A DNA stretch of 50,563 bases from the NCBI GenBank assembly GCA_009838765.1, contig VXQX01000009.1, forward strand, positions 1 through 50,563, written 5' to 3'. This document shows positions 1-50,563 of the stretch, in pieces. The translations under genes were made by a program, and so were the position numbers. How positions within the stretch are numbered: position 1 is the first letter of the stretch; each line of letters starts with the position of its first letter. The notes below the pieces were generated by a model. It was not told the DNA's origin and made no database searches. It saw only the letters and a program-made list of their open reading frames with translations. The DNA is from Gemmatimonadales bacterium (GTDB taxonomy: Bacteria; Gemmatimonadota; Gemmatimonadetes; Palauibacterales; Palauibacteraceae).

Positions 1-70
1 AACCACCCGGCGCCCACCCCCATCAACACCTCTCTATTCGCCGGCAGCGTCAGATGTGTATACCCGACCG
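1..70 (+). other. Residual Illumina Nextera P5/i5 adapter (not genomic)
   Basis: Positions 1-29 align without gaps to the Illumina P5 flow-cell oligo (20 of 29 identical). Positions 30-37 read CTCTCTAT, identical to the Nextera i5 index S502. Positions 38-70 align to the Nextera read-1 transposon adapter (28 of 33 identical, including the stretch AGATGTGTATA at 52-62). The 29+8+33 layout is exactly the library-molecule layout, and 13 of the 14 mismatches are changes to C, as expected from low-quality base calls. The ATG at 54 that opens the first reading frame lies inside the adapter and is not a real start. Confidence 0.95.
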
Positions 71-1217
71 GGAGGGGGTCCTCGCCAGCCCCCACTTCGT
101 GTTCCGCTTCGAGGAGCGTCCCGCGCGCGAAGCGGACGGAGTGTACGCGCTGGACGACTACGATCTCGCCTCGCGGCTCTCCTTCTTCCTCTGGGCCACG
201 GGCCCGGACGACGAACTGCTGGAGACCGCCGCCGAGGGCCGGCTCTCCGACCCGGCCGTGCTCGACGCGCAGGTGCGGCGGATGCTGGGCGATCCGCGCG
301 CCGAAGCCCTGGCCACGCGTTTCGCGGGACAGTGGTTCCGGCTGCAGGACCTCGAGGGCATGAACCCGGATGTCCGCCTCTATCCGGACTTCGACCAGCA
401 GCTCAAGGAGGCGATGCACCGCGAGACGGAACTGCTCTTCCACACGATCGTGCAGGAAGACCGGAGCCTGCTCGAACTGCTGACGGCCGACTACACGTTC
501 GTGAACGAGCGCCTGGCGCGGCACTACGGCATCCCGGGCGTGACGGGGACGGATTTCCGGAGAGTCGAGATCTCCGAACCCGAGCGCCGCGGCGTGATGG
601 GGCACGGCAGCATCCTCACCCTCACCTCGCACGCCAGCCGGACCTCTCCGGTCCTGCGCGGGAAGTGGGTGATGGAGGTGCTGCTGGGGACGCCTCCGCC
701 TCCGCCCCCGCCGGACGTCTCCGACCTGGAGGCGACGCCGGAGGCCGAGGAGGGTCGCTTTCTCACCGTGCGGGAGCGGCTGGAGATGCACCGGGCGAGC
801 CCGGCCTGTCGTTCGTGCCACCGCGTGATCGACCCGATCGGTCTCGCGCTGGAGTACTTCGACGGCACCGGGGCGCGGCGCATCAAGGACAGCGGGATGC
901 CGATCGATGCACAGGGCGAACTCTACGACGGCACGCCGGTGACGAGCGCGGCGGATCTGCGCGCGGCGCTTCTGGCGCGGCCGGTGCCGCTCGTGCGAGC
1001 GTTCACGGAGAACCTGCTCGCCTACGCGCTGGGCCGGCGGGTCGAGTACTACGACATGCCGACCGTGCGGTCCATCGCGCGGCAGGCCGCAGAGCAGGAC
1101 CACCGCATGTCCGCGTTCATCCTCGGCGTGGTCAACAGCCCGGCGTTCCGCTTGAAGGGGACCGAGGCCGTGGTCGACGACATGGAGGCGGAAAGCCAGG
1201 GATCCCGGGAGGACTGA
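71..1217 (+). CDS. DUF1592/DUF1588/DUF1585 cytochrome-like protein, 5'-truncated
   Basis: This is the C-terminal part (about 380 residues) of a large exported protein of the planctomycete/Gemmatimonadota DUF1587-1595-1592-1588-1585 class; the rest is cut off by the contig end. From VLASPHF onward it aligns without gaps of note to the complete paralogue at 43255-45726. DUF1592 covers roughly the first third (LASRLSFFLWATGPDDELL). DUF1588 follows, with the TPPPPPPP run and a CRSCH c-type haem motif at 808-822. DUF1585 forms the end (GVVNSPAF). The stop overlaps the start of the DUF1552 gene (TGATG), indicating translational coupling. The substrate of this family is not known to me; a haem-linked extracytoplasmic oxidoreductase or binding role is inferred from CxxCH. 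Confidence 0.9.
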
Positions 1218-2608
1218 TGGAGTTCATCACAGGGAAATACCTCTCTCGTCGGACGTTCATCCGGGGCGCGGGGGCGACGGTCGCCCTGCCGTTCCTTGAC
1301 GCCATGGTGCCGGCGGGCCGGCTGTGGGCGCGGGAGGTCGCGGATCCGACGCGGCTCGTCTGTATCGAGATGGTGCACGGTTCGGCGGGGAGCAGCGGTT
1401 TCGGGGCGGCGCAGAATTACTGGTCCCCCGCGGCGACGGGCCGGGGCTTCGACCTTTCGCCGACCGCGTTGAGTTCGCTCGAGCCGTACCGGGACTATCT
1501 CACGATCATCAGCGACACCGACGTGGAGCCGGCCGAAGCCAGACAGCCGAAGGAAATCGGGGGCGACCACTTCCGGTCGAGCGCGACGTTCCTCACCCAG
1601 GCGCATCCGAAACAGACGGAGAGTTCGGACGTCTTCGTGGGAACCTCGATGGACCAGTTGTACGCGAACCGGTTCGGGCAGGACACGCCGATCCCGTCCA
1701 TGCAGCTCTGCATCGAGAACGTCGACCAGGCGGGGGGCTGCGCGTACGGGTACGCGTGCGTCTACACGGACACGATCAGCTGGTCTTCGCCGACGCAGCC
1801 GCTTCCGATGATCCGGGATCCGCGGGTCGCGTTCGACCAGCTCTTCGGGGCCGGCGGGACGCCGGAGGCGCGGGCCGCGCGGCAGCGCTCGAGCGCGAGC
1901 ATCCTCGACTTCCTCACCGGCGAGGTCGCGAGCCTCAGGGGTCGGCTCGACCCGTCCGACCGGCAGCGCATGGACCGCTACCTCGAAAACGTGCGGGAGA
2001 TCGAGCGCCGCATCCAGCGGGTGGTGGCGCGCAACGAATCCGGCGAAGACCGGGATCTGCCGGAGGCGCCGGCCGGCGTGCCCGATTCGTTCGACGAGCA
2101 CGTGAAGCTGATGTTCGACCTGCAGGCGCTCGCGTTCCAGACGGACATGACGCGCGTGTTCTCGTTCAAGATGGGGCGCGACGCGTCGGGGCGGGTCTAT
2201 CCGGAGAGCGGCATCGACCGGGGCTTCCACCCGGCGTCGCACCACGGCGACAACGAGAACAACATCACGGACTTCGCGCAGATCAACCGCTACCACGTCG
2301 GGCTCGTTCCGTACTTCCTCGACCGGCTGAAGGAGTCGATGGAGGGGGACACGCACCTGCTCGACAAGACGATGATCGTCTATGGGTCGCCGATGGGGGA
2401 CCCGAACGTGCACAACCACAAGCGGTGCCCGCTCTTCGTGGTGGGCGGCGCGCAGGGGCGGATGGAGGGCAACCTGCACCTGCGGGCCGCGCCCGGGACG
2501 CCGATGGCGAACGTGATGCTGAGCCTCATGCACCGGCTCGGGATGGACGACGTGACGAGCTTCGGGAACAGCACCGGGGAGTTCTCGCTCGCGGAGATGG
2601 CGGACTGA
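1217..2608 (+). CDS. DUF1552 family protein, Tat-exported
   Basis: 463 residues. The N-terminus carries SRRTFIRG followed by a hydrophobic stretch, a good Tat signal, so the protein is probably exported folded. The body matches the DUF1552 family typically encoded next to DUF1592 proteins; characteristic segments include DHFRSSATFLTQAHPKQT, a His-rich ASHHGDNENN stretch and the C-terminal GTPMANVMLSLMHRLG. It starts inside the stop codon of the upstream gene (TGATG at 1215-1219) and its own stop overlaps the ankyrin gene start in the same way, so the three are one tightly coupled operon. Biochemical function is not established. The paralogue at 45723-47150 has the same gene order and the same type of overlap. 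Confidence 0.92.
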   Translation: MEFITGKYLSRRTFIRGAGATVALPFLDAMVPAGRLWAREVADPTRLVCIEMVHGSAGSSGFGAAQNYWSPAATGRGFDLSPTALSSLEPYRDYLTIISDTDVEPAEARQPKEIGGDHFRSSATFLTQAHPKQTESSDVFVGTSMDQLYANRFGQDTPIPSMQLCIENVDQAGGCAYGYACVYTDTISWSSPTQPLPMIRDPRVAFDQLFGAGGTPEARAARQRSSASILDFLTGEVASLRGRLDPSDRQRMDRYLENVREIERRIQRVVARNESGEDRDLPEAPAGVPDSFDEHVKLMFDLQALAFQTDMTRVFSFKMGRDASGRVYPESGIDRGFHPASHHGDNENNITDFAQINRYHVGLVPYFLDRLKESMEGDTHLLDKTMIVYGSPMGDPNVHNHKRCPLFVVGGAQGRMEGNLHLRAAPGTPMANVMLSLMHRLGMDDVTSFGNSTGEFSLAEMAD

Positions 2609-4389
2609 TGCGGGGCCCGCGATCGGTCGTGTTCGCGGCCGCGGCGCTGCTTGCGCTCGGGGCCGCCGCGCCGGTCGGTTCGCCGGTGGAGTCGGGCGGG
2701 CCGGATGCTCCGGTGGCCGATGCGGCCATGCGCGGCGACCTGGACGCCGTGCGGTCGTTGCTCGCCGCGGGCGCGGACGTGAACGCGGCGCGGGGCGACG
2801 GCATGACGGCACTCCACTGGGCCGCGATGAAGGGCCGGCCCGACGTGGCCGGGGTGCTGCTCGAGGCGGGCGCCGCGCTCGAGGCGGGCACGCGGCTGGG
2901 CGGGCACACGCCGCTCCACGTGGCGAGCCGCGCCGCGCACGCGCCGCTCGTCGAGGCGCTGCTGGCAGCGGGGGCCGACGCGCGCGCCGCGACGTCGACC
3001 GGCGCGACAGCGTTGCACTTCGCGGCCGCGGCCGGATCCGCCGGTGCGATCGAGGCGCTGGTGCGCCACGGCGCCGATCCGAACGCCCGGGAGCCCGAAT
3101 GGGGCCAGACGCCGCTCATGTTCGCCGCGGCGGCGGGCCGGGCCGCCGCGCTGGACGCCCTCATCGACGCGGGGGCGGACGCCTCGACCACCGCATACGT
3201 GCTCGACATCGTGGCGCGCGACGCGTGGGACCAGCTCGACCGCCGCGAACGCAACGCCCGCGTGGCCGCGCGCCGGGCGGGCCGCGCGCCGCCGGTCCCG
3301 TCACCGCGCGAAGCAGCCCCCAGGCCGACCGCCGGCCCCGGCCCCGGCCTCCAGACCGTGCGGCTCGAGGACCCCGAGGAGCCCACCTGCTCCGGCTGCC
3401 TGGGCAACTACGCCGACCTCGTCGGCACGCACGGCGGGTTGACCGCGCTGCTGCTCGCGGCGCGCGAGGGTCACCGCGACGCGGCGCTTGCCCTACTCGA
3501 CAGGGGTGCGGACATCGACCAGCGGAGCGCCGCCGACGACACGACCCCGCTGCTCATTGCGATGATCAACGGGCACTTCGACCTCGCAATGGAACTCTTC
3601 GCGCGTGGCGCCGACCCCAACCTCGCGAGCGCCGCCGGCGCCACCCCGCTGTACGCGGCGATCAACATGCACTGGGCGCCGAAGGCCCGGCATCCGCAGC
3701 CCACGGATGTGCATCAGCAGGAATGGTCGTACCTCGACGTGATGCGGACGCTGCTCGAAGCGGGCGTCGACCCGAACGCGCGGCTGGAGAAGTCCCTCTG
3801 GTTCACGACCTACAACCGGGATCTCCTGGGCGTCGACCGCACCGGCGCCACGCCCTTCTGGCGCGCCGCGCACGCGCTCGACATCGAAGCCATGAAGCTG
3901 CTCCTCGAGTACGGGGCCGATCCGGCGACGCCGACGGCGAAGGTGCCGCAGCGGCGTTACGGCCGTGGCGGAGACGATATCGATCACTCCGGGCTCGACC
4001 CGATTCCCGTCGGCGGTCCGGCCGTCCACCCCATCCATGCGGCGGCCGGCGTCGGCTACGGGCAGGGCTTCGCCGGCAACTCGCACCGCCATGTGCCGGA
4101 CGGCTGGCTTCCGGCGATGAAGTTCCTCGTCGAGGAGCTCGGCGCCGACGTGAACGCGCGCGACCACAACGGCTACACGCCCGCCCACCACGCCGCATCG
4201 CGCGGCGACAACGAGATGATCCTCTATCTCGTCGAACAGGGCGCCGACGTGACGCTCGTGGCCCGCAACGGCCAGACGACCGTCGACCTGGCCAACGGGC
4301 CGGTGCAGCGCGTGCAGCCGTTCCCGGAGACGATCGCTCTGCTCGAGAGTCTGGGGGCGAAGAACAACCACCGCTGCGTCTCCTGCTGA
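2608..4389 (+). CDS. Exported ankyrin-repeat protein
   Basis: 593 residues. An N-terminal signal peptide (FAAAALLALGAAAPVG) indicates export. At least three ankyrin clusters follow: about residues 37-195 (for example GDGMTALHWAAMKGRPDVAG), 275-330 and on to 430, and 500-560 (NGYTPAHHAASRGDNEM). A linker near residue 261 carries CSGC, and the protein ends in CVSC, so there are two CxxC pairs that could form disulfides or bind metal. The start overlaps the DUF1552 stop (TGATG), implying coexpression. The protein at 47147-49180 is a clear paralogue but lacks the internal CSGC. A periplasmic or surface scaffold for the DUF1592/DUF1552 proteins is an inference from the conserved trio. Confidence 0.9.
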   Translation: MRGPRSVVFAAAALLALGAAAPVGSPVESGGPDAPVADAAMRGDLDAVRSLLAAGADVNAARGDGMTALHWAAMKGRPDVAGVLLEAGAALEAGTRLGGHTPLHVASRAAHAPLVEALLAAGADARAATSTGATALHFAAAAGSAGAIEALVRHGADPNAREPEWGQTPLMFAAAAGRAAALDALIDAGADASTTAYVLDIVARDAWDQLDRRERNARVAARRAGRAPPVPSPREAAPRPTAGPGPGLQTVRLEDPEEPTCSGCLGNYADLVGTHGGLTALLLAAREGHRDAALALLDRGADIDQRSAADDTTPLLIAMINGHFDLAMELFARGADPNLASAAGATPLYAAINMHWAPKARHPQPTDVHQQEWSYLDVMRTLLEAGVDPNARLEKSLWFTTYNRDLLGVDRTGATPFWRAAHALDIEAMKLLLEYGADPATPTAKVPQRRYGRGGDDIDHSGLDPIPVGGPAVHPIHAAAGVGYGQGFAGNSHRHVPDGWLPAMKFLVEELGADVNARDHNGYTPAHHAASRGDNEMILYLVEQGADVTLVARNGQTTVDLANGPVQRVQPFPETIALLESLGAKNNHRCVSC

Positions 4390-4462
4390 GCTTACGTGGT
4401 CGGCGGTCCGTGCCGAGAACCTTCAACCAAGCCCGGCGACGTCAGGCCGGCCTGACCTGACC

Positions 4463-6034
4463 ATGCCGGATACCGTCACCGTCTGGGGACTGCTCGCGGG
4501 CGGTTCGGGGGAGAGTCCCGCCATCGACGCCCCCGGCCGCGATCCGCTCGACTTCACGGGTCTGCGCCGCCAGGTCGAAGAGACCGTGACCGCCCTTAAC
4601 CGGTTCGGCATCGGGCGGAACGATCGGGTGGCGATCGTCCTCCCCAACGGGCCCGAGATGGCCTCCGCCTTCGTCTCCGTGGCGTGCGCGGCCACGGCTG
4701 CGCCGCTGAACCCCGTCTACCGGCAGCCGGAATACGAGTTCTATCTTTCGGATCTCGACGCGAAGGCGGTCATCCTGGAATTCGGGAGCGACTCGCCGGC
4801 GCGGGCCGCGGCCGTGGAACGGGGGATCGCGATACTCGAGTTGTGCGTAGACCCGGAGGCGCCGGCCGGGACGTTCCACCTGGCGCGGTCGCGCACCGGC
4901 GGGGACGGGTCGGGCAGCGAGGGCCCCGAGAACGGGACCCCGGCAGCGAACGCCCTCCGGGGCGGCCTCGCGGAAGAGAACGACGTCGCCCTCATCCTGC
5001 ACACCTCCGGGACGACCTCCCGGCCCAAGATCGTGCCGCTCTCGCACCGGAACGTGTGCGCCTCGGCGCACAACGTCGCGCACACGCTGCGCCTCACGGC
5101 CGCCGACCGCTGTCTGAACGTGATGCCGCTGTTCCACATCCACGGGCTCATCGCCGCGGTCCTCGCCCCGCTCCGCGTCGGCGGCTCGATCTTCGCCACG
5201 CCCGGCTTCAACGCGCTGCGCTTCTTCTCGTGGCTCGATGAGGCGCGGCCGACCTACTACTCCGCCGTTCCCACCATGCACCAGGCGATCCTCGTGCGCG
5301 CGCCAAGGAATCGGGACGTGATCGAACGGGCCGGCCTGCGCTTCATCCGCTCGGCCTCGGCTCCCCTCCTGCCGCAGGTGATGGCGGAACTCGAGGCGAC
5401 GTTCGGCGTGCCGGTCATCGAGTCGTACGCCATGACCGAGGCCGCACACCAGATGACGAGCAACCCGCTCCCCCCCGCGGTGCGGAAGCCGGGGACGGTG
5501 GGCGTCGCGGCCGGCCCCGAGGTGTCGGTGATGGCCGAGGCGGGCCCGCAGCTCCTGCCGGCGGGCGAAGTGGGCGAGATCGTGATTCGCGGCGCGAACG
5601 TCACGCGGGGATACGAGAGCAACCCCGCGGCGAACGCCGAGGCGTTCACGGATGGGTGGTTGCGCACGGGCGACGAGGGCGTGATGGATGCCGAGGGATA
5701 CCTGAGGATCACGGGTCGTCTGAAGGAGATCATCAACCGCGGCGGGGAGAAGATATCGCCGCGCGAGATCGACGAGGCGATCCTCGACCATCCCGCGATC
5801 CGCCAGGTGGTGGCGTTTGCGATGCCGCACCCGAAGCTGGGCGAGGAGGTCGCGGCCGCGGCGGTACTCCGCCTGGGCATGACCGCGACGCCGGAGGAGA
5901 TCCGGGCGTTCGCGGCGGACCGCCTCGCCGACTTCAAGGTGCCGCGGAAGATCCTCATCATGGACGACATCCCCAAGGGTCCCACCGGCAAGCTCCAGCG
6001 CATCGGCATGGCCGAGAAGCTCGGCCTGACCTGA
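4463..6034 (+). CDS. AMP-forming acyl-CoA synthetase, oxalate-CoA ligase-like
   Basis: 523 residues, full length for the ANL superfamily. Visible motifs: phosphate-binding loop HTSGTTSRPKIVPLSHRN (about 180-197), YAMTEA (about 322), WLRTGDEG (about 400), the hinge GRLKEIINRGGEKISPREID (about 419-438) and the catalytic-lysine segment PKGPTGKLQR near the C-terminus. It would activate a carboxylate with ATP and load it onto CoA. The N-terminal segment AAPLNPVYRQPEYEFYLSD resembles oxalate-CoA ligases (Pcs60/AAE3 type), but short- or medium-chain acyl substrates cannot be excluded. It begins 73 bp after the ankyrin gene and is 13 bp upstream of the ketopantoate-reductase-like gene, so these two probably share a transcript. 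Confidence 0.88.
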   Translation: MPDTVTVWGLLAGGSGESPAIDAPGRDPLDFTGLRRQVEETVTALNRFGIGRNDRVAIVLPNGPEMASAFVSVACAATAAPLNPVYRQPEYEFYLSDLDAKAVILEFGSDSPARAAAVERGIAILELCVDPEAPAGTFHLARSRTGGDGSGSEGPENGTPAANALRGGLAEENDVALILHTSGTTSRPKIVPLSHRNVCASAHNVAHTLRLTAADRCLNVMPLFHIHGLIAAVLAPLRVGGSIFATPGFNALRFFSWLDEARPTYYSAVPTMHQAILVRAPRNRDVIERAGLRFIRSASAPLLPQVMAELEATFGVPVIESYAMTEAAHQMTSNPLPPAVRKPGTVGVAAGPEVSVMAEAGPQLLPAGEVGEIVIRGANVTRGYESNPAANAEAFTDGWLRTGDEGVMDAEGYLRITGRLKEIINRGGEKISPREIDEAILDHPAIRQVVAFAMPHPKLGEEVAAAAVLRLGMTATPEEIRAFAADRLADFKVPRKILIMDDIPKGPTGKLQRIGMAEKLGLT

Positions 6035-6047
6035 CCGCCGCCGGCTG

Positions 6048-7028
6048 ATGCGGATCTGCATCTACGGGGCCGGCGCGATCGGGGGATACCTCGGCGCGCA
6101 GCTTTCCCTCGCGGGTCGAGACGTCACCCTCATCGCGCGCGGCCCCCACCTGAAGGCGATGCAACAACACGGCGTGCGGCTGCTGATCGACGGCGAGGAG
6201 CGTGTCGCGCACCCGGTCTGCACGGACGATCCGTCGGAGGCGGGGCCTCAGGACTACGTGATCGTCACGCTCAAGGCGCATTCCGTCCCCCGGATCGTGG
6301 AGCCGATGCGGCCGCTGCTCGGGCCCGACACCGCCGTCGTCATGGCGACGAACGGTCTCCCGTGGTGGTACTTCTACGAACTCGAGGGACCGTGGCGGGA
6401 CCGCCGGCTCGAGAGCCTCGACCCCGACGGCGTGCAGTGGGACGGGATCGGTCCGGAACGCGTGATCGGCTGCGTGGTGTATGCGGCCACCGAGGTGTCG
6501 GAACCCGGCGTCATCCGGCACCTGAAATACAACCGGTTCACGCTCGGCGAGCCCAGCGGCGAGAAGACCGAACGCGTGCGGCGGCTCGCGAAGGCGATGA
6601 TCGAAGCCGGCTTTCGGGCTCCGGTCCGGGGGATCCGGAACGAGATGTGGGTGAAGCTGTGGGGGAACCTCGCCTTCAACCCGATCAGCGCGCTCACGCT
6701 GGGGACGCTGGGGACCATAGCCGGAGACCCCGACACGCGCGCGGTCGCGAAGGCGATGATGCTCGAAGGACAGGCCGTGGCCGAAGCCCTGGGCGCCCGC
6801 TTTTCGATCGACATCGAGCGGCGAATCGAGGGGATCGCGGCCGTGGGCGAGCACCGTACCTCGATGCTGCAGGACCTCGACAAGGGTCGTCCGATGGAGA
6901 TCGACGCCCTCGTCACGGCGGTCCAGGAGATGGGGCGCATGGTCGACGTCCCCACTCCCACGATCGACGTGGTCCTCGCCCTCGTCCGCCAGCGCGCCCG
7001 CATCGCCGATGCCTACCCTCCGGGCTAG
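6048..7028 (+). CDS. 2-dehydropantoate 2-reductase family protein
   Basis: 326 residues, normal for the PanE/ApbA family. The Rossmann NADP-binding motif GAGAIGGYLG lies at residues 7-16. The family motif MWVKLWGNLAFNPISALT contains the catalytic-lysine and asparagine region, and the C-terminal helical domain has the typical DLDKGRPMEID. Canonical PanE reduces ketopantoate to pantoate in coenzyme A synthesis. No other pantothenate genes are nearby and the family includes enzymes acting on other 2-oxo acids, so the substrate is uncertain. It lies 13 bp after a CoA ligase gene and 32 bp before an amidohydrolase gene on the same strand, probably one transcript. Confidence 0.85.
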   Translation: MRICIYGAGAIGGYLGAQLSLAGRDVTLIARGPHLKAMQQHGVRLLIDGEERVAHPVCTDDPSEAGPQDYVIVTLKAHSVPRIVEPMRPLLGPDTAVVMATNGLPWWYFYELEGPWRDRRLESLDPDGVQWDGIGPERVIGCVVYAATEVSEPGVIRHLKYNRFTLGEPSGEKTERVRRLAKAMIEAGFRAPVRGIRNEMWVKLWGNLAFNPISALTLGTLGTIAGDPDTRAVAKAMMLEGQAVAEALGARFSIDIERRIEGIAAVGEHRTSMLQDLDKGRPMEIDALVTAVQEMGRMVDVPTPTIDVVLALVRQRARIADAYPPG

Positions 7029-7060
7029 AACCTGAGCGTCACGACGAGCGACCCGATTCC

Positions 7061-8635
7061 ATGAGCCCTGACCTGGTCATTCGCGGCGGTCTGGTGTTCG
7101 ACGGTACGGGGGCGGAGCCGGTCAGGGCCGATGTGATCGTTCACGAGGGCTGGATTACCCACGTGGGTGCCGTCGAGGCGGAAGCGGCCACGGAGCTGGA
7201 CGCCCGCGGTCTCGCCGTCGCGCCCGGCTTCATCGACGTCCACAGCCACTCCGACTACACGCTACTCGTGGACCCGCGGGCGGTCAGCGCCATCCACCAG
7301 GGCGTGACGACGGAGGTCATCGGCAACTGCGGTCATGGCTGCTTTCCGATCAGGGATGCGGAGTTGTCGAGCCGCATCATCTACGGCTTCGACGGCAGCC
7401 TGCCGCTGGACTGGTCCACGCCCGCCGCCTATCTGGATCGGCTCGAGGAGGCCGCACCCGCCGTCAACGTCATGACGCTGGTCCCGAACGGGCAGCTGCG
7501 CCTGGCCACGCTGGGACTGGAGGGCCGTCCGGCGACGGACGACGAAGTCGCGGCCATGACGCGGCTGCTGGAGGAGGGGCTGGAGGCGGGCGCCTGGGGC
7601 TACTCCACGGGTCTGGAGTACGCGCCGGAGCAGGGCGCCGGGGAGGCGGAGATCACGGAACTCGCCCGGGTCGCGGCGCGGCGGGGCGGCTTCTACGCGA
7701 CCCACACGCGGGAGCGCGAGGACCGCGCCGACGAGGCGGTGGCCGAGGCGATTCGCACGGCACGCCACGCGGGCATCCGACTCCAGGTTTCCCACCTCGC
7801 CCCCAGAAGCGGGCCCGACCAGACGAACCGCTGCATCGACCTTGTGGACGCCGCCAGAGCCGCGGGCGACGACATCGCGTTCGACATGCACACCCGGCTC
7901 TACGGCCTGACCGTCCTCCATGCCATGCTCCCGCCACAGGTGCTGAAGGCGGGTCCGGAGGATCAGGCGCGGCTGCTCCGGACGCCTGAAGGCCGGGCGC
8001 AGATCGGCGACCACAAATCCATCATCACCGGGCTCGGGGACTGGGGCCGGATCTACCTCGTCGACAACGAGGTCTGGCCGGACATGGCACGTCTCGACTT
8101 CGAGGAGATCGCGCGCCGCCGGGGCACCACCGCCCTCGACGCCGCCTGCGACCTGCTGCTCGACAGCGTGGGCGCCGGGAAGGCGCCGATGGTGCTCCTC
8201 CGCGCCTATTCGGAGGATCAGCAGGAGGACGTCTTCTCCCATGAACTCTGCGTGCCGGCCTCCGACGCCACGGCGCTCGCCCTGAACGGACCGCTTGCGG
8301 GCGCCTCCTTCATGGGCGCCTACACGTGGGCCTCCTGGTTCTGGCGCTTCATGGTCCGGGAGACGGGTCGGCTCACGCCCGAGGAGGCGGTGTATCGGCT
8401 CAGCGGCCTGCCGGCGGAGATCGTCGGCCTCCCGGATCGGGGTCTGCTCAAGCCGGGCATGCGCGCCGATGTCGTCGCGTTCGAACCGGAGACGTTTGCC
8501 GACACCGGCACCACCTTCGAACCCAACCGGCTCGCGACGGGCATGCGCCACGTCGTGGTCAACGGCACCGTCACCCTTCGCGACGGGGCCCTCACCGGCG
8601 AACGGGCCGGCGCCGTGCTGCGAAAAGGGGCTTAG
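7061..8635 (+). CDS. N-acyl-D-amino-acid deacylase family amidohydrolase
   Basis: 524 residues. The metal-binding HSHSD motif is near residues 61-65, preceded by the typical amidohydrolase entry APGFIDV. The GNCGHGCFP segment near residue 88 matches the Cys-containing metal site of D-aminoacylases, and later histidine segments THTRERED and QVSHLAP supply further ligands. The C-terminus returns to the beta-sandwich (GMRADVVAFEP). Expected activity is hydrolysis of N-acyl-D-amino acids or related cyclic amides in the cytoplasm. No signal peptide is seen. The ATG at 7061 is chosen because it begins exactly at the conserved LVIRGGLVFDGTG strand. Its stop lies 6 bp from the stop of convergent hyuB. 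Confidence 0.87.
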   Translation: MSPDLVIRGGLVFDGTGAEPVRADVIVHEGWITHVGAVEAEAATELDARGLAVAPGFIDVHSHSDYTLLVDPRAVSAIHQGVTTEVIGNCGHGCFPIRDAELSSRIIYGFDGSLPLDWSTPAAYLDRLEEAAPAVNVMTLVPNGQLRLATLGLEGRPATDDEVAAMTRLLEEGLEAGAWGYSTGLEYAPEQGAGEAEITELARVAARRGGFYATHTREREDRADEAVAEAIRTARHAGIRLQVSHLAPRSGPDQTNRCIDLVDAARAAGDDIAFDMHTRLYGLTVLHAMLPPQVLKAGPEDQARLLRTPEGRAQIGDHKSIITGLGDWGRIYLVDNEVWPDMARLDFEEIARRRGTTALDAACDLLLDSVGAGKAPMVLLRAYSEDQQEDVFSHELCVPASDATALALNGPLAGASFMGAYTWASWFWRFMVRETGRLTPEEAVYRLSGLPAEIVGLPDRGLLKPGMRADVVAFEPETFADTGTTFEPNRLATGMRHVVVNGTVTLRDGALTGERAGAVLRKGA

Positions 8636-8641
8636 GCCGGC

Positions 8642-10336
8642 TCAGTCGCCTGTAATGTCGACGCCGTAAAGGTCGCGGGCCGCCGCGCGGGTCAGCTTCC
8701 CCTCCCGCACGTCCTCCCGGACGGCGGCCGGGTCCCGCTCGCGCGGGTCGCCGTAGCCGCCGCCTCCCGCGGATACCATGCGGAAGACATCGCCCCTGCG
8801 CGCAATGAAGCTCTTCATGGGCATCGTCGACACTTCGTGCTCTCCGGCTCCGTCGATCAGCGTGTTCGAAGAGGCGGCGCCCGGCCTGCCGCCGGCGATG
8901 CCGTACGGCGGGTAGTCGCGGCGGTCGGTGCGGATCGTGAATTCGGAGCGCTCGGCGAGGAAGCGGAACTCCCGCACCGACGCGAGGCCGCCCCGGTGTT
9001 TGCCGGCGCCGCCGGAATCGGGGACCAGTCCGTACCGGGTGACCTCGAGCGGCAGTTCAGCCTCGATCAGCTCGACGGGCTGGTTCGAGAGGTTGGCCGC
9101 GGGGTTCGAGATCCCCTCCACGCCGTCGCGCGCGGCCCGGGCGCCCCAGGTGCTGACGAGGACCTCGGTGAGCACGAACGGTTTCCCCTCGTGGTGGCCG
9201 CCCACCGAGAACAGCGTCGGCCCCCCTTCGCAGCCGGCAATGACGAGTTCCGGCACGGCCTCGGCGATCGCGCCCATGATCGCGTCGAACACCCGATAGC
9301 CGATCACGCCGCGGGCGGCGCAGGCGGCGGGCTCCACCGGGTTCACGATGGTGCCCGCCGGCGCGGACATGCGGATCGGACGCATGTAGCCTTCGCAGTT
9401 GGGAACGTCGCCCGTGGCCAGGCAGCGGATCGCGCAGTACGCGGCGGAGCGGACCATGGCCATGGGGCAGTTGATCGCGGCCGGGACCTGATCGGCCGAG
9501 CCCGCGAAGTCCAGTTCGATCTCGTCCCCGCCCACCGCGACCGTGACGGCGATGGGGAGCGGTTCCGGATCGTCCCCCACGCCGTCGATCCAGTCGACGA
9601 ACCGGTACGTGCCGTCGGGAATGCGCGCGATCTCGGCCCGCATCCGCGTCTCGGCGAAGTCGTGCAGCTCCTCGAAGTAGGTCTCCAGCTCCGCCACGCC
9701 GTAGCGATCGACCAGCTGCCCGAATCCCCGCTCCGCGATGCGGCAGGCCGCAAGCTGGGCCCGCAGGTCGCCCAGCACCTGGACCGGGGAGCGGGTGTTC
9801 TTCTCGATGATGCGGAACAGCTTCCGGTCCGGTTCCCCGGCCTCGTAGAGCTTGAGCAGCGGCAGCCGCAGCCCCTCCTGGTAGATCTCGGTCGCGTGGA
9901 TGGCGACGCTCCCGGGCGCGATGCCGCCGACGTCGCTGTGGTGGGCCATCGTCGCCGCGTATCCGCGCACCGTCCCGTCGACGAAGAGGGGCTGGATGAC
10001 GTAGAGATCCGGCAGGTGCTGGCCGCCGGAGCCGTAGGGATCGTTGCAGATGAAGATGTCCCCGGGCGCCATGTCGTCGCGGAATTCGCGCAGCAACACC
10101 TCCATGACATCCGGGAAGGAACCGAGTTGAACCGCCAGCGTCAGCCCCTGCGCGACGACCTGTCCATGGCGGTCGCAGACGGCCGTGGAGTAGTCCATGG
10201 CGTCCCGCACCACCGGCGAGTAGGCGCTCCGCAGAACCACCAGCGCCATCTCGTCGGCGATCGATGACAGCGCGTTGCGCACGACCTCGAAGGTGATGGG
10301 ATCGATCTTCCGGCTCGTGGGCGGGCGTCGGGTCAT
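8642..10336 (-). CDS. hyuB: Hydantoinase B/oxoprolinase family protein
   Basis: 564 residues, typical for HyuB. It begins ITFEVVRNALSSIADEM, the family's usual N-terminus, and has the hallmark AHHSDVGG near residues 126-133. HyuB pairs with HyuA in ATP-dependent opening of hydantoin or 5-oxoproline-like rings, and also in acetone or acetophenone carboxylase relatives. The start codon overlaps the hyuA stop by 4 bp (ATGA), so the subunits are translationally coupled. With no third carboxylase-type subunit nearby, hydantoinase/oxoprolinase activity is more likely than carboxylation. The C-terminal segment DVFRMVSAGGGGYGDP is also typical. Confidence 0.9.
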   Translation of the reverse strand: MTRRPPTSRKIDPITFEVVRNALSSIADEMALVVLRSAYSPVVRDAMDYSTAVCDRHGQVVAQGLTLAVQLGSFPDVMEVLLREFRDDMAPGDIFICNDPYGSGGQHLPDLYVIQPLFVDGTVRGYAATMAHHSDVGGIAPGSVAIHATEIYQEGLRLPLLKLYEAGEPDRKLFRIIEKNTRSPVQVLGDLRAQLAACRIAERGFGQLVDRYGVAELETYFEELHDFAETRMRAEIARIPDGTYRFVDWIDGVGDDPEPLPIAVTVAVGGDEIELDFAGSADQVPAAINCPMAMVRSAAYCAIRCLATGDVPNCEGYMRPIRMSAPAGTIVNPVEPAACAARGVIGYRVFDAIMGAIAEAVPELVIAGCEGGPTLFSVGGHHEGKPFVLTEVLVSTWGARAARDGVEGISNPAANLSNQPVELIEAELPLEVTRYGLVPDSGGAGKHRGGLASVREFRFLAERSEFTIRTDRRDYPPYGIAGGRPGAASSNTLIDGAGEHEVSTMPMKSFIARRGDVFRMVSAGGGGYGDPRERDPAAVREDVREGKLTRAAARDLYGVDITGD

Positions 10337-12417
10337 GGGCGGATGTCCACGGCGATGTCGATGTTGCCGAGCGCATCGAGCCGCGCCCGGCAGCCGGGCG
10401 GCACGACGCAGGTGGCGTCGTACTCCTCCACGATGACCGGTCCCTCCCGCCAGTCCCCGTTCAGCCCGGTCCGGGCCACGATCTCGGTCTCCCGCGTGCC
10501 ATCGGCGGGTCCGAAGTAGACATCGCGCGGCGCCCCGAGCGTCGCGGGCGGCGCCGGCAGCAGGCGGCGGTTCGGCTCGGGCGTGTCGACGGCCACCCGC
10601 GCCAGCACCTTCACGTTCACCAGGTCCACCGGATCCCCCTCCGATGGATGCCCGTAGGTGCGCTCGTGTTCCCGGTCGAAGGCCCGCGCCATGGCCCGGA
10701 GGTTCGGCGTGCCGGGGGCGACGGGGACCGTGAGTTCGTAGGCCTGTCCCGCGTAGCGCAGGTCGGCCAGCCGCTCCACCGTCACCGCTTCGGCCGGGAA
10801 GCCGTCCGCGACCATGGCCGCACGGGCCTCCGCTTCGAGGCCGTCGAAGGCGGCGGCCACCGCGTCCGCATCGGCGCCCTCGGCGCGAATCATGACCGTC
10901 CGGGTGAACTCCTGCTCGGGATCCGAGTAGAGCAGGCCGAGGGCGCTGAACACGCCCGGCACCGGCGGCACCAGCACCCGACGGATCTGCAGGGCGCGGG
11001 CGATCTCCACGCCGAGCACGGGCCCGTTGCCGCCGAAGGCCGCGAGCACGAAGTCTCGCGGGTCCCGTCCGCGGTAGGTGGTGACCGCTTTCACGGCCCG
11101 GGTCATGGTGGCGCAAGCGAGGGCGAGCACGCCGTGAGCGGCCTCCGCCAGCGGGCGGTCCAGCGGCCGGGCCACCCTGTCCTCCAGGACGGCGAGCGCT
11201 TTCGCCGTGTTCAGAGGGAGGCTCCCGCCGACCAGGTAGTCCGGGTTCAGGTAACCGATGGCGACCAGCGCATCGGTGAGCGTCGGATCCACCCCGCCCA
11301 GGTCGTAGCACACCGGACCGGGCACCGCGCCGGCGCTCCGCGGGCCCACGCGGGTGCGGCCCACGCCGTCGACCCGGCAGATGCTGCCGCCGCCCGCGCC
11401 GATCTCGGAGACGTCGATGAACGGGAGCTTGACCGGATAGCCGCCGCCCTTGATCAGCTTGCTCGACAGGTTGATGCCGCCGCCCACCTCGAACTCGGTC
11501 GTCCTGGCCGCCTGCCCGCCCTCGACCATCGCCGCCTTGGCCGTCGTGCCGCCCATGTCGAAGGAGATCAGGTTGTCGAGCCCCGTGCCGCGGGCGAGGC
11601 GGGCGCAGGCCATGACGCCGGCGGCGGGCCCGGACTCCACCATGCAGGCGGGTTTTCTCCCGGCCGCCTCGACGGACATGACGCCGCCGCTCGACTGCAT
11701 GATGTGAACGGGACAGTCGACGCCCAGCTCCCGCAGCCGGTCCAGCAGAGTCTCCATGTAGCGCTGGACCACGGGTCCGATGTAGGCGTTCACCACCGCG
11801 GTGCTCGTCCGCTCGTACTCCCGGATCTCCGGCAGGATGTCGGAGGAAGAGGTGACGTAGAGGCCGTTCGGGAACGCCTCCCGCAGGCGGTCCGCGACCC
11901 GCCGCTCGTGGGCCGGGTTGGCGTACGCGTGCAGCAGGCTCACCGCCGCCGCTTCCACCCCCTCGCGCCGCAGTTCCTCCACGGCCGCGTCCAGACTGGC
12001 CGCATCCAGCTCCCGGCGCACCGCCCCATCGGGCCCGAGGCGCTCGTCCACCTCCTGCCGCAGGCGTCGAGGCACGAGTGGCGCCGGTTTCTCGTACTGG
12101 AGGTCGTACATGACGGGAATGCGCAGCCGCCGCATCTCGAGCACGTCACGGAAGCCCCGCGTCGTGATGAGACCCGTCCTCGCGCCCTTCTGCTCGAGGA
12201 TGGTGTTGGTGGCGACGGTCGTGGCGTGGACCAGCGAGGCTACGTCGCCGGGTGTGGCTCCGCAGTCGGCGAGGGCCGCGGCCACGCCCTCGGCGATACC
12301 GCGGCTGTAGTCCTCCGGCGTGGAGGAGACCTTGCGGGCCACCATCCGTCCGTCGTCCCCGAGCAGGACCACATCCGTGAAGGTGCCGCCGACGTCCACG
12401 CCGACCCGGATTCCCAT
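10333..12417 (-). CDS. hyuA: Hydantoinase/oxoprolinase subunit A
   Basis: 694 residues with the chosen ATG at 12417. A GAAAGG Shine-Dalgarno sits 7 bp upstream of this ATG; an ATG 24 bp further upstream is less well placed. The N-terminal actin-like nucleotide-binding motif is GVDVGGTFTDVVLL and the second phosphate motif is SFDMGGTTAKAAMV near residue 285, as in Hydant_A_N plus Hydantoinase_A proteins. It supplies the ATP-dependent half of the HyuAB enzyme and overlaps hyuB by 4 bp. Divergent to the VOC gene at 12614, so 12418-12613 must hold its promoter. The enzyme is cytoplasmic; the substrate cannot be told from sequence. Confidence 0.92.
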   Translation of the reverse strand: MGIRVGVDVGGTFTDVVLLGDDGRMVARKVSSTPEDYSRGIAEGVAAALADCGATPGDVASLVHATTVATNTILEQKGARTGLITTRGFRDVLEMRRLRIPVMYDLQYEKPAPLVPRRLRQEVDERLGPDGAVRRELDAASLDAAVEELRREGVEAAAVSLLHAYANPAHERRVADRLREAFPNGLYVTSSSDILPEIREYERTSTAVVNAYIGPVVQRYMETLLDRLRELGVDCPVHIMQSSGGVMSVEAAGRKPACMVESGPAAGVMACARLARGTGLDNLISFDMGGTTAKAAMVEGGQAARTTEFEVGGGINLSSKLIKGGGYPVKLPFIDVSEIGAGGGSICRVDGVGRTRVGPRSAGAVPGPVCYDLGGVDPTLTDALVAIGYLNPDYLVGGSLPLNTAKALAVLEDRVARPLDRPLAEAAHGVLALACATMTRAVKAVTTYRGRDPRDFVLAAFGGNGPVLGVEIARALQIRRVLVPPVPGVFSALGLLYSDPEQEFTRTVMIRAEGADADAVAAAFDGLEAEARAAMVADGFPAEAVTVERLADLRYAGQAYELTVPVAPGTPNLRAMARAFDREHERTYGHPSEGDPVDLVNVKVLARVAVDTPEPNRRLLPAPPATLGAPRDVYFGPADGTRETEIVARTGLNGDWREGPVIVEEYDATCVVPPGCRARLDALGNIDIAVDIRP

Positions 12418-12613
12418 CCGTACGCCTTTCGTACGATGCACGTGACCAGCTCGCCCGCCGCGGGCACCGTCTCGCCGGCCGGCGGCTGTCGCCCCGAACT
12501 GCAGACTGCATCAGATTCGGGAACCTGCCGATGTGCAAGTCCCGCTCGCACGCAGAGGGGCTCTTGCCACGGGCCGCCAGACGAAACACAGAGGAACACA
12601 TCAGGGGGAATGC
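12418..12613. promoter_or_regulatory. Divergent intergenic region hyuA / VOC gene
   Basis: 196 bp between two divergently transcribed genes, so promoters for both must lie here or further upstream. The only structure I see is a short inverted repeat, CGTAC-7-GTACG, next to the hyuA start (12420-12436), and an AGGGGGA ribosome-binding site for the VOC gene at 12603-12609. No confident -35/-10 pair is visible. Confidence 0.4.
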
Positions 12614-13048
12614 ATGAAGGATCCACCCAACGGCTGGCCGAGGATCACTCCGGCGGTGTTCTACGATGATGCCGGGGCCGCGATCGACTGGCTGGCGGAC
12701 GCGTTCGGGTTCGAGGTGCGCGAGCGAATCGAGAACGAGGAGGGGCAGGTCGTACATTCCCAACTCGCCCTGAACGGCGGTCTCATCATGGTCGGACAGG
12801 CGGGACTCACGCCGGGCCGGACCTACCCCCGATCCCCGCGGGGCGCCGACGGCGCGAACACGCAGTCGCTCATGGTCTACGTGGACGATGCGGATGCGCA
12901 CTGCGAGAGGGCGCGCGCCGCCGGCGCCGCGATCACCACCGAGCCGGCCACCCAGGACTACGGCGAGGACTACTGGTCCGACCGGAGCTACGAAGTCAGA
13001 GACCTCGAGGGGCACTACTGGTGGTTCGTGCAGCGACTGCGCGGATAG
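12614..13048 (+). CDS. VOC (glyoxalase/bleomycin resistance) superfamily protein
   Basis: 144 residues. It begins with the family-typical PRITPAVFYDDAGAAIDWLADAF-like helix entry and contains the second module core SLMVYVDDADAHCERARAAGA and the C-terminal DLEGHYWWFVQ, in which the conserved Glu/aromatic edge of VOC folds is seen. The ATG at 12614 is preceded by a strong AGGGGGA site. Proteins of this subgroup are small cytoplasmic metal-binding folds of mostly unknown substrate. It is 48 bp upstream of the ion-channel gene on the same strand, but no functional link is evident. Confidence 0.85.
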   Translation: MKDPPNGWPRITPAVFYDDAGAAIDWLADAFGFEVRERIENEEGQVVHSQLALNGGLIMVGQAGLTPGRTYPRSPRGADGANTQSLMVYVDDADAHCERARAAGAAITTEPATQDYGEDYWSDRSYEVRDLEGHYWWFVQRLRG

Positions 13049-13096
13049 CGGGCGCGGCATACCGAACATAGGCTGAGCCCCGACCCGGAGCTGCCG

Positions 13097-13831
13097 ATGA
13101 ACATACGCGATATCGTGGAGGGTTCGGGCCCGGGGTCCGGCCGCTGGTTCGACAAGTGGGTCTTCTTCCTGATCATCGCCTCCCTCGTGGCGATGTCGCT
13201 GTCCACGCTCCACCAGTTGCCCCCGGCGTGGAAGGCGGCGCTCGCCGTCTGCGAGACCGTGATCGTCGTTCTCTTTACGATCGAGTACGTGCTGCGGATC
13301 GTCGCGGCCGAGCACAAATGGTCCTACATCCGCAGCTTCTACGGCATCGTCGACCTCGTCGCCTTTCTCCCGTTCTATCTCTCGCTCGTATCTGTCGGAA
13401 TCGACCTGCGGGCGGTTCGCGGACTGCGGTTGCTCCGTGTATTCCGGCTCTTCGAAATCGCGCGATACAGCACGGCCGTGACGAGGCTGGCGACCGCCGT
13501 GCGGTACGCGCGCAACGAGGCGCTGGTGTTTCTCTTCGCCACGCTGGTTCTGCTGTATATCGCGGCTCTCGGCATCCATCACTTCGAACACGAGGCCCAG
13601 CCGGAAAAGTTCGAATCGGTGTTTCACAGCCTGTGGTGGGCGGTCGTCACGCTGACGACCGTGGGGTACGGGGACGCGTACCCGGTCACGGTGGGGGGCA
13701 GGATCTTCACGTTCATCATTCTGATCTGCGGGATGGGGATCGTGGCTGTGCCCGCCGGCCTGGTCGCGACCGGCATGTCGCGGGCGATGGACGATGAACG
13801 CCGGACCGCGCGGTCCGAACGCGAGAGTTGA
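13097..13831 (+). CDS. Voltage-gated potassium channel family protein
   Basis: 244 residues with six membrane segments. S1 is about 19-39, S2 46-69 and S3 79-98. S4, about 101-120, carries arginines at regular spacing (RAVRGLRLLRVFRLFEIAR). S5 is about 140-160, then the pore helix with selectivity filter TTVGYGD near 187-193, then S6. The four S4 arginines indicate voltage sensing as in KvAP/ion-transport family channels. There is no large cytoplasmic RCK domain; the C-terminal tail is short and charged. It is convergent with the Nramp-like gene, with only 15 bp between stops. Confidence 0.93.
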   Translation: MNIRDIVEGSGPGSGRWFDKWVFFLIIASLVAMSLSTLHQLPPAWKAALAVCETVIVVLFTIEYVLRIVAAEHKWSYIRSFYGIVDLVAFLPFYLSLVSVGIDLRAVRGLRLLRVFRLFEIARYSTAVTRLATAVRYARNEALVFLFATLVLLYIAALGIHHFEHEAQPEKFESVFHSLWWAVVTLTTVGYGDAYPVTVGGRIFTFIILICGMGIVAVPAGLVATGMSRAMDDERRTARSERES

Positions 13832-13846
13832 GCTACGCGCGCTGAG

Positions 13847-15346
13847 TTACGCGCCGAACAGGGGGATGCGGAACACGCGCGCGAAGATCAGGATCGCGCA
13901 CAGGCCCGTGAAGATGAACAGGCTCAGCCCCCCGAACCAGCGCGCGAACCACGACGGGTAGAAGAGGTCGTCCTCCCTCGGGATCACTTTCAGGCAGTAA
14001 TAGAGGTTGAAGAAGTAGATCACGGGCGCCACGAAGAAGGCGAGCGCCGAAGCGACGAGCACGAGGAACACGGGGCGCGGATCGAACGTGATGTAGAGGA
14101 CCGAAGCGATGAGCGAGTAGAACATCGTCATCCGGTAGATGTTGTACTCGGAATTCCAGGTCCGCCGCCGCTCCGGATCGGCCCGATCCTCGGGCGATAT
14201 CCCGTGCAGGCGCGCCGTCGGGCGGAAGAGGTTCCGGCAACAGGCGCCGACGATGCGGGGCCAGCCGTCGAAGTAGTTGAAGGCGGTGGAATACGTGGCC
14301 GCGAGCGCGCCGAGCATGAAGATCATCATCATCCCCGGTCCCACGCTGAGCGTGAAGATGCCCGCGATCTCCCCCATGACGGAGCGTCCCTCGATCGGAC
14401 TCGGATAGAGCCACACCGCGGCGAGGAGGACGAAGATCGCCGCGAGCACGAAGGAGATGATGTGGCCGGTCCGGAAATCCCACAGCCCGATCCGGAACCA
14501 GCGGCGGCAGTACTCCCGCGCGTGCGGGGAGAGCCGCGCGGTATCGACCGAGAGGTCTGACGCGGGCGAGGTGAAGGGGTCGAAGCGAGGCACGACGCCC
14601 GCGGCCTCGAGGTGGGGCCGGACCTTGCTCATGCCCGCGCGCTTCGCCTTCCCCCACTCGGACGCCTGTAGCGACACATCGATGCCGGTGGGCAGGAGTC
14701 CGAGGAAGCCCGCGATCACGAGCCACGACCCGTCGGGGATCTCGAAGAGGAAGAAGTTCCCCATCTCGGCGAGCGGCGCCGGCTGGACGATGTAGACGGC
14801 GACCGACGAGAGGACGAGGATGCCCGCGAGCGCCTTCGTCGTGTTCTCGACGGCCTTGTAACTGCCCCGGAGGATGATGGCCACGGAGACCACGCCGAGC
14901 AGGGCCGCGTACGCTTCGAGCGGCACGGGAAGGCCCAGGTATTCGCTGAACAGGTAGTAGAGGACCGCGGCGGCCGCGATCAGACGACCCGCCTGGCCGA
15001 TGGCGCACTGGATGAGCGTCGTCGCCATGACGTACCAGAGCGGCCACTTCCAGCGTGCCGTGGCATACGCCTCGAGGAGGCTCTTTCCGGTGGCGTTGGT
15101 GAACCTGAAGGCCATCTCGAAGCCGTAGTACTTGAAGACGTAGGCCACGGGCAGGCACCAGAGGAGGGCGTACGCGAACCGGCCTCCGGCGGTGGGCGCG
15201 GTCACGACGTGGCTCGTTCCGATCCCCGTCATCATGAGGATCAACCCGGGGCCGAAGTGCGCGAGCAAATCGCGCGGCCGGAGCGACGGGAGGGCGAAAT
15301 CCTCCGGGTTCAATCCGTCGTCGGCCTTCGTTTCGCGATCGGACAA
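13847..15346 (-). CDS. Nramp-like membrane transporter lacking canonical metal motifs
   Basis: 499 residues with about eleven hydrophobic segments and the Nramp-fold opening FGPGLILMMTGIGTSHVV. Where canonical Nramp metal transporters have DPGN this protein has GTSH, and the later MPH-type helix reads LPTGIDVSLQASEW, so both metal-ligand motifs are replaced. A long soluble loop (about 240-290, KVRPHLEAAGVVPRFDPF) is inserted between helices. Start is a TTG at 15346, supported by GGGAGG 6 bp upstream. A related 424-residue protein lies at 24775-26049. The transported ion is unknown; Mn/Fe import should not be assumed. Confidence 0.8.
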   Translation of the reverse strand: MSDRETKADDGLNPEDFALPSLRPRDLLAHFGPGLILMMTGIGTSHVVTAPTAGGRFAYALLWCLPVAYVFKYYGFEMAFRFTNATGKSLLEAYATARWKWPLWYVMATTLIQCAIGQAGRLIAAAAVLYYLFSEYLGLPVPLEAYAALLGVVSVAIILRGSYKAVENTTKALAGILVLSSVAVYIVQPAPLAEMGNFFLFEIPDGSWLVIAGFLGLLPTGIDVSLQASEWGKAKRAGMSKVRPHLEAAGVVPRFDPFTSPASDLSVDTARLSPHAREYCRRWFRIGLWDFRTGHIISFVLAAIFVLLAAVWLYPSPIEGRSVMGEIAGIFTLSVGPGMMMIFMLGALAATYSTAFNYFDGWPRIVGACCRNLFRPTARLHGISPEDRADPERRRTWNSEYNIYRMTMFYSLIASVLYITFDPRPVFLVLVASALAFFVAPVIYFFNLYYCLKVIPREDDLFYPSWFARWFGGLSLFIFTGLCAILIFARVFRIPLFGA

Positions 15347-15471
15347 GCCGGGCCTCCCATTCAGGGACCGCTGCTTTTCACGCCGGCGCCTGTCAGGCCG
15401 GACCCGGAAGGTACAAGGGACATCGCCCCCTGCCGAGAGCGACGGCGATCCGTGCGTGGCCGAGGCTCAGG

Positions 15472-15489
15472 ACGTTCCCGCGGGAACGT
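15472..15489. promoter_or_regulatory. 18-bp perfect palindrome upstream of vapBC remnant
   Basis: ACGTTCCCGC/GCGGGAACGT-type symmetry, perfect over 18 bp (15472-15489), about 50 bp before the recognisable vapB remnant. VapBC complexes autoregulate by binding palindromes in their own promoters, so this may be the fossil operator. This is inference from position and symmetry only. Confidence 0.35.
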
Positions 15490-15540
15490 GGCCGAGAACG
15501 TTGCGGGCAAAAGCGGCGGTGGAAAACGCTCGACGGCACG

Positions 15541-15678
15541 CTGGTGGGGACGATCGACTCCGCCTTGCGCGAAGTCCTGCGGCGGGAGGCGCGACGCGAG
15601 GAGATCGAGGCCCTGACGACGATGGACGGGCTCGAACTGTCGAACGAGAAGGTCATGGCCGGCGCCTGGCGTTCCTGA
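15541..15678 (+). pseudogene. VapB-like antitoxin remnant (C-terminal part)
   Basis: An open segment of 45 codons ending at TGA 15676-15678 reads IDSALREVLRREARREEIEA and ends NEKVMAGAWRS. This resembles the C-terminal half of VapB antitoxins, in which an AALREVLRRRA helix is followed by an acidic linker and a terminal VMxxAWR. No credible N-terminal DNA-binding half or start codon precedes it in the same frame; 15347-15540 otherwise shows only the palindrome at 15472. The vapC remnant follows 21 bp downstream, which is the normal vapBC order. Family assignment is from memory of the pattern and moderately secure. Confidence 0.55.
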
Positions 15679-15699
15679 ACCGGGCCGGGTCGAACGCGA

Positions 15700-16031
15700 G
15701 TGCCTTATCTCATCATCTCATCGACAAGAGCGCGCTGGCCCGCATGGCCCATCCGCGGGTCCACGCACGACTCACGCCGGTCATCGAGACGGGCCAGGCG
15801 GCGACCTGCGCCATCATCGACCTTGAAGTTCTCTATTCCACACGCAAGGCCGAGGAGCACGGGCGAGCGCGGGCCCGGCGTACCTTGGCGTACCGTCACG
15901 TGCCACTCACGGAAGCGATCTTCCAACGGGCTTCGAACCTGACCGTTCTCCACTACGATGCGGATTTTGACACGATCGCGGCCGTCACGGGACAGGTTAC
16001 CGAGTGGGTTGCCCCACGGGGTTCCCTGTAG
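15700..16031 (+). pseudogene. VapC-like PIN-domain toxin, broken
   Basis: The frame from 15723 reads DKSALARMAHPRV, then ATCAIIDLEVLYSTR and finally LHYDADFDTIAAVTG, a VapC-type PIN ribonuclease. Two lesions are visible. First, the natural start GTG CCT TAT CTC ATC at 15700 is separated from GAC AAG by a perfect 8-bp tandem duplication (ATCTCATC at 15707-15714 and 15715-15722), which shifts the frame after codon 5; removing one copy restores PYLIDKSALARM. Second, the stretch between FQRAS and NLTVLHYD is too short: the usual 25-30 residues with the central catalytic aspartate (PDLLIA-type helix) are missing. The toxin should be inactive. Confidence 0.7.
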
Positions 16032-16068
16032 GACTGCAGGAGCGTTCTTCGGCTTGGAGGTGACCTGC

Positions 16069-16557
16069 TCAGGCGTCGAGGAAGCGCCAGCTTTCTTCGG
16101 TCGGCGGGAGTTCGCAGGCGGTCTTCCTGCCGAACCAGCGGTAGCGGTTTCGGGCTACGAGACGGTAGGCGAGGTCGCGCAGCGGGGCGGGGACGACGAG
16201 GAGGACGGCCGCCAGCGGCCACGCGCGGTCGAGCCCGGCCGCAATGCGAAGCGCCGCTCCGCTCCTGGCGTATGCACGCCCGTTCGCGACAAGGACCAGG
16301 GATTCAGGCGGTTCCCCGGCTTCCGGCGGCGATGCGTCGGGTCCGGGTGTATCGACGCCCGTCGCCGCGAGGATCCGGTGTCCCGCGTCGGACGGGAGGG
16401 GGGCGAAGCGGAAGCGGCCGCGGCGGTCGCGGCGGATGATGAAGCGGACGGCGCCCGCACACAGGTTGCAGACGCCGTCAAAGAGGACGACGGGGCCCTC
16501 GGGACTCGGGTCGTCGGTCCGGGGGCCCCGGTCGCCGGTTCCAGCCGCCTGGTTCAC
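16069..16557 (-). CDS. DCC family (DUF393) thiol-disulfide oxidoreductase-like protein
   Basis: 162 residues. The hallmark FDGVCNLC lies at residues 26-33, giving the DxxCxxC-like active-site segment of the DCC family, and the C-terminal half contains the typical ARNRYRWFGRK. The GTG start at 16557 overlaps the stop of the upstream LVIVD gene (GTGA), so the two are translationally coupled. No signal peptide is seen. The acidic, proline-rich N-terminal tail (about 20 residues) and the proline-rich loop near 73-90 are unusual but tolerated in loops. The function of DCC proteins is not firmly known. Confidence 0.85.
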   Translation of the reverse strand: MNQAAGTGDRGPRTDDPSPEGPVVLFDGVCNLCAGAVRFIIRRDRRGRFRFAPLPSDAGHRILAATGVDTPGPDASPPEAGEPPESLVLVANGRAYARSGAALRIAAGLDRAWPLAAVLLVVPAPLRDLAYRLVARNRYRWFGRKTACELPPTEESWRFLDA

Positions 16558-18938
16558 GGCACGAGGCGGGGTCTCGCCATGTTCCTGAGCAGGAAGAGCC
16601 CGTCTCCGGTCCCGGTCACGGCGATGGTCCCGCTCTCGAAGTAGGGGTAGTTGCTCCACGACGCGCCGCCCTGGTAGGGCGAGGTGTCGAAGAAGCCGAT
16701 CTCGACCGGGTTCTCCGGGTCCGAGATGTCGAGGACGCGGAAGCCCGCGGAGTAGTTCGACTGGTACATGAGGTCGCCGACGACGTAGAGGTTGTGGTCG
16801 GTGGCCGTCGTCTCCGCGATGTACTCGGTGACGAGGACCGGGTCGTCGAGGTCCGTCACATCCCACACCAGCGTGCGCGTCCCCTCCACGAGACCCTGGG
16901 GCTCATCCCCCTCGTCGTTCATGTAGAAGTAGCGGTGGTCGTCGGTGAGCCAGCCCTGGTGCGCGTACGCGACGTTCGGATAGTCGATCGTGGCGAGACC
17001 GACCGGCGCATCCTTGTCGCTCACGTCCGCGATGTTGAACGCCGTCTCGTTCGAACCCAGGCAGATCTCCTTGCCTGCGTGTTCGGTGTCGGGGCCGCGG
17101 TAGATGACGCACTGCGCATCGTGCACGTAGCCCGTGCCCCGGCGTCCCGTCCCCTCCTGCGCGAAGCAGCCGGCGAAGACGGGCTGGGCCGGCTCCGAGA
17201 GATCGATCATGTGGAGGCCGCCGCCGCAGGTTTCGCCTCCTCCGCTGTTCCCGACGGCATAGGCGAAGCCGGTCTCCTCGTTGATGACGATGTTGTGGGC
17301 CGAGTGAATCCCGTCGTAGAGGAACGTCTCCCCGAAGGTCACGGGTTCCGCTCCCACGTCGCGCAGCTGCCGGAGGTCGAACACCTGCACGCCGTGCTCG
17401 AGCGCCGCATCCGCGACGATGTAGGCGTGGTCGCGGTACACCTTGATGTCGCGCCAGATCATGTGCCGCGACCCCTCCGTGGCGGGCAGGTCGCCGAGAA
17501 AGCGCGGGTGGTACGGGTCGCTGACGTCGACGAACGACGTGCCGTCCGTACGGCCGACGATCGCGATCTCGCGCCCCGTCTCCGGGTCGGTCCAGCCCCA
17601 GATGTCGTTGACGCGCGTGGCGCGCGTGCCGCCGAGATCCTTGATCGGCATGAAGGCGGTGATGTTCACGTCCCGGCACTCGAAGACATCCGCGTGTCCG
17701 TCGGTGCACTCGATCTCCTCGCCGGCGATGGCGGGGAAGCCGCGGTAGTCGTTGACGAGGGTGCCGGCTTCCTCCCAGGAGCCGGCGGCGGACCGTTCGT
17801 AGACGACGGCGGCGCCGGCGCGGGAATCCATGCCGGTCGCGCCGACGACGAGGTGGTCGCCGGAGAGGTGGGCCGCGCCGGCGAAACCGGAGCGGTCGCC
17901 CAGGGGAGACCGAAGGAGGATGGACGCTTCGCTCCACTCCCCAGCCGCATCGCGCCGGTAGGCATACAGGGTGCCGGCGCCCATGCCGCTGCCCGAAGCC
18001 CCGATGAGGATGTCGCCGCCGTCGAAGCCGAGGGAGGAGCCGAACTGCGCGTTCGGTTCGGGCAGGAGCGGGCCGAGGCGCGCCTCCATCGCCCAGCCCT
18101 CCGCACTCCGCGAGAAGGCGAAGACGGCCCCGCCGCTCTCCCGGAGGGTCGGCGCGCCCACCAGCGCGAAGCCGTCGCGCACGGCGAGCGAGGCCCCGAA
18201 TCCGCTGCGCTCCTGGAGCGACGGCGCCTCGAGCGTCCCGGCCCCCGTCCACCCCGAACCCTCGCGCTCGAAGGCGAACACGACGGGCGGTGCGTCAGCG
18301 GACTCCCGCGTGCCCACGAGCAGCGTCTCGCCATCGAGCGCCAGCGCCGCGCCGAACCCCTCGGTCGCCACGCCCTCCCGCCGCCGCAGCGCCATGTCCG
18401 CGGACGCGGCCCCGTCGGGGCCCAGCGCATACGAGAACACCGCCCCCCGTCCGTCATCGGCCGCGGGGGACGACACGATCGCGACGCCCTCCGCCAGGGC
18501 GATGGCGCTCCCGAACGCCCGCGCGCCCTCCGGCGCCTCGAGCCGGGCCGCCCGCTCCCAGCCGCCCGTCCCATCGGATCGGAACACGTAGACCGCGCCC
18601 GCCCCGTCCGCTTCGAGCGGAGCGCCCGCCCACAGCCAGTCCCCCTGAGTGGCGATCGCCCGACCGAACCCGTCGGGGACCCGCACCTCGTCGGACACCG
18701 TGACTTGCCCCGTCTCGGCCCAGCCCGAGGCCGTCCGGCCGTAGACCCACACGATGCCCGACATCGTGCCGTTGCCCGCTTCGCCGACCAGCACCTGGTC
18801 GCCGCGCACGACCAGCGCGCCGCCGAACTGCTGCGCGTCCGCAACCTGAGGCGCCGCCAGCGCCAGACCCGCCGCCAGACCCGCCACCAGGGCCGCCGCC
18901 AGGGCCGGACCCGCGGAGAAAAGGATTCGCCGATTCAT
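16554..18938 (-). CDS. Choice-of-anchor B family protein (FG-GAP plus LVIVD repeats)
   Basis: 794 residues. A signal peptide (about 1-36, alanine-rich, ending ADAQQ) shows export. Residues about 37-400 contain FG-GAP-type propeller repeats, with recurring FGxALAL...LLVGA-like blades (for example GFGASLAVRDGFALVGAP). The second half holds LVIVD repeats typical of choice-of-anchor B proteins, such as DISDPENPVEIGFFDT and DLSEPAQPVFAG. The ATG at 18938 is preceded by GGGAGAG. That ribosome-binding region is duplicated in tandem upstream (18941-18970). The protein is probably a surface or periplasmic binding propeller. It overlaps the DCC gene by 4 bp and is divergent from the S9 peptidase. Confidence 0.88.
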   Translation of the reverse strand: MNRRILFSAGPALAAALVAGLAAGLALAAPQVADAQQFGGALVVRGDQVLVGEAGNGTMSGIVWVYGRTASGWAETGQVTVSDEVRVPDGFGRAIATQGDWLWAGAPLEADGAGAVYVFRSDGTGGWERAARLEAPEGARAFGSAIALAEGVAIVSSPAADDGRGAVFSYALGPDGAASADMALRRREGVATEGFGAALALDGETLLVGTRESADAPPVVFAFEREGSGWTGAGTLEAPSLQERSGFGASLAVRDGFALVGAPTLRESGGAVFAFSRSAEGWAMEARLGPLLPEPNAQFGSSLGFDGGDILIGASGSGMGAGTLYAYRRDAAGEWSEASILLRSPLGDRSGFAGAAHLSGDHLVVGATGMDSRAGAAVVYERSAAGSWEEAGTLVNDYRGFPAIAGEEIECTDGHADVFECRDVNITAFMPIKDLGGTRATRVNDIWGWTDPETGREIAIVGRTDGTSFVDVSDPYHPRFLGDLPATEGSRHMIWRDIKVYRDHAYIVADAALEHGVQVFDLRQLRDVGAEPVTFGETFLYDGIHSAHNIVINEETGFAYAVGNSGGGETCGGGLHMIDLSEPAQPVFAGCFAQEGTGRRGTGYVHDAQCVIYRGPDTEHAGKEICLGSNETAFNIADVSDKDAPVGLATIDYPNVAYAHQGWLTDDHRYFYMNDEGDEPQGLVEGTRTLVWDVTDLDDPVLVTEYIAETTATDHNLYVVGDLMYQSNYSAGFRVLDISDPENPVEIGFFDTSPYQGGASWSNYPYFESGTIAVTGTGDGLFLLRNMARPRLVP

Positions 18939-18940
18939 GA

Positions 18941-18970
18941 GGTTCTCTCCCGAAAGGTTCTCTCCCGAAA
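18941..18970. repeat. 15-bp perfect tandem repeat over the ribosome-binding region
   Basis: GGTTCTCTCCCGAAA occurs twice without a mismatch (18941-18955, 18956-18970). On the minus strand each copy contains GGGAGAG, the ribosome-binding site of the LVIVD gene starting at 18938, so a second Shine-Dalgarno lies 15 bp further out. It may be simple slippage. Confidence 0.9.
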
Positions 18971-18997
18971 TTCGTCCGTCGAGTTCACGCACGCGGC

Positions 18998-19030
18998 GTC
19001 CAGGCCGCGTCCAGGCTGCTTCCAAGCTGC
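18998..19030. repeat. Three 11-bp phased repeats in the divergent promoter region
   Basis: GTCCAGGCCGC, GTCCAGGCTGC and TTCCAAGCTGC follow each other at exactly 11-bp period (18998, 19009, 19020), about one helical turn each. They sit in the 216-bp region between the divergent LVIVD and S9 peptidase genes, so they could be regulator sites, or chance slippage. Confidence 0.6.
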
Positions 19031-19154
19031 GTCGGTCCCCGGTGGACACGCCAGCGCCCGATCCTTTCCGGCGCACCGCCGCGGTTTCGCGGGCCGCGTT
19101 GTCCGGCGTACGTTTCAAGTCTGCGCCTATTTCCGCTTTCGGCAGGAGGTATCC

Positions 19155-21230
19155 ATGTTTCGCGCTGCCCGCTTCGCTTCCGCGAGCCTGCTTCTTCTCT
19201 TCATCGTCTTCGTCGGCCCGGCGCCGGCCTCGGCCCAGAACGGCGATGGGGTGAAAACCCTCTCCCTCGACATGTACATGGACTGGGAACGGGTCTCGAA
19301 CCCTCAAATCTCCCCCGATGGCCGGCACGTCGTCTACACGCGCGGCTGGATCGACCAGATGAACGACCGGTGGGAGTCCACGCTCTACATCATGAACGCC
19401 GACGGCACCCGCAAGCGGGAGCTGGTCGACGGCTCGAGCGCCATCTGGTCTCCGGACGGCACGCGCATCGCCTACACGGCGCCGGGCGACCCCGAGGGCT
19501 CGCAGATCTTCGTGCGCTGGATGGACGCGGAGGGCGCGGCGACCCAGATCACGCGGCTGGAGCACTCGCCCGGCAGCCTGCGCTGGTCCCCGGACGGCAC
19601 GCATGTCGCGTTCACGATGCTGGTGGAGGACGCGGAGAGCTGGCCGATCGATCTGCCGAGCCGGCCGGAGGGCGCCAAGTGGACGGAGGGCCCGAAGATC
19701 GTCACCCGCATGGACTACCGTCAGGACCGGCGCGGGTACGTCGACCAGGGGCACTCCCACATCTTCGTCGTGCCGGCCGACGGCGGCACGCCGCGCCAGC
19801 TCACCGACGGCATGTGGAACCACGGCAATCCCCAGTGGAGCCCGGACGGGAGCGAGATCTACTTCTCCTCGTTGCGGGAGGAGGACTCCGAGTACAACTG
19901 GCGCGAGTCCGAGATCTACGCGGTGAACGTCGCCTCGGGTGCGATCCGGCAGCTTACGACCCGCCACGGGCCGGACGGGGGTGCCTATCCCTCGCCCGAC
20001 GGCAGCTTCGTCGCGTACTCCGGGCAGGACTGGAACGACGACACGTACCGCAACTCCCACCTCTACGTGATGAACCCCGACGGCTCGGGCGTGCGGCAGA
20101 TCTCCGGCGACTTCGACCGCGGCATGCGGGGGAGCCCGCAGCTCATGTGGGCGCCCGACGGGAGCGGCGTCTACTTCAACGTGAACCGCGAGGGCACGCG
20201 CAACCTGCACTTCGCCTCCGTGGATGGCGGCGTGACGCAGGTCACGAGCGGCAACCATCTCCTGAGCCTCAGCTCCTTCACGGACGACGGGAAGGCGATG
20301 GGCACGCTGACCGAGCCGCACGGTCCCGGCGACGTCGTCTCCTTCGATCTCGACGATGGCGGCAACCTCATGCAGCTCACGCAGGTGAACGCCGACGTGC
20401 TGGCCGGGATCACGCTCGGCGAGGTCGAGGAGATCTGGTACAAGTCGGTGGATGACTGGGACATCCAGGGCTGGATCGTGAAGCCGCCCGACTTCGACCC
20501 GTCGAAGAAGTATCCGCTCATCCTGTCGATCCACGGCGGCCCGCACGGCATGTACAACACCGGGTTCAACTTCGGCTGGCAGGAACACGCCGCGAACGGC
20601 TACGTCGTCGTCTACACCAACCCGCGCGGCAGCTCCGGGTACGGGACGGACTTCGGCAACGCGATCAAGAACGCCTATCCGTCGAAGGACTTCGACGACC
20701 TCATGGCGGGCGTCGACGAGGTCATCGAGCGCGGCTACGTCGACGAAGACAACATGTTCGTGTACGGCTGCTCCGGCGGCGGCGTGCTCACCTCATGGGT
20801 CGTCGGCCACACCGACCGCTTCCGCGCGGCGTCGGCGAACTGCCCGGTCACGAACTGGCTCTCGTTCGTGGGGACGACGGACGGGCCCGGCTGGTACCGC
20901 AACTTCGAGCACTTCCCGTGGGACGATCCCTCCGAGCACCTGCGCCGCTCGCCGCTCATGTACGTGGGCAACGTGACGACGCCGACCATGCTGATGACGG
21001 GGGAGATGGACCTGCGGACGCCGATGCCGCAGACGGAGGAATACTACCAGGCGCTCAAGATGGAGCGGGTGCCGACGGCCATGATCCGCTTCCACAACGA
21101 GTGGCACGGCACGAGCAGCACGCCGTCGAACTTCCTGCGTACGCAACTCTTCCTGCGCACCTGGTTCGAGAAGTTCGGCACGCACGACGACGACACCACG
21201 CGCGCCGTCTCCGACGACGAGGCCTCCTGA
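19155..21230 (+). CDS. S9 family serine peptidase (prolyl oligopeptidase type), exported
   Basis: 691 residues. The signal peptide is about 1-28 (LLLLFIVFVGPAPASAQ). The N-terminal beta-propeller has PD40/WD40-like blades marked by WSPDGT and YPSPDGSFVAY repeats (about 45-430). The C-terminal alpha/beta-hydrolase has the nucleophile in YGCSGGG (Ser about 540), preceded by SIHGGPHGMYN (oxyanion region); the Asp is in GEMDLRTP (about 619) and the His in EWHGTS (about 651). It would cleave short peptides in the periplasm. The ATG at 19155 has AGGAGGT 4 bp upstream. The sodC gene follows after 1 bp, so they are cotranscribed. Confidence 0.94.
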   Translation: MFRAARFASASLLLLFIVFVGPAPASAQNGDGVKTLSLDMYMDWERVSNPQISPDGRHVVYTRGWIDQMNDRWESTLYIMNADGTRKRELVDGSSAIWSPDGTRIAYTAPGDPEGSQIFVRWMDAEGAATQITRLEHSPGSLRWSPDGTHVAFTMLVEDAESWPIDLPSRPEGAKWTEGPKIVTRMDYRQDRRGYVDQGHSHIFVVPADGGTPRQLTDGMWNHGNPQWSPDGSEIYFSSLREEDSEYNWRESEIYAVNVASGAIRQLTTRHGPDGGAYPSPDGSFVAYSGQDWNDDTYRNSHLYVMNPDGSGVRQISGDFDRGMRGSPQLMWAPDGSGVYFNVNREGTRNLHFASVDGGVTQVTSGNHLLSLSSFTDDGKAMGTLTEPHGPGDVVSFDLDDGGNLMQLTQVNADVLAGITLGEVEEIWYKSVDDWDIQGWIVKPPDFDPSKKYPLILSIHGGPHGMYNTGFNFGWQEHAANGYVVVYTNPRGSSGYGTDFGNAIKNAYPSKDFDDLMAGVDEVIERGYVDEDNMFVYGCSGGGVLTSWVVGHTDRFRAASANCPVTNWLSFVGTTDGPGWYRNFEHFPWDDPSEHLRRSPLMYVGNVTTPTMLMTGEMDLRTPMPQTEEYYQALKMERVPTAMIRFHNEWHGTSSTPSNFLRTQLFLRTWFEKFGTHDDDTTRAVSDDEAS

Positions 21231-21231
21231 G

Positions 21232-21744
21232 ATGAGACGATGGGTGGCGGTCGCAATCGGCGGAATCGCCGCGGCGTGTTCTTCCTCGACGGAGCCGGTA
21301 GCTCCCTCGGTGACGATCACGATGCACGAGACGGCGGCGGGCGGCACGATTGGCACGGTGCTGGTCGAGGACACGGACGGCGGCGCGCGGTTTACGCCGA
21401 ACCTGACGGGCCTGACCCCCGGCGAACACGGGTTCCACGTGCATGAGAACCCCGATTGCGGCGACTCCGGCAAGAACGCCGGAGGGCATTACGACCCGGA
21501 CAACACGGGCAGGCACGAGGGACCCTACGGCAACGGCCACCTCGGTGATCTACCCAGGCTGCCGGTAAACGCGGCGGGTGTCGCGTCGGTGGCGGTCGTC
21601 GCGCCACGTGTGCGCGTGAGCGATCTGGATGGGCGCGCGCTGATCGTGCACGCGGGCGGCGACAACTACTCCGACGAGCCTGCGGCGCTCGGAGGTGGAG
21701 GTGCGCGCGTGGCGTGCGGGGTCGTGCCCCCCATCGGCGGCTGA
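21232..21744 (+). CDS. sodC: Cu/Zn superoxide dismutase, lipoprotein
   Basis: 170 residues. An N-terminal lipobox (IAAACSSS, Cys near 16) indicates a lipid-anchored envelope protein. The copper ligands are in HGFHVHE; the bridging and zinc histidines are in GGHYDP and GHLGDLP, with the zinc Asp in the latter. A further copper His is in IVHAGGDNYSD. The paired cysteines in ENPDC and RVACGV can form the family's structural disulfide. It dismutates superoxide outside the cytoplasm. It begins 1 bp after the S9 peptidase stop. Confidence 0.95.
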   Translation: MRRWVAVAIGGIAAACSSSTEPVAPSVTITMHETAAGGTIGTVLVEDTDGGARFTPNLTGLTPGEHGFHVHENPDCGDSGKNAGGHYDPDNTGRHEGPYGNGHLGDLPRLPVNAAGVASVAVVAPRVRVSDLDGRALIVHAGGDNYSDEPAALGGGGARVACGVVPPIGG

Positions 21745-21786
21745 GGCGCCGCGTCGGGCGTAGCCGCCCCGTTTGATCCACCGACA

Positions 21787-21821
21787 GACGCCCCGTTCGA
21801 CACCGGTTCGGACGGGGCGTC
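21787..21821. terminator. Candidate bidirectional terminator hairpin
   Basis: GACGCCCCGT (21787-21796) pairs perfectly with ACGGGGCGTC (21812-21821), and four inner pairs (TCGA/TCGG, one a wobble) extend the stem to 14 bp around a 7-base loop. It lies 43 bp after sodC and about 120 bp after the convergent M14 gene stop. There is no clear T tract on either side, so termination is inferred from stem strength and position. Confidence 0.55.
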
Positions 21822-21852
21822 ACGCATCCACGTCAAGATCCCTTTGGCGATT

Positions 21853-21944
21853 TGCAACGTGGGCAGTCGACACATTGCAATATTTTCGGTCGTATTCCTG
21901 CAACGCGCGTGGTCGTACTCTTGCAATGTCCGGTGCTCGGGCTA
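21853..21944. repeat. 23-bp-phased TGCAA repeat array (four units)
   Basis: TGCAA starts at 21853, 21876, 21899 and 21922, exactly 23 bp apart. In units 2 and 3 a second block, GGTCGTA, follows at the same offset, and unit 1 has AGTCGAC there. The array is AT-richer than its surroundings and ends at the stop of the M14 gene. The phased layout is what protein-binding arrays look like, for example transposon ends, iterons or operators. It is too short and irregular for CRISPR. Confidence 0.75.
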
Positions 21945-24620
21945 CCGTCCGGGGCCGAGGAGGACGGCGTTCATGAACAGGAGTTGCGTCGCCTCCGTGT
22001 AGGCGCGGTAGTTCGGGTCCTCGGCGAAGGCCACCACCTGGCCGCGCCCCACCGGCTGGTGGATGAGGAAGGCCTTGCTTGCCAGTTGCGGGCGCGACTC
22101 CTCCCACACGATGCCGCTTAGAACGAGGTTCTCGAGCGCCGCGTAGCGTCCCACGTTCGTGCCCTCGTCGAGCGTGACCGGACGGAAGACGCGGGAGCCC
22201 GTGACGAGGACGCCGATCTCGCCATCGGTGCCGGCGGCGAGCCAGTGTTCCGTGTCGAGCAGCGTGCGCAGGATCGCGCCGGGCACGCCCTCCGGCGATT
22301 CGTCTGCGGGCGAGATCGCATCGAGGTACTCGATGGGTTGCTCGGGGGTGTCGGGCTCCGGCGGGTCGTCGCCCTCGGCGCGGCCGCCCCGGCGCTCCGC
22401 TTCGGTGGCGAGGAGCCCCGCCCGCGAGGCCCAGCGGGATGACTCCGCCATCGTGATCAGCGTGCCGCCGTCGCGCATCCACGCCTGGAGGCGATCCCGC
22501 AGCCCGTCGCCCACGGCGCCGCCGTAGTTGCCGCTCGGGAAGACGATGACGTCGTAGTCGGCCAGCCGCGCCTGGCCGAGGCTGGACGCCCGCACGGCCG
22601 TCGCGCGCTGGCCGTAGCGCCGCTCGAGGACGTAGCGCGTCCAGCCCACGGAGTAGCTCCCGCCCGGGGAATCGTAGACGAGGAGCACGCGCGGCTCGCG
22701 CAGCGCCCGGACGCGGCGGCTGCCGAGCGACATGCCCTCGCGCACGTACGCGTCGTCGATGGGCACGACCTCGGCGCGGTGCCGGGCGGCGATGCCGGCC
22801 AGGCGGTGGCGCAGATCCGGGCCGTTCTCGGCCGCCCGGAGGATGGCGGTGCCGACGCCGAAGCGGCGGCCGTCCAGCGTGAACTCCGCACCGGCGGCCC
22901 GGACGCGGAGGCCCTCGCGCAGCGCCTCGGCGACCGCCGCGGCCCCGTTCGTGCCCCACGGGACGAGGTACCCGACGAGCGCCTCGGGCAGCGGGTCGAC
23001 GGGCTCGACTCCGCCGTCGCCTCCGCCCGCGTCACCGCCCGAGTCGCCGCCCGAGTCGCCGGCCACCTCCGGCCGCGCGGCGGCGTCGCTCGCGGTCAGC
23101 ACCGCGCCCCGCGCCCCCGTCGCCGCGGTCTCGATCGCCTCCACGTCCCACAGCAGCGGCTGGCTCCACGCCGTGAGGTCGTAGATCTCGTCCGGCTGCC
23201 GGTTCGCGCGCCGCTCGATCTGCCGCTGCACGAACTCCTCCTCCATCGGCACGTGCGCGTCGAGCAGGTTGTGAATGAGGCGGTGCGCGGGCTGGTCGAG
23301 CGGCACGATGAAGCTCGAACCGGCGGACAGCGTCCGGCCGCCGGCCGATACCGGACCGGAGGCGCGAAACACCTCGATCCCGTTCTCGACGAGCATGAGG
23401 GCGAGCCGCTCCGCCATCCCCGGGTCGTGCGCCGAGTGCAGCACGATCTCGGCCGGCCCCCGCTGCCCGAGCGCGATCCCCTCGCGGAGGTACGCCAGGT
23501 AGTCCCGCAGGATCCGGTCCCGGTTCCGCGCGGCCGTGAGCGCGGTCTCGATCCCCGCCGTGAAGTGGTGCAGCACGCCGTCGCCGTACGTGAGCAGGTC
23601 GTCGTCCGACTGCCGCAGCCTGAGGCCCCCCGCGCTCGCCTGCTCGTACGTCATCCCGAGCCCGCCGTAGCCCATCGGCCACATGTCCACGTAGCCCGGA
23701 TAGAAGAGGTCGTACACCTCCCGGTTGAAGTACGCGAATCCGCGTTCGTCGAAGCGCGCCGCGATCGCCTCCCCGAACACGTCCATGAGCGCGACCTGCC
23801 GCTCCCCGAACCACGGGTTGGAGGGCGGCGCCGTCGGCGGGAAGAAGTAGGTCGCGTCCCCTCCCATCTCGTGCAGGTCCGCCACGATGTGGGGGCGGAA
23901 CTCAAGCAGGATGTCCACCTTCCCGCGCGTCTCGACCTGGCTCTGGATGAAGAGGTCCCGGTTGAGGTCGAACAGGTAGTGGTTCCCGCGGCCGCCGGGC
24001 CACGGCGGGTCGTGCTCGGCGGAGACGCGGGCCTCGTCCGGCCAGCGCGCCTGCGCGACCGAGTGCTGGTACACGAAGCGGTTTCGCCCGTCCGGGTTCT
24101 CCAGGGGATCGATGAGGACGAGCGACTCCGAGAGGATGAGGTCGACGTCGGGGTCCCCCGTCGCCGCGAGCAGGTGATAGGCTTCGGCCATCGCGGCGCC
24201 GCTGGGGCTGATCTCGTCGCCGTGAATCGAGTGCATCAGCGCGGTGACGACCGGAAGCTCGGCCAGCAGCGCTTCCGCCTCCCCGTCGGAGAGGCTGCGG
24301 GGATCGGCGAGCCGCGCGATCCCGGCCTTGACCTCCTCGAGCCGCGCCATGCGTTCGGCCGAGCCGATGACGAGAACGACGAGCGGCCGCCCCTCCCAGC
24401 TCTCCGCGTATCGGATCAGATGCGTCCGCTCCGGCGCCGCCGCGGCGAGCGCCTCGATGTACCGGATCACGTCGTCCGGCGGCGTGACGACCTCGCGGAA
24501 GCCGTGTCCCGCCACCTCTTCGAGCGTCGGGATGTCGGGGTCGTAGCGCGTTCCGGGCGCGAGTTCCTGCGTCACGGCCGGCGCCTGGATCAGCGCGGCG
24601 AGGGCGAGCGTGGATAGCAC
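21942..24620 (-). CDS. M14 family zinc carboxypeptidase, exported
   Basis: 892 residues from a GTG at 24620, chosen because GGAGAAG stands 5 bp upstream and the start gives a signal peptide (LSTLALAALIQAPAVTQ). An M14 domain covers about 30-400. The first zinc motif is HSIHGDE (about 129-135; HxxE with the usual HGNE changed to HGDE), with DPLENPDGRNR typical of the family and a later DLHEMGGDATYFFPP. The C-terminal 450 residues are a family-associated extension with a glutamine-amidotransferase-like segment (YDVIVFPSGNYGG). A glycine/aspartate-rich linker lies near 535-550. It probably trims peptides in the periplasm. It is divergent from the Nramp-like gene and convergent with sodC. Confidence 0.9.
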   Translation of the reverse strand: MLSTLALAALIQAPAVTQELAPGTRYDPDIPTLEEVAGHGFREVVTPPDDVIRYIEALAAAAPERTHLIRYAESWEGRPLVVLVIGSAERMARLEEVKAGIARLADPRSLSDGEAEALLAELPVVTALMHSIHGDEISPSGAAMAEAYHLLAATGDPDVDLILSESLVLIDPLENPDGRNRFVYQHSVAQARWPDEARVSAEHDPPWPGGRGNHYLFDLNRDLFIQSQVETRGKVDILLEFRPHIVADLHEMGGDATYFFPPTAPPSNPWFGERQVALMDVFGEAIAARFDERGFAYFNREVYDLFYPGYVDMWPMGYGGLGMTYEQASAGGLRLRQSDDDLLTYGDGVLHHFTAGIETALTAARNRDRILRDYLAYLREGIALGQRGPAEIVLHSAHDPGMAERLALMLVENGIEVFRASGPVSAGGRTLSAGSSFIVPLDQPAHRLIHNLLDAHVPMEEEFVQRQIERRANRQPDEIYDLTAWSQPLLWDVEAIETAATGARGAVLTASDAAARPEVAGDSGGDSGGDAGGGDGGVEPVDPLPEALVGYLVPWGTNGAAAVAEALREGLRVRAAGAEFTLDGRRFGVGTAILRAAENGPDLRHRLAGIAARHRAEVVPIDDAYVREGMSLGSRRVRALREPRVLLVYDSPGGSYSVGWTRYVLERRYGQRATAVRASSLGQARLADYDVIVFPSGNYGGAVGDGLRDRLQAWMRDGGTLITMAESSRWASRAGLLATEAERRGGRAEGDDPPEPDTPEQPIEYLDAISPADESPEGVPGAILRTLLDTEHWLAAGTDGEIGVLVTGSRVFRPVTLDEGTNVGRYAALENLVLSGIVWEESRPQLASKAFLIHQPVGRGQVVAFAEDPNYRAYTEATQLLFMNAVLLGPGR

Positions 24621-24667
24621 GGGGACTTCTCCGGCGTTCGAGGATTGGACGGACGGCGACTCACTAT

Positions 24668-24714
24668 TGCACGTTCGTCGCGGCGTTGCACCATCCAGCG
24701 TTGCACCATCCGGC
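24668..24714. repeat. TTGCA-containing repeats with a 15-bp tandem pair
   Basis: CGTTGCACCATCCAG and CGTTGCACCATCCGG (24685-24699, 24700-24714) are tandem 15-bp repeats with one mismatch. Another TTGCAC lies at 24667. Read on the minus strand, the block gives TGCAACG...CGACG...TGCAAT, similar to the array at the other end of the M14 gene. It lies in the divergent promoter region between the M14 and Nramp-like genes, so an operator role is equally possible. Confidence 0.6.
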
Positions 24715-24774
24715 GGGGGAAGGGCATCGTCAGGCTCCACGCACCCCGCGACCCACGGCCGGCCGGAGAAGCCC

Positions 24775-26049
24775 ATGAACGAACCCGCCGCGCGTTCCCG
24801 CTCCAGCTTCTGGAGAAGCTTCGGCCCCGGTCTCATCTGGGCCGCGACCTCCATAGGGGTGTCCCACCTCGTGCAGTCCACGCGTGCGGGGGCGGAGGCG
24901 GGGTTCGCCTTCGTCGGCGTGATCGTCGTCGCGCTCGCCCTCAAGTATCCCTTCTTCGAGTACGGGGCGCGCTACGCGGCGGCCACGAGGCGGAGCCTGG
25001 TCGAGGGCTACCGCGACATCGGCGGCTGGGCGCTGTGGCTCTTCCTCGCCATCACGCTCGTGACCGCGATCATCTCGCTCGCGGCGCTCTCGATGTTCAT
25101 GGCCTTCCTCACGCGCTACGCCTTCGGCGCCGAGTGGCCGCTGGCGGCGACGGGGGCCGTGCTGATGGGCGCCTGCGTGGCGGTGCTCGCGGTGGGGCGC
25201 TTCCGCGGCCTCGACATCACGATCAAGATCCTGCTCGCGATGCTCGTTGTCTCGACCGTGGCGACCGCGCTCGTGGCCGCGCCGCGCGCCGACCTCTCGA
25301 CGCTGGCGCTGTGGCCGGGCGACGTCGTCGGCACCGTCGTCCCCTTCGCCTTCCTCCTCGCCCTCATCGGGTGGATGCCCTCGCCCGTCGACGTCGCGGT
25401 GTGGAGCAGCCTGTGGACGCTCGCCAAGGACAAGACGACGGGCGCGCGAACCTCGGTCGCGGATGCGAAGCGCGACTTCCTCGTGGGCTTCGTCGGCACC
25501 GGCATCCTCGCGCTCATCTTCGTGTCGGTGGGGGCCACGGTCCTCTTCCAGGCGGACGTTGCGCTCAGCGACGCGGGGGCCGTGTTCTCCACGCAACTCG
25601 TCGACATGTACAGCACGACGCTGGGTTCGTGGTCCCGTCCCATCGTGCTCGTGGCGGCGATGGCGACGATCTTCTCGAGCCTCCTCGCCGTGACGGACGG
25701 CTTCCCGCGCGCGATCGAGCGCACGCTGGCGAACCTGCGGGGGCACGTCGCGGCGGATACCGTGACCCGCGTGGGCCGCGTCTACTGGGGGAGCATGATC
25801 ACGCTCCCTGCCGTCGCCTTCTTCATACTCCTCGGCTTCTCCGGCAGCCTCACCGCGATGGTGGACTTCGCGACGACGGTGGCGTTCCTCACCGCGCCCA
25901 TCCTCGGCTACTTCAACCTCCGTGCCGTGACGTCGGAAGCGGTGCCGCCGGAGCACCGGCCGGGCCGCGGCATGGTGACGCTGACCTGGGTGGGACTCGT
26001 CCTCCTCGGCGGGACCGGCGTCGCCTACCTCGTGTCGCTCGTGCGGTGA
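24775..26049 (+). CDS. Nramp-like membrane transporter, short form
   Basis: 424 residues with about eleven hydrophobic helices. The opening FGPGLIWAATSIGVSHLVQS aligns with the paralogue at 13847-15346, with VSH where canonical Nramp has DPGN. The later helix GWMPSPVDVAVWSSLW keeps MP but lacks the metal-binding His of MPH. It is about 75 residues shorter because the long soluble loop of the paralogue is absent. The ATG at 24775 is preceded by GGAGAA. The ion transported is unknown. The MOSC gene follows directly, possibly coupled. Confidence 0.8.
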   Translation: MNEPAARSRSSFWRSFGPGLIWAATSIGVSHLVQSTRAGAEAGFAFVGVIVVALALKYPFFEYGARYAAATRRSLVEGYRDIGGWALWLFLAITLVTAIISLAALSMFMAFLTRYAFGAEWPLAATGAVLMGACVAVLAVGRFRGLDITIKILLAMLVVSTVATALVAAPRADLSTLALWPGDVVGTVVPFAFLLALIGWMPSPVDVAVWSSLWTLAKDKTTGARTSVADAKRDFLVGFVGTGILALIFVSVGATVLFQADVALSDAGAVFSTQLVDMYSTTLGSWSRPIVLVAAMATIFSSLLAVTDGFPRAIERTLANLRGHVAADTVTRVGRVYWGSMITLPAVAFFILLGFSGSLTAMVDFATTVAFLTAPILGYFNLRAVTSEAVPPEHRPGRGMVTLTWVGLVLLGGTGVAYLVSLVR

Positions 26050-26099
26050 GCGCCCACCCGGGGACCGACGGAGTGGGGCCGCGGCAGGAGGCGGGAGCT

Positions 26100-26930
26100 T
26101 TGCGGGGCGCCGTGGTGGGGCGGGTCGTGAGCCTGTACCGCTATCCCGTGAAGTCGATGGGGGGAGAACGCCTCGAGGCGGCTCGAATCACGGCGCGCGG
26201 GATGGAGGGCGACCGCGCCGGCGCGCTCGTGGACCGCGAGACGGGGCGCGTGGTGAGCGCGAAGCGGCCGCGGCTGTGGGGAGCGGTCTACGGCCTTTCC
26301 GCGAGCTTCGAACGGGAGAGCGGGGCCGCGTCGATCTGCGTCCGGTTCGAGGACGGGACGACGCTGTCGACGCTGTCGAGTGCCGGGCGGGGGCGGCTGG
26401 AGGCGCGCCTGAGCGCGCTCCTGGGCCGGGACGTCGCGTTCGCGACGGAGGCGGTCGAGACCGCGACGTGCGAGTACCACTGGCCGGACATGGAGGGACT
26501 CGTCCAGGACGGGCGGACGTACCGCGACGAGATCACGGAGTGGGAACTGCCGCCCGGGACGTTCTTCGACAGTTCCGGCCTCCACGCCCTGACGACGGCG
26601 AGCCTCGACCACCTGCGGGAACTCGTCCCCGGGAGCGATTTCGATGTCGGCCGCTTCCGGCCCAACCTCGTGATCGAACCCGTCGCGGGGGCGCGCGGCT
26701 TCGTCGAGAACGACTGGGTGAGCGGCACGCTCGAGATCGGCGGCGCGCGCCTGCGGGTGACGAAGCCGTGCATGCGCTGCGTCATGGTCACGCTCCCGCT
26801 GGGAGACCTCCCCAAGGATCCGCAGGTGCTGCGCGCCGCCTTCGACCACAACGAGGGAAACGTCGGCGTGAAGTGCGAGGTGGCCGGGCCGGGCAGCGTG
26901 CAGGTCGGCGACGAGGTCCGCCTCGGCTAG
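26100..26930 (+). CDS. MOSC domain-containing protein
   Basis: 276 residues from a TTG at 26100, chosen for AGGAGG 8 bp upstream and because the family usually begins at GRVVSLYRYPVKSMGGE. A GTG at 26046 overlapping the upstream stop (GTGA) is a possible alternative that would add 18 residues. The N-terminal beta-barrel domain (MOSC_N) covers about 5-115. The MOSC domain follows, with the conserved cysteine in TKPCMRCVM near residue 222. MOSC proteins bind sulfur and molybdenum cofactor (for example mARC-like reductases or cofactor sulfurases). No molybdopterin genes are nearby, so the partner is unknown. Confidence 0.87.
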   Translation: MRGAVVGRVVSLYRYPVKSMGGERLEAARITARGMEGDRAGALVDRETGRVVSAKRPRLWGAVYGLSASFERESGAASICVRFEDGTTLSTLSSAGRGRLEARLSALLGRDVAFATEAVETATCEYHWPDMEGLVQDGRTYRDEITEWELPPGTFFDSSGLHALTTASLDHLRELVPGSDFDVGRFRPNLVIEPVAGARGFVENDWVSGTLEIGGARLRVTKPCMRCVMVTLPLGDLPKDPQVLRAAFDHNEGNVGVKCEVAGPGSVQVGDEVRLG

Positions 26931-27000
26931 TGATGTATCACAAGGACGTTATTGGCCGGCTCGTCGCCCTTGGTGGGGGTTGTTCGCTTTCCGTATGAAC

Positions 27001-27041
27001 GCTTAAGCCAATTCAAAATCGCATTTTCGATTGGCTTAAGC
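27001..27041. promoter_or_regulatory. Large interrupted palindrome upstream of nhaC
   Basis: GCTTAAGCCAAT (27001-27012) and its perfect complement ATTGGCTTAAGC (27030-27041) enclose a second inverted pair, AAAAT/ATTTT, around a CGC loop, with one unpaired position and one possible wobble between the two stems. It is strikingly AT-rich for this genome. It may be the terminator of the MOSC transcript (70 bp downstream) or an operator for nhaC (about 65 bp upstream). There is no T tract after it. Confidence 0.5.
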
Positions 27042-27066
27042 CGATGCAGGGATGCCGAAAACACCC

Positions 27067-27129
27067 ATGATCGTTAGAGATCTCGCCTCCGAAGAAGGGA
27101 GTCGCCGCTGGAGCATTCCGGGGTCGTAA
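27067..27129 (+). promoter_or_regulatory. Possible 20-codon leader ORF overlapping the nhaC start
   Basis: ATG at 27067 opens a 20-codon frame (MIVRDLASEEGSRRWSIPGS) that ends at TAA 27127-27129, in a different frame from nhaC and overlapping its proposed CTG start. The ATG lacks a clear ribosome-binding site. It could influence nhaC translation, but chance is plausible. Confidence 0.25.
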
Positions 27130-28463
27130 GCCTCATCCCCACCGCCGTCGTCCTGGCCGTCGCCGTGGCGACGCGGCGCCCCGTCGAATCCCTCATCGTC
27201 GGAGCGCTCGTCGGGTTCGTCATCCTCGCGCCGCGGGACCCGCTCACCGCGCTCACGGATGGCATGGTCGCGGTCATGCAGAACGAGACCGTGGGCTGGA
27301 TCATCCTCGTCTGCGCGCTCTTCGGCAGCCTCATCACGCTGCTGGTGCGGGTGGGCGCGGCGGCCCGTTTCGGCGACGCCGCATCCGCGCGCATCCGCAC
27401 GCGCGGCGGCTCGCTCGCCGCGACGTGGCTCCTCGGCCTCGCCGTCTTCATCGACGACTACCTGAACGTGCTCGCGGTCAGTTCCTCCGTGAAGCGGTTC
27501 ACCGACCGGCATCGCGTGTCGCGCGAGATGCTCGCGTACGTCGTGGACTCCACCGCCGCGCCCGTGTGCATCCTCGTGCCGATCTCGACGTGGGCCGCCT
27601 TCTTCTCCGGCCTGCTCGAAGAGACGGGGTGGGCGGCGTCCGGCCGCGGCCTCTCGCTCTACATCGATGCGATCCCCTTCATGCTCTACGCGTGGATCGC
27701 GGTGGCGCTGGCACTGCTCGTCGGGACCGGCCTCGTCCCCGCCATCGGCCCCATGCGCAAGGCGGAGCGTCGCGCCCGGGAGACGGGGCAAGTCATCCCT
27801 CCGGGCCTGGAAGAGGCGAAGCTCGAGGGCGAGACCGATCCGCGCGCCGCCGAGCGGGCGCGCCCGTGGCACTTCATCGTTCCGGTCGTCACCCTCGTCG
27901 CCGCCACCTGGGTGCTCGACCTCGACATCCTCAAGGGCGTCGTCGTGGCGCTCGGCCTCACCCTCGCCATCGTGACGGGCACGAGGCTCCTCCCGGTGCG
28001 CGCCGCGCTCGACACCACCATGGCCGGGGTGCTCACGATGATCGTCCCCCTCGCGACCGTGTTCGGTGGCTTCCTCCTCAAGGAGGTGAACGACGGCCTC
28101 GGGCTCACCGCCTACCTCATCGAGACCGTCGAGCCGCTGATGACGCCGCAACTGCTCCCCGCCGTCACCTTCCTCACGCTGTCGCTCGTCGCCTTCGCCA
28201 CCGCGTCGTTCTGGGGCATCTTCGCCGTGGCCATCCCGATCGTGCTCCCGCTCGCCGATTCCGTCGGGGCGGACATGTCGCTCGTGATCGGAGCCCTCAT
28301 CTCCGCCAGCGCGTTCGGCAGCCACACCTGCTTCTACGGCGACTCCACCGTTCTCGCCGCCCGGGGCAGCGGCTGCGGCGTCGTCGAGCACGCCCTGACC
28401 CAGTTCCCCTACGCCCTCTTCGCCGCGGGGCTGGCCGCCGCAGGCTTCCTCCTCCTCGCTTGA
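27108..28463 (+). CDS. nhaC: Na+/H+ antiporter NhaC family protein
   Basis: 451 residues if translation begins at CTG 27108, 408+ residues shorter-start alternatives being GTG 27165. The CTG is preferred on homology because LEHSGVVSLIPTAVVLAV matches the usual N-terminus (xEHSGxxSLxPxxxA), and AAGGGAG lies upstream, whereas GTG 27165 would remove half of the first helix. No ATG, GTG or TTG precedes it in frame after the TAG at 27075. Family segments include FIDDYLNVLAVSSS (about 115), STAAPVCILVPISTWAAF and GSHTCFYGDST (about 401). It is an inner-membrane sodium/proton or organic anion/proton exchanger. Its last 57 bp are repeated at 36495-36551. Confidence 0.88.
   Translation: MEHSGVVSLIPTAVVLAVAVATRRPVESLIVGALVGFVILAPRDPLTALTDGMVAVMQNETVGWIILVCALFGSLITLLVRVGAAARFGDAASARIRTRGGSLAATWLLGLAVFIDDYLNVLAVSSSVKRFTDRHRVSREMLAYVVDSTAAPVCILVPISTWAAFFSGLLEETGWAASGRGLSLYIDAIPFMLYAWIAVALALLVGTGLVPAIGPMRKAERRARETGQVIPPGLEEAKLEGETDPRAAERARPWHFIVPVVTLVAATWVLDLDILKGVVVALGLTLAIVTGTRLLPVRAALDTTMAGVLTMIVPLATVFGGFLLKEVNDGLGLTAYLIETVEPLMTPQLLPAVTFLTLSLVAFATASFWGIFAVAIPIVLPLADSVGADMSLVIGALISASAFGSHTCFYGDSTVLAARGSGCGVVEHALTQFPYALFAAGLAAAGFLLLA
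28407..28463 (+). repeat. Left copy of 57-bp direct repeat (nhaC 3' end)
   Basis: These are the last 19 codons of nhaC including TGA. Compared with 36495-36551 there are 5 differences and no gap. Four are third-codon-position silent changes; one changes Leu to Pro. The match stops sharply just outside both ends. This is attachment-site-like: many islands integrate at the 3' end of a gene and restore it. Confidence 0.85.
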
Positions 28464-28526
28464 CCCCGCCACGCGCGGACCATAACAGAGAGCACATCAT
28501 CTTCCATGGCCCGAGGAGGATTTCGT

Positions 28527-28870
28527 ATGATCGATATCCTGGCGGACTCGCCAGACGACGAGGCGCTCATCGCCGAGGCCGTCGGCAGCGACGCACGCGT
28601 CGTGAGCGGTTCCTTGCCGTTCGCGAACGGCGATGTCGAGTGTCCGATCCTGGGTTGTCGCGAGCGCCGTAGCCAACCGCCTGGAACTCAGCCGCCAGAC
28701 CCTCCGCACAGCCGGTGTTGAGCCCGAGCAGGCAGCCGCTTCTGACTCCGAGTAACGCCGACGGCTTATCACTTTTTGACAGATCTCATCAATTTCAATC
28801 TAGTTTTGGCTCGGCAGAACCCCCTACGCTCCGAGCGTGCCGGCGGCACCGCGGCCTCGTAAGCAGGGAA
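28527..28870 (+). pseudogene. Deleted copy of the AraC-like regulator gene
   Basis: From GGCCCGAGGAGGATTTCGTATG onward (ATG at 28527) this is nearly identical to the intact gene at 32657-33562 for the first 45 codons. The sequence then jumps at 28663/28664 from CGCGAG (equivalent to about 32800) to CGCCGTAGC (about 33259), and again near 28710-28730 to the 3' part (about 33412). About 460 bp and 100 bp are therefore missing, which removes the first helix-turn-helix. The remaining frame shifts and stops at TGA 28719-28721. The homologous tail continues to the CCTCGTAAGCAGGGAA stretch at 28854-28869. A 65-residue residual product could be made but would have no DNA-binding domain. Confidence 0.75.
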
Positions 28871-28932
28871 GGTGTCAGGCCACAACGGGTTTGGGGGACT
28901 TGTAAATGCCGGAAACAAGAAGGAGGAAAACC

Positions 28933-29190
28933 ATGTCCCGGGACAGGATCAAGAAGTTGCTGTGGTGGTCGTTACTCGTACCGGTACTGTTAGTAGTGGG
29001 GATGGTGGCTGCCGAGGCGGTAACCCCGAGACCTGTGGCCGCCGCAGCGTGCGAGGATAACTCATGCAAGTATCACACTAGCGGTGGCCGATACTGTTGG
29101 GATGGCGATGGCAGCAATTGCGACGCGACGTGGAAATGCGTTTGGTTTCTCTGCGGCCCTGCTTGTGAAGAGACGCCCTGCATATCTTGA
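28933..29190 (+). CDS. Small cysteine-rich exported peptide (peptide A)
   Basis: 85 residues. The ATG at 28933 has a perfect AGGAGG 6 bp upstream. A basic N-terminus (DRIKK) and a long hydrophobic stretch (LLWWSLLVPVLLVVGMVAAE) end at an alanine-rich VAAAA site, so the mature part would begin at or near CEDNSC. The remaining about 46 residues contain eight cysteines with spacing C-4-C-9-C-7-C-5-C-4-C-3-C-4-C, plus several Trp/Tyr/Gly, fitting a compact disulfide-bonded peptide. Clearly related to peptide B downstream. The size, leader and neighbour (6-bladed propeller) recall NVEALA-type peptides of Bacteroidota, though no NVEALA motif is present. Function unknown. Confidence 0.75.
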   Translation: MSRDRIKKLLWWSLLVPVLLVVGMVAAEAVTPRPVAAAACEDNSCKYHTSGGRYCWDGDGSNCDATWKCVWFLCGPACEETPCIS

Positions 29191-29258
29191 CCCACGGAAC
29201 GCAGGGAAAAGCGAGATTCCGCGGACACCAATCGAATCGAACTGCAAGGAGGACCATG

Positions 29259-29513
29259 ATGTTACAAAAGACGGGCAAGTTGCTCCGATGGGTTTGGGTA
29301 GTTCCGGTTCTAATGCTGCTGAGCATATTTGCGGGCTCAGCGGTCGGCGCGCGGGAGTTGGTGGCCGCAGGTTGCGAATACGATGTTTGTCAGTATGACC
29401 CACGGCCCGATGTCGAAGTCTGTACCGATACACGTGGCGACATAGGCAAGAACTGCAGAATAATGGACGGAGCCTGCTGGGAGTCGAACTGCCGTCCCGG
29501 TCACTTGTGGTGA
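29259..29513 (+). CDS. Small cysteine-rich exported peptide (peptide B)
   Basis: 84 residues from ATG 29259 (AAGGAGG 6 bp upstream; the adjacent ATG at 29256 is only 3 bp away). The leader KLLRWVWVVPVLMLLSIFAG and the border VAAGCEYDVCQY match peptide A (VAAAACEDNSCKY), so the two are paralogues. The mature part has six cysteines with spacing C-4-C-10-C-10-C-6-C-4-C and ends RPGHLW. The stop overlaps the start of the propeller lipoprotein gene (GTGGTGA), which indicates translational coupling of peptide and propeller. It may be a substrate, ligand or partner of that propeller; no enzyme for leader removal or modification is seen. Confidence 0.75.
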   Translation: MLQKTGKLLRWVWVVPVLMLLSIFAGSAVGARELVAAGCEYDVCQYDPRPDVEVCTDTRGDIGKNCRIMDGACWESNCRPGHLW

Positions 29514-30658
29514 CCCTCCGCTTCGGTCGCGCGCCCTTATCCTATTTGGCGGGCGTCTGCCTCGGCGTCGCGTTCGGCGGGTGCGCAGATTCGAGCCCGG
29601 TGATCCATCCGCTGCCGGCAGCGCTGGCGGACTTGGAGCGGCTGGCCACGGCAGTGATCTCTCCAGATACCGTTCCTCCACCGACGATGGGCCGCGACGC
29701 CGCTACCCGCTGGGTCGCCATGCGTCGCGCGATCCTGGATGCTCGTCCGGGAGTGATCATCGGCGCGCTCGAGGGCGATGGCCCGGATGTCTTATCCAGT
29801 TGGAATCTGGCGTCCTTAGGCCGCGCGGGCGAGCTGTATGTCCTCGACGCCATGGCCGCCAGAGTGGTAGTTTTCGACTCTGTCGGCGGGGTGACGACAT
29901 GGTTCGGGCGTGTCGGAGACGGACCGATGGAGTTACGAGATCCGACCGATTTCGTGGTGGCGCAAGATTCCATTCTCATCCTCCACGATGGAGGCATAAA
30001 GGTGTTCGAACGAGGGTCCTCTGGATACGAACTGCAGGCGACGCTCGACCTCGATGCCGATCTCGTACTTGCATCCTCCTTCTGTCGTGCTGGAGCGTCG
30101 ATCTTCTTGAACGCGGACGGATCGGCGGCGACGATCAGGGCACTCCGACCCGGAGAGGCACCGAACCGTTTCGGACAAGGATACGAATATGGCTCGGCAG
30201 ATGCGAGAAACGCCTTATCACGCGGCTCGGTTGGGTGTATGGATGGCGTCGTCGTTTACGGGAGTCAATACCTGCCCGCTCTGTACGGCTATACGCCGAG
30301 TGGCGAACTTGTATGGTCGGCGATTCTATCTGATCACCTGCAAGGATATTTACTTCAGCATCCGAACGCCATCCGATTTCCGACTCCTCCGCGGGACGCC
30401 CTGAAGAGTATTGAGAAGGGACCGGATCGCTATGTTCTGCTTGCCTACTCTCGCAGATACGACCAAACTCGTACCATTACCCGAACCTATCTCGTCGATG
30501 CCGCTACGGGGGAGGGTGCGCTGCTGGAACAGAGCGAACGTCGCCAGGACATACTGGCCGTTCATGGTACTCGGCTCGTGCGATGGCTTCCCGGAGAGTA
30601 TCCAAGACTGAGAATATGGCATATGGACCCGACTACCTTGCCAATGCCCGGTCCGTGA
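29507..30658 (+). CDS. 6-bladed beta-propeller-like lipoprotein 1
   Basis: 383 residues from GTG 29507 (GTG 29510 is equally possible; both overlap the peptide B stop). The lipobox in GVAFGGCADSS (Cys about 26) indicates lipid anchoring. The body shows beta-propeller blades typical of the 6-bladed family, for example GELYVLDAMAARVVVFDSVG and WFGRVGDGPMELRDPTDFVV. It shares with the following protein the blocks DTVPPPTM, AMRRAIL-ARPG, WFGR-GDGPMELR, TGEG and RIWHMD. Translationally coupled to peptide B. Probably an envelope binding protein; ligand unknown. Confidence 0.8.
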   Translation: MVTLRFGRAPLSYLAGVCLGVAFGGCADSSPVIHPLPAALADLERLATAVISPDTVPPPTMGRDAATRWVAMRRAILDARPGVIIGALEGDGPDVLSSWNLASLGRAGELYVLDAMAARVVVFDSVGGVTTWFGRVGDGPMELRDPTDFVVAQDSILILHDGGIKVFERGSSGYELQATLDLDADLVLASSFCRAGASIFLNADGSAATIRALRPGEAPNRFGQGYEYGSADARNALSRGSVGCMDGVVVYGSQYLPALYGYTPSGELVWSAILSDHLQGYLLQHPNAIRFPTPPRDALKSIEKGPDRYVLLAYSRRYDQTRTITRTYLVDAATGEGALLEQSERRQDILAVHGTRLVRWLPGEYPRLRIWHMDPTTLPMPGP

Positions 30659-30752
30659 GTCGTCATATTCCCATCTTGTTTGGGATCCCGACAGGGCACA
30701 GTCTCTCCCGGACCGACCTACGGTCGTTGTGATGGAGGGCAGGCGATAAACC

Positions 30753-31874
30753 ATGTACCGTGCGGCGGGCGTGATCACTTTCCTCGCAGCGACAGTCGCC
30801 GGGTGCGGCGATTCGCGCCGTGTCCACCACCCGCTTCCGGAAGCAATCGCGGAGTTGGAGCGTGAAGCCACGACCGTGATCCTTCCGGACACCGTACCGC
30901 CGCCGACAATGAACGCCGAAAAGGCGGCCCGCTGGATAGCTATGCGTCGGGCCATCTTGGCCGCACGTCCGGGAGCCACGATAGGTACCTTGGACCGCGA
31001 CGGACCGGAATTGCTGGGTTCAATACTCCGCGTCAAACTCGCTCACGACGGCGAGATACTGATTCTGGATTCAATGAACGGAAGGGTGGTGGCGTTTGGC
31101 TCTGACGGGACGACCAAAACGTGGTTCGGCCGACTCGGCGATGGTCCAATGGAGCTTCGAACGGCTCGAGACTTGGAACGTTATGGCGACTCGCTGTTTG
31201 TGGCGCAGTCAGGTCTCCTGAAAATATATGGTCGAACTCACCGTGGTTACGAGTGGAGAGGCGAAATGCCTCTGCCGGTCGAGATTAACTCGATCTGCGT
31301 TCTTGCGAGTGGTATCTTTGGCATCACATTAGGAGCACCGGCGACGGCCGTGCGCAGGCTGTCGGTGTTCGGGGAGAACGACCTTGCGTTTGGACGAGGT
31401 TACACGCATGGGTGGGAGTTCGCCCAGCGTCGATTGTCGACAGGTCTCGGCACGTGTGTCGGAACTCCGGCACGAATAATCCACGGCTTCGAAGAACTCC
31501 CGGCGCTGCGTGCCTACAGTCCTTCGGGCGTTATTCAGTGGTCCGCGACGTTCAAGGATTACTGGCAGGGCTACTGGATCGAGACGCCTGGACGAGCGTC
31601 GCTGCAGTCGCCGATGCCACCCCACGAGATTCTCATGGGATTGGACGTGATCGGTAGAGGATTCGTGGTGGCAACGTACTTGCGAGTCGATCAGCGAGGG
31701 GAATTCATGACGAGAGCGTATTTACTGGATGCCGAAACCGGTGAGGGAGGGCTGGTGGAGGAAACAACTCGTCCAGACCGACAAATTATGGCGGCCGGAC
31801 GTCATCAGTACGTGACATACATTCGAGGACTATATCCCCGGTTCAGAATCTGGCACATGGATGAGTTGCGATGA
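30753..31874 (+). CDS. 6-bladed beta-propeller-like lipoprotein 2
   Basis: 373 residues, paralogous to propeller lipoprotein 1 over its whole length. It has a short leader with lipobox ATVAGCGDS (Cys about 18), then HHPLPEAIAELE, DTVPPPTMN, DGEILILDSMNGRVVAF and WFGRLGDGPMELR, and closes with YLLDAETGEGGLVEE and RFRIWHMD. It follows its paralogue after 94 bp with no peptide gene in between, and overlaps the thioredoxin-fold gene by 4 bp (ATGA), so those two are coupled. A tandem duplication in which only one copy keeps adjacent cysteine-rich peptides suggests that the propellers bind or display different partners. Confidence 0.8.
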   Translation: MYRAAGVITFLAATVAGCGDSRRVHHPLPEAIAELEREATTVILPDTVPPPTMNAEKAARWIAMRRAILAARPGATIGTLDRDGPELLGSILRVKLAHDGEILILDSMNGRVVAFGSDGTTKTWFGRLGDGPMELRTARDLERYGDSLFVAQSGLLKIYGRTHRGYEWRGEMPLPVEINSICVLASGIFGITLGAPATAVRRLSVFGENDLAFGRGYTHGWEFAQRRLSTGLGTCVGTPARIIHGFEELPALRAYSPSGVIQWSATFKDYWQGYWIETPGRASLQSPMPPHEILMGLDVIGRGFVVATYLRVDQRGEFMTRAYLLDAETGEGGLVEETTRPDRQIMAAGRHQYVTYIRGLYPRFRIWHMDELR

Positions 31875-32512
31875 CGAAGAATAATATCTCTCGTTGGACC
31901 GTGATTGGTACCGTGCGAAAATATCGGTGGCAAATCGTTGCGTCGACGCTACTCGTCATAATGGGGGGCGGCATCGGCTATTGTCGGTTGTTACCGATGT
32001 CGTTGCCACGCATCTCTGTTGCGTGGGATGCTTACGCGGAGAGGAGGCAATATCGTCCCGCGCTGAGGCTGCGGGAAGGACGGGAATTGTTGTTGGTGGC
32101 CATCGTGTCGTCGAACTGTTATTGGTCGAACCTGCCGGAGACGATCCAAGCGGTGCGGTCGGCAAAGCAACTCCTGGCAAACCAGGCGGCGACAAACGAG
32201 ATGGGATTCGCCGCGATGGGAGTGGCCCGGGACATGGTGGCAGCGTCTGGAATCGAACACTTGGCGCGGCATGGCGCGTTCGACGAGGTGATATCGGGCC
32301 GTAGCTGGATCAACAGCGGTGTCTTGCAGTTCATCTACAATGACGAGATTCCGGGGTTCGCGGGAACTCCGCAGGTGGTTGTATTGGAACAAACGGTCTT
32401 GTTCGAGGGTGGATCTCGACGCATCACGGGACGTCGTGAACTCGAACGAAAGCTGGGGCCGACGGAGATCGCGGCATGGGTGGACGCTGGTGCGCCACTG
32501 GATTTCGATTAG
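31871..32512 (+). CDS. Membrane-anchored thioredoxin-fold protein with CxxS site
   Basis: 213 residues. One N-terminal membrane segment (about 20-40, IVASTLLVIMGGGIGY) would place the rest outside the cytoplasm. The segment LLLVAIVSSNCYWSN (about 75-90) sits where thioredoxin-like TlpA/DsbE proteins have their beta strand and CxxC, but it reads CYWS, a CxxS monothiol variant. The GTPQVVVLEQT block (about 165) matches the cis-proline loop. The assignment comes from this pattern, not from strong identity. Being coupled (ATGA) to propeller lipoprotein 2, in an operon with disulfide-rich peptides, it may act in disulfide isomerisation or peptide binding. Less GC-rich than the flanking genome. Confidence 0.65.
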   Translation: MTKNNISRWTVIGTVRKYRWQIVASTLLVIMGGGIGYCRLLPMSLPRISVAWDAYAERRQYRPALRLREGRELLLVAIVSSNCYWSNLPETIQAVRSAKQLLANQAATNEMGFAAMGVARDMVAASGIEHLARHGAFDEVISGRSWINSGVLQFIYNDEIPGFAGTPQVVVLEQTVLFEGGSRRITGRRELERKLGPTEIAAWVDAGAPLDFD

Positions 32513-32535
32513 GGATGATTCAACTGGGCGCCACC

Positions 32536-32567
32536 GTCCCCCTTTTTCGGGGGGCACCTGTCAGGTG
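32536..32567. terminator. Candidate terminator: two small hairpins
   Basis: GTCCCCC/GGGGGGC (32536-32542 with 32549-32555) forms a GC stem around a T-rich loop, followed at once by CACCT-GTC-AGGTG (32555-32567). It lies 24 bp after the thioredoxin-fold gene and upstream of the regulator gene. No T tract follows, and an operator for the regulator is also possible. Confidence 0.4.
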
Positions 32568-32656
32568 ATTACCGTATCAGAACACGGAGAGGAACCATGC
32601 GGCCTGAGGCGCACCGGAGGGGCGCATCATCCCGCGTGGCCCGAGGAGGATTTCGT

Positions 32657-33562
32657 ATGATCGATATCCTGGCGGACTCGCCAGACGACGAGGCGCTCAT
32701 CGTCGAGGCGGTCGGCCGCGACGCACGCGTCGTGAGCGGTTCCTTGGCGTTGGCGAACGGCGACGGCGATGTCGAGTGTCGGATCCTGGGTTGTCGCGAG
32801 CCGATTCCGCTTGTACGAATCGAACTCCTGCGAAAGATGGAGCGTAACACGCCGTCGGTTCCGGTCATCCTCGTGACAGATCGCGCGGCCGAGGTCGCCC
32901 GCCAGCTGAGCGGCGTCAAGGTGGCGGCCATCGTCTGGTTCGCCGACCTCCGAAACCAACTCACGCCCGCAATCACCGCCGCCAGGCAATCGGTCCCGCT
33001 ACTGCGCCTGGCGGAACAGGCGGAGGAAGCGGAGCTGCCCCCGGCCCTTCGATCCGGACTGGCATACAGCTACCGCGCCGCGTCCCAACGACCCGTGCGC
33101 AATGTGAAGGAGTTGGCCGCCGCCGTTTCCTGCTCCCCCACCACCCTTTCCAAGGAGTTCCGGGAGCGCGCCGGCGGGGCGGCAAACCTGAGCCAGTTCC
33201 TCAGCGCTCTCTCGGTCGTGAAGGCCCACCAGCTTCGTCTCTCGGGTCTGAGTTGGGACGCCGTAGCAAACCGCATGGAGGTCAGCCGCCAGACGCTCCA
33301 CAACAGGTCGGCCCGCTGGCCGGGAGGCACACTCAAGCAGCTCGCGCGGATCCGTCAGGCCCCGCTGCTCAAGAAGTTCTTCGCGGATTTCGCGCAGCCG
33401 TTGTTGATTCCGAGCCAGCCACCGCTTCTGACTCCGAGTAGCGCCGACGGCCTATCACTTTTGGACAGAGTCTACCGATTCCAATCTAGTTTAGCTCGGC
33501 AGAACCCCCCAGACTCGGGCGTGTCGGCGACACACCGGCCTCGTAAGCAGGGAAGACGTTAG
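32657..33562 (+). CDS. AraC-like transcription regulator with degenerate receiver domain
   Basis: 301 residues from ATG 32657, which has GAGGAGGA 6 bp upstream. Residues 1-115 look like a response-regulator receiver (MIDILADSPDDEALIVEAV, VPVILVTDRAAEVA), but the strand expected to hold the phosphoacceptor Asp reads RILGCREPIPLVRIELLRKM, with no Asp there. Two helix-turn-helix units follow: VKELAAAVSCSPTTLSKEF (about 149-167) and LSWDAVANRMEVSRQTLHN (about 198-216), the AraC-type pair. The C-terminal 80 residues are a proline/arginine-rich tail. A gutted copy lies at 28527. It probably regulates the island genes. Confidence 0.75.
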   Translation: MIDILADSPDDEALIVEAVGRDARVVSGSLALANGDGDVECRILGCREPIPLVRIELLRKMERNTPSVPVILVTDRAAEVARQLSGVKVAAIVWFADLRNQLTPAITAARQSVPLLRLAEQAEEAELPPALRSGLAYSYRAASQRPVRNVKELAAAVSCSPTTLSKEFRERAGGAANLSQFLSALSVVKAHQLRLSGLSWDAVANRMEVSRQTLHNRSARWPGGTLKQLARIRQAPLLKKFFADFAQPLLIPSQPPLLTPSSADGLSLLDRVYRFQSSLARQNPPDSGVSATHRPRKQGRR

Positions 33563-33588
33563 TCCGCAACGGATTCGATGGGGCGTCA

Positions 33589-34653
33589 ATGCCTGGAATA
33601 CATTTGAGCTCACGACGAAACCGGTTGTTCGGCTGCGTGCTGCCGGTCGTTTTCCTCGCTCCCGTTTCGGTGATCGGACAACAGAGCGGACCGGACGCAC
33701 GCGGGGACCGAGTCGACGACAACCATCGGCTGTGCTTGTCCCAGCTTGGTGAGTCACCTCTCCCCGCTGACTTCGAGTTCGTCGGCCTCACCGTATCCGA
33801 GGCCGCCGCGGCCGATCCCGTCATTACCATGTGGTCTCGTTCCGAGTTGCTCGTCGAGAAGTTGTCAGCCGATTCGGCCAATGCGGTGACGGAAGCTGTG
33901 GCGCGAATACCGTTGAAGGACGTCACTCCTCTCTCGGCCGCACTCGTCGCCTGGGAAGATGGCAAACCCGTCATGGAGTTGTTCGACCCGCGAAACGGCA
34001 ACATTTGGACGGGAAACGGAACCGACGGGGAGTTCACGCGAACTTCTGCACCGCCCGGTTCCGCCGTCGCGTCTGGCGCGATCAGAGATGAGTCCGGCTG
34101 GGCGTGGGCGCAGAAAAGCCTCGACCCCGTGGCGGATACCACGCGAATACTGGTCTCCGCAGGAGGTCGAGCCAGGACACCGGACCAGCTGACAACCCTC
34201 CGGCGGCCGGACGAACCGCAACGGGGAATCGACCGACTTCTACACCTGCGGTCGGATGGAAACGACGGCTACTTGGTCCAGCAGGCCGGATTTCCGTTTG
34301 CAACGATCCGATTTGGCCAGGAAAATGAGGAATCTTGGCGGACTTATCCAAGTCCGGATGAACTGCGGGATGTTCTGGGGGAAACCGATCTCCGTTACGT
34401 GATTGCTACCCCGTCCGTGGCTCTTGGGGACGCGGTTCTCACCACATTCGTGGCGGCTCGATCGCCTCACCGGGTCTCCTCCCTGACCTTTGGGCGCGGG
34501 GAATCCACGAGGTATCGCGCTGTCCCCGATGATCTGGCGTTTCTGACCGCTCTTCCCAAACACAAACTTCTGATAGCTACGCGAGCTGCGGTTTCTCGGC
34601 GACTCGTTTTCGTTCGTTGGCGCTGGATCGACCAGCGCCAGACGTGCTCCTGA
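33589..34653 (+). CDS. Exported protein of unknown function
   Basis: 354 residues. A signal peptide is clear (RRNRLFGCVLPVVFLAPVSVIGQQ). The rest is rich in short beta-strand-like blocks, for example ALVAWEDGKPVMELFDPRNG, GYLVQQAGFPFATIRFG and AVLTTFVAARSPHRV, compatible with a divergent beta-propeller, but I do not recognise a family. It starts 26 bp after the regulator gene and is 24 bp upstream of the cysteine-rich protein, so it belongs to the same transcript. Its position matches that of peptide A in the first half of the island, although the sequences are unrelated as far as I can see. Confidence 0.65.
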   Translation: MPGIHLSSRRNRLFGCVLPVVFLAPVSVIGQQSGPDARGDRVDDNHRLCLSQLGESPLPADFEFVGLTVSEAAAADPVITMWSRSELLVEKLSADSANAVTEAVARIPLKDVTPLSAALVAWEDGKPVMELFDPRNGNIWTGNGTDGEFTRTSAPPGSAVASGAIRDESGWAWAQKSLDPVADTTRILVSAGGRARTPDQLTTLRRPDEPQRGIDRLLHLRSDGNDGYLVQQAGFPFATIRFGQENEESWRTYPSPDELRDVLGETDLRYVIATPSVALGDAVLTTFVAARSPHRVSSLTFGRGESTRYRAVPDDLAFLTALPKHKLLIATRAAVSRRLVFVRWRWIDQRQTCS

Positions 34654-34677
34654 ACCCTCTCCGGAAGGAGAATCACG

Positions 34678-35151
34678 ATGACCATGCCCGACTTTCTCTC
34701 GATCACGCTTCGCGCCACGGGCACCAAGGCGTTGCTCGGACTGTCTGCGGTCATGTGCGTTGCCTTGCTCGTGCCAAGCTCTGCGAAGGCCCAGTCGTGC
34801 CTCGAGTGCGGGTGGTACTACAGCGAGTATGATGACCCGATGGTTGATTGTCTCGTTACGTTCTCTGGGGGAAACTGGTGCATGCTCCGCACCGACTTCC
34901 GTGACTGTGAGAGCGGGCGCGGTTGCTGGGATCTGGCGCAACTGGACTTCTCCGAGGACGGCGCCGCTTATCGCCGGGAGGGCGACGACTTGCTTATGCA
35001 CGACGGTGGGGACCGGCACGTGAGGGGTCGAGAGGTCGAGCGGACGTGCGACGGAGTGCTGTTGGGCACTCGCGTGGCCGCGAGACGACCGTCGTCACCT
35101 GATCGTAGCATGGCGGATGGGCGCAACGTTCTACTCACGCTGGAGCTATGA
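34678..35151 (+). CDS. Cysteine-rich exported protein (peptide C)
   Basis: 157 residues from ATG 34678, with AAGGAG 7 bp upstream. The leader (ALLGLSAVMCVALLVPSSAKAQS) is a signal peptide. The mature N-terminal half has six cysteines in about 45 residues (CLECGWYYSEY, then DCLVTF, NWCMLR, DCESGRGCWD) with many aromatic residues, like peptides A and B. An additional half (about 80 residues, one Cys in RTCDGVLLG) has no counterpart there. The stop overlaps the start of the following propeller gene (ATGA), the same peptide-propeller coupling as in the first half of the island. Function unknown. Confidence 0.7.
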   Translation: MTMPDFLSITLRATGTKALLGLSAVMCVALLVPSSAKAQSCLECGWYYSEYDDPMVDCLVTFSGGNWCMLRTDFRDCESGRGCWDLAQLDFSEDGAAYRREGDDLLMHDGGDRHVRGREVERTCDGVLLGTRVAARRPSSPDRSMADGRNVLLTLEL

Positions 35152-36371
35152 GTCGGATCCAGATGGGTGTTTGGCTAACCGTGACCGGCATCCTGCATTC
35201 CATGAGGATGTGGCTCATCACAACCGCGTTTGCGTTCAGTCCGCTCGCTGTGGTTGGCCAACCCGTCACGGACGACGATCCTTTTCGTGGCGAACCGCTC
35301 GGCCTTCGTCCGCAAGTGGAGATCCGCGCGATGATCGACGGAGGTCCGGAACTGACGATGCCCCGGAGCGTGTTGGCCGACTCGCTCCACATATACGTGC
35401 TGGATCCCGCCTCTTTCGGCGTCCACCGGTTTGACCGGGCCGGCGCATGGCTGAGTACGATTGGCGCGGAGGGCGACGGCCCAGGTGAGTTCCGGCGTCT
35501 CGACGGCATGGGTTGGCGGTCCGACACTCTCTGGGTGTCCGACGGCCGCCTCGCCCGGCTGTCATTCTTTGATCGCGACGGTGTGCTTCTTCGGTCCGTC
35601 CGGCTCAGCGTGGCCGACGGTTCGGTTAGCTGGCGTCCATCGGGCGTCTTGGGCGCGCGTATTACCGGTTCCTTTGGCCTTTCGCCGGACCTCGCAGCTG
35701 CGACGGATTCCATCCCGATAGCGGTGTTTGACGAGGACGGGACGGTCGCCGATACGCTGGCGTGGCGGATCACGGGGAGGGGGGTCGTCTCCTTTCGCAC
35801 CGCGTCGCGACAGAGCTCACTTCAGTATCCGTTCGACCGGCGCGGCTTGATGGCGTTCGATCCGAGGAGACGGTGGCTGTACCTGGCGACGTGGCGAGTT
35901 GGCGCGACCGGCGCGGATCGCCTTGAGTTGGTTCGCATCACTGCGGCCGGGGACACGGCTGCCAGGATGACGCTGCCGCTCGGACGGATCCCGGTCTCGG
36001 CGCGTGACGTACGATCCTATGCGCGAGCCCAGTACGAAGAGAGGCCCGAACGGATGCGCTCGGGACTCTCGGTCGAAGATATGGTCCAGGCGTTTCTTCG
36101 ACACCACGAGAATCCGAGCGAGACTCACGTGGACGCGATGATCGCAAGTGAGGAGGGAACTCTGTGGCTGCGTAAGACCGACCGTACCGCGGATGGAGCG
36201 CCGCAACGGTGGGCTGGTTACGAGCCTGATGCGGGGTTCCTGGGATTCGTGCAGTTTCCGCCGGGTCACCAACTGCTGGCGGCCGCGGACGGACTGCTAT
36301 GGACCAGGGGCGAGGGCGCTTTCGGGTTGCCGACAATCACGGGGTGGGAGATAGCGAGGCGGACTCCGTAG
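35148..36371 (+). CDS. 6-bladed beta-propeller-like exported protein 3
   Basis: 407 residues. The N-terminal hydrophobic region (about 8-40) ends in PLAVVGQPVTDDD, so it is exported; there is no lipobox. Blade-like strands recur: SLHIYVLDPASFGVHRFDRAG, GEGDGPGEF-type turns (here GAEGDGPGEFRRLDGMGW) and RLARLSFFDRDGVLLRSV. This is the pattern of the 6-bladed propeller family common beside small exported peptides. It is translationally coupled to the cysteine-rich protein upstream (ATGA). A hairpin follows 15 bp after the stop. Confidence 0.78.
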   Translation: MSRIQMGVWLTVTGILHSMRMWLITTAFAFSPLAVVGQPVTDDDPFRGEPLGLRPQVEIRAMIDGGPELTMPRSVLADSLHIYVLDPASFGVHRFDRAGAWLSTIGAEGDGPGEFRRLDGMGWRSDTLWVSDGRLARLSFFDRDGVLLRSVRLSVADGSVSWRPSGVLGARITGSFGLSPDLAAATDSIPIAVFDEDGTVADTLAWRITGRGVVSFRTASRQSSLQYPFDRRGLMAFDPRRRWLYLATWRVGATGADRLELVRITAAGDTAARMTLPLGRIPVSARDVRSYARAQYEERPERMRSGLSVEDMVQAFLRHHENPSETHVDAMIASEEGTLWLRKTDRTADGAPQRWAGYEPDAGFLGFVQFPPGHQLLAAADGLLWTRGEGAFGLPTITGWEIARRTP

Positions 36372-36385
36372 GATTGCCGCCAAGC

Positions 36386-36403
36386 CCCCGCTCCGGCGCG
36401 GGG
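36386..36403 (+). terminator. Candidate terminator hairpin
   Basis: CCCCGC (36386-36391) and GCGGGG (36398-36403) pair around a 6-base loop, 15 bp after the last island gene. No T tract follows, so strength is uncertain. Confidence 0.4.
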
Positions 36404-36494
36404 AAGTCGAGATTCGCCGTCGCCGTCCATCGGTCGACACTGGCTCGCCTCGAGTTGCCGGTGCATCAGCGGCCGATGACTGCCGCACGAACGT

Positions 36495-36551
36495 CCCTAC
36501 GCCCTCTTCGCTGCGGGACTGGCCGCTGCAGGTTTCCTCCTCCCCGCTTGA
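36495..36551 (+). repeat. Right copy of 57-bp direct repeat (nhaC 3' end)
   Basis: Matches 28407-28463 at 52 of 57 positions without gaps and ends in the same TGA. No other part of nhaC is found around it; sequence to the left is unrelated. The following 49 bp hold only the ribosome-binding region of the next gene. Confidence 0.85.
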
Positions 36552-36600
36552 TGCCGGGGGGTCCGTATCCCAGTCTTGGGGGAGATGCGGAGATTTGAGA

Positions 36601-37674
36601 GTGTCTGATCCCAGATCGGTGAGGCGGTTGGTGGCACGGCGGTTCGCTTGGAGCCTCGTTGCGGCGTGGGGGCTTGCCGGCGGCGCCGGGGCTCTCTCGG
36701 CGCAGGAGCAGGATTGCGGGGATCGGGCGAGCTTGCGGGTCCGTGTCGTTGACGACGACGGCGCGGCCTCGGTCCCCGACGCGGTGGTGGTGGTGCGGTG
36801 GACCGAGGCCGAGCGCGCGCGAAGGCCGGTGCGCGAGGCGGCCGGAGGCGATGGACGCCTCGTCCTCTGCGCTCCAAGGGATGCCACCCGGGCCACGCTC
36901 TGGGCGGAGCACGGGAACTCTTCGAGCGAGGAGGCGGTCGTCGCCATCGTGGCGGGGATGTCCCACGACATCACGCTCATGCAGCGCTCCGGGCCGGTCA
37001 GGACCGGCAGGCTGATCGGTCAGGTGCACGACGCCGTAACGGATGATCCGGTGGCTGCCGCCACGGTGTTCGTTCCCGACCGGCTGCGGGTGGCCGAGAC
37101 GGACCGCCAGGGGCGGTTCGTCCTGAGCGGCGTTCCGGTCGGGACGCAGGAACTCAACGTGCGCCACCTCGGGTACGCGCCGCTGTCCTATGTGCTCGAG
37201 GTCTCCCCCGGTCTCACCACGGAGGTGGAGATCGGCATGGTCCCCGATCCGGTGGAGATGGCGCCGATCGTGGCGACGGCGACGCGGTCTCGCCGGCTGG
37301 AGGTCCAGGGCTTCTACGAGCGCAAGCTCTGGAGCGACGTGGTCGGCGCGGGCACCTTCTACACGGCGGAAGACATCGATCGCCGCCGGCCGGTGCAGAT
37401 CTCGCAGATGATCGCGGACGAGTCGGGAATCCGGCTTCAGTGCGGCGCCCGGCGTACCGACTGCAGGCTGGTGAACTCGAGGCTGTCGTCCGGGGTCACG
37501 GGCGCCTGTTCGCTGAGCTTCTATGTCGATGGTCTGCCGACGCGGGGGGTCGCGCTGGACGATATGGTGAAGCCAAGCGAGATCGCGGGCATCGAGATTT
37601 ACAAGGGGCTGGGGTCGGGTCCGGCGGAGTTTCCGCCTTCCCGGTGCGGCCTCGTCGCGGTCTGGACGAGATGA
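36601..37674 (+). CDS. Carboxypeptidase-regulatory-like / TonB plug-only exported protein
   Basis: 357 residues from GTG 36601 (GGAGA 7 bp upstream; a TTG at 36595 is the alternative). The signal peptide ends near GALSAQEQD. Residues about 130-215 form a CarboxypepD_reg-like beta-sandwich (GQVHDAVTDDPVAAATVFVP, TDRQGRFVLSGVPVGTQEL). Residues about 250-355 resemble a TonB-dependent receptor plug (LSFYVDGLPT and MVKPSEIAGIEIYKG). The protein ends where an outer-membrane barrel would begin, so it is a plug without a barrel, a type I have seen in this phylum. The function is unknown. It is the first gene outside the island. Confidence 0.82.
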   Translation: MSDPRSVRRLVARRFAWSLVAAWGLAGGAGALSAQEQDCGDRASLRVRVVDDDGAASVPDAVVVVRWTEAERARRPVREAAGGDGRLVLCAPRDATRATLWAEHGNSSSEEAVVAIVAGMSHDITLMQRSGPVRTGRLIGQVHDAVTDDPVAAATVFVPDRLRVAETDRQGRFVLSGVPVGTQELNVRHLGYAPLSYVLEVSPGLTTEVEIGMVPDPVEMAPIVATATRSRRLEVQGFYERKLWSDVVGAGTFYTAEDIDRRRPVQISQMIADESGIRLQCGARRTDCRLVNSRLSSGVTGACSLSFYVDGLPTRGVALDDMVKPSEIAGIEIYKGLGSGPAEFPPSRCGLVAVWTR

Positions 37675-37705
37675 CGTCCGGGAAAGGAACACTGGAGGTG
37701 AAGAG

Positions 37706-38329
37706 ATGAGACGGAGCAGCGCGTGGTACCTTGCCGTTCTTCTGGTCGCGGGGTGTGGGGGAGGATCCGAGGCCGGCGAGGCGGAGATGGCGGAGACGGC
37801 CGAAGCCATGGCCGAATCGGAAGCCATGGCCGAAATGGAAATGGCGGACGCGGGGCTGGCCTGCGTCGTCATGGGCGATGCGGAAGGCAGACAGAGCCCG
37901 CTGCAGGAGCTGAGCTTCTCGTACGAGGGGGGTGAGGGGCTGCTCTGCTACGGCGCGCCTTCGGCCCGCGAGCGCGTCGTCATGGGCGAGCTGGTTCCCT
38001 ACGGGGAGGTCTGGCGCCTGGGGGCGAACGAGGCGACGGCGCTCCACCTTTCGGCCGCCGCCACGGTCGGCGGTGTCGCGCTCGGGCCCGGGAGCTACTC
38101 GCTGTACGCGACGCCCGGCGAGACGGAGTGGGAGTTCCACGTGAACTCCGAGTACGACCGCTGGGGAATCCCGATCGACGCCACGGTTCGCGGCACGGAG
38201 GTGGGCAGCTTCATGGCGACGCCCGCGCCGACCGCCGGAATGGTGGAGACGATGACCTTCGAGCAGGTGGACGGCGCACTCCGCTTCTCCTGGGAGAACA
38301 CACAGGTCGACATCCCTCTCGGCATGTAG
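37706..38329 (+). CDS. DUF2911 domain lipoprotein
   Basis: 207 residues. The lipobox LLVAGCGGG (Cys about 14) is followed by a low-complexity Ala/Glu/Met stretch (about 20-47, AETAEAMAESEAMAEMEMAD), probably a flexible or helical spacer. The C-terminal about 150 residues match DUF2911: YGEVWRLGANEATALHLS, then GPGSYSLYATPGETEWEFHVN. Such proteins are envelope beta-sandwiches of unknown function. It starts 31 bp after the plug gene with AGGTGAAGAG upstream, likely cotranscribed. It is convergent with the acetyltransferase gene. Confidence 0.88.
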   Translation: MRRSSAWYLAVLLVAGCGGGSEAGEAEMAETAEAMAESEAMAEMEMADAGLACVVMGDAEGRQSPLQELSFSYEGGEGLLCYGAPSARERVVMGELVPYGEVWRLGANEATALHLSAAATVGGVALGPGSYSLYATPGETEWEFHVNSEYDRWGIPIDATVRGTEVGSFMATPAPTAGMVETMTFEQVDGALRFSWENTQVDIPLGM

Positions 38330-38362
38330 CCTCCCGACCCATCCCTGCCTCCGGCGCCCCGG

Positions 38363-38956
38363 TCAGCGGTGGCGCCAGAGGCGGGTTTCGAGGTGGCGCT
38401 TGATTCCGGGCCATTCGTGGAGGAGGACGGAGTACATCGCGTCGTCGCGCACGCTCCCGTCGCGGCGCAGGGAGTGATTGCGGAGGACGCCGTCCTTCTT
38501 CGCGCCGAGCGCCTCGATGGCCCGCTGGGAGCGCAGGTTCAGGCCGTCCGTGCGGAGTCCGACGACTCCGCACCCCACCGTCTCGAAGGCGTGCGTCATG
38601 AGGAGGAGCTTGCACGCGGTGTTGACGTGCGTGCGCTGGTGGCTCGCGCCGTACCACGTGTAGCCGATCTCCACCCGGTCGACGTGCGCCAGGATGTCGT
38701 GGTAGCGGGTGGAGCCGATCACCGCGCCCGTGTCCGCCAGCCGGACGACCCACGGCAGCATGTGGCCGGCCGTCTGGCCCTCGAGCGCCGTCTCGATGTA
38801 GTCGGTTACTTCGTCCGGAGCCGGGACGAAGGTGAAGAAGAGGTTCCACAACTCCCCGTCCGCGGCGGCCTCGGCGAGCGCGTCCGCGTGTTCGAGCCCC
38901 ATGGGTTCGAGACGGACGCCGTGCCCCTCGAGGGCCACGGCCTGAAGTTCGATCAT
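38363..38956 (-). CDS. GNAT family N-acetyltransferase
   Basis: 197 residues from ATG 38956, which has AGGAG 6 bp upstream; a TTG six bases earlier is less likely. The fold is recognisable from RLEPMGLEHADALAEAA at the start, IGSTRYHDI and the RVEIGYTWYG strand, and the later LRTDGLNLRSQRAIEALGAK, characteristic of the RimJ/RimL-like branch. It transfers acetyl from acetyl-CoA to a small molecule or protein N-terminus in the cytoplasm. It stands alone, convergent with the DUF2911 gene and divergent from the sugar dehydrogenase gene. Confidence 0.88.
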   Translation of the reverse strand: MIELQAVALEGHGVRLEPMGLEHADALAEAAADGELWNLFFTFVPAPDEVTDYIETALEGQTAGHMLPWVVRLADTGAVIGSTRYHDILAHVDRVEIGYTWYGASHQRTHVNTACKLLLMTHAFETVGCGVVGLRTDGLNLRSQRAIEALGAKKDGVLRNHSLRRDGSVRDDAMYSVLLHEWPGIKRHLETRLWRHR

Positions 38957-39037
38957 GTCCAACTCCTGTCAGGCTCCGGCGGGACGTCATAAGTATAGAG
39001 GCGGAATGACTCCCTGACACGGACGGACGATCCCCGG

Positions 39038-40297
39038 ATGAGCCATCCCCGCTGCCCCCGCGTCCTCGTCGTATCGCTGCTGACCAGCTCGCTCCCGGTC
39101 GCCACCGCGTGCGCCCCCGGTGGCGGACCGGCGGGGCGCGGCGAGGGTGTCGTCCAGACCGCGCTGCACGACTTCCGCGTAGAAGACGTGGCGGACGGAC
39201 TCGTTCGCCCGTTCTCGCTGGCCTTCACGCCCGAGGGCGACCTCCTCGTGACGGAGCGTCCCGGCCGGCTCCGCATCATCCGCGACGGCGTCCTGCTGCC
39301 GGACTCCGTGGAGGGCCTGCCGCCGATCCGGGCGCTCGGGCGCGGCGCCCGTTCCATGGCCGGCTTCGAGCAGGCGGGCCTGCGCGACGCGATCCTGCAC
39401 CCGGACTTCGAGACGAACCGGCTCCTCTACCTGAGCTACGTGAAGCCGGGCCCCGATTCGCTGGGCACGATCGCGATCGCCCGCGGCCGGTTCGAGAACG
39501 ACCGGCTGAGCGACGTCGAGGAGCTGTTCCACGCGGACGCGCCCGGAAACGGGACGGAGCGCAGCTCGATGTGGGGCGGACGCCTCGTCTTCGACCACGA
39601 CGGCTACCTGTTCATGACGCTGGGCGACCGGCAGTGGCCTCCGGCGGGTGAACTGGCGGCCCACCCCGCCCAGAACCTGTCCAACCACAACGGGAGCACG
39701 ATCCGCGTCCACGATGACGGACGCATACCCGAGGACAACCCGTTCGCGGGACTCGCGGGCGACGAGGAGATCCAACCCGAGATCTGGACGTGGGGCCACC
39801 GGAACGCGCAGGGGATGGCGGTCCATCCCGAGACGGGCGACCTGTGGCAGAACGAGCACGGCCCGCAGGGCGGGGACGAACTGAACCTCATCGAGCCGGG
39901 GCTCAACTACGGCTGGCCCGTCGTCGGGTACGGCGTGAACTACCGCACGGGCTCGCGCATCCACTCGGGGACCCTCATGGAGGAGATGGAGCCTCCGGAG
40001 CACATCTGGGTCCCCTCCATCGGCGTCTCCGGGATGCTCTTCTACACGGGCGACGCGTTCCCCGGGTGGCGCGGCGACATGCTCGTCGGCGGCCTCAGCG
40101 GGCGGCGTCTCGCGCGGCTGCGGATGGAAGGCCGGGAGGTGACCCACGAGGAGACGCTGCTGGAGGGGATCGGCCGCATCCGCGACGTGCGCCAGGGACC
40201 GGACGGGTTCATCTACCTCGCCATCGACGGGGAGACGCGGGACGTGGACGGCCCCGCGACCGGGATCGTGCGACTGGTGCCCGCCGGCCGCCGGTAG
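39038..40297 (+). CDS. PQQ-dependent sugar dehydrogenase family protein, lipoprotein
   Basis: 419 residues. A lipobox-like VATACAPGG (Cys about 26) suggests lipid anchoring. The six-bladed propeller of the glucose/sorbosone dehydrogenase family is clear: RPFSLAFTPEGDLLVTERPG, LYLSYVKPG, WGGRLVFDHDGYLFMTLGDR, WGHRNAQGMAVHPETGDLWQ, EHGPQGGDELNLI, NYGWPVVGYG. The conserved His/Arg/Gln residues of the active site are within these. It would oxidise aldose sugars in the periplasm with PQQ as cofactor. No PQQ synthesis genes are present here. The LRR lipoprotein gene begins 3 bp after its stop. Confidence 0.9.
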   Translation: MSHPRCPRVLVVSLLTSSLPVATACAPGGGPAGRGEGVVQTALHDFRVEDVADGLVRPFSLAFTPEGDLLVTERPGRLRIIRDGVLLPDSVEGLPPIRALGRGARSMAGFEQAGLRDAILHPDFETNRLLYLSYVKPGPDSLGTIAIARGRFENDRLSDVEELFHADAPGNGTERSSMWGGRLVFDHDGYLFMTLGDRQWPPAGELAAHPAQNLSNHNGSTIRVHDDGRIPEDNPFAGLAGDEEIQPEIWTWGHRNAQGMAVHPETGDLWQNEHGPQGGDELNLIEPGLNYGWPVVGYGVNYRTGSRIHSGTLMEEMEPPEHIWVPSIGVSGMLFYTGDAFPGWRGDMLVGGLSGRRLARLRMEGREVTHEETLLEGIGRIRDVRQGPDGFIYLAIDGETRDVDGPATGIVRLVPAGRR

Positions 40298-40300
40298 GCC

Positions 40301-43114
40301 GTGCGGAGCGCCGGCGGAGTTCGCGCGAGCCCGGCCCTGCTCGTAGCCCTTCTGGCCTGCGGCGATGCCGGTCTCACCGAGCTTCCGCCCGGAATACCGA
40401 AGTCGACCGACCCGGCGACGGATCGAGCCGCCCTCGTGGCTCTCTACGAGGCGACGAACGGCGCCGGTTGGAAGAACAGCGGAAACTGGCTCAGCGACCA
40501 GCGGCTTGCTTTCTGGTACGGAGTCGATACGGACGCCGCCGGCCGCGTCAGGGGGCTCCGACTTCCGGACAATGATCTCGAGGGCCGGATACCGCCCCGC
40601 ATCGGCCACCTCGCCAGGCTCAGAGAGCTGGACCTCGGCACGAACGCGCTGACGGGTCCGATTCCACCGGAGATCGGCGCGCTCGCGGAACTCCGGAGCC
40701 TGTCGCTGTCGTCCAACCGCCTCGAGGGCCGCATCCCGCCTCAGATCGCCCGCCTCTCCCGCCTCACGGAGTTGCAGCTTGCCGACAACGCGCTGACGGG
40801 TCGGATCCCGCCGGAGATCGGCAGGCTCTCGCGACTCCGGAGCCTGGCGCTGTGGTCCAACGACCTGACGGGCCCGATCCCCCCCGAACTCGGGGACCTC
40901 GAGGCGCTTGACGGACTGTGGCTGAGCGGCAACGACCTGACGGGCCCGATCCCGCCGGAGATCGGCCGCCTCCGGCAACTCCGGAGCCTGGCGCTGTGGT
41001 CCAACGAGCTGGAGGGCTCGATCCCCTCCGAACTCGGTGACCTCGAGGCGCTCTACCGATTGTGGCTGGGTTACAACGAACTGACGGGTCCGATCCCGCG
41101 CGAGATCGCCCGCCTCCCCGAACTCACGGAGCTGCACCTCGCCCACAACGCGCTGACGGGTCGGATTCCACCGGAGATCGGCCGGCTCTCAGAGCTCCGG
41201 AGCCTGGCGCTGTGGTCCAACGAACTGGAGGGCCGGATTCCCCCCGAACTCGGAGATCTTTCGCGGCTCCGGGAACTGAAGCTGGAGCGAAACGCTCTGC
41301 GCGGCCCCATCCCCGCGAGCCTGGGCAACCTGCCGTACCTCGAACTCCTCTCTCTCTCTCAGAACGACCTGTCGGGCCCGGTCCCGGCGGAGCTGTCGGG
41401 GCTCGCCCTGCTGCGGGAGCTGACCGTGAACGGCAACCCGAGGTTGTCGGGCCTGCTCCCGGTGGGCCTCAAGGACCTCGCGCGGCTCACGACGCTCAAC
41501 GCCGGCGGCACGGCGCTATGCGCTCCGGCGGATCCGGACTTTCAGGCCTGGCTCCGCACGCTGCGAGCGCCGCGCGTGCCCGGTTGCGGGGGCGATGCGG
41601 CGCCCGCGTACCTGACGCAGGCCGTGCAGTCGTTCGAGTTCCCGGTTCCCCTGGTGGCGGGCCGGCCGGCCCTGCTCCGGGTCTTCCTCACGGCTCCGGA
41701 TGGAGAAGCGATCGGTTTTCCGCCCGTGCGCGCGCGTTTCTACCTGGGGGGCGCCAGGGTCTACACGGTGGATGTCGCGGGTCCGGCGGGCACGGTTCCG
41801 TCCCGCGTGGAGGAAGGGCGACTCGATGCATCGGCCAACGCCGCGATCCCGGCCGAAGTCGTTCGACCGGGTCTGGAGCTCGTCGTGGAAGTCGACCCCG
41901 AGAGCACGCTCGGACCCGACCCCGGAACCACGAAGCGGATCCCGGCCGCCGGCCGGCAGGCCATCGACGTGCGAGCCGTGCCGGCGCTTCACCTCACGTA
42001 TCTGCCCGTCGTCCGCCCCGCCCGGGAGTCGGGCGAGTTCCTGAGTCGCGTCGCGGACCTGACGGAAGACGATTCTCTGTTTTCGGGCGTTCGACAGTGG
42101 TTGCCCGTCGGCGACTTCACGGTTGCCCTGCACGAGGTGGTGTACACGTCGGCGCGGACGCACGGAGATCTGATCACGGAGATCGAGGCGATACGCGTGT
42201 TGGAGGGCGGAAAGGGCTACTACATGGGCGGAATCCCCCAGTATCTCGTGGAGGAAGTGGGCCTCGCGGGTCGGGGGTTTCTCCCCGGCCGGAGCAGCTT
42301 CGCGCGTGTCCGCGCCGTTACGGTCGCGCATGAACTCGGACACAACATGAACCTTCGGCACGCCCCCTGCGGAGGGGCCGCAGGTCCGGATCCCGCCTTC
42401 CCGACCCGGGACGGAACGATCGGCGTGTGGGGGTTCGACAGTACCGACAGCTCACTCGTCGCGCCCGGGGCATCCGACCTGATGTCTTACTGCGGGCCGA
42501 AGTGGATCAGCGATTTCAGCTTCGGCAGGGCGTTCGACCACCGCCTTCGCGAGGAGGGCGAAGCGGCGGCGGCGAGGGCCGGCGCCGAGCGGACCCTCCT
42601 GCTGTGGGGCGGGGCCGACGCCGACGGCGTGCCGTCCCTGGAGCCGGCCTTCGTCGCCGACGCCCCGCCGACGCTGCCCCCGTCGGGGGGGCCGTACACG
42701 CTGACCGGGCTGAGCGCCACGGGGGAGGAGTTGTTCTCGCTGCGCTTCGACATGCAGGAGATGGCGGACGGGGACGGGGAGTCGGGATTCGCCTTCGCCC
42801 TTCCCGCGTCGCCGGCGTGGGCGGACCGGCTGGCGACGGTGGTCCTCGCCGGGCCGGGAGGGACCGCGACTCTGGACGGCGCGAACGGTCCGCCGGCGGC
42901 CATCTTCCGCGACCCGCGGACGGGCCGGGTGCGCGGGATCGTGCGCGACCTCGCGAGCCTCGGCGGCGCCGCCGATGGCGGCCGTGGCGGCCGCAGTACG
43001 CTGGCCGGAGCTGCCGTGGATCCGGCCACCGTCGCGTCCGTCCTCCCGATCGCCGCCGACCTCGACGTCCTGATCTCCCGCGGTCTCCCATCCGCCGATC
43101 AGTGGAGGCGCTAG
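40301..43114 (+). CDS. Lipoprotein with plant-type leucine-rich repeats and a metzincin-like protease
   Basis: 937 residues from GTG 40301. Lipobox LLACGDAG (Cys about 21). A cap (TDRAALVALYEATNGAGW) leads into about 13 LRRs of 24 residues (about 85-400) of the LxGxIPxxL plant type, for example NALTGPIPPEIGALAELRSL. The DNA repeats strongly too: CTCCGGAGCCTGGCGCTGTG recurs near 40839, 40979 and 41199. After a CAPADPDFQAWL end cap, residues about 430-620 form a beta-rich region. HELGHNMNLRH (about 677-687) is a zinc HExxHxxxxxH site, followed by a Met-turn-like SDLMSYC, so it is a metzincin-type protease. Probably a surface-attached adhesin-protease. It starts 3 bp after the sugar dehydrogenase gene. 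Confidence 0.88.
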   Translation: MRSAGGVRASPALLVALLACGDAGLTELPPGIPKSTDPATDRAALVALYEATNGAGWKNSGNWLSDQRLAFWYGVDTDAAGRVRGLRLPDNDLEGRIPPRIGHLARLRELDLGTNALTGPIPPEIGALAELRSLSLSSNRLEGRIPPQIARLSRLTELQLADNALTGRIPPEIGRLSRLRSLALWSNDLTGPIPPELGDLEALDGLWLSGNDLTGPIPPEIGRLRQLRSLALWSNELEGSIPSELGDLEALYRLWLGYNELTGPIPREIARLPELTELHLAHNALTGRIPPEIGRLSELRSLALWSNELEGRIPPELGDLSRLRELKLERNALRGPIPASLGNLPYLELLSLSQNDLSGPVPAELSGLALLRELTVNGNPRLSGLLPVGLKDLARLTTLNAGGTALCAPADPDFQAWLRTLRAPRVPGCGGDAAPAYLTQAVQSFEFPVPLVAGRPALLRVFLTAPDGEAIGFPPVRARFYLGGARVYTVDVAGPAGTVPSRVEEGRLDASANAAIPAEVVRPGLELVVEVDPESTLGPDPGTTKRIPAAGRQAIDVRAVPALHLTYLPVVRPARESGEFLSRVADLTEDDSLFSGVRQWLPVGDFTVALHEVVYTSARTHGDLITEIEAIRVLEGGKGYYMGGIPQYLVEEVGLAGRGFLPGRSSFARVRAVTVAHELGHNMNLRHAPCGGAAGPDPAFPTRDGTIGVWGFDSTDSSLVAPGASDLMSYCGPKWISDFSFGRAFDHRLREEGEAAAARAGAERTLLLWGGADADGVPSLEPAFVADAPPTLPPSGGPYTLTGLSATGEELFSLRFDMQEMADGDGESGFAFALPASPAWADRLATVVLAGPGGTATLDGANGPPAAIFRDPRTGRVRGIVRDLASLGGAADGGRGGRSTLAGAAVDPATVASVLPIAADLDVLISRGLPSADQWRR

Positions 43115-43254
43115 CTTCCGAAGACCCGCAGCCCCGAGGTCCCGATCCCGGCGTGGCCCGTGGAGATGAGGTTTCCTAAGTTGAAAGGTTGCGAGTGCGG
43201 TGTCCGAGATACCGCAACAGGCAGCGTCATTCGTCGGTTCCGAAGGACGGGCGC

Positions 43255-45726
43255 GTGAAGACACTGAGTGCGGGTGCGGTTCTGTGGTTGTGGTTCGCCC
43301 TCACGGGGCAGCCCGCGGGGGACCGTGCGTCCGATGCCGCCCCCCTCGCCGACCGGCCGCCCGCCGCAGCGGTTGCTGCGGCCGCGCTCGCCGACACGGC
43401 GGACCTGACCGCCGTGGTCCAGCGCTACTGCGTCCGCTGCCACAACGAGCGCCTGCTGCGCGGAAACCTCACGCTGGAGGCGTTCGATGTGGATGGGGCG
43501 CACGAGCGGGCGCCCACGGCAGAGAAGATGATCCGCAAGCTGCGCGCCGGGATGATGCCGCCTCCGGGCCAGCGCCGCCCGCCGCCGGACACGCTCCTGG
43601 CCCTCGTCGAAACATTGGAGACCGTCGTCGACCGCGCGGCCGCGCGTGACCGGAACCCCGGCGCCCGTCGCTTCCAGCGGTTGAACCGGGCCGAGTACGA
43701 GCGCGTGATCCGCGGTCTCCTCGACCTCGAAATCGACGCCAGCCGCTGGCTTCCGGCGGACACGTACCTCGGCGCCTTCGACAACATGGCGGACGCGCAG
43801 GGTCTCTCGACCACGCTCCTCGAAGCCTACCTGAGGGCCGCAACGGAGGTGAGCCGGATCGCCGTCGGCAACCCGGCCGCCCTCTCGAAGACCGCCAGGT
43901 ACACGAACCCGATCGACGTATCGCAGCACGCGTGGGATCACATCGAGGGCACGCCGTACGGGACGCGCGGCGGGATGGTCGTGACCCACGACTTCCCGGT
44001 GGACGGGGAGTACGTGATCTCGATCGAGACGCTCTTCGGGCAGGGGACGGGCTTCCAGGACGTCGACATCTCGATCGACGGGGAGGGGGTCGCCCTGCTC
44101 GGCCTCGAGCACGGCGGGCGCTCGACGGTGCCGACCCGCACGGAGCCCATCTTCGTGAAAGCGGGCCAGCGCCAGGTCGCGGCGGCGTTCGTGCGCACGA
44201 TCGAGGGGCCGTACGAGGATCGCCTGAAGACGCCGGGCTGGTCTTTCGTCGGGGGCGAGGACTCCCGGGCGTGGGCGAACTACGGAATCACGGCGCTTCC
44301 CCACCTGAGCGAACTGATGATCACGGGTCCCCGCCGCAGTTCCGGACTCTCCGAGACGGCGAGCCGGCGGAAGATCTTCCACTGCCATCCCGGTCAGGAT
44401 GGGTCGGCGGAGACAGCGGAGGCGGAGGGGTCGGTCGCGCCGGCGGAGGCTCGGGCCTGCGCGAAGTCGATCGTGACCCGGCTCGCGCGGGCGGCGTACC
44501 GGCGGCCGGCGACGGAGGATGATCTCGCGGGGCCCATGGCCTTCTACGATGACGCGGCGGCCGACGAGGGGTTCGAGATCGGAGTCCGGACCGCGCTGCA
44601 GGCGATTCTCGCCAGCCCTTCCTTCATCTTCCGTCTCGAGCAGGCGCCGCCCGAGGCCGCCCCCGGCGAGAGCTACCGGATCGCGGACGTGGATCTCGCG
44701 TCGCGGCTCTCCTTCTTCCTCTGGGCGGCGGGTCCGGATGACGAACTCTTGACGCTGGCGGCGGAGGGACGGCTCTCGGATCCGGCGGTTCTCGAGGCGC
44801 AGGTGCGCCGCATGCTGGCGGACCCGCGCGCGGAGGCGCTCTCGACGCGCTTCGCCTCGCAGTGGCTGCGCCTCCAGGACGCGGAAGACAACCAGCCCGA
44901 GCCGTACCTCTACCCGGACTTCACCGGCCAGCTTCGCGAAGACCTGGTCCGCGAGACGCAACTCTTCTTCGATCACCTCGTGCGCGAAGACCGGAGCCTG
45001 CTCGAGCTGTTCACGGCGGACTACACCTTCCTGAACGAGCGCCTCGCCGGGCACTACGGGATTCCGGGAGTCGCGGGACCGGGGTTCCGGCGGGTGAGCT
45101 ATCCGGACGACCGCCGGCGCGGGGTGCTGGGGCACGGGAGCGTGCTGCTGCTCACGTCGATGTCCGCGCGCACGTCGCCGGTGCTGCGCGGGAAGTGGGT
45201 GATGGAGGTGCTCATGGGCACGCCCCCCCCGCCGCCGCCGCCCGACATCCCCGCCTTCGACGAGACGGAATCCGCCCGGGAGGGGCGGCGGCTGACGACG
45301 CGCGAGCGACTGGAGATGCACGCCGCCAACCCGACGTGCCGCGCCTGCCACCGGTTCATGGACCCGATCGGGCTCGCGCTCGACAACTACGACGTGACGG
45401 GCCGGGTGCGGGTACGCGAGAACGGGGTCGCGCTCGACACGCGGGGGACCTTCTACGACGGGTCCGACGTGAGCACGGCGGCGGAGCTTGTCGACCTCCT
45501 CATGAAGCGGCCGGTTCCGCTCGTCCGGAACTTCACGGCGCACCTGCTCGCGTACGCGACCGGGCGCCGCGCGGAATACTTCGACCAGCCCGGGATCCGG
45601 GCCATCGCGCGCGAAGCGGAGGCCCACGACTACCGCATGTCCTCGTTCATCCTCGGCGTCGTGAACAGCGACGCCTTCCGGATGGCGCGTCCCGCGCCCG
45701 CCGTAGAAGAAGTGGAGGGATCATGA
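43255..45726 (+). CDS. DUF1587/1595/1592/1588/1585 cytochrome-like protein
   Basis: 823 residues from GTG 43255 (AAGGA 7 bp upstream; start gives signal peptide TLSAGAVLWLWFALTG). The first c-type haem motif is CVRCH (about 59-63). Domains in order: DUF1587 (about 138-205, FQRLNRAEYERVIRGLL), a beta-rich carbohydrate-binding-like region (240-370), DUF1595 (about 405-465), DUF1592 (about 475-605, LASRLSFFLWAAGPDDELL), DUF1588 (about 620-715, TPPPPPPPDIPAF and a second haem motif CRACH near 695) and DUF1585 to the end. It is the complete paralogue of the truncated gene at the window start. The stop overlaps the DUF1552 start (ATGA). Probably an exported dihaem protein; substrate unknown. Confidence 0.93.
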   Translation: MKTLSAGAVLWLWFALTGQPAGDRASDAAPLADRPPAAAVAAAALADTADLTAVVQRYCVRCHNERLLRGNLTLEAFDVDGAHERAPTAEKMIRKLRAGMMPPPGQRRPPPDTLLALVETLETVVDRAAARDRNPGARRFQRLNRAEYERVIRGLLDLEIDASRWLPADTYLGAFDNMADAQGLSTTLLEAYLRAATEVSRIAVGNPAALSKTARYTNPIDVSQHAWDHIEGTPYGTRGGMVVTHDFPVDGEYVISIETLFGQGTGFQDVDISIDGEGVALLGLEHGGRSTVPTRTEPIFVKAGQRQVAAAFVRTIEGPYEDRLKTPGWSFVGGEDSRAWANYGITALPHLSELMITGPRRSSGLSETASRRKIFHCHPGQDGSAETAEAEGSVAPAEARACAKSIVTRLARAAYRRPATEDDLAGPMAFYDDAAADEGFEIGVRTALQAILASPSFIFRLEQAPPEAAPGESYRIADVDLASRLSFFLWAAGPDDELLTLAAEGRLSDPAVLEAQVRRMLADPRAEALSTRFASQWLRLQDAEDNQPEPYLYPDFTGQLREDLVRETQLFFDHLVREDRSLLELFTADYTFLNERLAGHYGIPGVAGPGFRRVSYPDDRRRGVLGHGSVLLLTSMSARTSPVLRGKWVMEVLMGTPPPPPPPDIPAFDETESAREGRRLTTRERLEMHAANPTCRACHRFMDPIGLALDNYDVTGRVRVRENGVALDTRGTFYDGSDVSTAAELVDLLMKRPVPLVRNFTAHLLAYATGRRAEYFDQPGIRAIAREAEAHDYRMSSFILGVVNSDAFRMARPAPAVEEVEGS

Positions 45727-47150
45727 ATTTCATCACCGGTACACACCTCTCGCGCCGCACCTTCCTGCGGGGCGCCGGCGCCGGCGTCGCGCTGCCCCTG
45801 CTCGACGCGATGGTTCCCGCCGGGCGGCTGTGGGCCGACCCGATGAAGGCGGCGGAGTTCACGCGCCTCGTCTGCATCGAGGAGTCGATGGGGGTGGCGG
45901 GCTCGAGCGACTGGGGCGACGAGCGGCACCTGTTCGCGCCGGCGGCGACCGGCCGGGACTTCGATCTGGTGACGGACAGCCAGCTCAAGCCGCTGGAGGC
46001 GTTCCGCGAGCACATGACGATCGTGAGCAACACGGATTGCCGGTCGGCGGAGGCGTTCCGGGCGGAGGAGATCGGCGGCGACCACGACCGGTCGACGGCG
46101 GTGTTCCTCACCCAGGCGCATCCGAAGCAGACGCAGGGCTCCGACATCTTCCTCGGCACGTCGCTCGACCAATTGCACGCGCAGCGCTTCGGGCGCGAGA
46201 CCGTGCTCCCCTCGCTCGAACTCTGCATCGAGGGCATCGATCGCGGCGGGGGCTGTGCGTACAACTACCACTGCGCGTACACGACCTCGCTCGCGTGGGC
46301 GTCGCCGAACCGGCCGCTGCCGGCGATCCGGGAGCCGCGCGTCGTGTTCGAACGCCTGTTCGGCGCGGGGGACTCGGCCGAGGACCGGGCGGCGCGCCGC
46401 CGCACGGACCGCAGCATGATCGACTGGATCGCGACCGAGGTCGCCCGGCTCCGCAGGACGCTGGGCGCGGCGGACCGGGTCGCGCTGGACGAATACGTCG
46501 AGCACATCCGCGAGATCGAGCGGCGGATCCAGCTCGTCGAGGCGCGCAACGCGAGCGGGGAAGAACGGGAGATGCCCGAGGCGCCCTCGGGGGTTCCGGA
46601 CTCCTTCGAGGAGCACATGCAGCTCATGTTCGACCTGCAACTGCTCGCGCTGCAGACCGATCTCACGCGCGTCATCACCTTCAAGACCGGCTTCGATCAG
46701 TCCAACCGGACCTTCCCGGAGAGCGGGACGACGAAGTCCGTCCACGGGGCCTCGCACCACGGGAACGTCCCCGAAGACATCATGGACTTCAACAGGATCA
46801 ACACGTACCGGCTGGGGCAGGTCGCGTACTTCCTGGAGAAGATGCGGGACACGGTGGAGGGCGAGGCGTCGCTGCTCGACAGGACGGCGATCGTGTGGGG
46901 GTCGCCGATGGCGGACGGGAACCTCCACAACCACCGGCGGGCGCCATTGCTGCTCATGGGCGGGGCGAACGGCGCGCTCGAGGGCGGCGTGCACCTGCGG
47001 GCCCCGGACGGGACCCCGATGGCGAACGCGTTCGTGAGCCTCATGCGGAAGATCGGACACCCGGAGATGGCCACCTTCGGCGACAGCGACGGGGCGTTCC
47101 CGCTCGAATTCACGGGCGAGGCCGCCCCGGGCGGGAGCGGCGCGCGATGA
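45723..47150 (+). CDS. DUF1552 family protein, Tat-exported
   Basis: 475 residues. The Tat signal is SRRTFLRGAGAGVALPLLDA. The body matches the paralogue at 1217-2608 throughout: GGDHDRSTAVFLTQAHPKQT, then GGGCAYNYHCAY and GASHHGNVPEDIMDFNRINT, and ends GTPMANAFVSLMRKIG. The cysteine pair in CAYNYHC and the His-rich ASHHG are conserved in both copies. It starts inside the upstream stop (ATGA) and its own stop overlaps the ankyrin gene start (ATGA). It is presumably a partner of the DUF1592 protein outside the inner membrane; the activity is unknown. Confidence 0.92.
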   Translation: MNFITGTHLSRRTFLRGAGAGVALPLLDAMVPAGRLWADPMKAAEFTRLVCIEESMGVAGSSDWGDERHLFAPAATGRDFDLVTDSQLKPLEAFREHMTIVSNTDCRSAEAFRAEEIGGDHDRSTAVFLTQAHPKQTQGSDIFLGTSLDQLHAQRFGRETVLPSLELCIEGIDRGGGCAYNYHCAYTTSLAWASPNRPLPAIREPRVVFERLFGAGDSAEDRAARRRTDRSMIDWIATEVARLRRTLGAADRVALDEYVEHIREIERRIQLVEARNASGEEREMPEAPSGVPDSFEEHMQLMFDLQLLALQTDLTRVITFKTGFDQSNRTFPESGTTKSVHGASHHGNVPEDIMDFNRINTYRLGQVAYFLEKMRDTVEGEASLLDRTAIVWGSPMADGNLHNHRRAPLLLMGGANGALEGGVHLRAPDGTPMANAFVSLMRKIGHPEMATFGDSDGAFPLEFTGEAAPGGSGAR

Positions 47151-49180
47151 GACGCGGAATGACTCGGTGCCCGCACCTACCCGGTCTGCGCCGACGCGAT
47201 CTGCGCCGTCGCGGGTTACGCGGCGCGGCGCCCTGTGCGTTGGCGCTCGCGGTTTCGGCCTTCCTCCCCGTGGGCTCGGCCGCGCAGGAGGAGGCGTCGT
47301 CCTCCTCCTCTCCCTCCGGCCGCCTGCTGGACGCGGCGCGCGACGGGGCGGCGGAGGTCGTGCGCGCGCTCGTGGGAGACGGTGCGGATGTGAACGCGGC
47401 GCGGGGCGACGGGATGACCGCGCTGCACTTTGCCGCCGAGCGCGGCCACGCGGCGGTGGCCCGGGCGCTGATCGGTGCGGGCGCGGCCGTCGACGCCGGG
47501 ACGCGGATCGGTCGCTATGCGCCGCTGCACCTGGCCGCCCGCGGAGGGCACGGGCCCGTCGTCGCGCTCCTGCTCGAGGCCGGGGCCGACGCGAACGCCG
47601 CGACGACGAACAGCGGCGTGACCGCGCTGCACCTCGCCGCCGCCGCCGTGGACGGCCGGCCGGCCGTGGCCGCGCTGCTCGACCACGGCGCCGATCCGAA
47701 CGCCCGGGAGGGGTCGGCGGGGCAGACGCCGCTGATGTTCGCCGCCGCCGCGAACCGGCCAGCCGCCGCGGCCGCGCTGCTCGAGGCCGGCGCCGACCCC
47801 GGCATCGCGACCGCCGTGGTCGACGTCCTGCCCAGCCTGGCGCTGGACCGGGAGGCCAACCGCCGCATGCGCGCCATGATCGGCGCCCCGCGGGAAACGC
47901 TCGGCCCGTACGGGCCCGAGGTGGACCCCGAAGCCCAGTGGCCGGGCGAGCCGAGCCCGGCCCAGGTGCAGGCGGCCATCCGCGCCCAGCGCGAGTTCCT
48001 CCGCTCCGGCTTTGACGTCGGCGACGTGAGCGCCCATTCGCTGGGCCGCGTGGGGCCCGACTACCCTGGCGGCCCCGACCTCATCCGTCCGCCGTACCGG
48101 GAGGTGCTCGTCGGCCGAACCGGCGGCATGACCGCGCTGCTGCACGCAGCCCGCGAGGGCCATATCGAGGCGGTGACGGCCCTTCTCGACGGCGGCGCGG
48201 ACATCGACCAGGCGAGCGCGGACGCCACGAGTCCGCTCCTCATGGCGGCGCTCAACGGCCAGTTCGACCTGGCGCTCAGCCTCATCGAGCGCGGGGCCGA
48301 CCCGGACCTCGCCGCATCGACCGACGGGGCCACACCCCTCTTCGCCGTCCTCCAGACGCAGTGGGCGCCGAAGTCCAACTACCCGCAGCCGCGCGCGCAG
48401 GACCTGCAGGTCGCCGGGCACATGGACGTGCTCCGCGCGCTGCTCGACGCTGGCGCGGATCCCAATCCCCGCCTGAACACGCACCTGTGGTACTGGGAAT
48501 ACGGCCTCACGAAGATGGGGATCGACCTCACGGGGGCGACGCCGTTCTGGCGGGCGGCCTTCGCCCAGGACCTCGAGGCGATGAAGCTGCTCGTCGCGCA
48601 CGGCGCGGATCCGCACATCCCGACGCGCTGGCCCGAAGTCGGGATGCGCGAGCGGCGGCAGCAGGATGGCCGGCAGCAGGAGGACTCGGCCCTGCCCTGG
48701 ATCCCGGAGGGCGCGCCCAACGCGTGGCCGATCCACGCGGCGGCGGGCGGCGGGTACCTGGGTCTCGGCGCGTTCAGCGTCCGCAACCGGCCGGACCAGT
48801 TCATCCCTGCCGTAAAATACCTGATCGAGGAACTCGGCGCGGACGTCGACCAGCGCGACTCCTGGCTCTACACGCCGATGCACTACGCCGCCTCGCGCGG
48901 CGACAACGAACTCATCGAATACCTCGTCTCGCAGGGCGGGGATGTCGCCGCGATCACCCGCCTCGGGCAGTCCACGGCGGACATGGCGCGCGGCGGCCGG
49001 GCCGGGTTCTTCACCCGCGTCCCGTACCCGGAGACGGTCGAGCTGCTGACGAGTCTGGGCGCGACGCTGGAGTGCCTCCACACGCACTTCCTCGACACCG
49101 GCGACTCGTGTCCCGCCGCCGGCATCGACGACCCCTGGGCCCCTGCGCGGACAACCACCGAGGAGAGAAAACGTGGCTGA
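47147..49180 (+). CDS. Exported ankyrin-repeat protein (second copy)
   Basis: 677 residues. A long arginine-rich n-region precedes the hydrophobic signal (APCALALAVSAFLPVGSAAQ). The ankyrin clusters mirror those of the 2608-4389 protein: GDGMTALHFAAERGHAAVAR, GQTPLMFAAAANRPAAAAAL, GGMTALLHAAREGHIEAVTA, GATPFWRAAFAQDLEAMKLL and TPMHYAASRGDNELIEYL. A serine-rich stretch follows the signal. It lacks the internal CSGC of the first copy but keeps cysteines near the C-terminus (ECLHTHFLDTGDSC). It overlaps the DUF1552 stop (ATGA). The NHL-protein gene overlaps its end, so the operon has four genes. Confidence 0.9.
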   Translation: MRRGMTRCPHLPGLRRRDLRRRGLRGAAPCALALAVSAFLPVGSAAQEEASSSSSPSGRLLDAARDGAAEVVRALVGDGADVNAARGDGMTALHFAAERGHAAVARALIGAGAAVDAGTRIGRYAPLHLAARGGHGPVVALLLEAGADANAATTNSGVTALHLAAAAVDGRPAVAALLDHGADPNAREGSAGQTPLMFAAAANRPAAAAALLEAGADPGIATAVVDVLPSLALDREANRRMRAMIGAPRETLGPYGPEVDPEAQWPGEPSPAQVQAAIRAQREFLRSGFDVGDVSAHSLGRVGPDYPGGPDLIRPPYREVLVGRTGGMTALLHAAREGHIEAVTALLDGGADIDQASADATSPLLMAALNGQFDLALSLIERGADPDLAASTDGATPLFAVLQTQWAPKSNYPQPRAQDLQVAGHMDVLRALLDAGADPNPRLNTHLWYWEYGLTKMGIDLTGATPFWRAAFAQDLEAMKLLVAHGADPHIPTRWPEVGMRERRQQDGRQQEDSALPWIPEGAPNAWPIHAAAGGGYLGLGAFSVRNRPDQFIPAVKYLIEELGADVDQRDSWLYTPMHYAASRGDNELIEYLVSQGGDVAAITRLGQSTADMARGGRAGFFTRVPYPETVELLTSLGATLECLHTHFLDTGDSCPAAGIDDPWAPARTTTEERKRG

Positions 49181-50357
49181 CGGCTCGAAGCGTCCGGCAG
49201 GATTGTGCCGCCCGCCAGGGCACTTGTTCGCCATTGCGGCGGCAGCCTTCGCGACCGTCTCCTGGGCGTGCGGCGGCGAGGGCCGGGCCGCGGACACGGC
49301 GAACGGCGCCATCGTCAAGGGCGGGGACGACCGCACGGGGCCCTACGATCCCGTCGCGGGCTGGTGGAAGGGCGCGCCCGACCATGACGAGGAGTGGGGC
49401 TGGGGGCAGGTGGCCGGCGTCGCCGTGGACCACGCGGACCGCATCATCGTCGTGACGCGAGGCGACTGGCCCGCCGACCGGTCGGCCGCCCGCGGGGACC
49501 GGTTGCGCCGTACGAACTACATCGTCGTCGCGAACGGGAACGGGGAGATCGTGGAACAGTGGGCCCAGTGGGACTCGCTCTTCACCCTCCCGCACCAGGT
49601 GTACATCAACCCCTACGACCCCGACCGGCACGTGTGGGTGGTCGACAGCGGCGGCGGGGAGGGGCACATGCAGGTCGTCAAGTTCACCAACGACGGCAGC
49701 GAGATCGCCCTGCGCCTCGGCGAGCGCGATCACCCGAAGACGCGCGAAGCCGCCCGCGCCCGGGACGACTGGGGACCCTACACCTACGGCTGGCCGTCCA
49801 AGCTCGCGTTCCTCCCGGACGGGAGCTTCCTGCTCGCCGACGGGTACTGGAACTCGCGGATCATCAAGTATTCCGAAGACGGAGAGTTCATCATGCAGTG
49901 GGGCGCGCTCGGCACCGGACCCGGCGAGTTCGATCTCCTGCACGGCCTCGCGGTGGACGAGGAGCGCGTCTACGTCGGGGACCGCCAAAACGAGCGCCTC
50001 CAGCTGTTCACGCACGACGGCGAGTTCATCGAGGAATGGCCGAACATCTTCGATCCCGTGAACATCTGGCTCGACGAGCACGGCGCCGTGTGGGTCCTGG
50101 ACGCGTCGCTGAACCGCATCCTGAAGTACGACCGGGACGGCGTCCTCCAGGACTACTGGGGCGCCTACGGAGCGGCCGGCGCCCTCGGGCGGGGGACCTG
50201 GCCCGGCGGCCTCTCGCTGCCGCACCAGATGGACATGGACGTGGACGGCAACCTGTACATCGCCTCCTACAGCGGCGGCTGGATCAACAAGTTCACCCCG
50301 AAGCCGGACGCGGACCCGGACCGGCTCCTCGGCCCGCGGCTCCTGCTGACACACTGA
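49173..50357 (+). CDS. NHL-repeat beta-propeller lipoprotein
   Basis: 394 residues from GTG 49173, which overlaps the ankyrin stop by 8 bp; GAGGAGAG precedes it. A hydrophobic leader ends in a lipobox-like VSWACGGEG (Cys about 33). Propeller blades with NHL character recur: GQVAGVAVDHADRIIVVTRG, HVWVVDSGGGEGHMQVVKF, GSFLLADGYWNSRIIKYSE, GPGEFDLLHGLAVDEERVYV and GAVWVLDASLNRILKY. The architecture resembles peptidyl-alpha-hydroxyglycine alpha-amidating lyase propellers, but lyase activity is not established. Only the second DUF1592 operon carries this gene. Confidence 0.88.
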   Translation: MADGSKRPAGLCRPPGHLFAIAAAAFATVSWACGGEGRAADTANGAIVKGGDDRTGPYDPVAGWWKGAPDHDEEWGWGQVAGVAVDHADRIIVVTRGDWPADRSAARGDRLRRTNYIVVANGNGEIVEQWAQWDSLFTLPHQVYINPYDPDRHVWVVDSGGGEGHMQVVKFTNDGSEIALRLGERDHPKTREAARARDDWGPYTYGWPSKLAFLPDGSFLLADGYWNSRIIKYSEDGEFIMQWGALGTGPGEFDLLHGLAVDEERVYVGDRQNERLQLFTHDGEFIEEWPNIFDPVNIWLDEHGAVWVLDASLNRILKYDRDGVLQDYWGAYGAAGALGRGTWPGGLSLPHQMDMDVDGNLYIASYSGGWINKFTPKPDADPDRLLGPRLLLTH

Positions 50358-50367
50358 GACTCACTTG

Positions 50368-50563
50368 ATGCGCGGCATGAGCCACACGCAACGCTCCCCG
50401 CTCATCCGCAGCAGGCTACGCGTCTTCGCCCCCCTGGCCGTCGCGGCGGCCGCGGTCGTCGCGTGCGGGGACCCGCCGACCGGTCCGCCCGATCCGGATC
50501 CGATCGACCCGCCGCCGGTCGCCCCTCCCCACCCGCCACCCCCCCCACCCCCGACCCGCGCCG
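50368..50563 (+). CDS. Lipoprotein, 3'-truncated by contig end
   Basis: Only the first 65 codons are present. The leader RSRLRVFAPLAVAAAAVVAC has a lipobox (Cys about 33), then GDPPTGPPDPDPIDPPPV, a proline-rich linker typical of surface lipoproteins in this phylum, running into a C-rich final stretch of lower reliability. Starts 10 bp after the NHL gene stop. The domain that follows the linker is not in the window. Confidence 0.7.
   Translation, partial: MRGMSHTQRSPLIRSRLRVFAPLAVAAAAVVACGDPPTGPPDPDPIDPPPVAPPHPPPPPPPTRA

What the first reader, a model, noticed from the sequence alone, without database searches (positions are those of the whole stretch)
28933..36371. Candidate undescribed exported peptide system: cysteine-rich peptides coupled to beta-propellers
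Twice in the island a cysteine-rich exported protein is translationally coupled (GTGGTGA or ATGA overlaps) to a 6-bladed propeller (lipo)protein (29259-30658 and 34678-36371). An AraC-like regulator heads each half, and a CxxS thioredoxin-fold protein is coupled to the second propeller. Small peptides next to 6-bladed propellers are known as NVEALA-type loci in Bacteroidota; these peptides lack that motif and have their own leader (KLL-W--VPVL) and Cys pattern. The combination suggests secreted disulfide peptides displayed, bound or sensed by the propellers.
Basis: partly seen in the sequence, partly recalled or inferred. Interest (0 to 1): 0.78.

Follow-up and report, generated by a model that had tools for sequence, protein, structure and literature searches.

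The report
Exported cysteine-peptide, propeller and thioredoxin operon
Several groups of environmental bacteria share an undescribed gene cluster that makes small exported six-cysteine peptides together with a propeller-shaped lipoprotein and a membrane-tethered thioredoxin-like protein, probably a system for making and handling disulfide-bonded peptides whose purpose is still unknown.

Summary
The first half of the finding (28933-32512) is real and larger than claimed. Two paralogous Sec-exported six-Cys peptides, two six-bladed propellers and a CxxS thioredoxin-fold protein form one operon with overlapping genes. A peptide profile (Cx4C..C..C..Cx4C, consensus CExDxC...CxTYxC) plus a search driven only by the thioredoxin-like protein recovered the same three components in Gemmatimonadota and Rhodothermales. 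Of 74 non-redundant loci, 59 have enough upstream sequence: 52 have a propeller, 41 the peptide, 39 both. Propellers without that thioredoxin protein almost never have such a peptide (2/34 against 40/56, p=3e-10). Some loci also carry a DsbA-like oxidase or a signal peptidase I. Neither the peptide nor the thioredoxin-like family matches Pfam; NVEALA (PF14055) does not match. The second half (32657-36371) is a different module (regulator, unknown protein, 157-aa Cys-rich protein, propeller), conserved in two sister genomes but not homologous to the peptides. The regulator heading the first half is a deleted remnant. Best reading: an exported disulfide-peptide system in which the thioredoxin-like protein handles the peptide's thiols and the propeller binds it. 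The biological purpose (signal, antagonism, other) is unresolved.

The parts
28506..28721 (+). Remnant of the AraC-like regulator (5' end about 95% like 32657 onward, then internal deletions)
   Evidence: DNA alignment with the intact copy; REG hits 1e-18 and 2e-9
28733..28919 (+). Leader region upstream of peptide A, 84% identical to 33422-33575 upstream of the second module
   Evidence: Search of the own genome with this DNA: only these two copies
28933..29190 (+). Peptide A: Sec signal peptide plus Cys-rich mature part (8 Cys, six in the family frame)
   Evidence: Family profile; orthologue in G038, 44% identity, same order
29256..29513 (+). Peptide B: Sec signal peptide plus six-Cys mature part (Cx4C..C..C..Cx4C)
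   Evidence: AF2 model pLDDT 76.6 with four short strands
29507..30658 (+). Propeller lipoprotein P1 (PF17170) with N-terminal HP box (IHPLPAALADLE)
   Evidence: Pfam 27.4 bits against cut-off 22.9; HP box
30753..31874 (+). Propeller lipoprotein P2, paralogue of P1, HP box HHPLPEAIAELE
31871..32512 (+). Membrane-anchored thioredoxin-fold protein, single active-site Cys (C83-Y-W-S86), T-P-Q motif at 166-168
   Evidence: AF2 pLDDT 87.9, Foldseek TlpA/ResA/DsbE-type folds, homologues
32657..33562 (+). Intact AraC-like regulator; homologues in G040 (L143), G027 (L058) and, as a 3' fragment, G034 (L281)
   Evidence: Weak HTH hits
33589..34653 (+). Exported protein of unknown fold, first gene of the second module
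   Evidence: Same gene order in L281 and L282; no Pfam match
34678..35151 (+). 157-aa exported Cys-rich protein of the second module; not a relative of peptides A/B
   Evidence: Homologues in G034 (41%, E 6e-13) and G031 (38%, E 3e-7)
35148..36371 (+). Propeller of the second module (P9), ATGA overlap with the Cys-rich protein
   Evidence: Weak PF17170; homologues E 1e-94 to 1e-98 in L281/L282

Best explanation
28933-32512 is one member of a widespread, undescribed operon type for exported disulfide-rich peptides. The peptide is exported by Sec and its signal peptide removed (inferred from the sequence; a signal peptidase I is encoded in the operon of some relatives). In the envelope its six cysteines form disulfides. 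The membrane-anchored thioredoxin-fold protein, with one conserved catalytic Cys (CxxS), takes part in this thiol chemistry, probably as a mixed-disulfide holdase or isomerase for the peptide, in some relatives together with a DsbA-like oxidase. The propeller lipoprotein, possibly with the thioredoxin domain, forms a docking site that binds the folded peptide, comparable to the Trx/NHL-propeller cleft of NHLRC2. Shown: conserved linkage, gene overlap, Cys frame, signal peptides, predicted thioredoxin fold. Inferred: thiol chemistry on the peptide, peptide-propeller binding. Unresolved: whether the peptide is a signal, a toxin with the propeller as immunity, or an envelope component.
For: Same-strand peptide-propeller-Trx clusters in Gemmatimonadota and Rhodothermales. 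A peptide profile trained only on Gemmatimonadota found peptides in 10 of 14 Rhodothermales/Bacteroidota-labelled loci fetched by the Trx protein alone. Of 59 non-redundant Trx loci with at least 2.5 kb upstream, 52 have a propeller, 41 a peptide, 39 both. 79 of 80 peptides lie on the Trx strand. A Cys-rich exported small ORF is present in 40/56 Trx+propeller loci and 2/34 propeller-only loci, p=3e-10. Thirteen loci have the 4-bp PROP/TRX overlap. DsbA-like proteins (Thioredoxin_4 over cut-off in the four scanned) lie inside or beside the operon in L149, L251, L252, L255, L256 and L257; Peptidase_S26 follows TRX in L059, L174 and L081. Trx fold. Trx and propeller distances correlate, r=0.65, Mantel p=0.001. 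NHLRC2 precedent (PMC6107167).
Against: Peptide and propeller distances correlate only weakly (r=0.18) and not beyond what the locus explains (partial r=0.06), so sequence gives no sign of specific peptide-propeller pairing. Some Trx loci show no peptide (L058, L184, L264, L278) or no propeller (L134, L138). Trx-fold proteins without the second Cys may have no redox activity. No complex could be modelled. The peptide model has no PDB match.
Confidence: 0.6

Rival explanations
1. Inter-bacterial antagonism: the peptide is a secreted disulfide-rich toxin or bacteriocin, the Trx-like protein folds it and the propeller lipoprotein is the cognate immunity protein.
For: Patchy distribution (31/249, 9/148 genomes), several copies per genome with degenerate ones (G401), tandem divergent peptides with tandem propellers (L265-L268, L272), low-GC island in the window.
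Against: No conserved dedicated outer-membrane exporter; orphan propellers of the same subfamily are common; no matched peptide-propeller divergence beyond the locus.
Confidence: 0.2
2. Envelope or cell-cell signalling: the peptide is a ligand or redox sensor read out by the propeller, tied to an AraC-like regulator.
For: Regulator homologues head propeller operons in G027 and G040, and the leaders of both window modules are 84% identical.
Against: Among the loci examined, regulator homologues turned up only in the window's genus and are absent from other loci; the copy at the peptide operon is a remnant; no signal-transducing membrane partner is conserved.
Confidence: 0.2
3. Member or divergent branch of the NVEALA peptide/propeller loci of Bacteroidota.
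For: Same layout as recalled from memory: small Cys-containing exported peptide beside a 6-bladed propeller.
Against: PF14055 hits none of the scanned peptide rows and no real NVEALA was found in 148 genomes of the Rhodothermales phylum; the Cys frame is the peptides' own.
Confidence: 0.12
4. Small-subunit/propeller redox enzyme like methylamine dehydrogenase, with the Trx protein as a MauD analogue.
For: Cys-rich small protein + propeller + thioredoxin-like protein in one operon.
Against: No invariant Trp in the peptides and a different propeller family.
Confidence: 0.02

Closest known systems
NVEALA (PF14055) peptide / 6-bladed propeller loci of Bacteroidota
   Same: Small exported Cys-containing peptide beside a 6-bladed propeller (association recalled, not tested here)
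   Different: No PF14055 match; six-Cys CExDxC..CxTYxC frame; dedicated CxxS Trx-like partner; other phyla
NHLRC2 / SOQ1 (Trx-like domain fused to NHL six-bladed propeller; PMC6107167)
   Same: Thioredoxin fold paired with a six-bladed propeller; the cleft between them is the proposed binding site
   Different: Separate proteins here, CxxS instead of CCINC, and coupled to an exported six-Cys peptide; NHLRC2 homologues were reported without conserved operon neighbours
TlpA/ResA/DsbE-type thiol-disulfide oxidoreductases
   Same: Predicted fold and membrane anchoring
   Different: No Pfam match, mostly lacks the resolving Cys, carries a conserved FDE...W...TPQ signature
PF17170 (DUF5128) 6-bladed propellers
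   Same: P1 matches above the cut-off; P2 and P9 weakly
   Different: Subset with an N-terminal HP box (HPTxENxP) and operon linkage to peptide and Trx

Membership tests
NVEALA (PF14055) | Match to the PF14055 profile / NVEALA motif | tested here: not met
   No PF14055 match at E<=0.1 among members of A5 and A9
NVEALA (PF14055) | Adjacency to a 6-bladed propeller | tested here: met
   (shared layout only; not shown here for NVEALA itself)
PF17170 6-bladed propeller | Profile score over the gathering cut-off | tested here: met
   P1 27.4 bits against 22.9; P2 16.6 and P9 19.5 fall below it
Thioredoxin fold (TlpA/ResA/DsbE-like) | Thioredoxin fold | tested here: met
   AF2 pLDDT 87.9; Foldseek prob 1.00, E 3.6e-4, low TM-score 0.32-0.37
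Thioredoxin fold (TlpA/ResA/DsbE-like) | CxxC redox motif | tested here: not met
   CxxS in the window; among scored loci S 38, A 8, C 8
NHLRC2/SOQ1 | Trx and NHL propeller fused, CCINC motif | tested here: not met
   Separate genes, C-Y-W-S (compared with PMC6107167)
Methylamine dehydrogenase-type enzyme | Cofactor-forming Trp in the small subunit | tested here: not met
   No invariant Trp in peptide alignments
Bacteriocin/immunity pair | Antibacterial activity neutralised by the partner | not testable with these tools
   Needs expression and killing assays
Known anti-phage defence system | Match to PADLOC-DB models | tested here: not met
   No match for six window proteins

The most novel reading that the evidence does not exclude
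A categorically new class of bacterial disulfide-peptide system: diversified exported six-Cys peptides, matured by a dedicated single-Cys thioredoxin-fold protein (sometimes with its own DsbA and signal peptidase) and recognised by HP-box propellers, used for communication or antagonism in Gemmatimonadota and Rhodothermota.
Probability: 0.45. Interest if true: 0.88.

Novelty: new variant of a known kind. Interest (0 to 1): 0.72.

Why it matters
If right, it defines a family of exported disulfide microproteins with dedicated thiol chemistry in little-studied environmental phyla, gives a genomic handle (the GSSxCxxSN thioredoxin-like protein) for finding such loci, and gives a partner for a class of abundant, unexplained 6-bladed propellers. 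It also turns an open question, what the small peptides beside these propellers do, into a few direct tests.

Tried and rejected
Peptide profile of three sequences over the phylum gave mostly noise beyond the window's genus, but three weak hits beside propellers opened the census. Treating 34678-35151 as the same peptide family: rejected (different homologues and neighbours). Treating both regulators as intact: rejected. NVEALA: no profile match, and the two weak PF14055 hits in Rhodothermales-phylum genomes were unrelated genes. Methylamine-dehydrogenase analogy: no conserved Trp. Peptide-propeller co-divergence: weak, not beyond locus history. Peptide fold search: no match. First related-loci run with the 15-row Trx alignment failed for lack of conserved stretches. 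Mobile-element anchor: no tRNA in the window. Literature: nothing found under the terms tried (NVEALA, DUF5128, Gemmatimonadota + cysteine-rich peptides, small peptide + 6-bladed propeller) in an open-access subset only.
Full report
What is in the window. The window is a whole contig (G000:C81) of a 3.6 Mb draft genome. Between about 28.5 and 36.4 kb lies an island of 56-65% GC in a 68-75% GC neighbourhood, with gene GC3 of 0.63-0.77 against 0.82-0.96 outside. It holds two modules. Module 1 (28933-32512) has peptide A, peptide B, propeller P1, propeller P2 and a thioredoxin-fold protein, with overlaps B/P1 (TTGTGGTGA) and P2/Trx (ATGA). Module 2 (32657-36371) has an AraC-like regulator, an exported protein of unknown fold, a 157-aa Cys-rich protein and a propeller (ATGA overlap). 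The leader of module 1 (28733-28919) is 84% identical to 33422-33575 in front of module 2, and these are the only two copies in the genome; the regulator in front of module 1 is a remnant with internal deletions.

Peptide family. A and B are paralogues. A same-genus genome (G038) has the colinear operon: two peptides, two propellers and Trx, with peptide identities 44% and 33% in matching order against 34% and 27% crosswise, propellers 41-44%, Trx 61%. From propeller-centred neighbourhoods in Gemmatimonadota I built a peptide alignment with six invariant cysteines, Cx4C...C...C...Cx4C, typical consensus CExDxC...C...GC...CxTYxC, behind Sec signal peptides, many with AxA-type sites. No NCBIfam or Pfam family matches above noise, and no PDB chain. 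A model of peptide B has moderate confidence (pLDDT 76.6) and four short strands, without a structural match.

The third component. The thioredoxin-like protein turned out to be the best predictor of the system. It has no Pfam or PDB sequence match, but AF2 gives a confident thioredoxin-like fold with an N-terminal membrane helix, and Foldseek ranks TlpA/ResA/DsbE-type proteins first (probability 1.00, E 3.6e-4, TM-scores low at 0.32-0.37). The motif is GSSxCxxSN; the second CxxC position is Ser in 38, Ala in 8 and Cys in 8 of the loci where the pattern could be read.

Test of linkage. Searching 84,980 species genomes with the Trx alignment only returned 22 loci, including Rhodothermales, Fodinibius and one Acidobacteria draft. 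The peptide profile trained on Gemmatimonadota alone found peptides next to Trx in 10 of 14 Rhodothermales/Bacteroidota-labelled loci. A wider Trx search hit 31 of 249 Gemmatimonadota genomes, 9 of 148 genomes of the Rhodothermales phylum, and 1 of 111 genomes of the Acidobacteria phylum, the known one. After collapsing loci more than 80% identical in Trx, 74 remain; 59 have at least 2.5 kb upstream, and of these 52 have a propeller, 41 a peptide and 39 both. Several loci without a profile hit carry divergent exported Cys-rich peptides (L149, L151, L240, L249, L250, L274). With a rule that ignores the profile, such ORFs occur in 40/56 Trx+propeller loci and 2/34 propeller loci without Trx (p=3e-10; the rule also fires on the opposite strand in 11/56 and 1/34, so it has a false-positive rate). 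Seventeen propellers of the same subfamily without Trx had none. So the peptide goes with the Trx protein, not with propellers in general.

Accessory genes. A DsbA-like protein is interleaved or directly adjacent in L149, L251, L252, L255, L256 and L257 (Pfam Thioredoxin_4 above cut-off in L251, L252, L256 and L257), and a signal peptidase I follows Trx in L059, L174 and L081. Two locus types (L070-like and L073) have an insert of several kb between peptide and propeller; in L070 it encodes what looks like a TonB-receptor-type protein (by eye). These point to export, signal-peptide cleavage and disulfide formation of the peptide.

Propeller features. Many propellers of the system carry a short box soon after the signal sequence, HPTxENxP or variants (43/71 against 11/83 controls, most of the latter close subfamily relatives). 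A strict lipobox is found in 29 of 56, and many others have a relaxed one.

Evolution. In the Trx tree the window groups with G027 and G038 (100/100); phyla mostly cluster, with a few possible exchanges. Trx and propeller distances correlate (r=0.65, p=0.001); peptide distances correlate weakly (r about 0.2), and peptide-propeller not beyond Trx (partial 0.06). Genomes such as G401 hold up to nine Trx matches, some broken.

Interpretation. Shown: a conserved operon type, an exported six-Cys peptide family, a single-Cys thioredoxin-fold partner, propeller linkage. Inferred: the Trx protein acts on the peptide's thiols and the propeller binds the peptide; NHLRC2, where a Trx-like domain and an NHL propeller form a conserved cleft, is the nearest structural precedent (PMC6107167). 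Not resolved: the purpose. Antagonism fits the patchiness, tandem diversity and broken copies; signalling fits the regulator; neither is tested.

Limits. Most loci are from metagenome drafts. Profiles were partly trained on loci selected for propellers (the Trx-driven search and the profile-free rule are the checks). The literature library is open access only. NVEALA layout is from memory. No complex prediction was possible. Novelty is scored as a new variant because small peptides beside 6-bladed propellers are, as recalled, an annotated though unexplained association; the set of components described here was found in no library searched.

Noticed in passing
L240 (G000:C67) and L241 (G000:C91): The window's own genome has two further Trx/propeller loci, each with a different exported Cys-rich peptide (L240 662-886; L241 6675-6965).
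   Followed up: partly
L143 (G040:C73) 4238-8567: The same regulator heads an operon with a 174-aa lipoprotein-like gene, two propellers and two other small Cys-rich exported ORFs (5685-5912, 5393-5638).
   Followed up: partly
L281 (G034) and L282 (G031): Module 2 is conserved as unknown protein, Cys-rich exported protein, propeller; in L281 preceded by the regulator's 3' part.
   Followed up: partly
L251, L252, L255, L256, L257, L149, L160: DsbA-like protein overlapping or next to propeller or Trx genes, once (L160) beside a propeller without Trx.
   Followed up: partly
L059 3965-4669, L174 3875-4768, L081 7560-8201: Signal peptidase I gene directly behind, overlapping, the Trx gene.
   Followed up: yes
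L069/L171 (G059): Peptide ORF with a C-terminal extension of about 150 aa behind the six-Cys part.
   Followed up: no
L096 7284-8459: A transposase-like gene (IS30-like by eye) sits between propeller and Trx.
   Followed up: no
L164 1854-2120 (G074): Exported Cys-rich small ORF between two propellers without the Trx protein.
   Followed up: no
window 36595-37674: Protein with carboxypeptidase-regulatory-like domain and a sub-cut-off TonB plug match, no barrel, just downstream of the island.
   Followed up: no
window 49173-50357: Another propeller-like ORF near the contig end, unrelated to the island by position.
   Followed up: no
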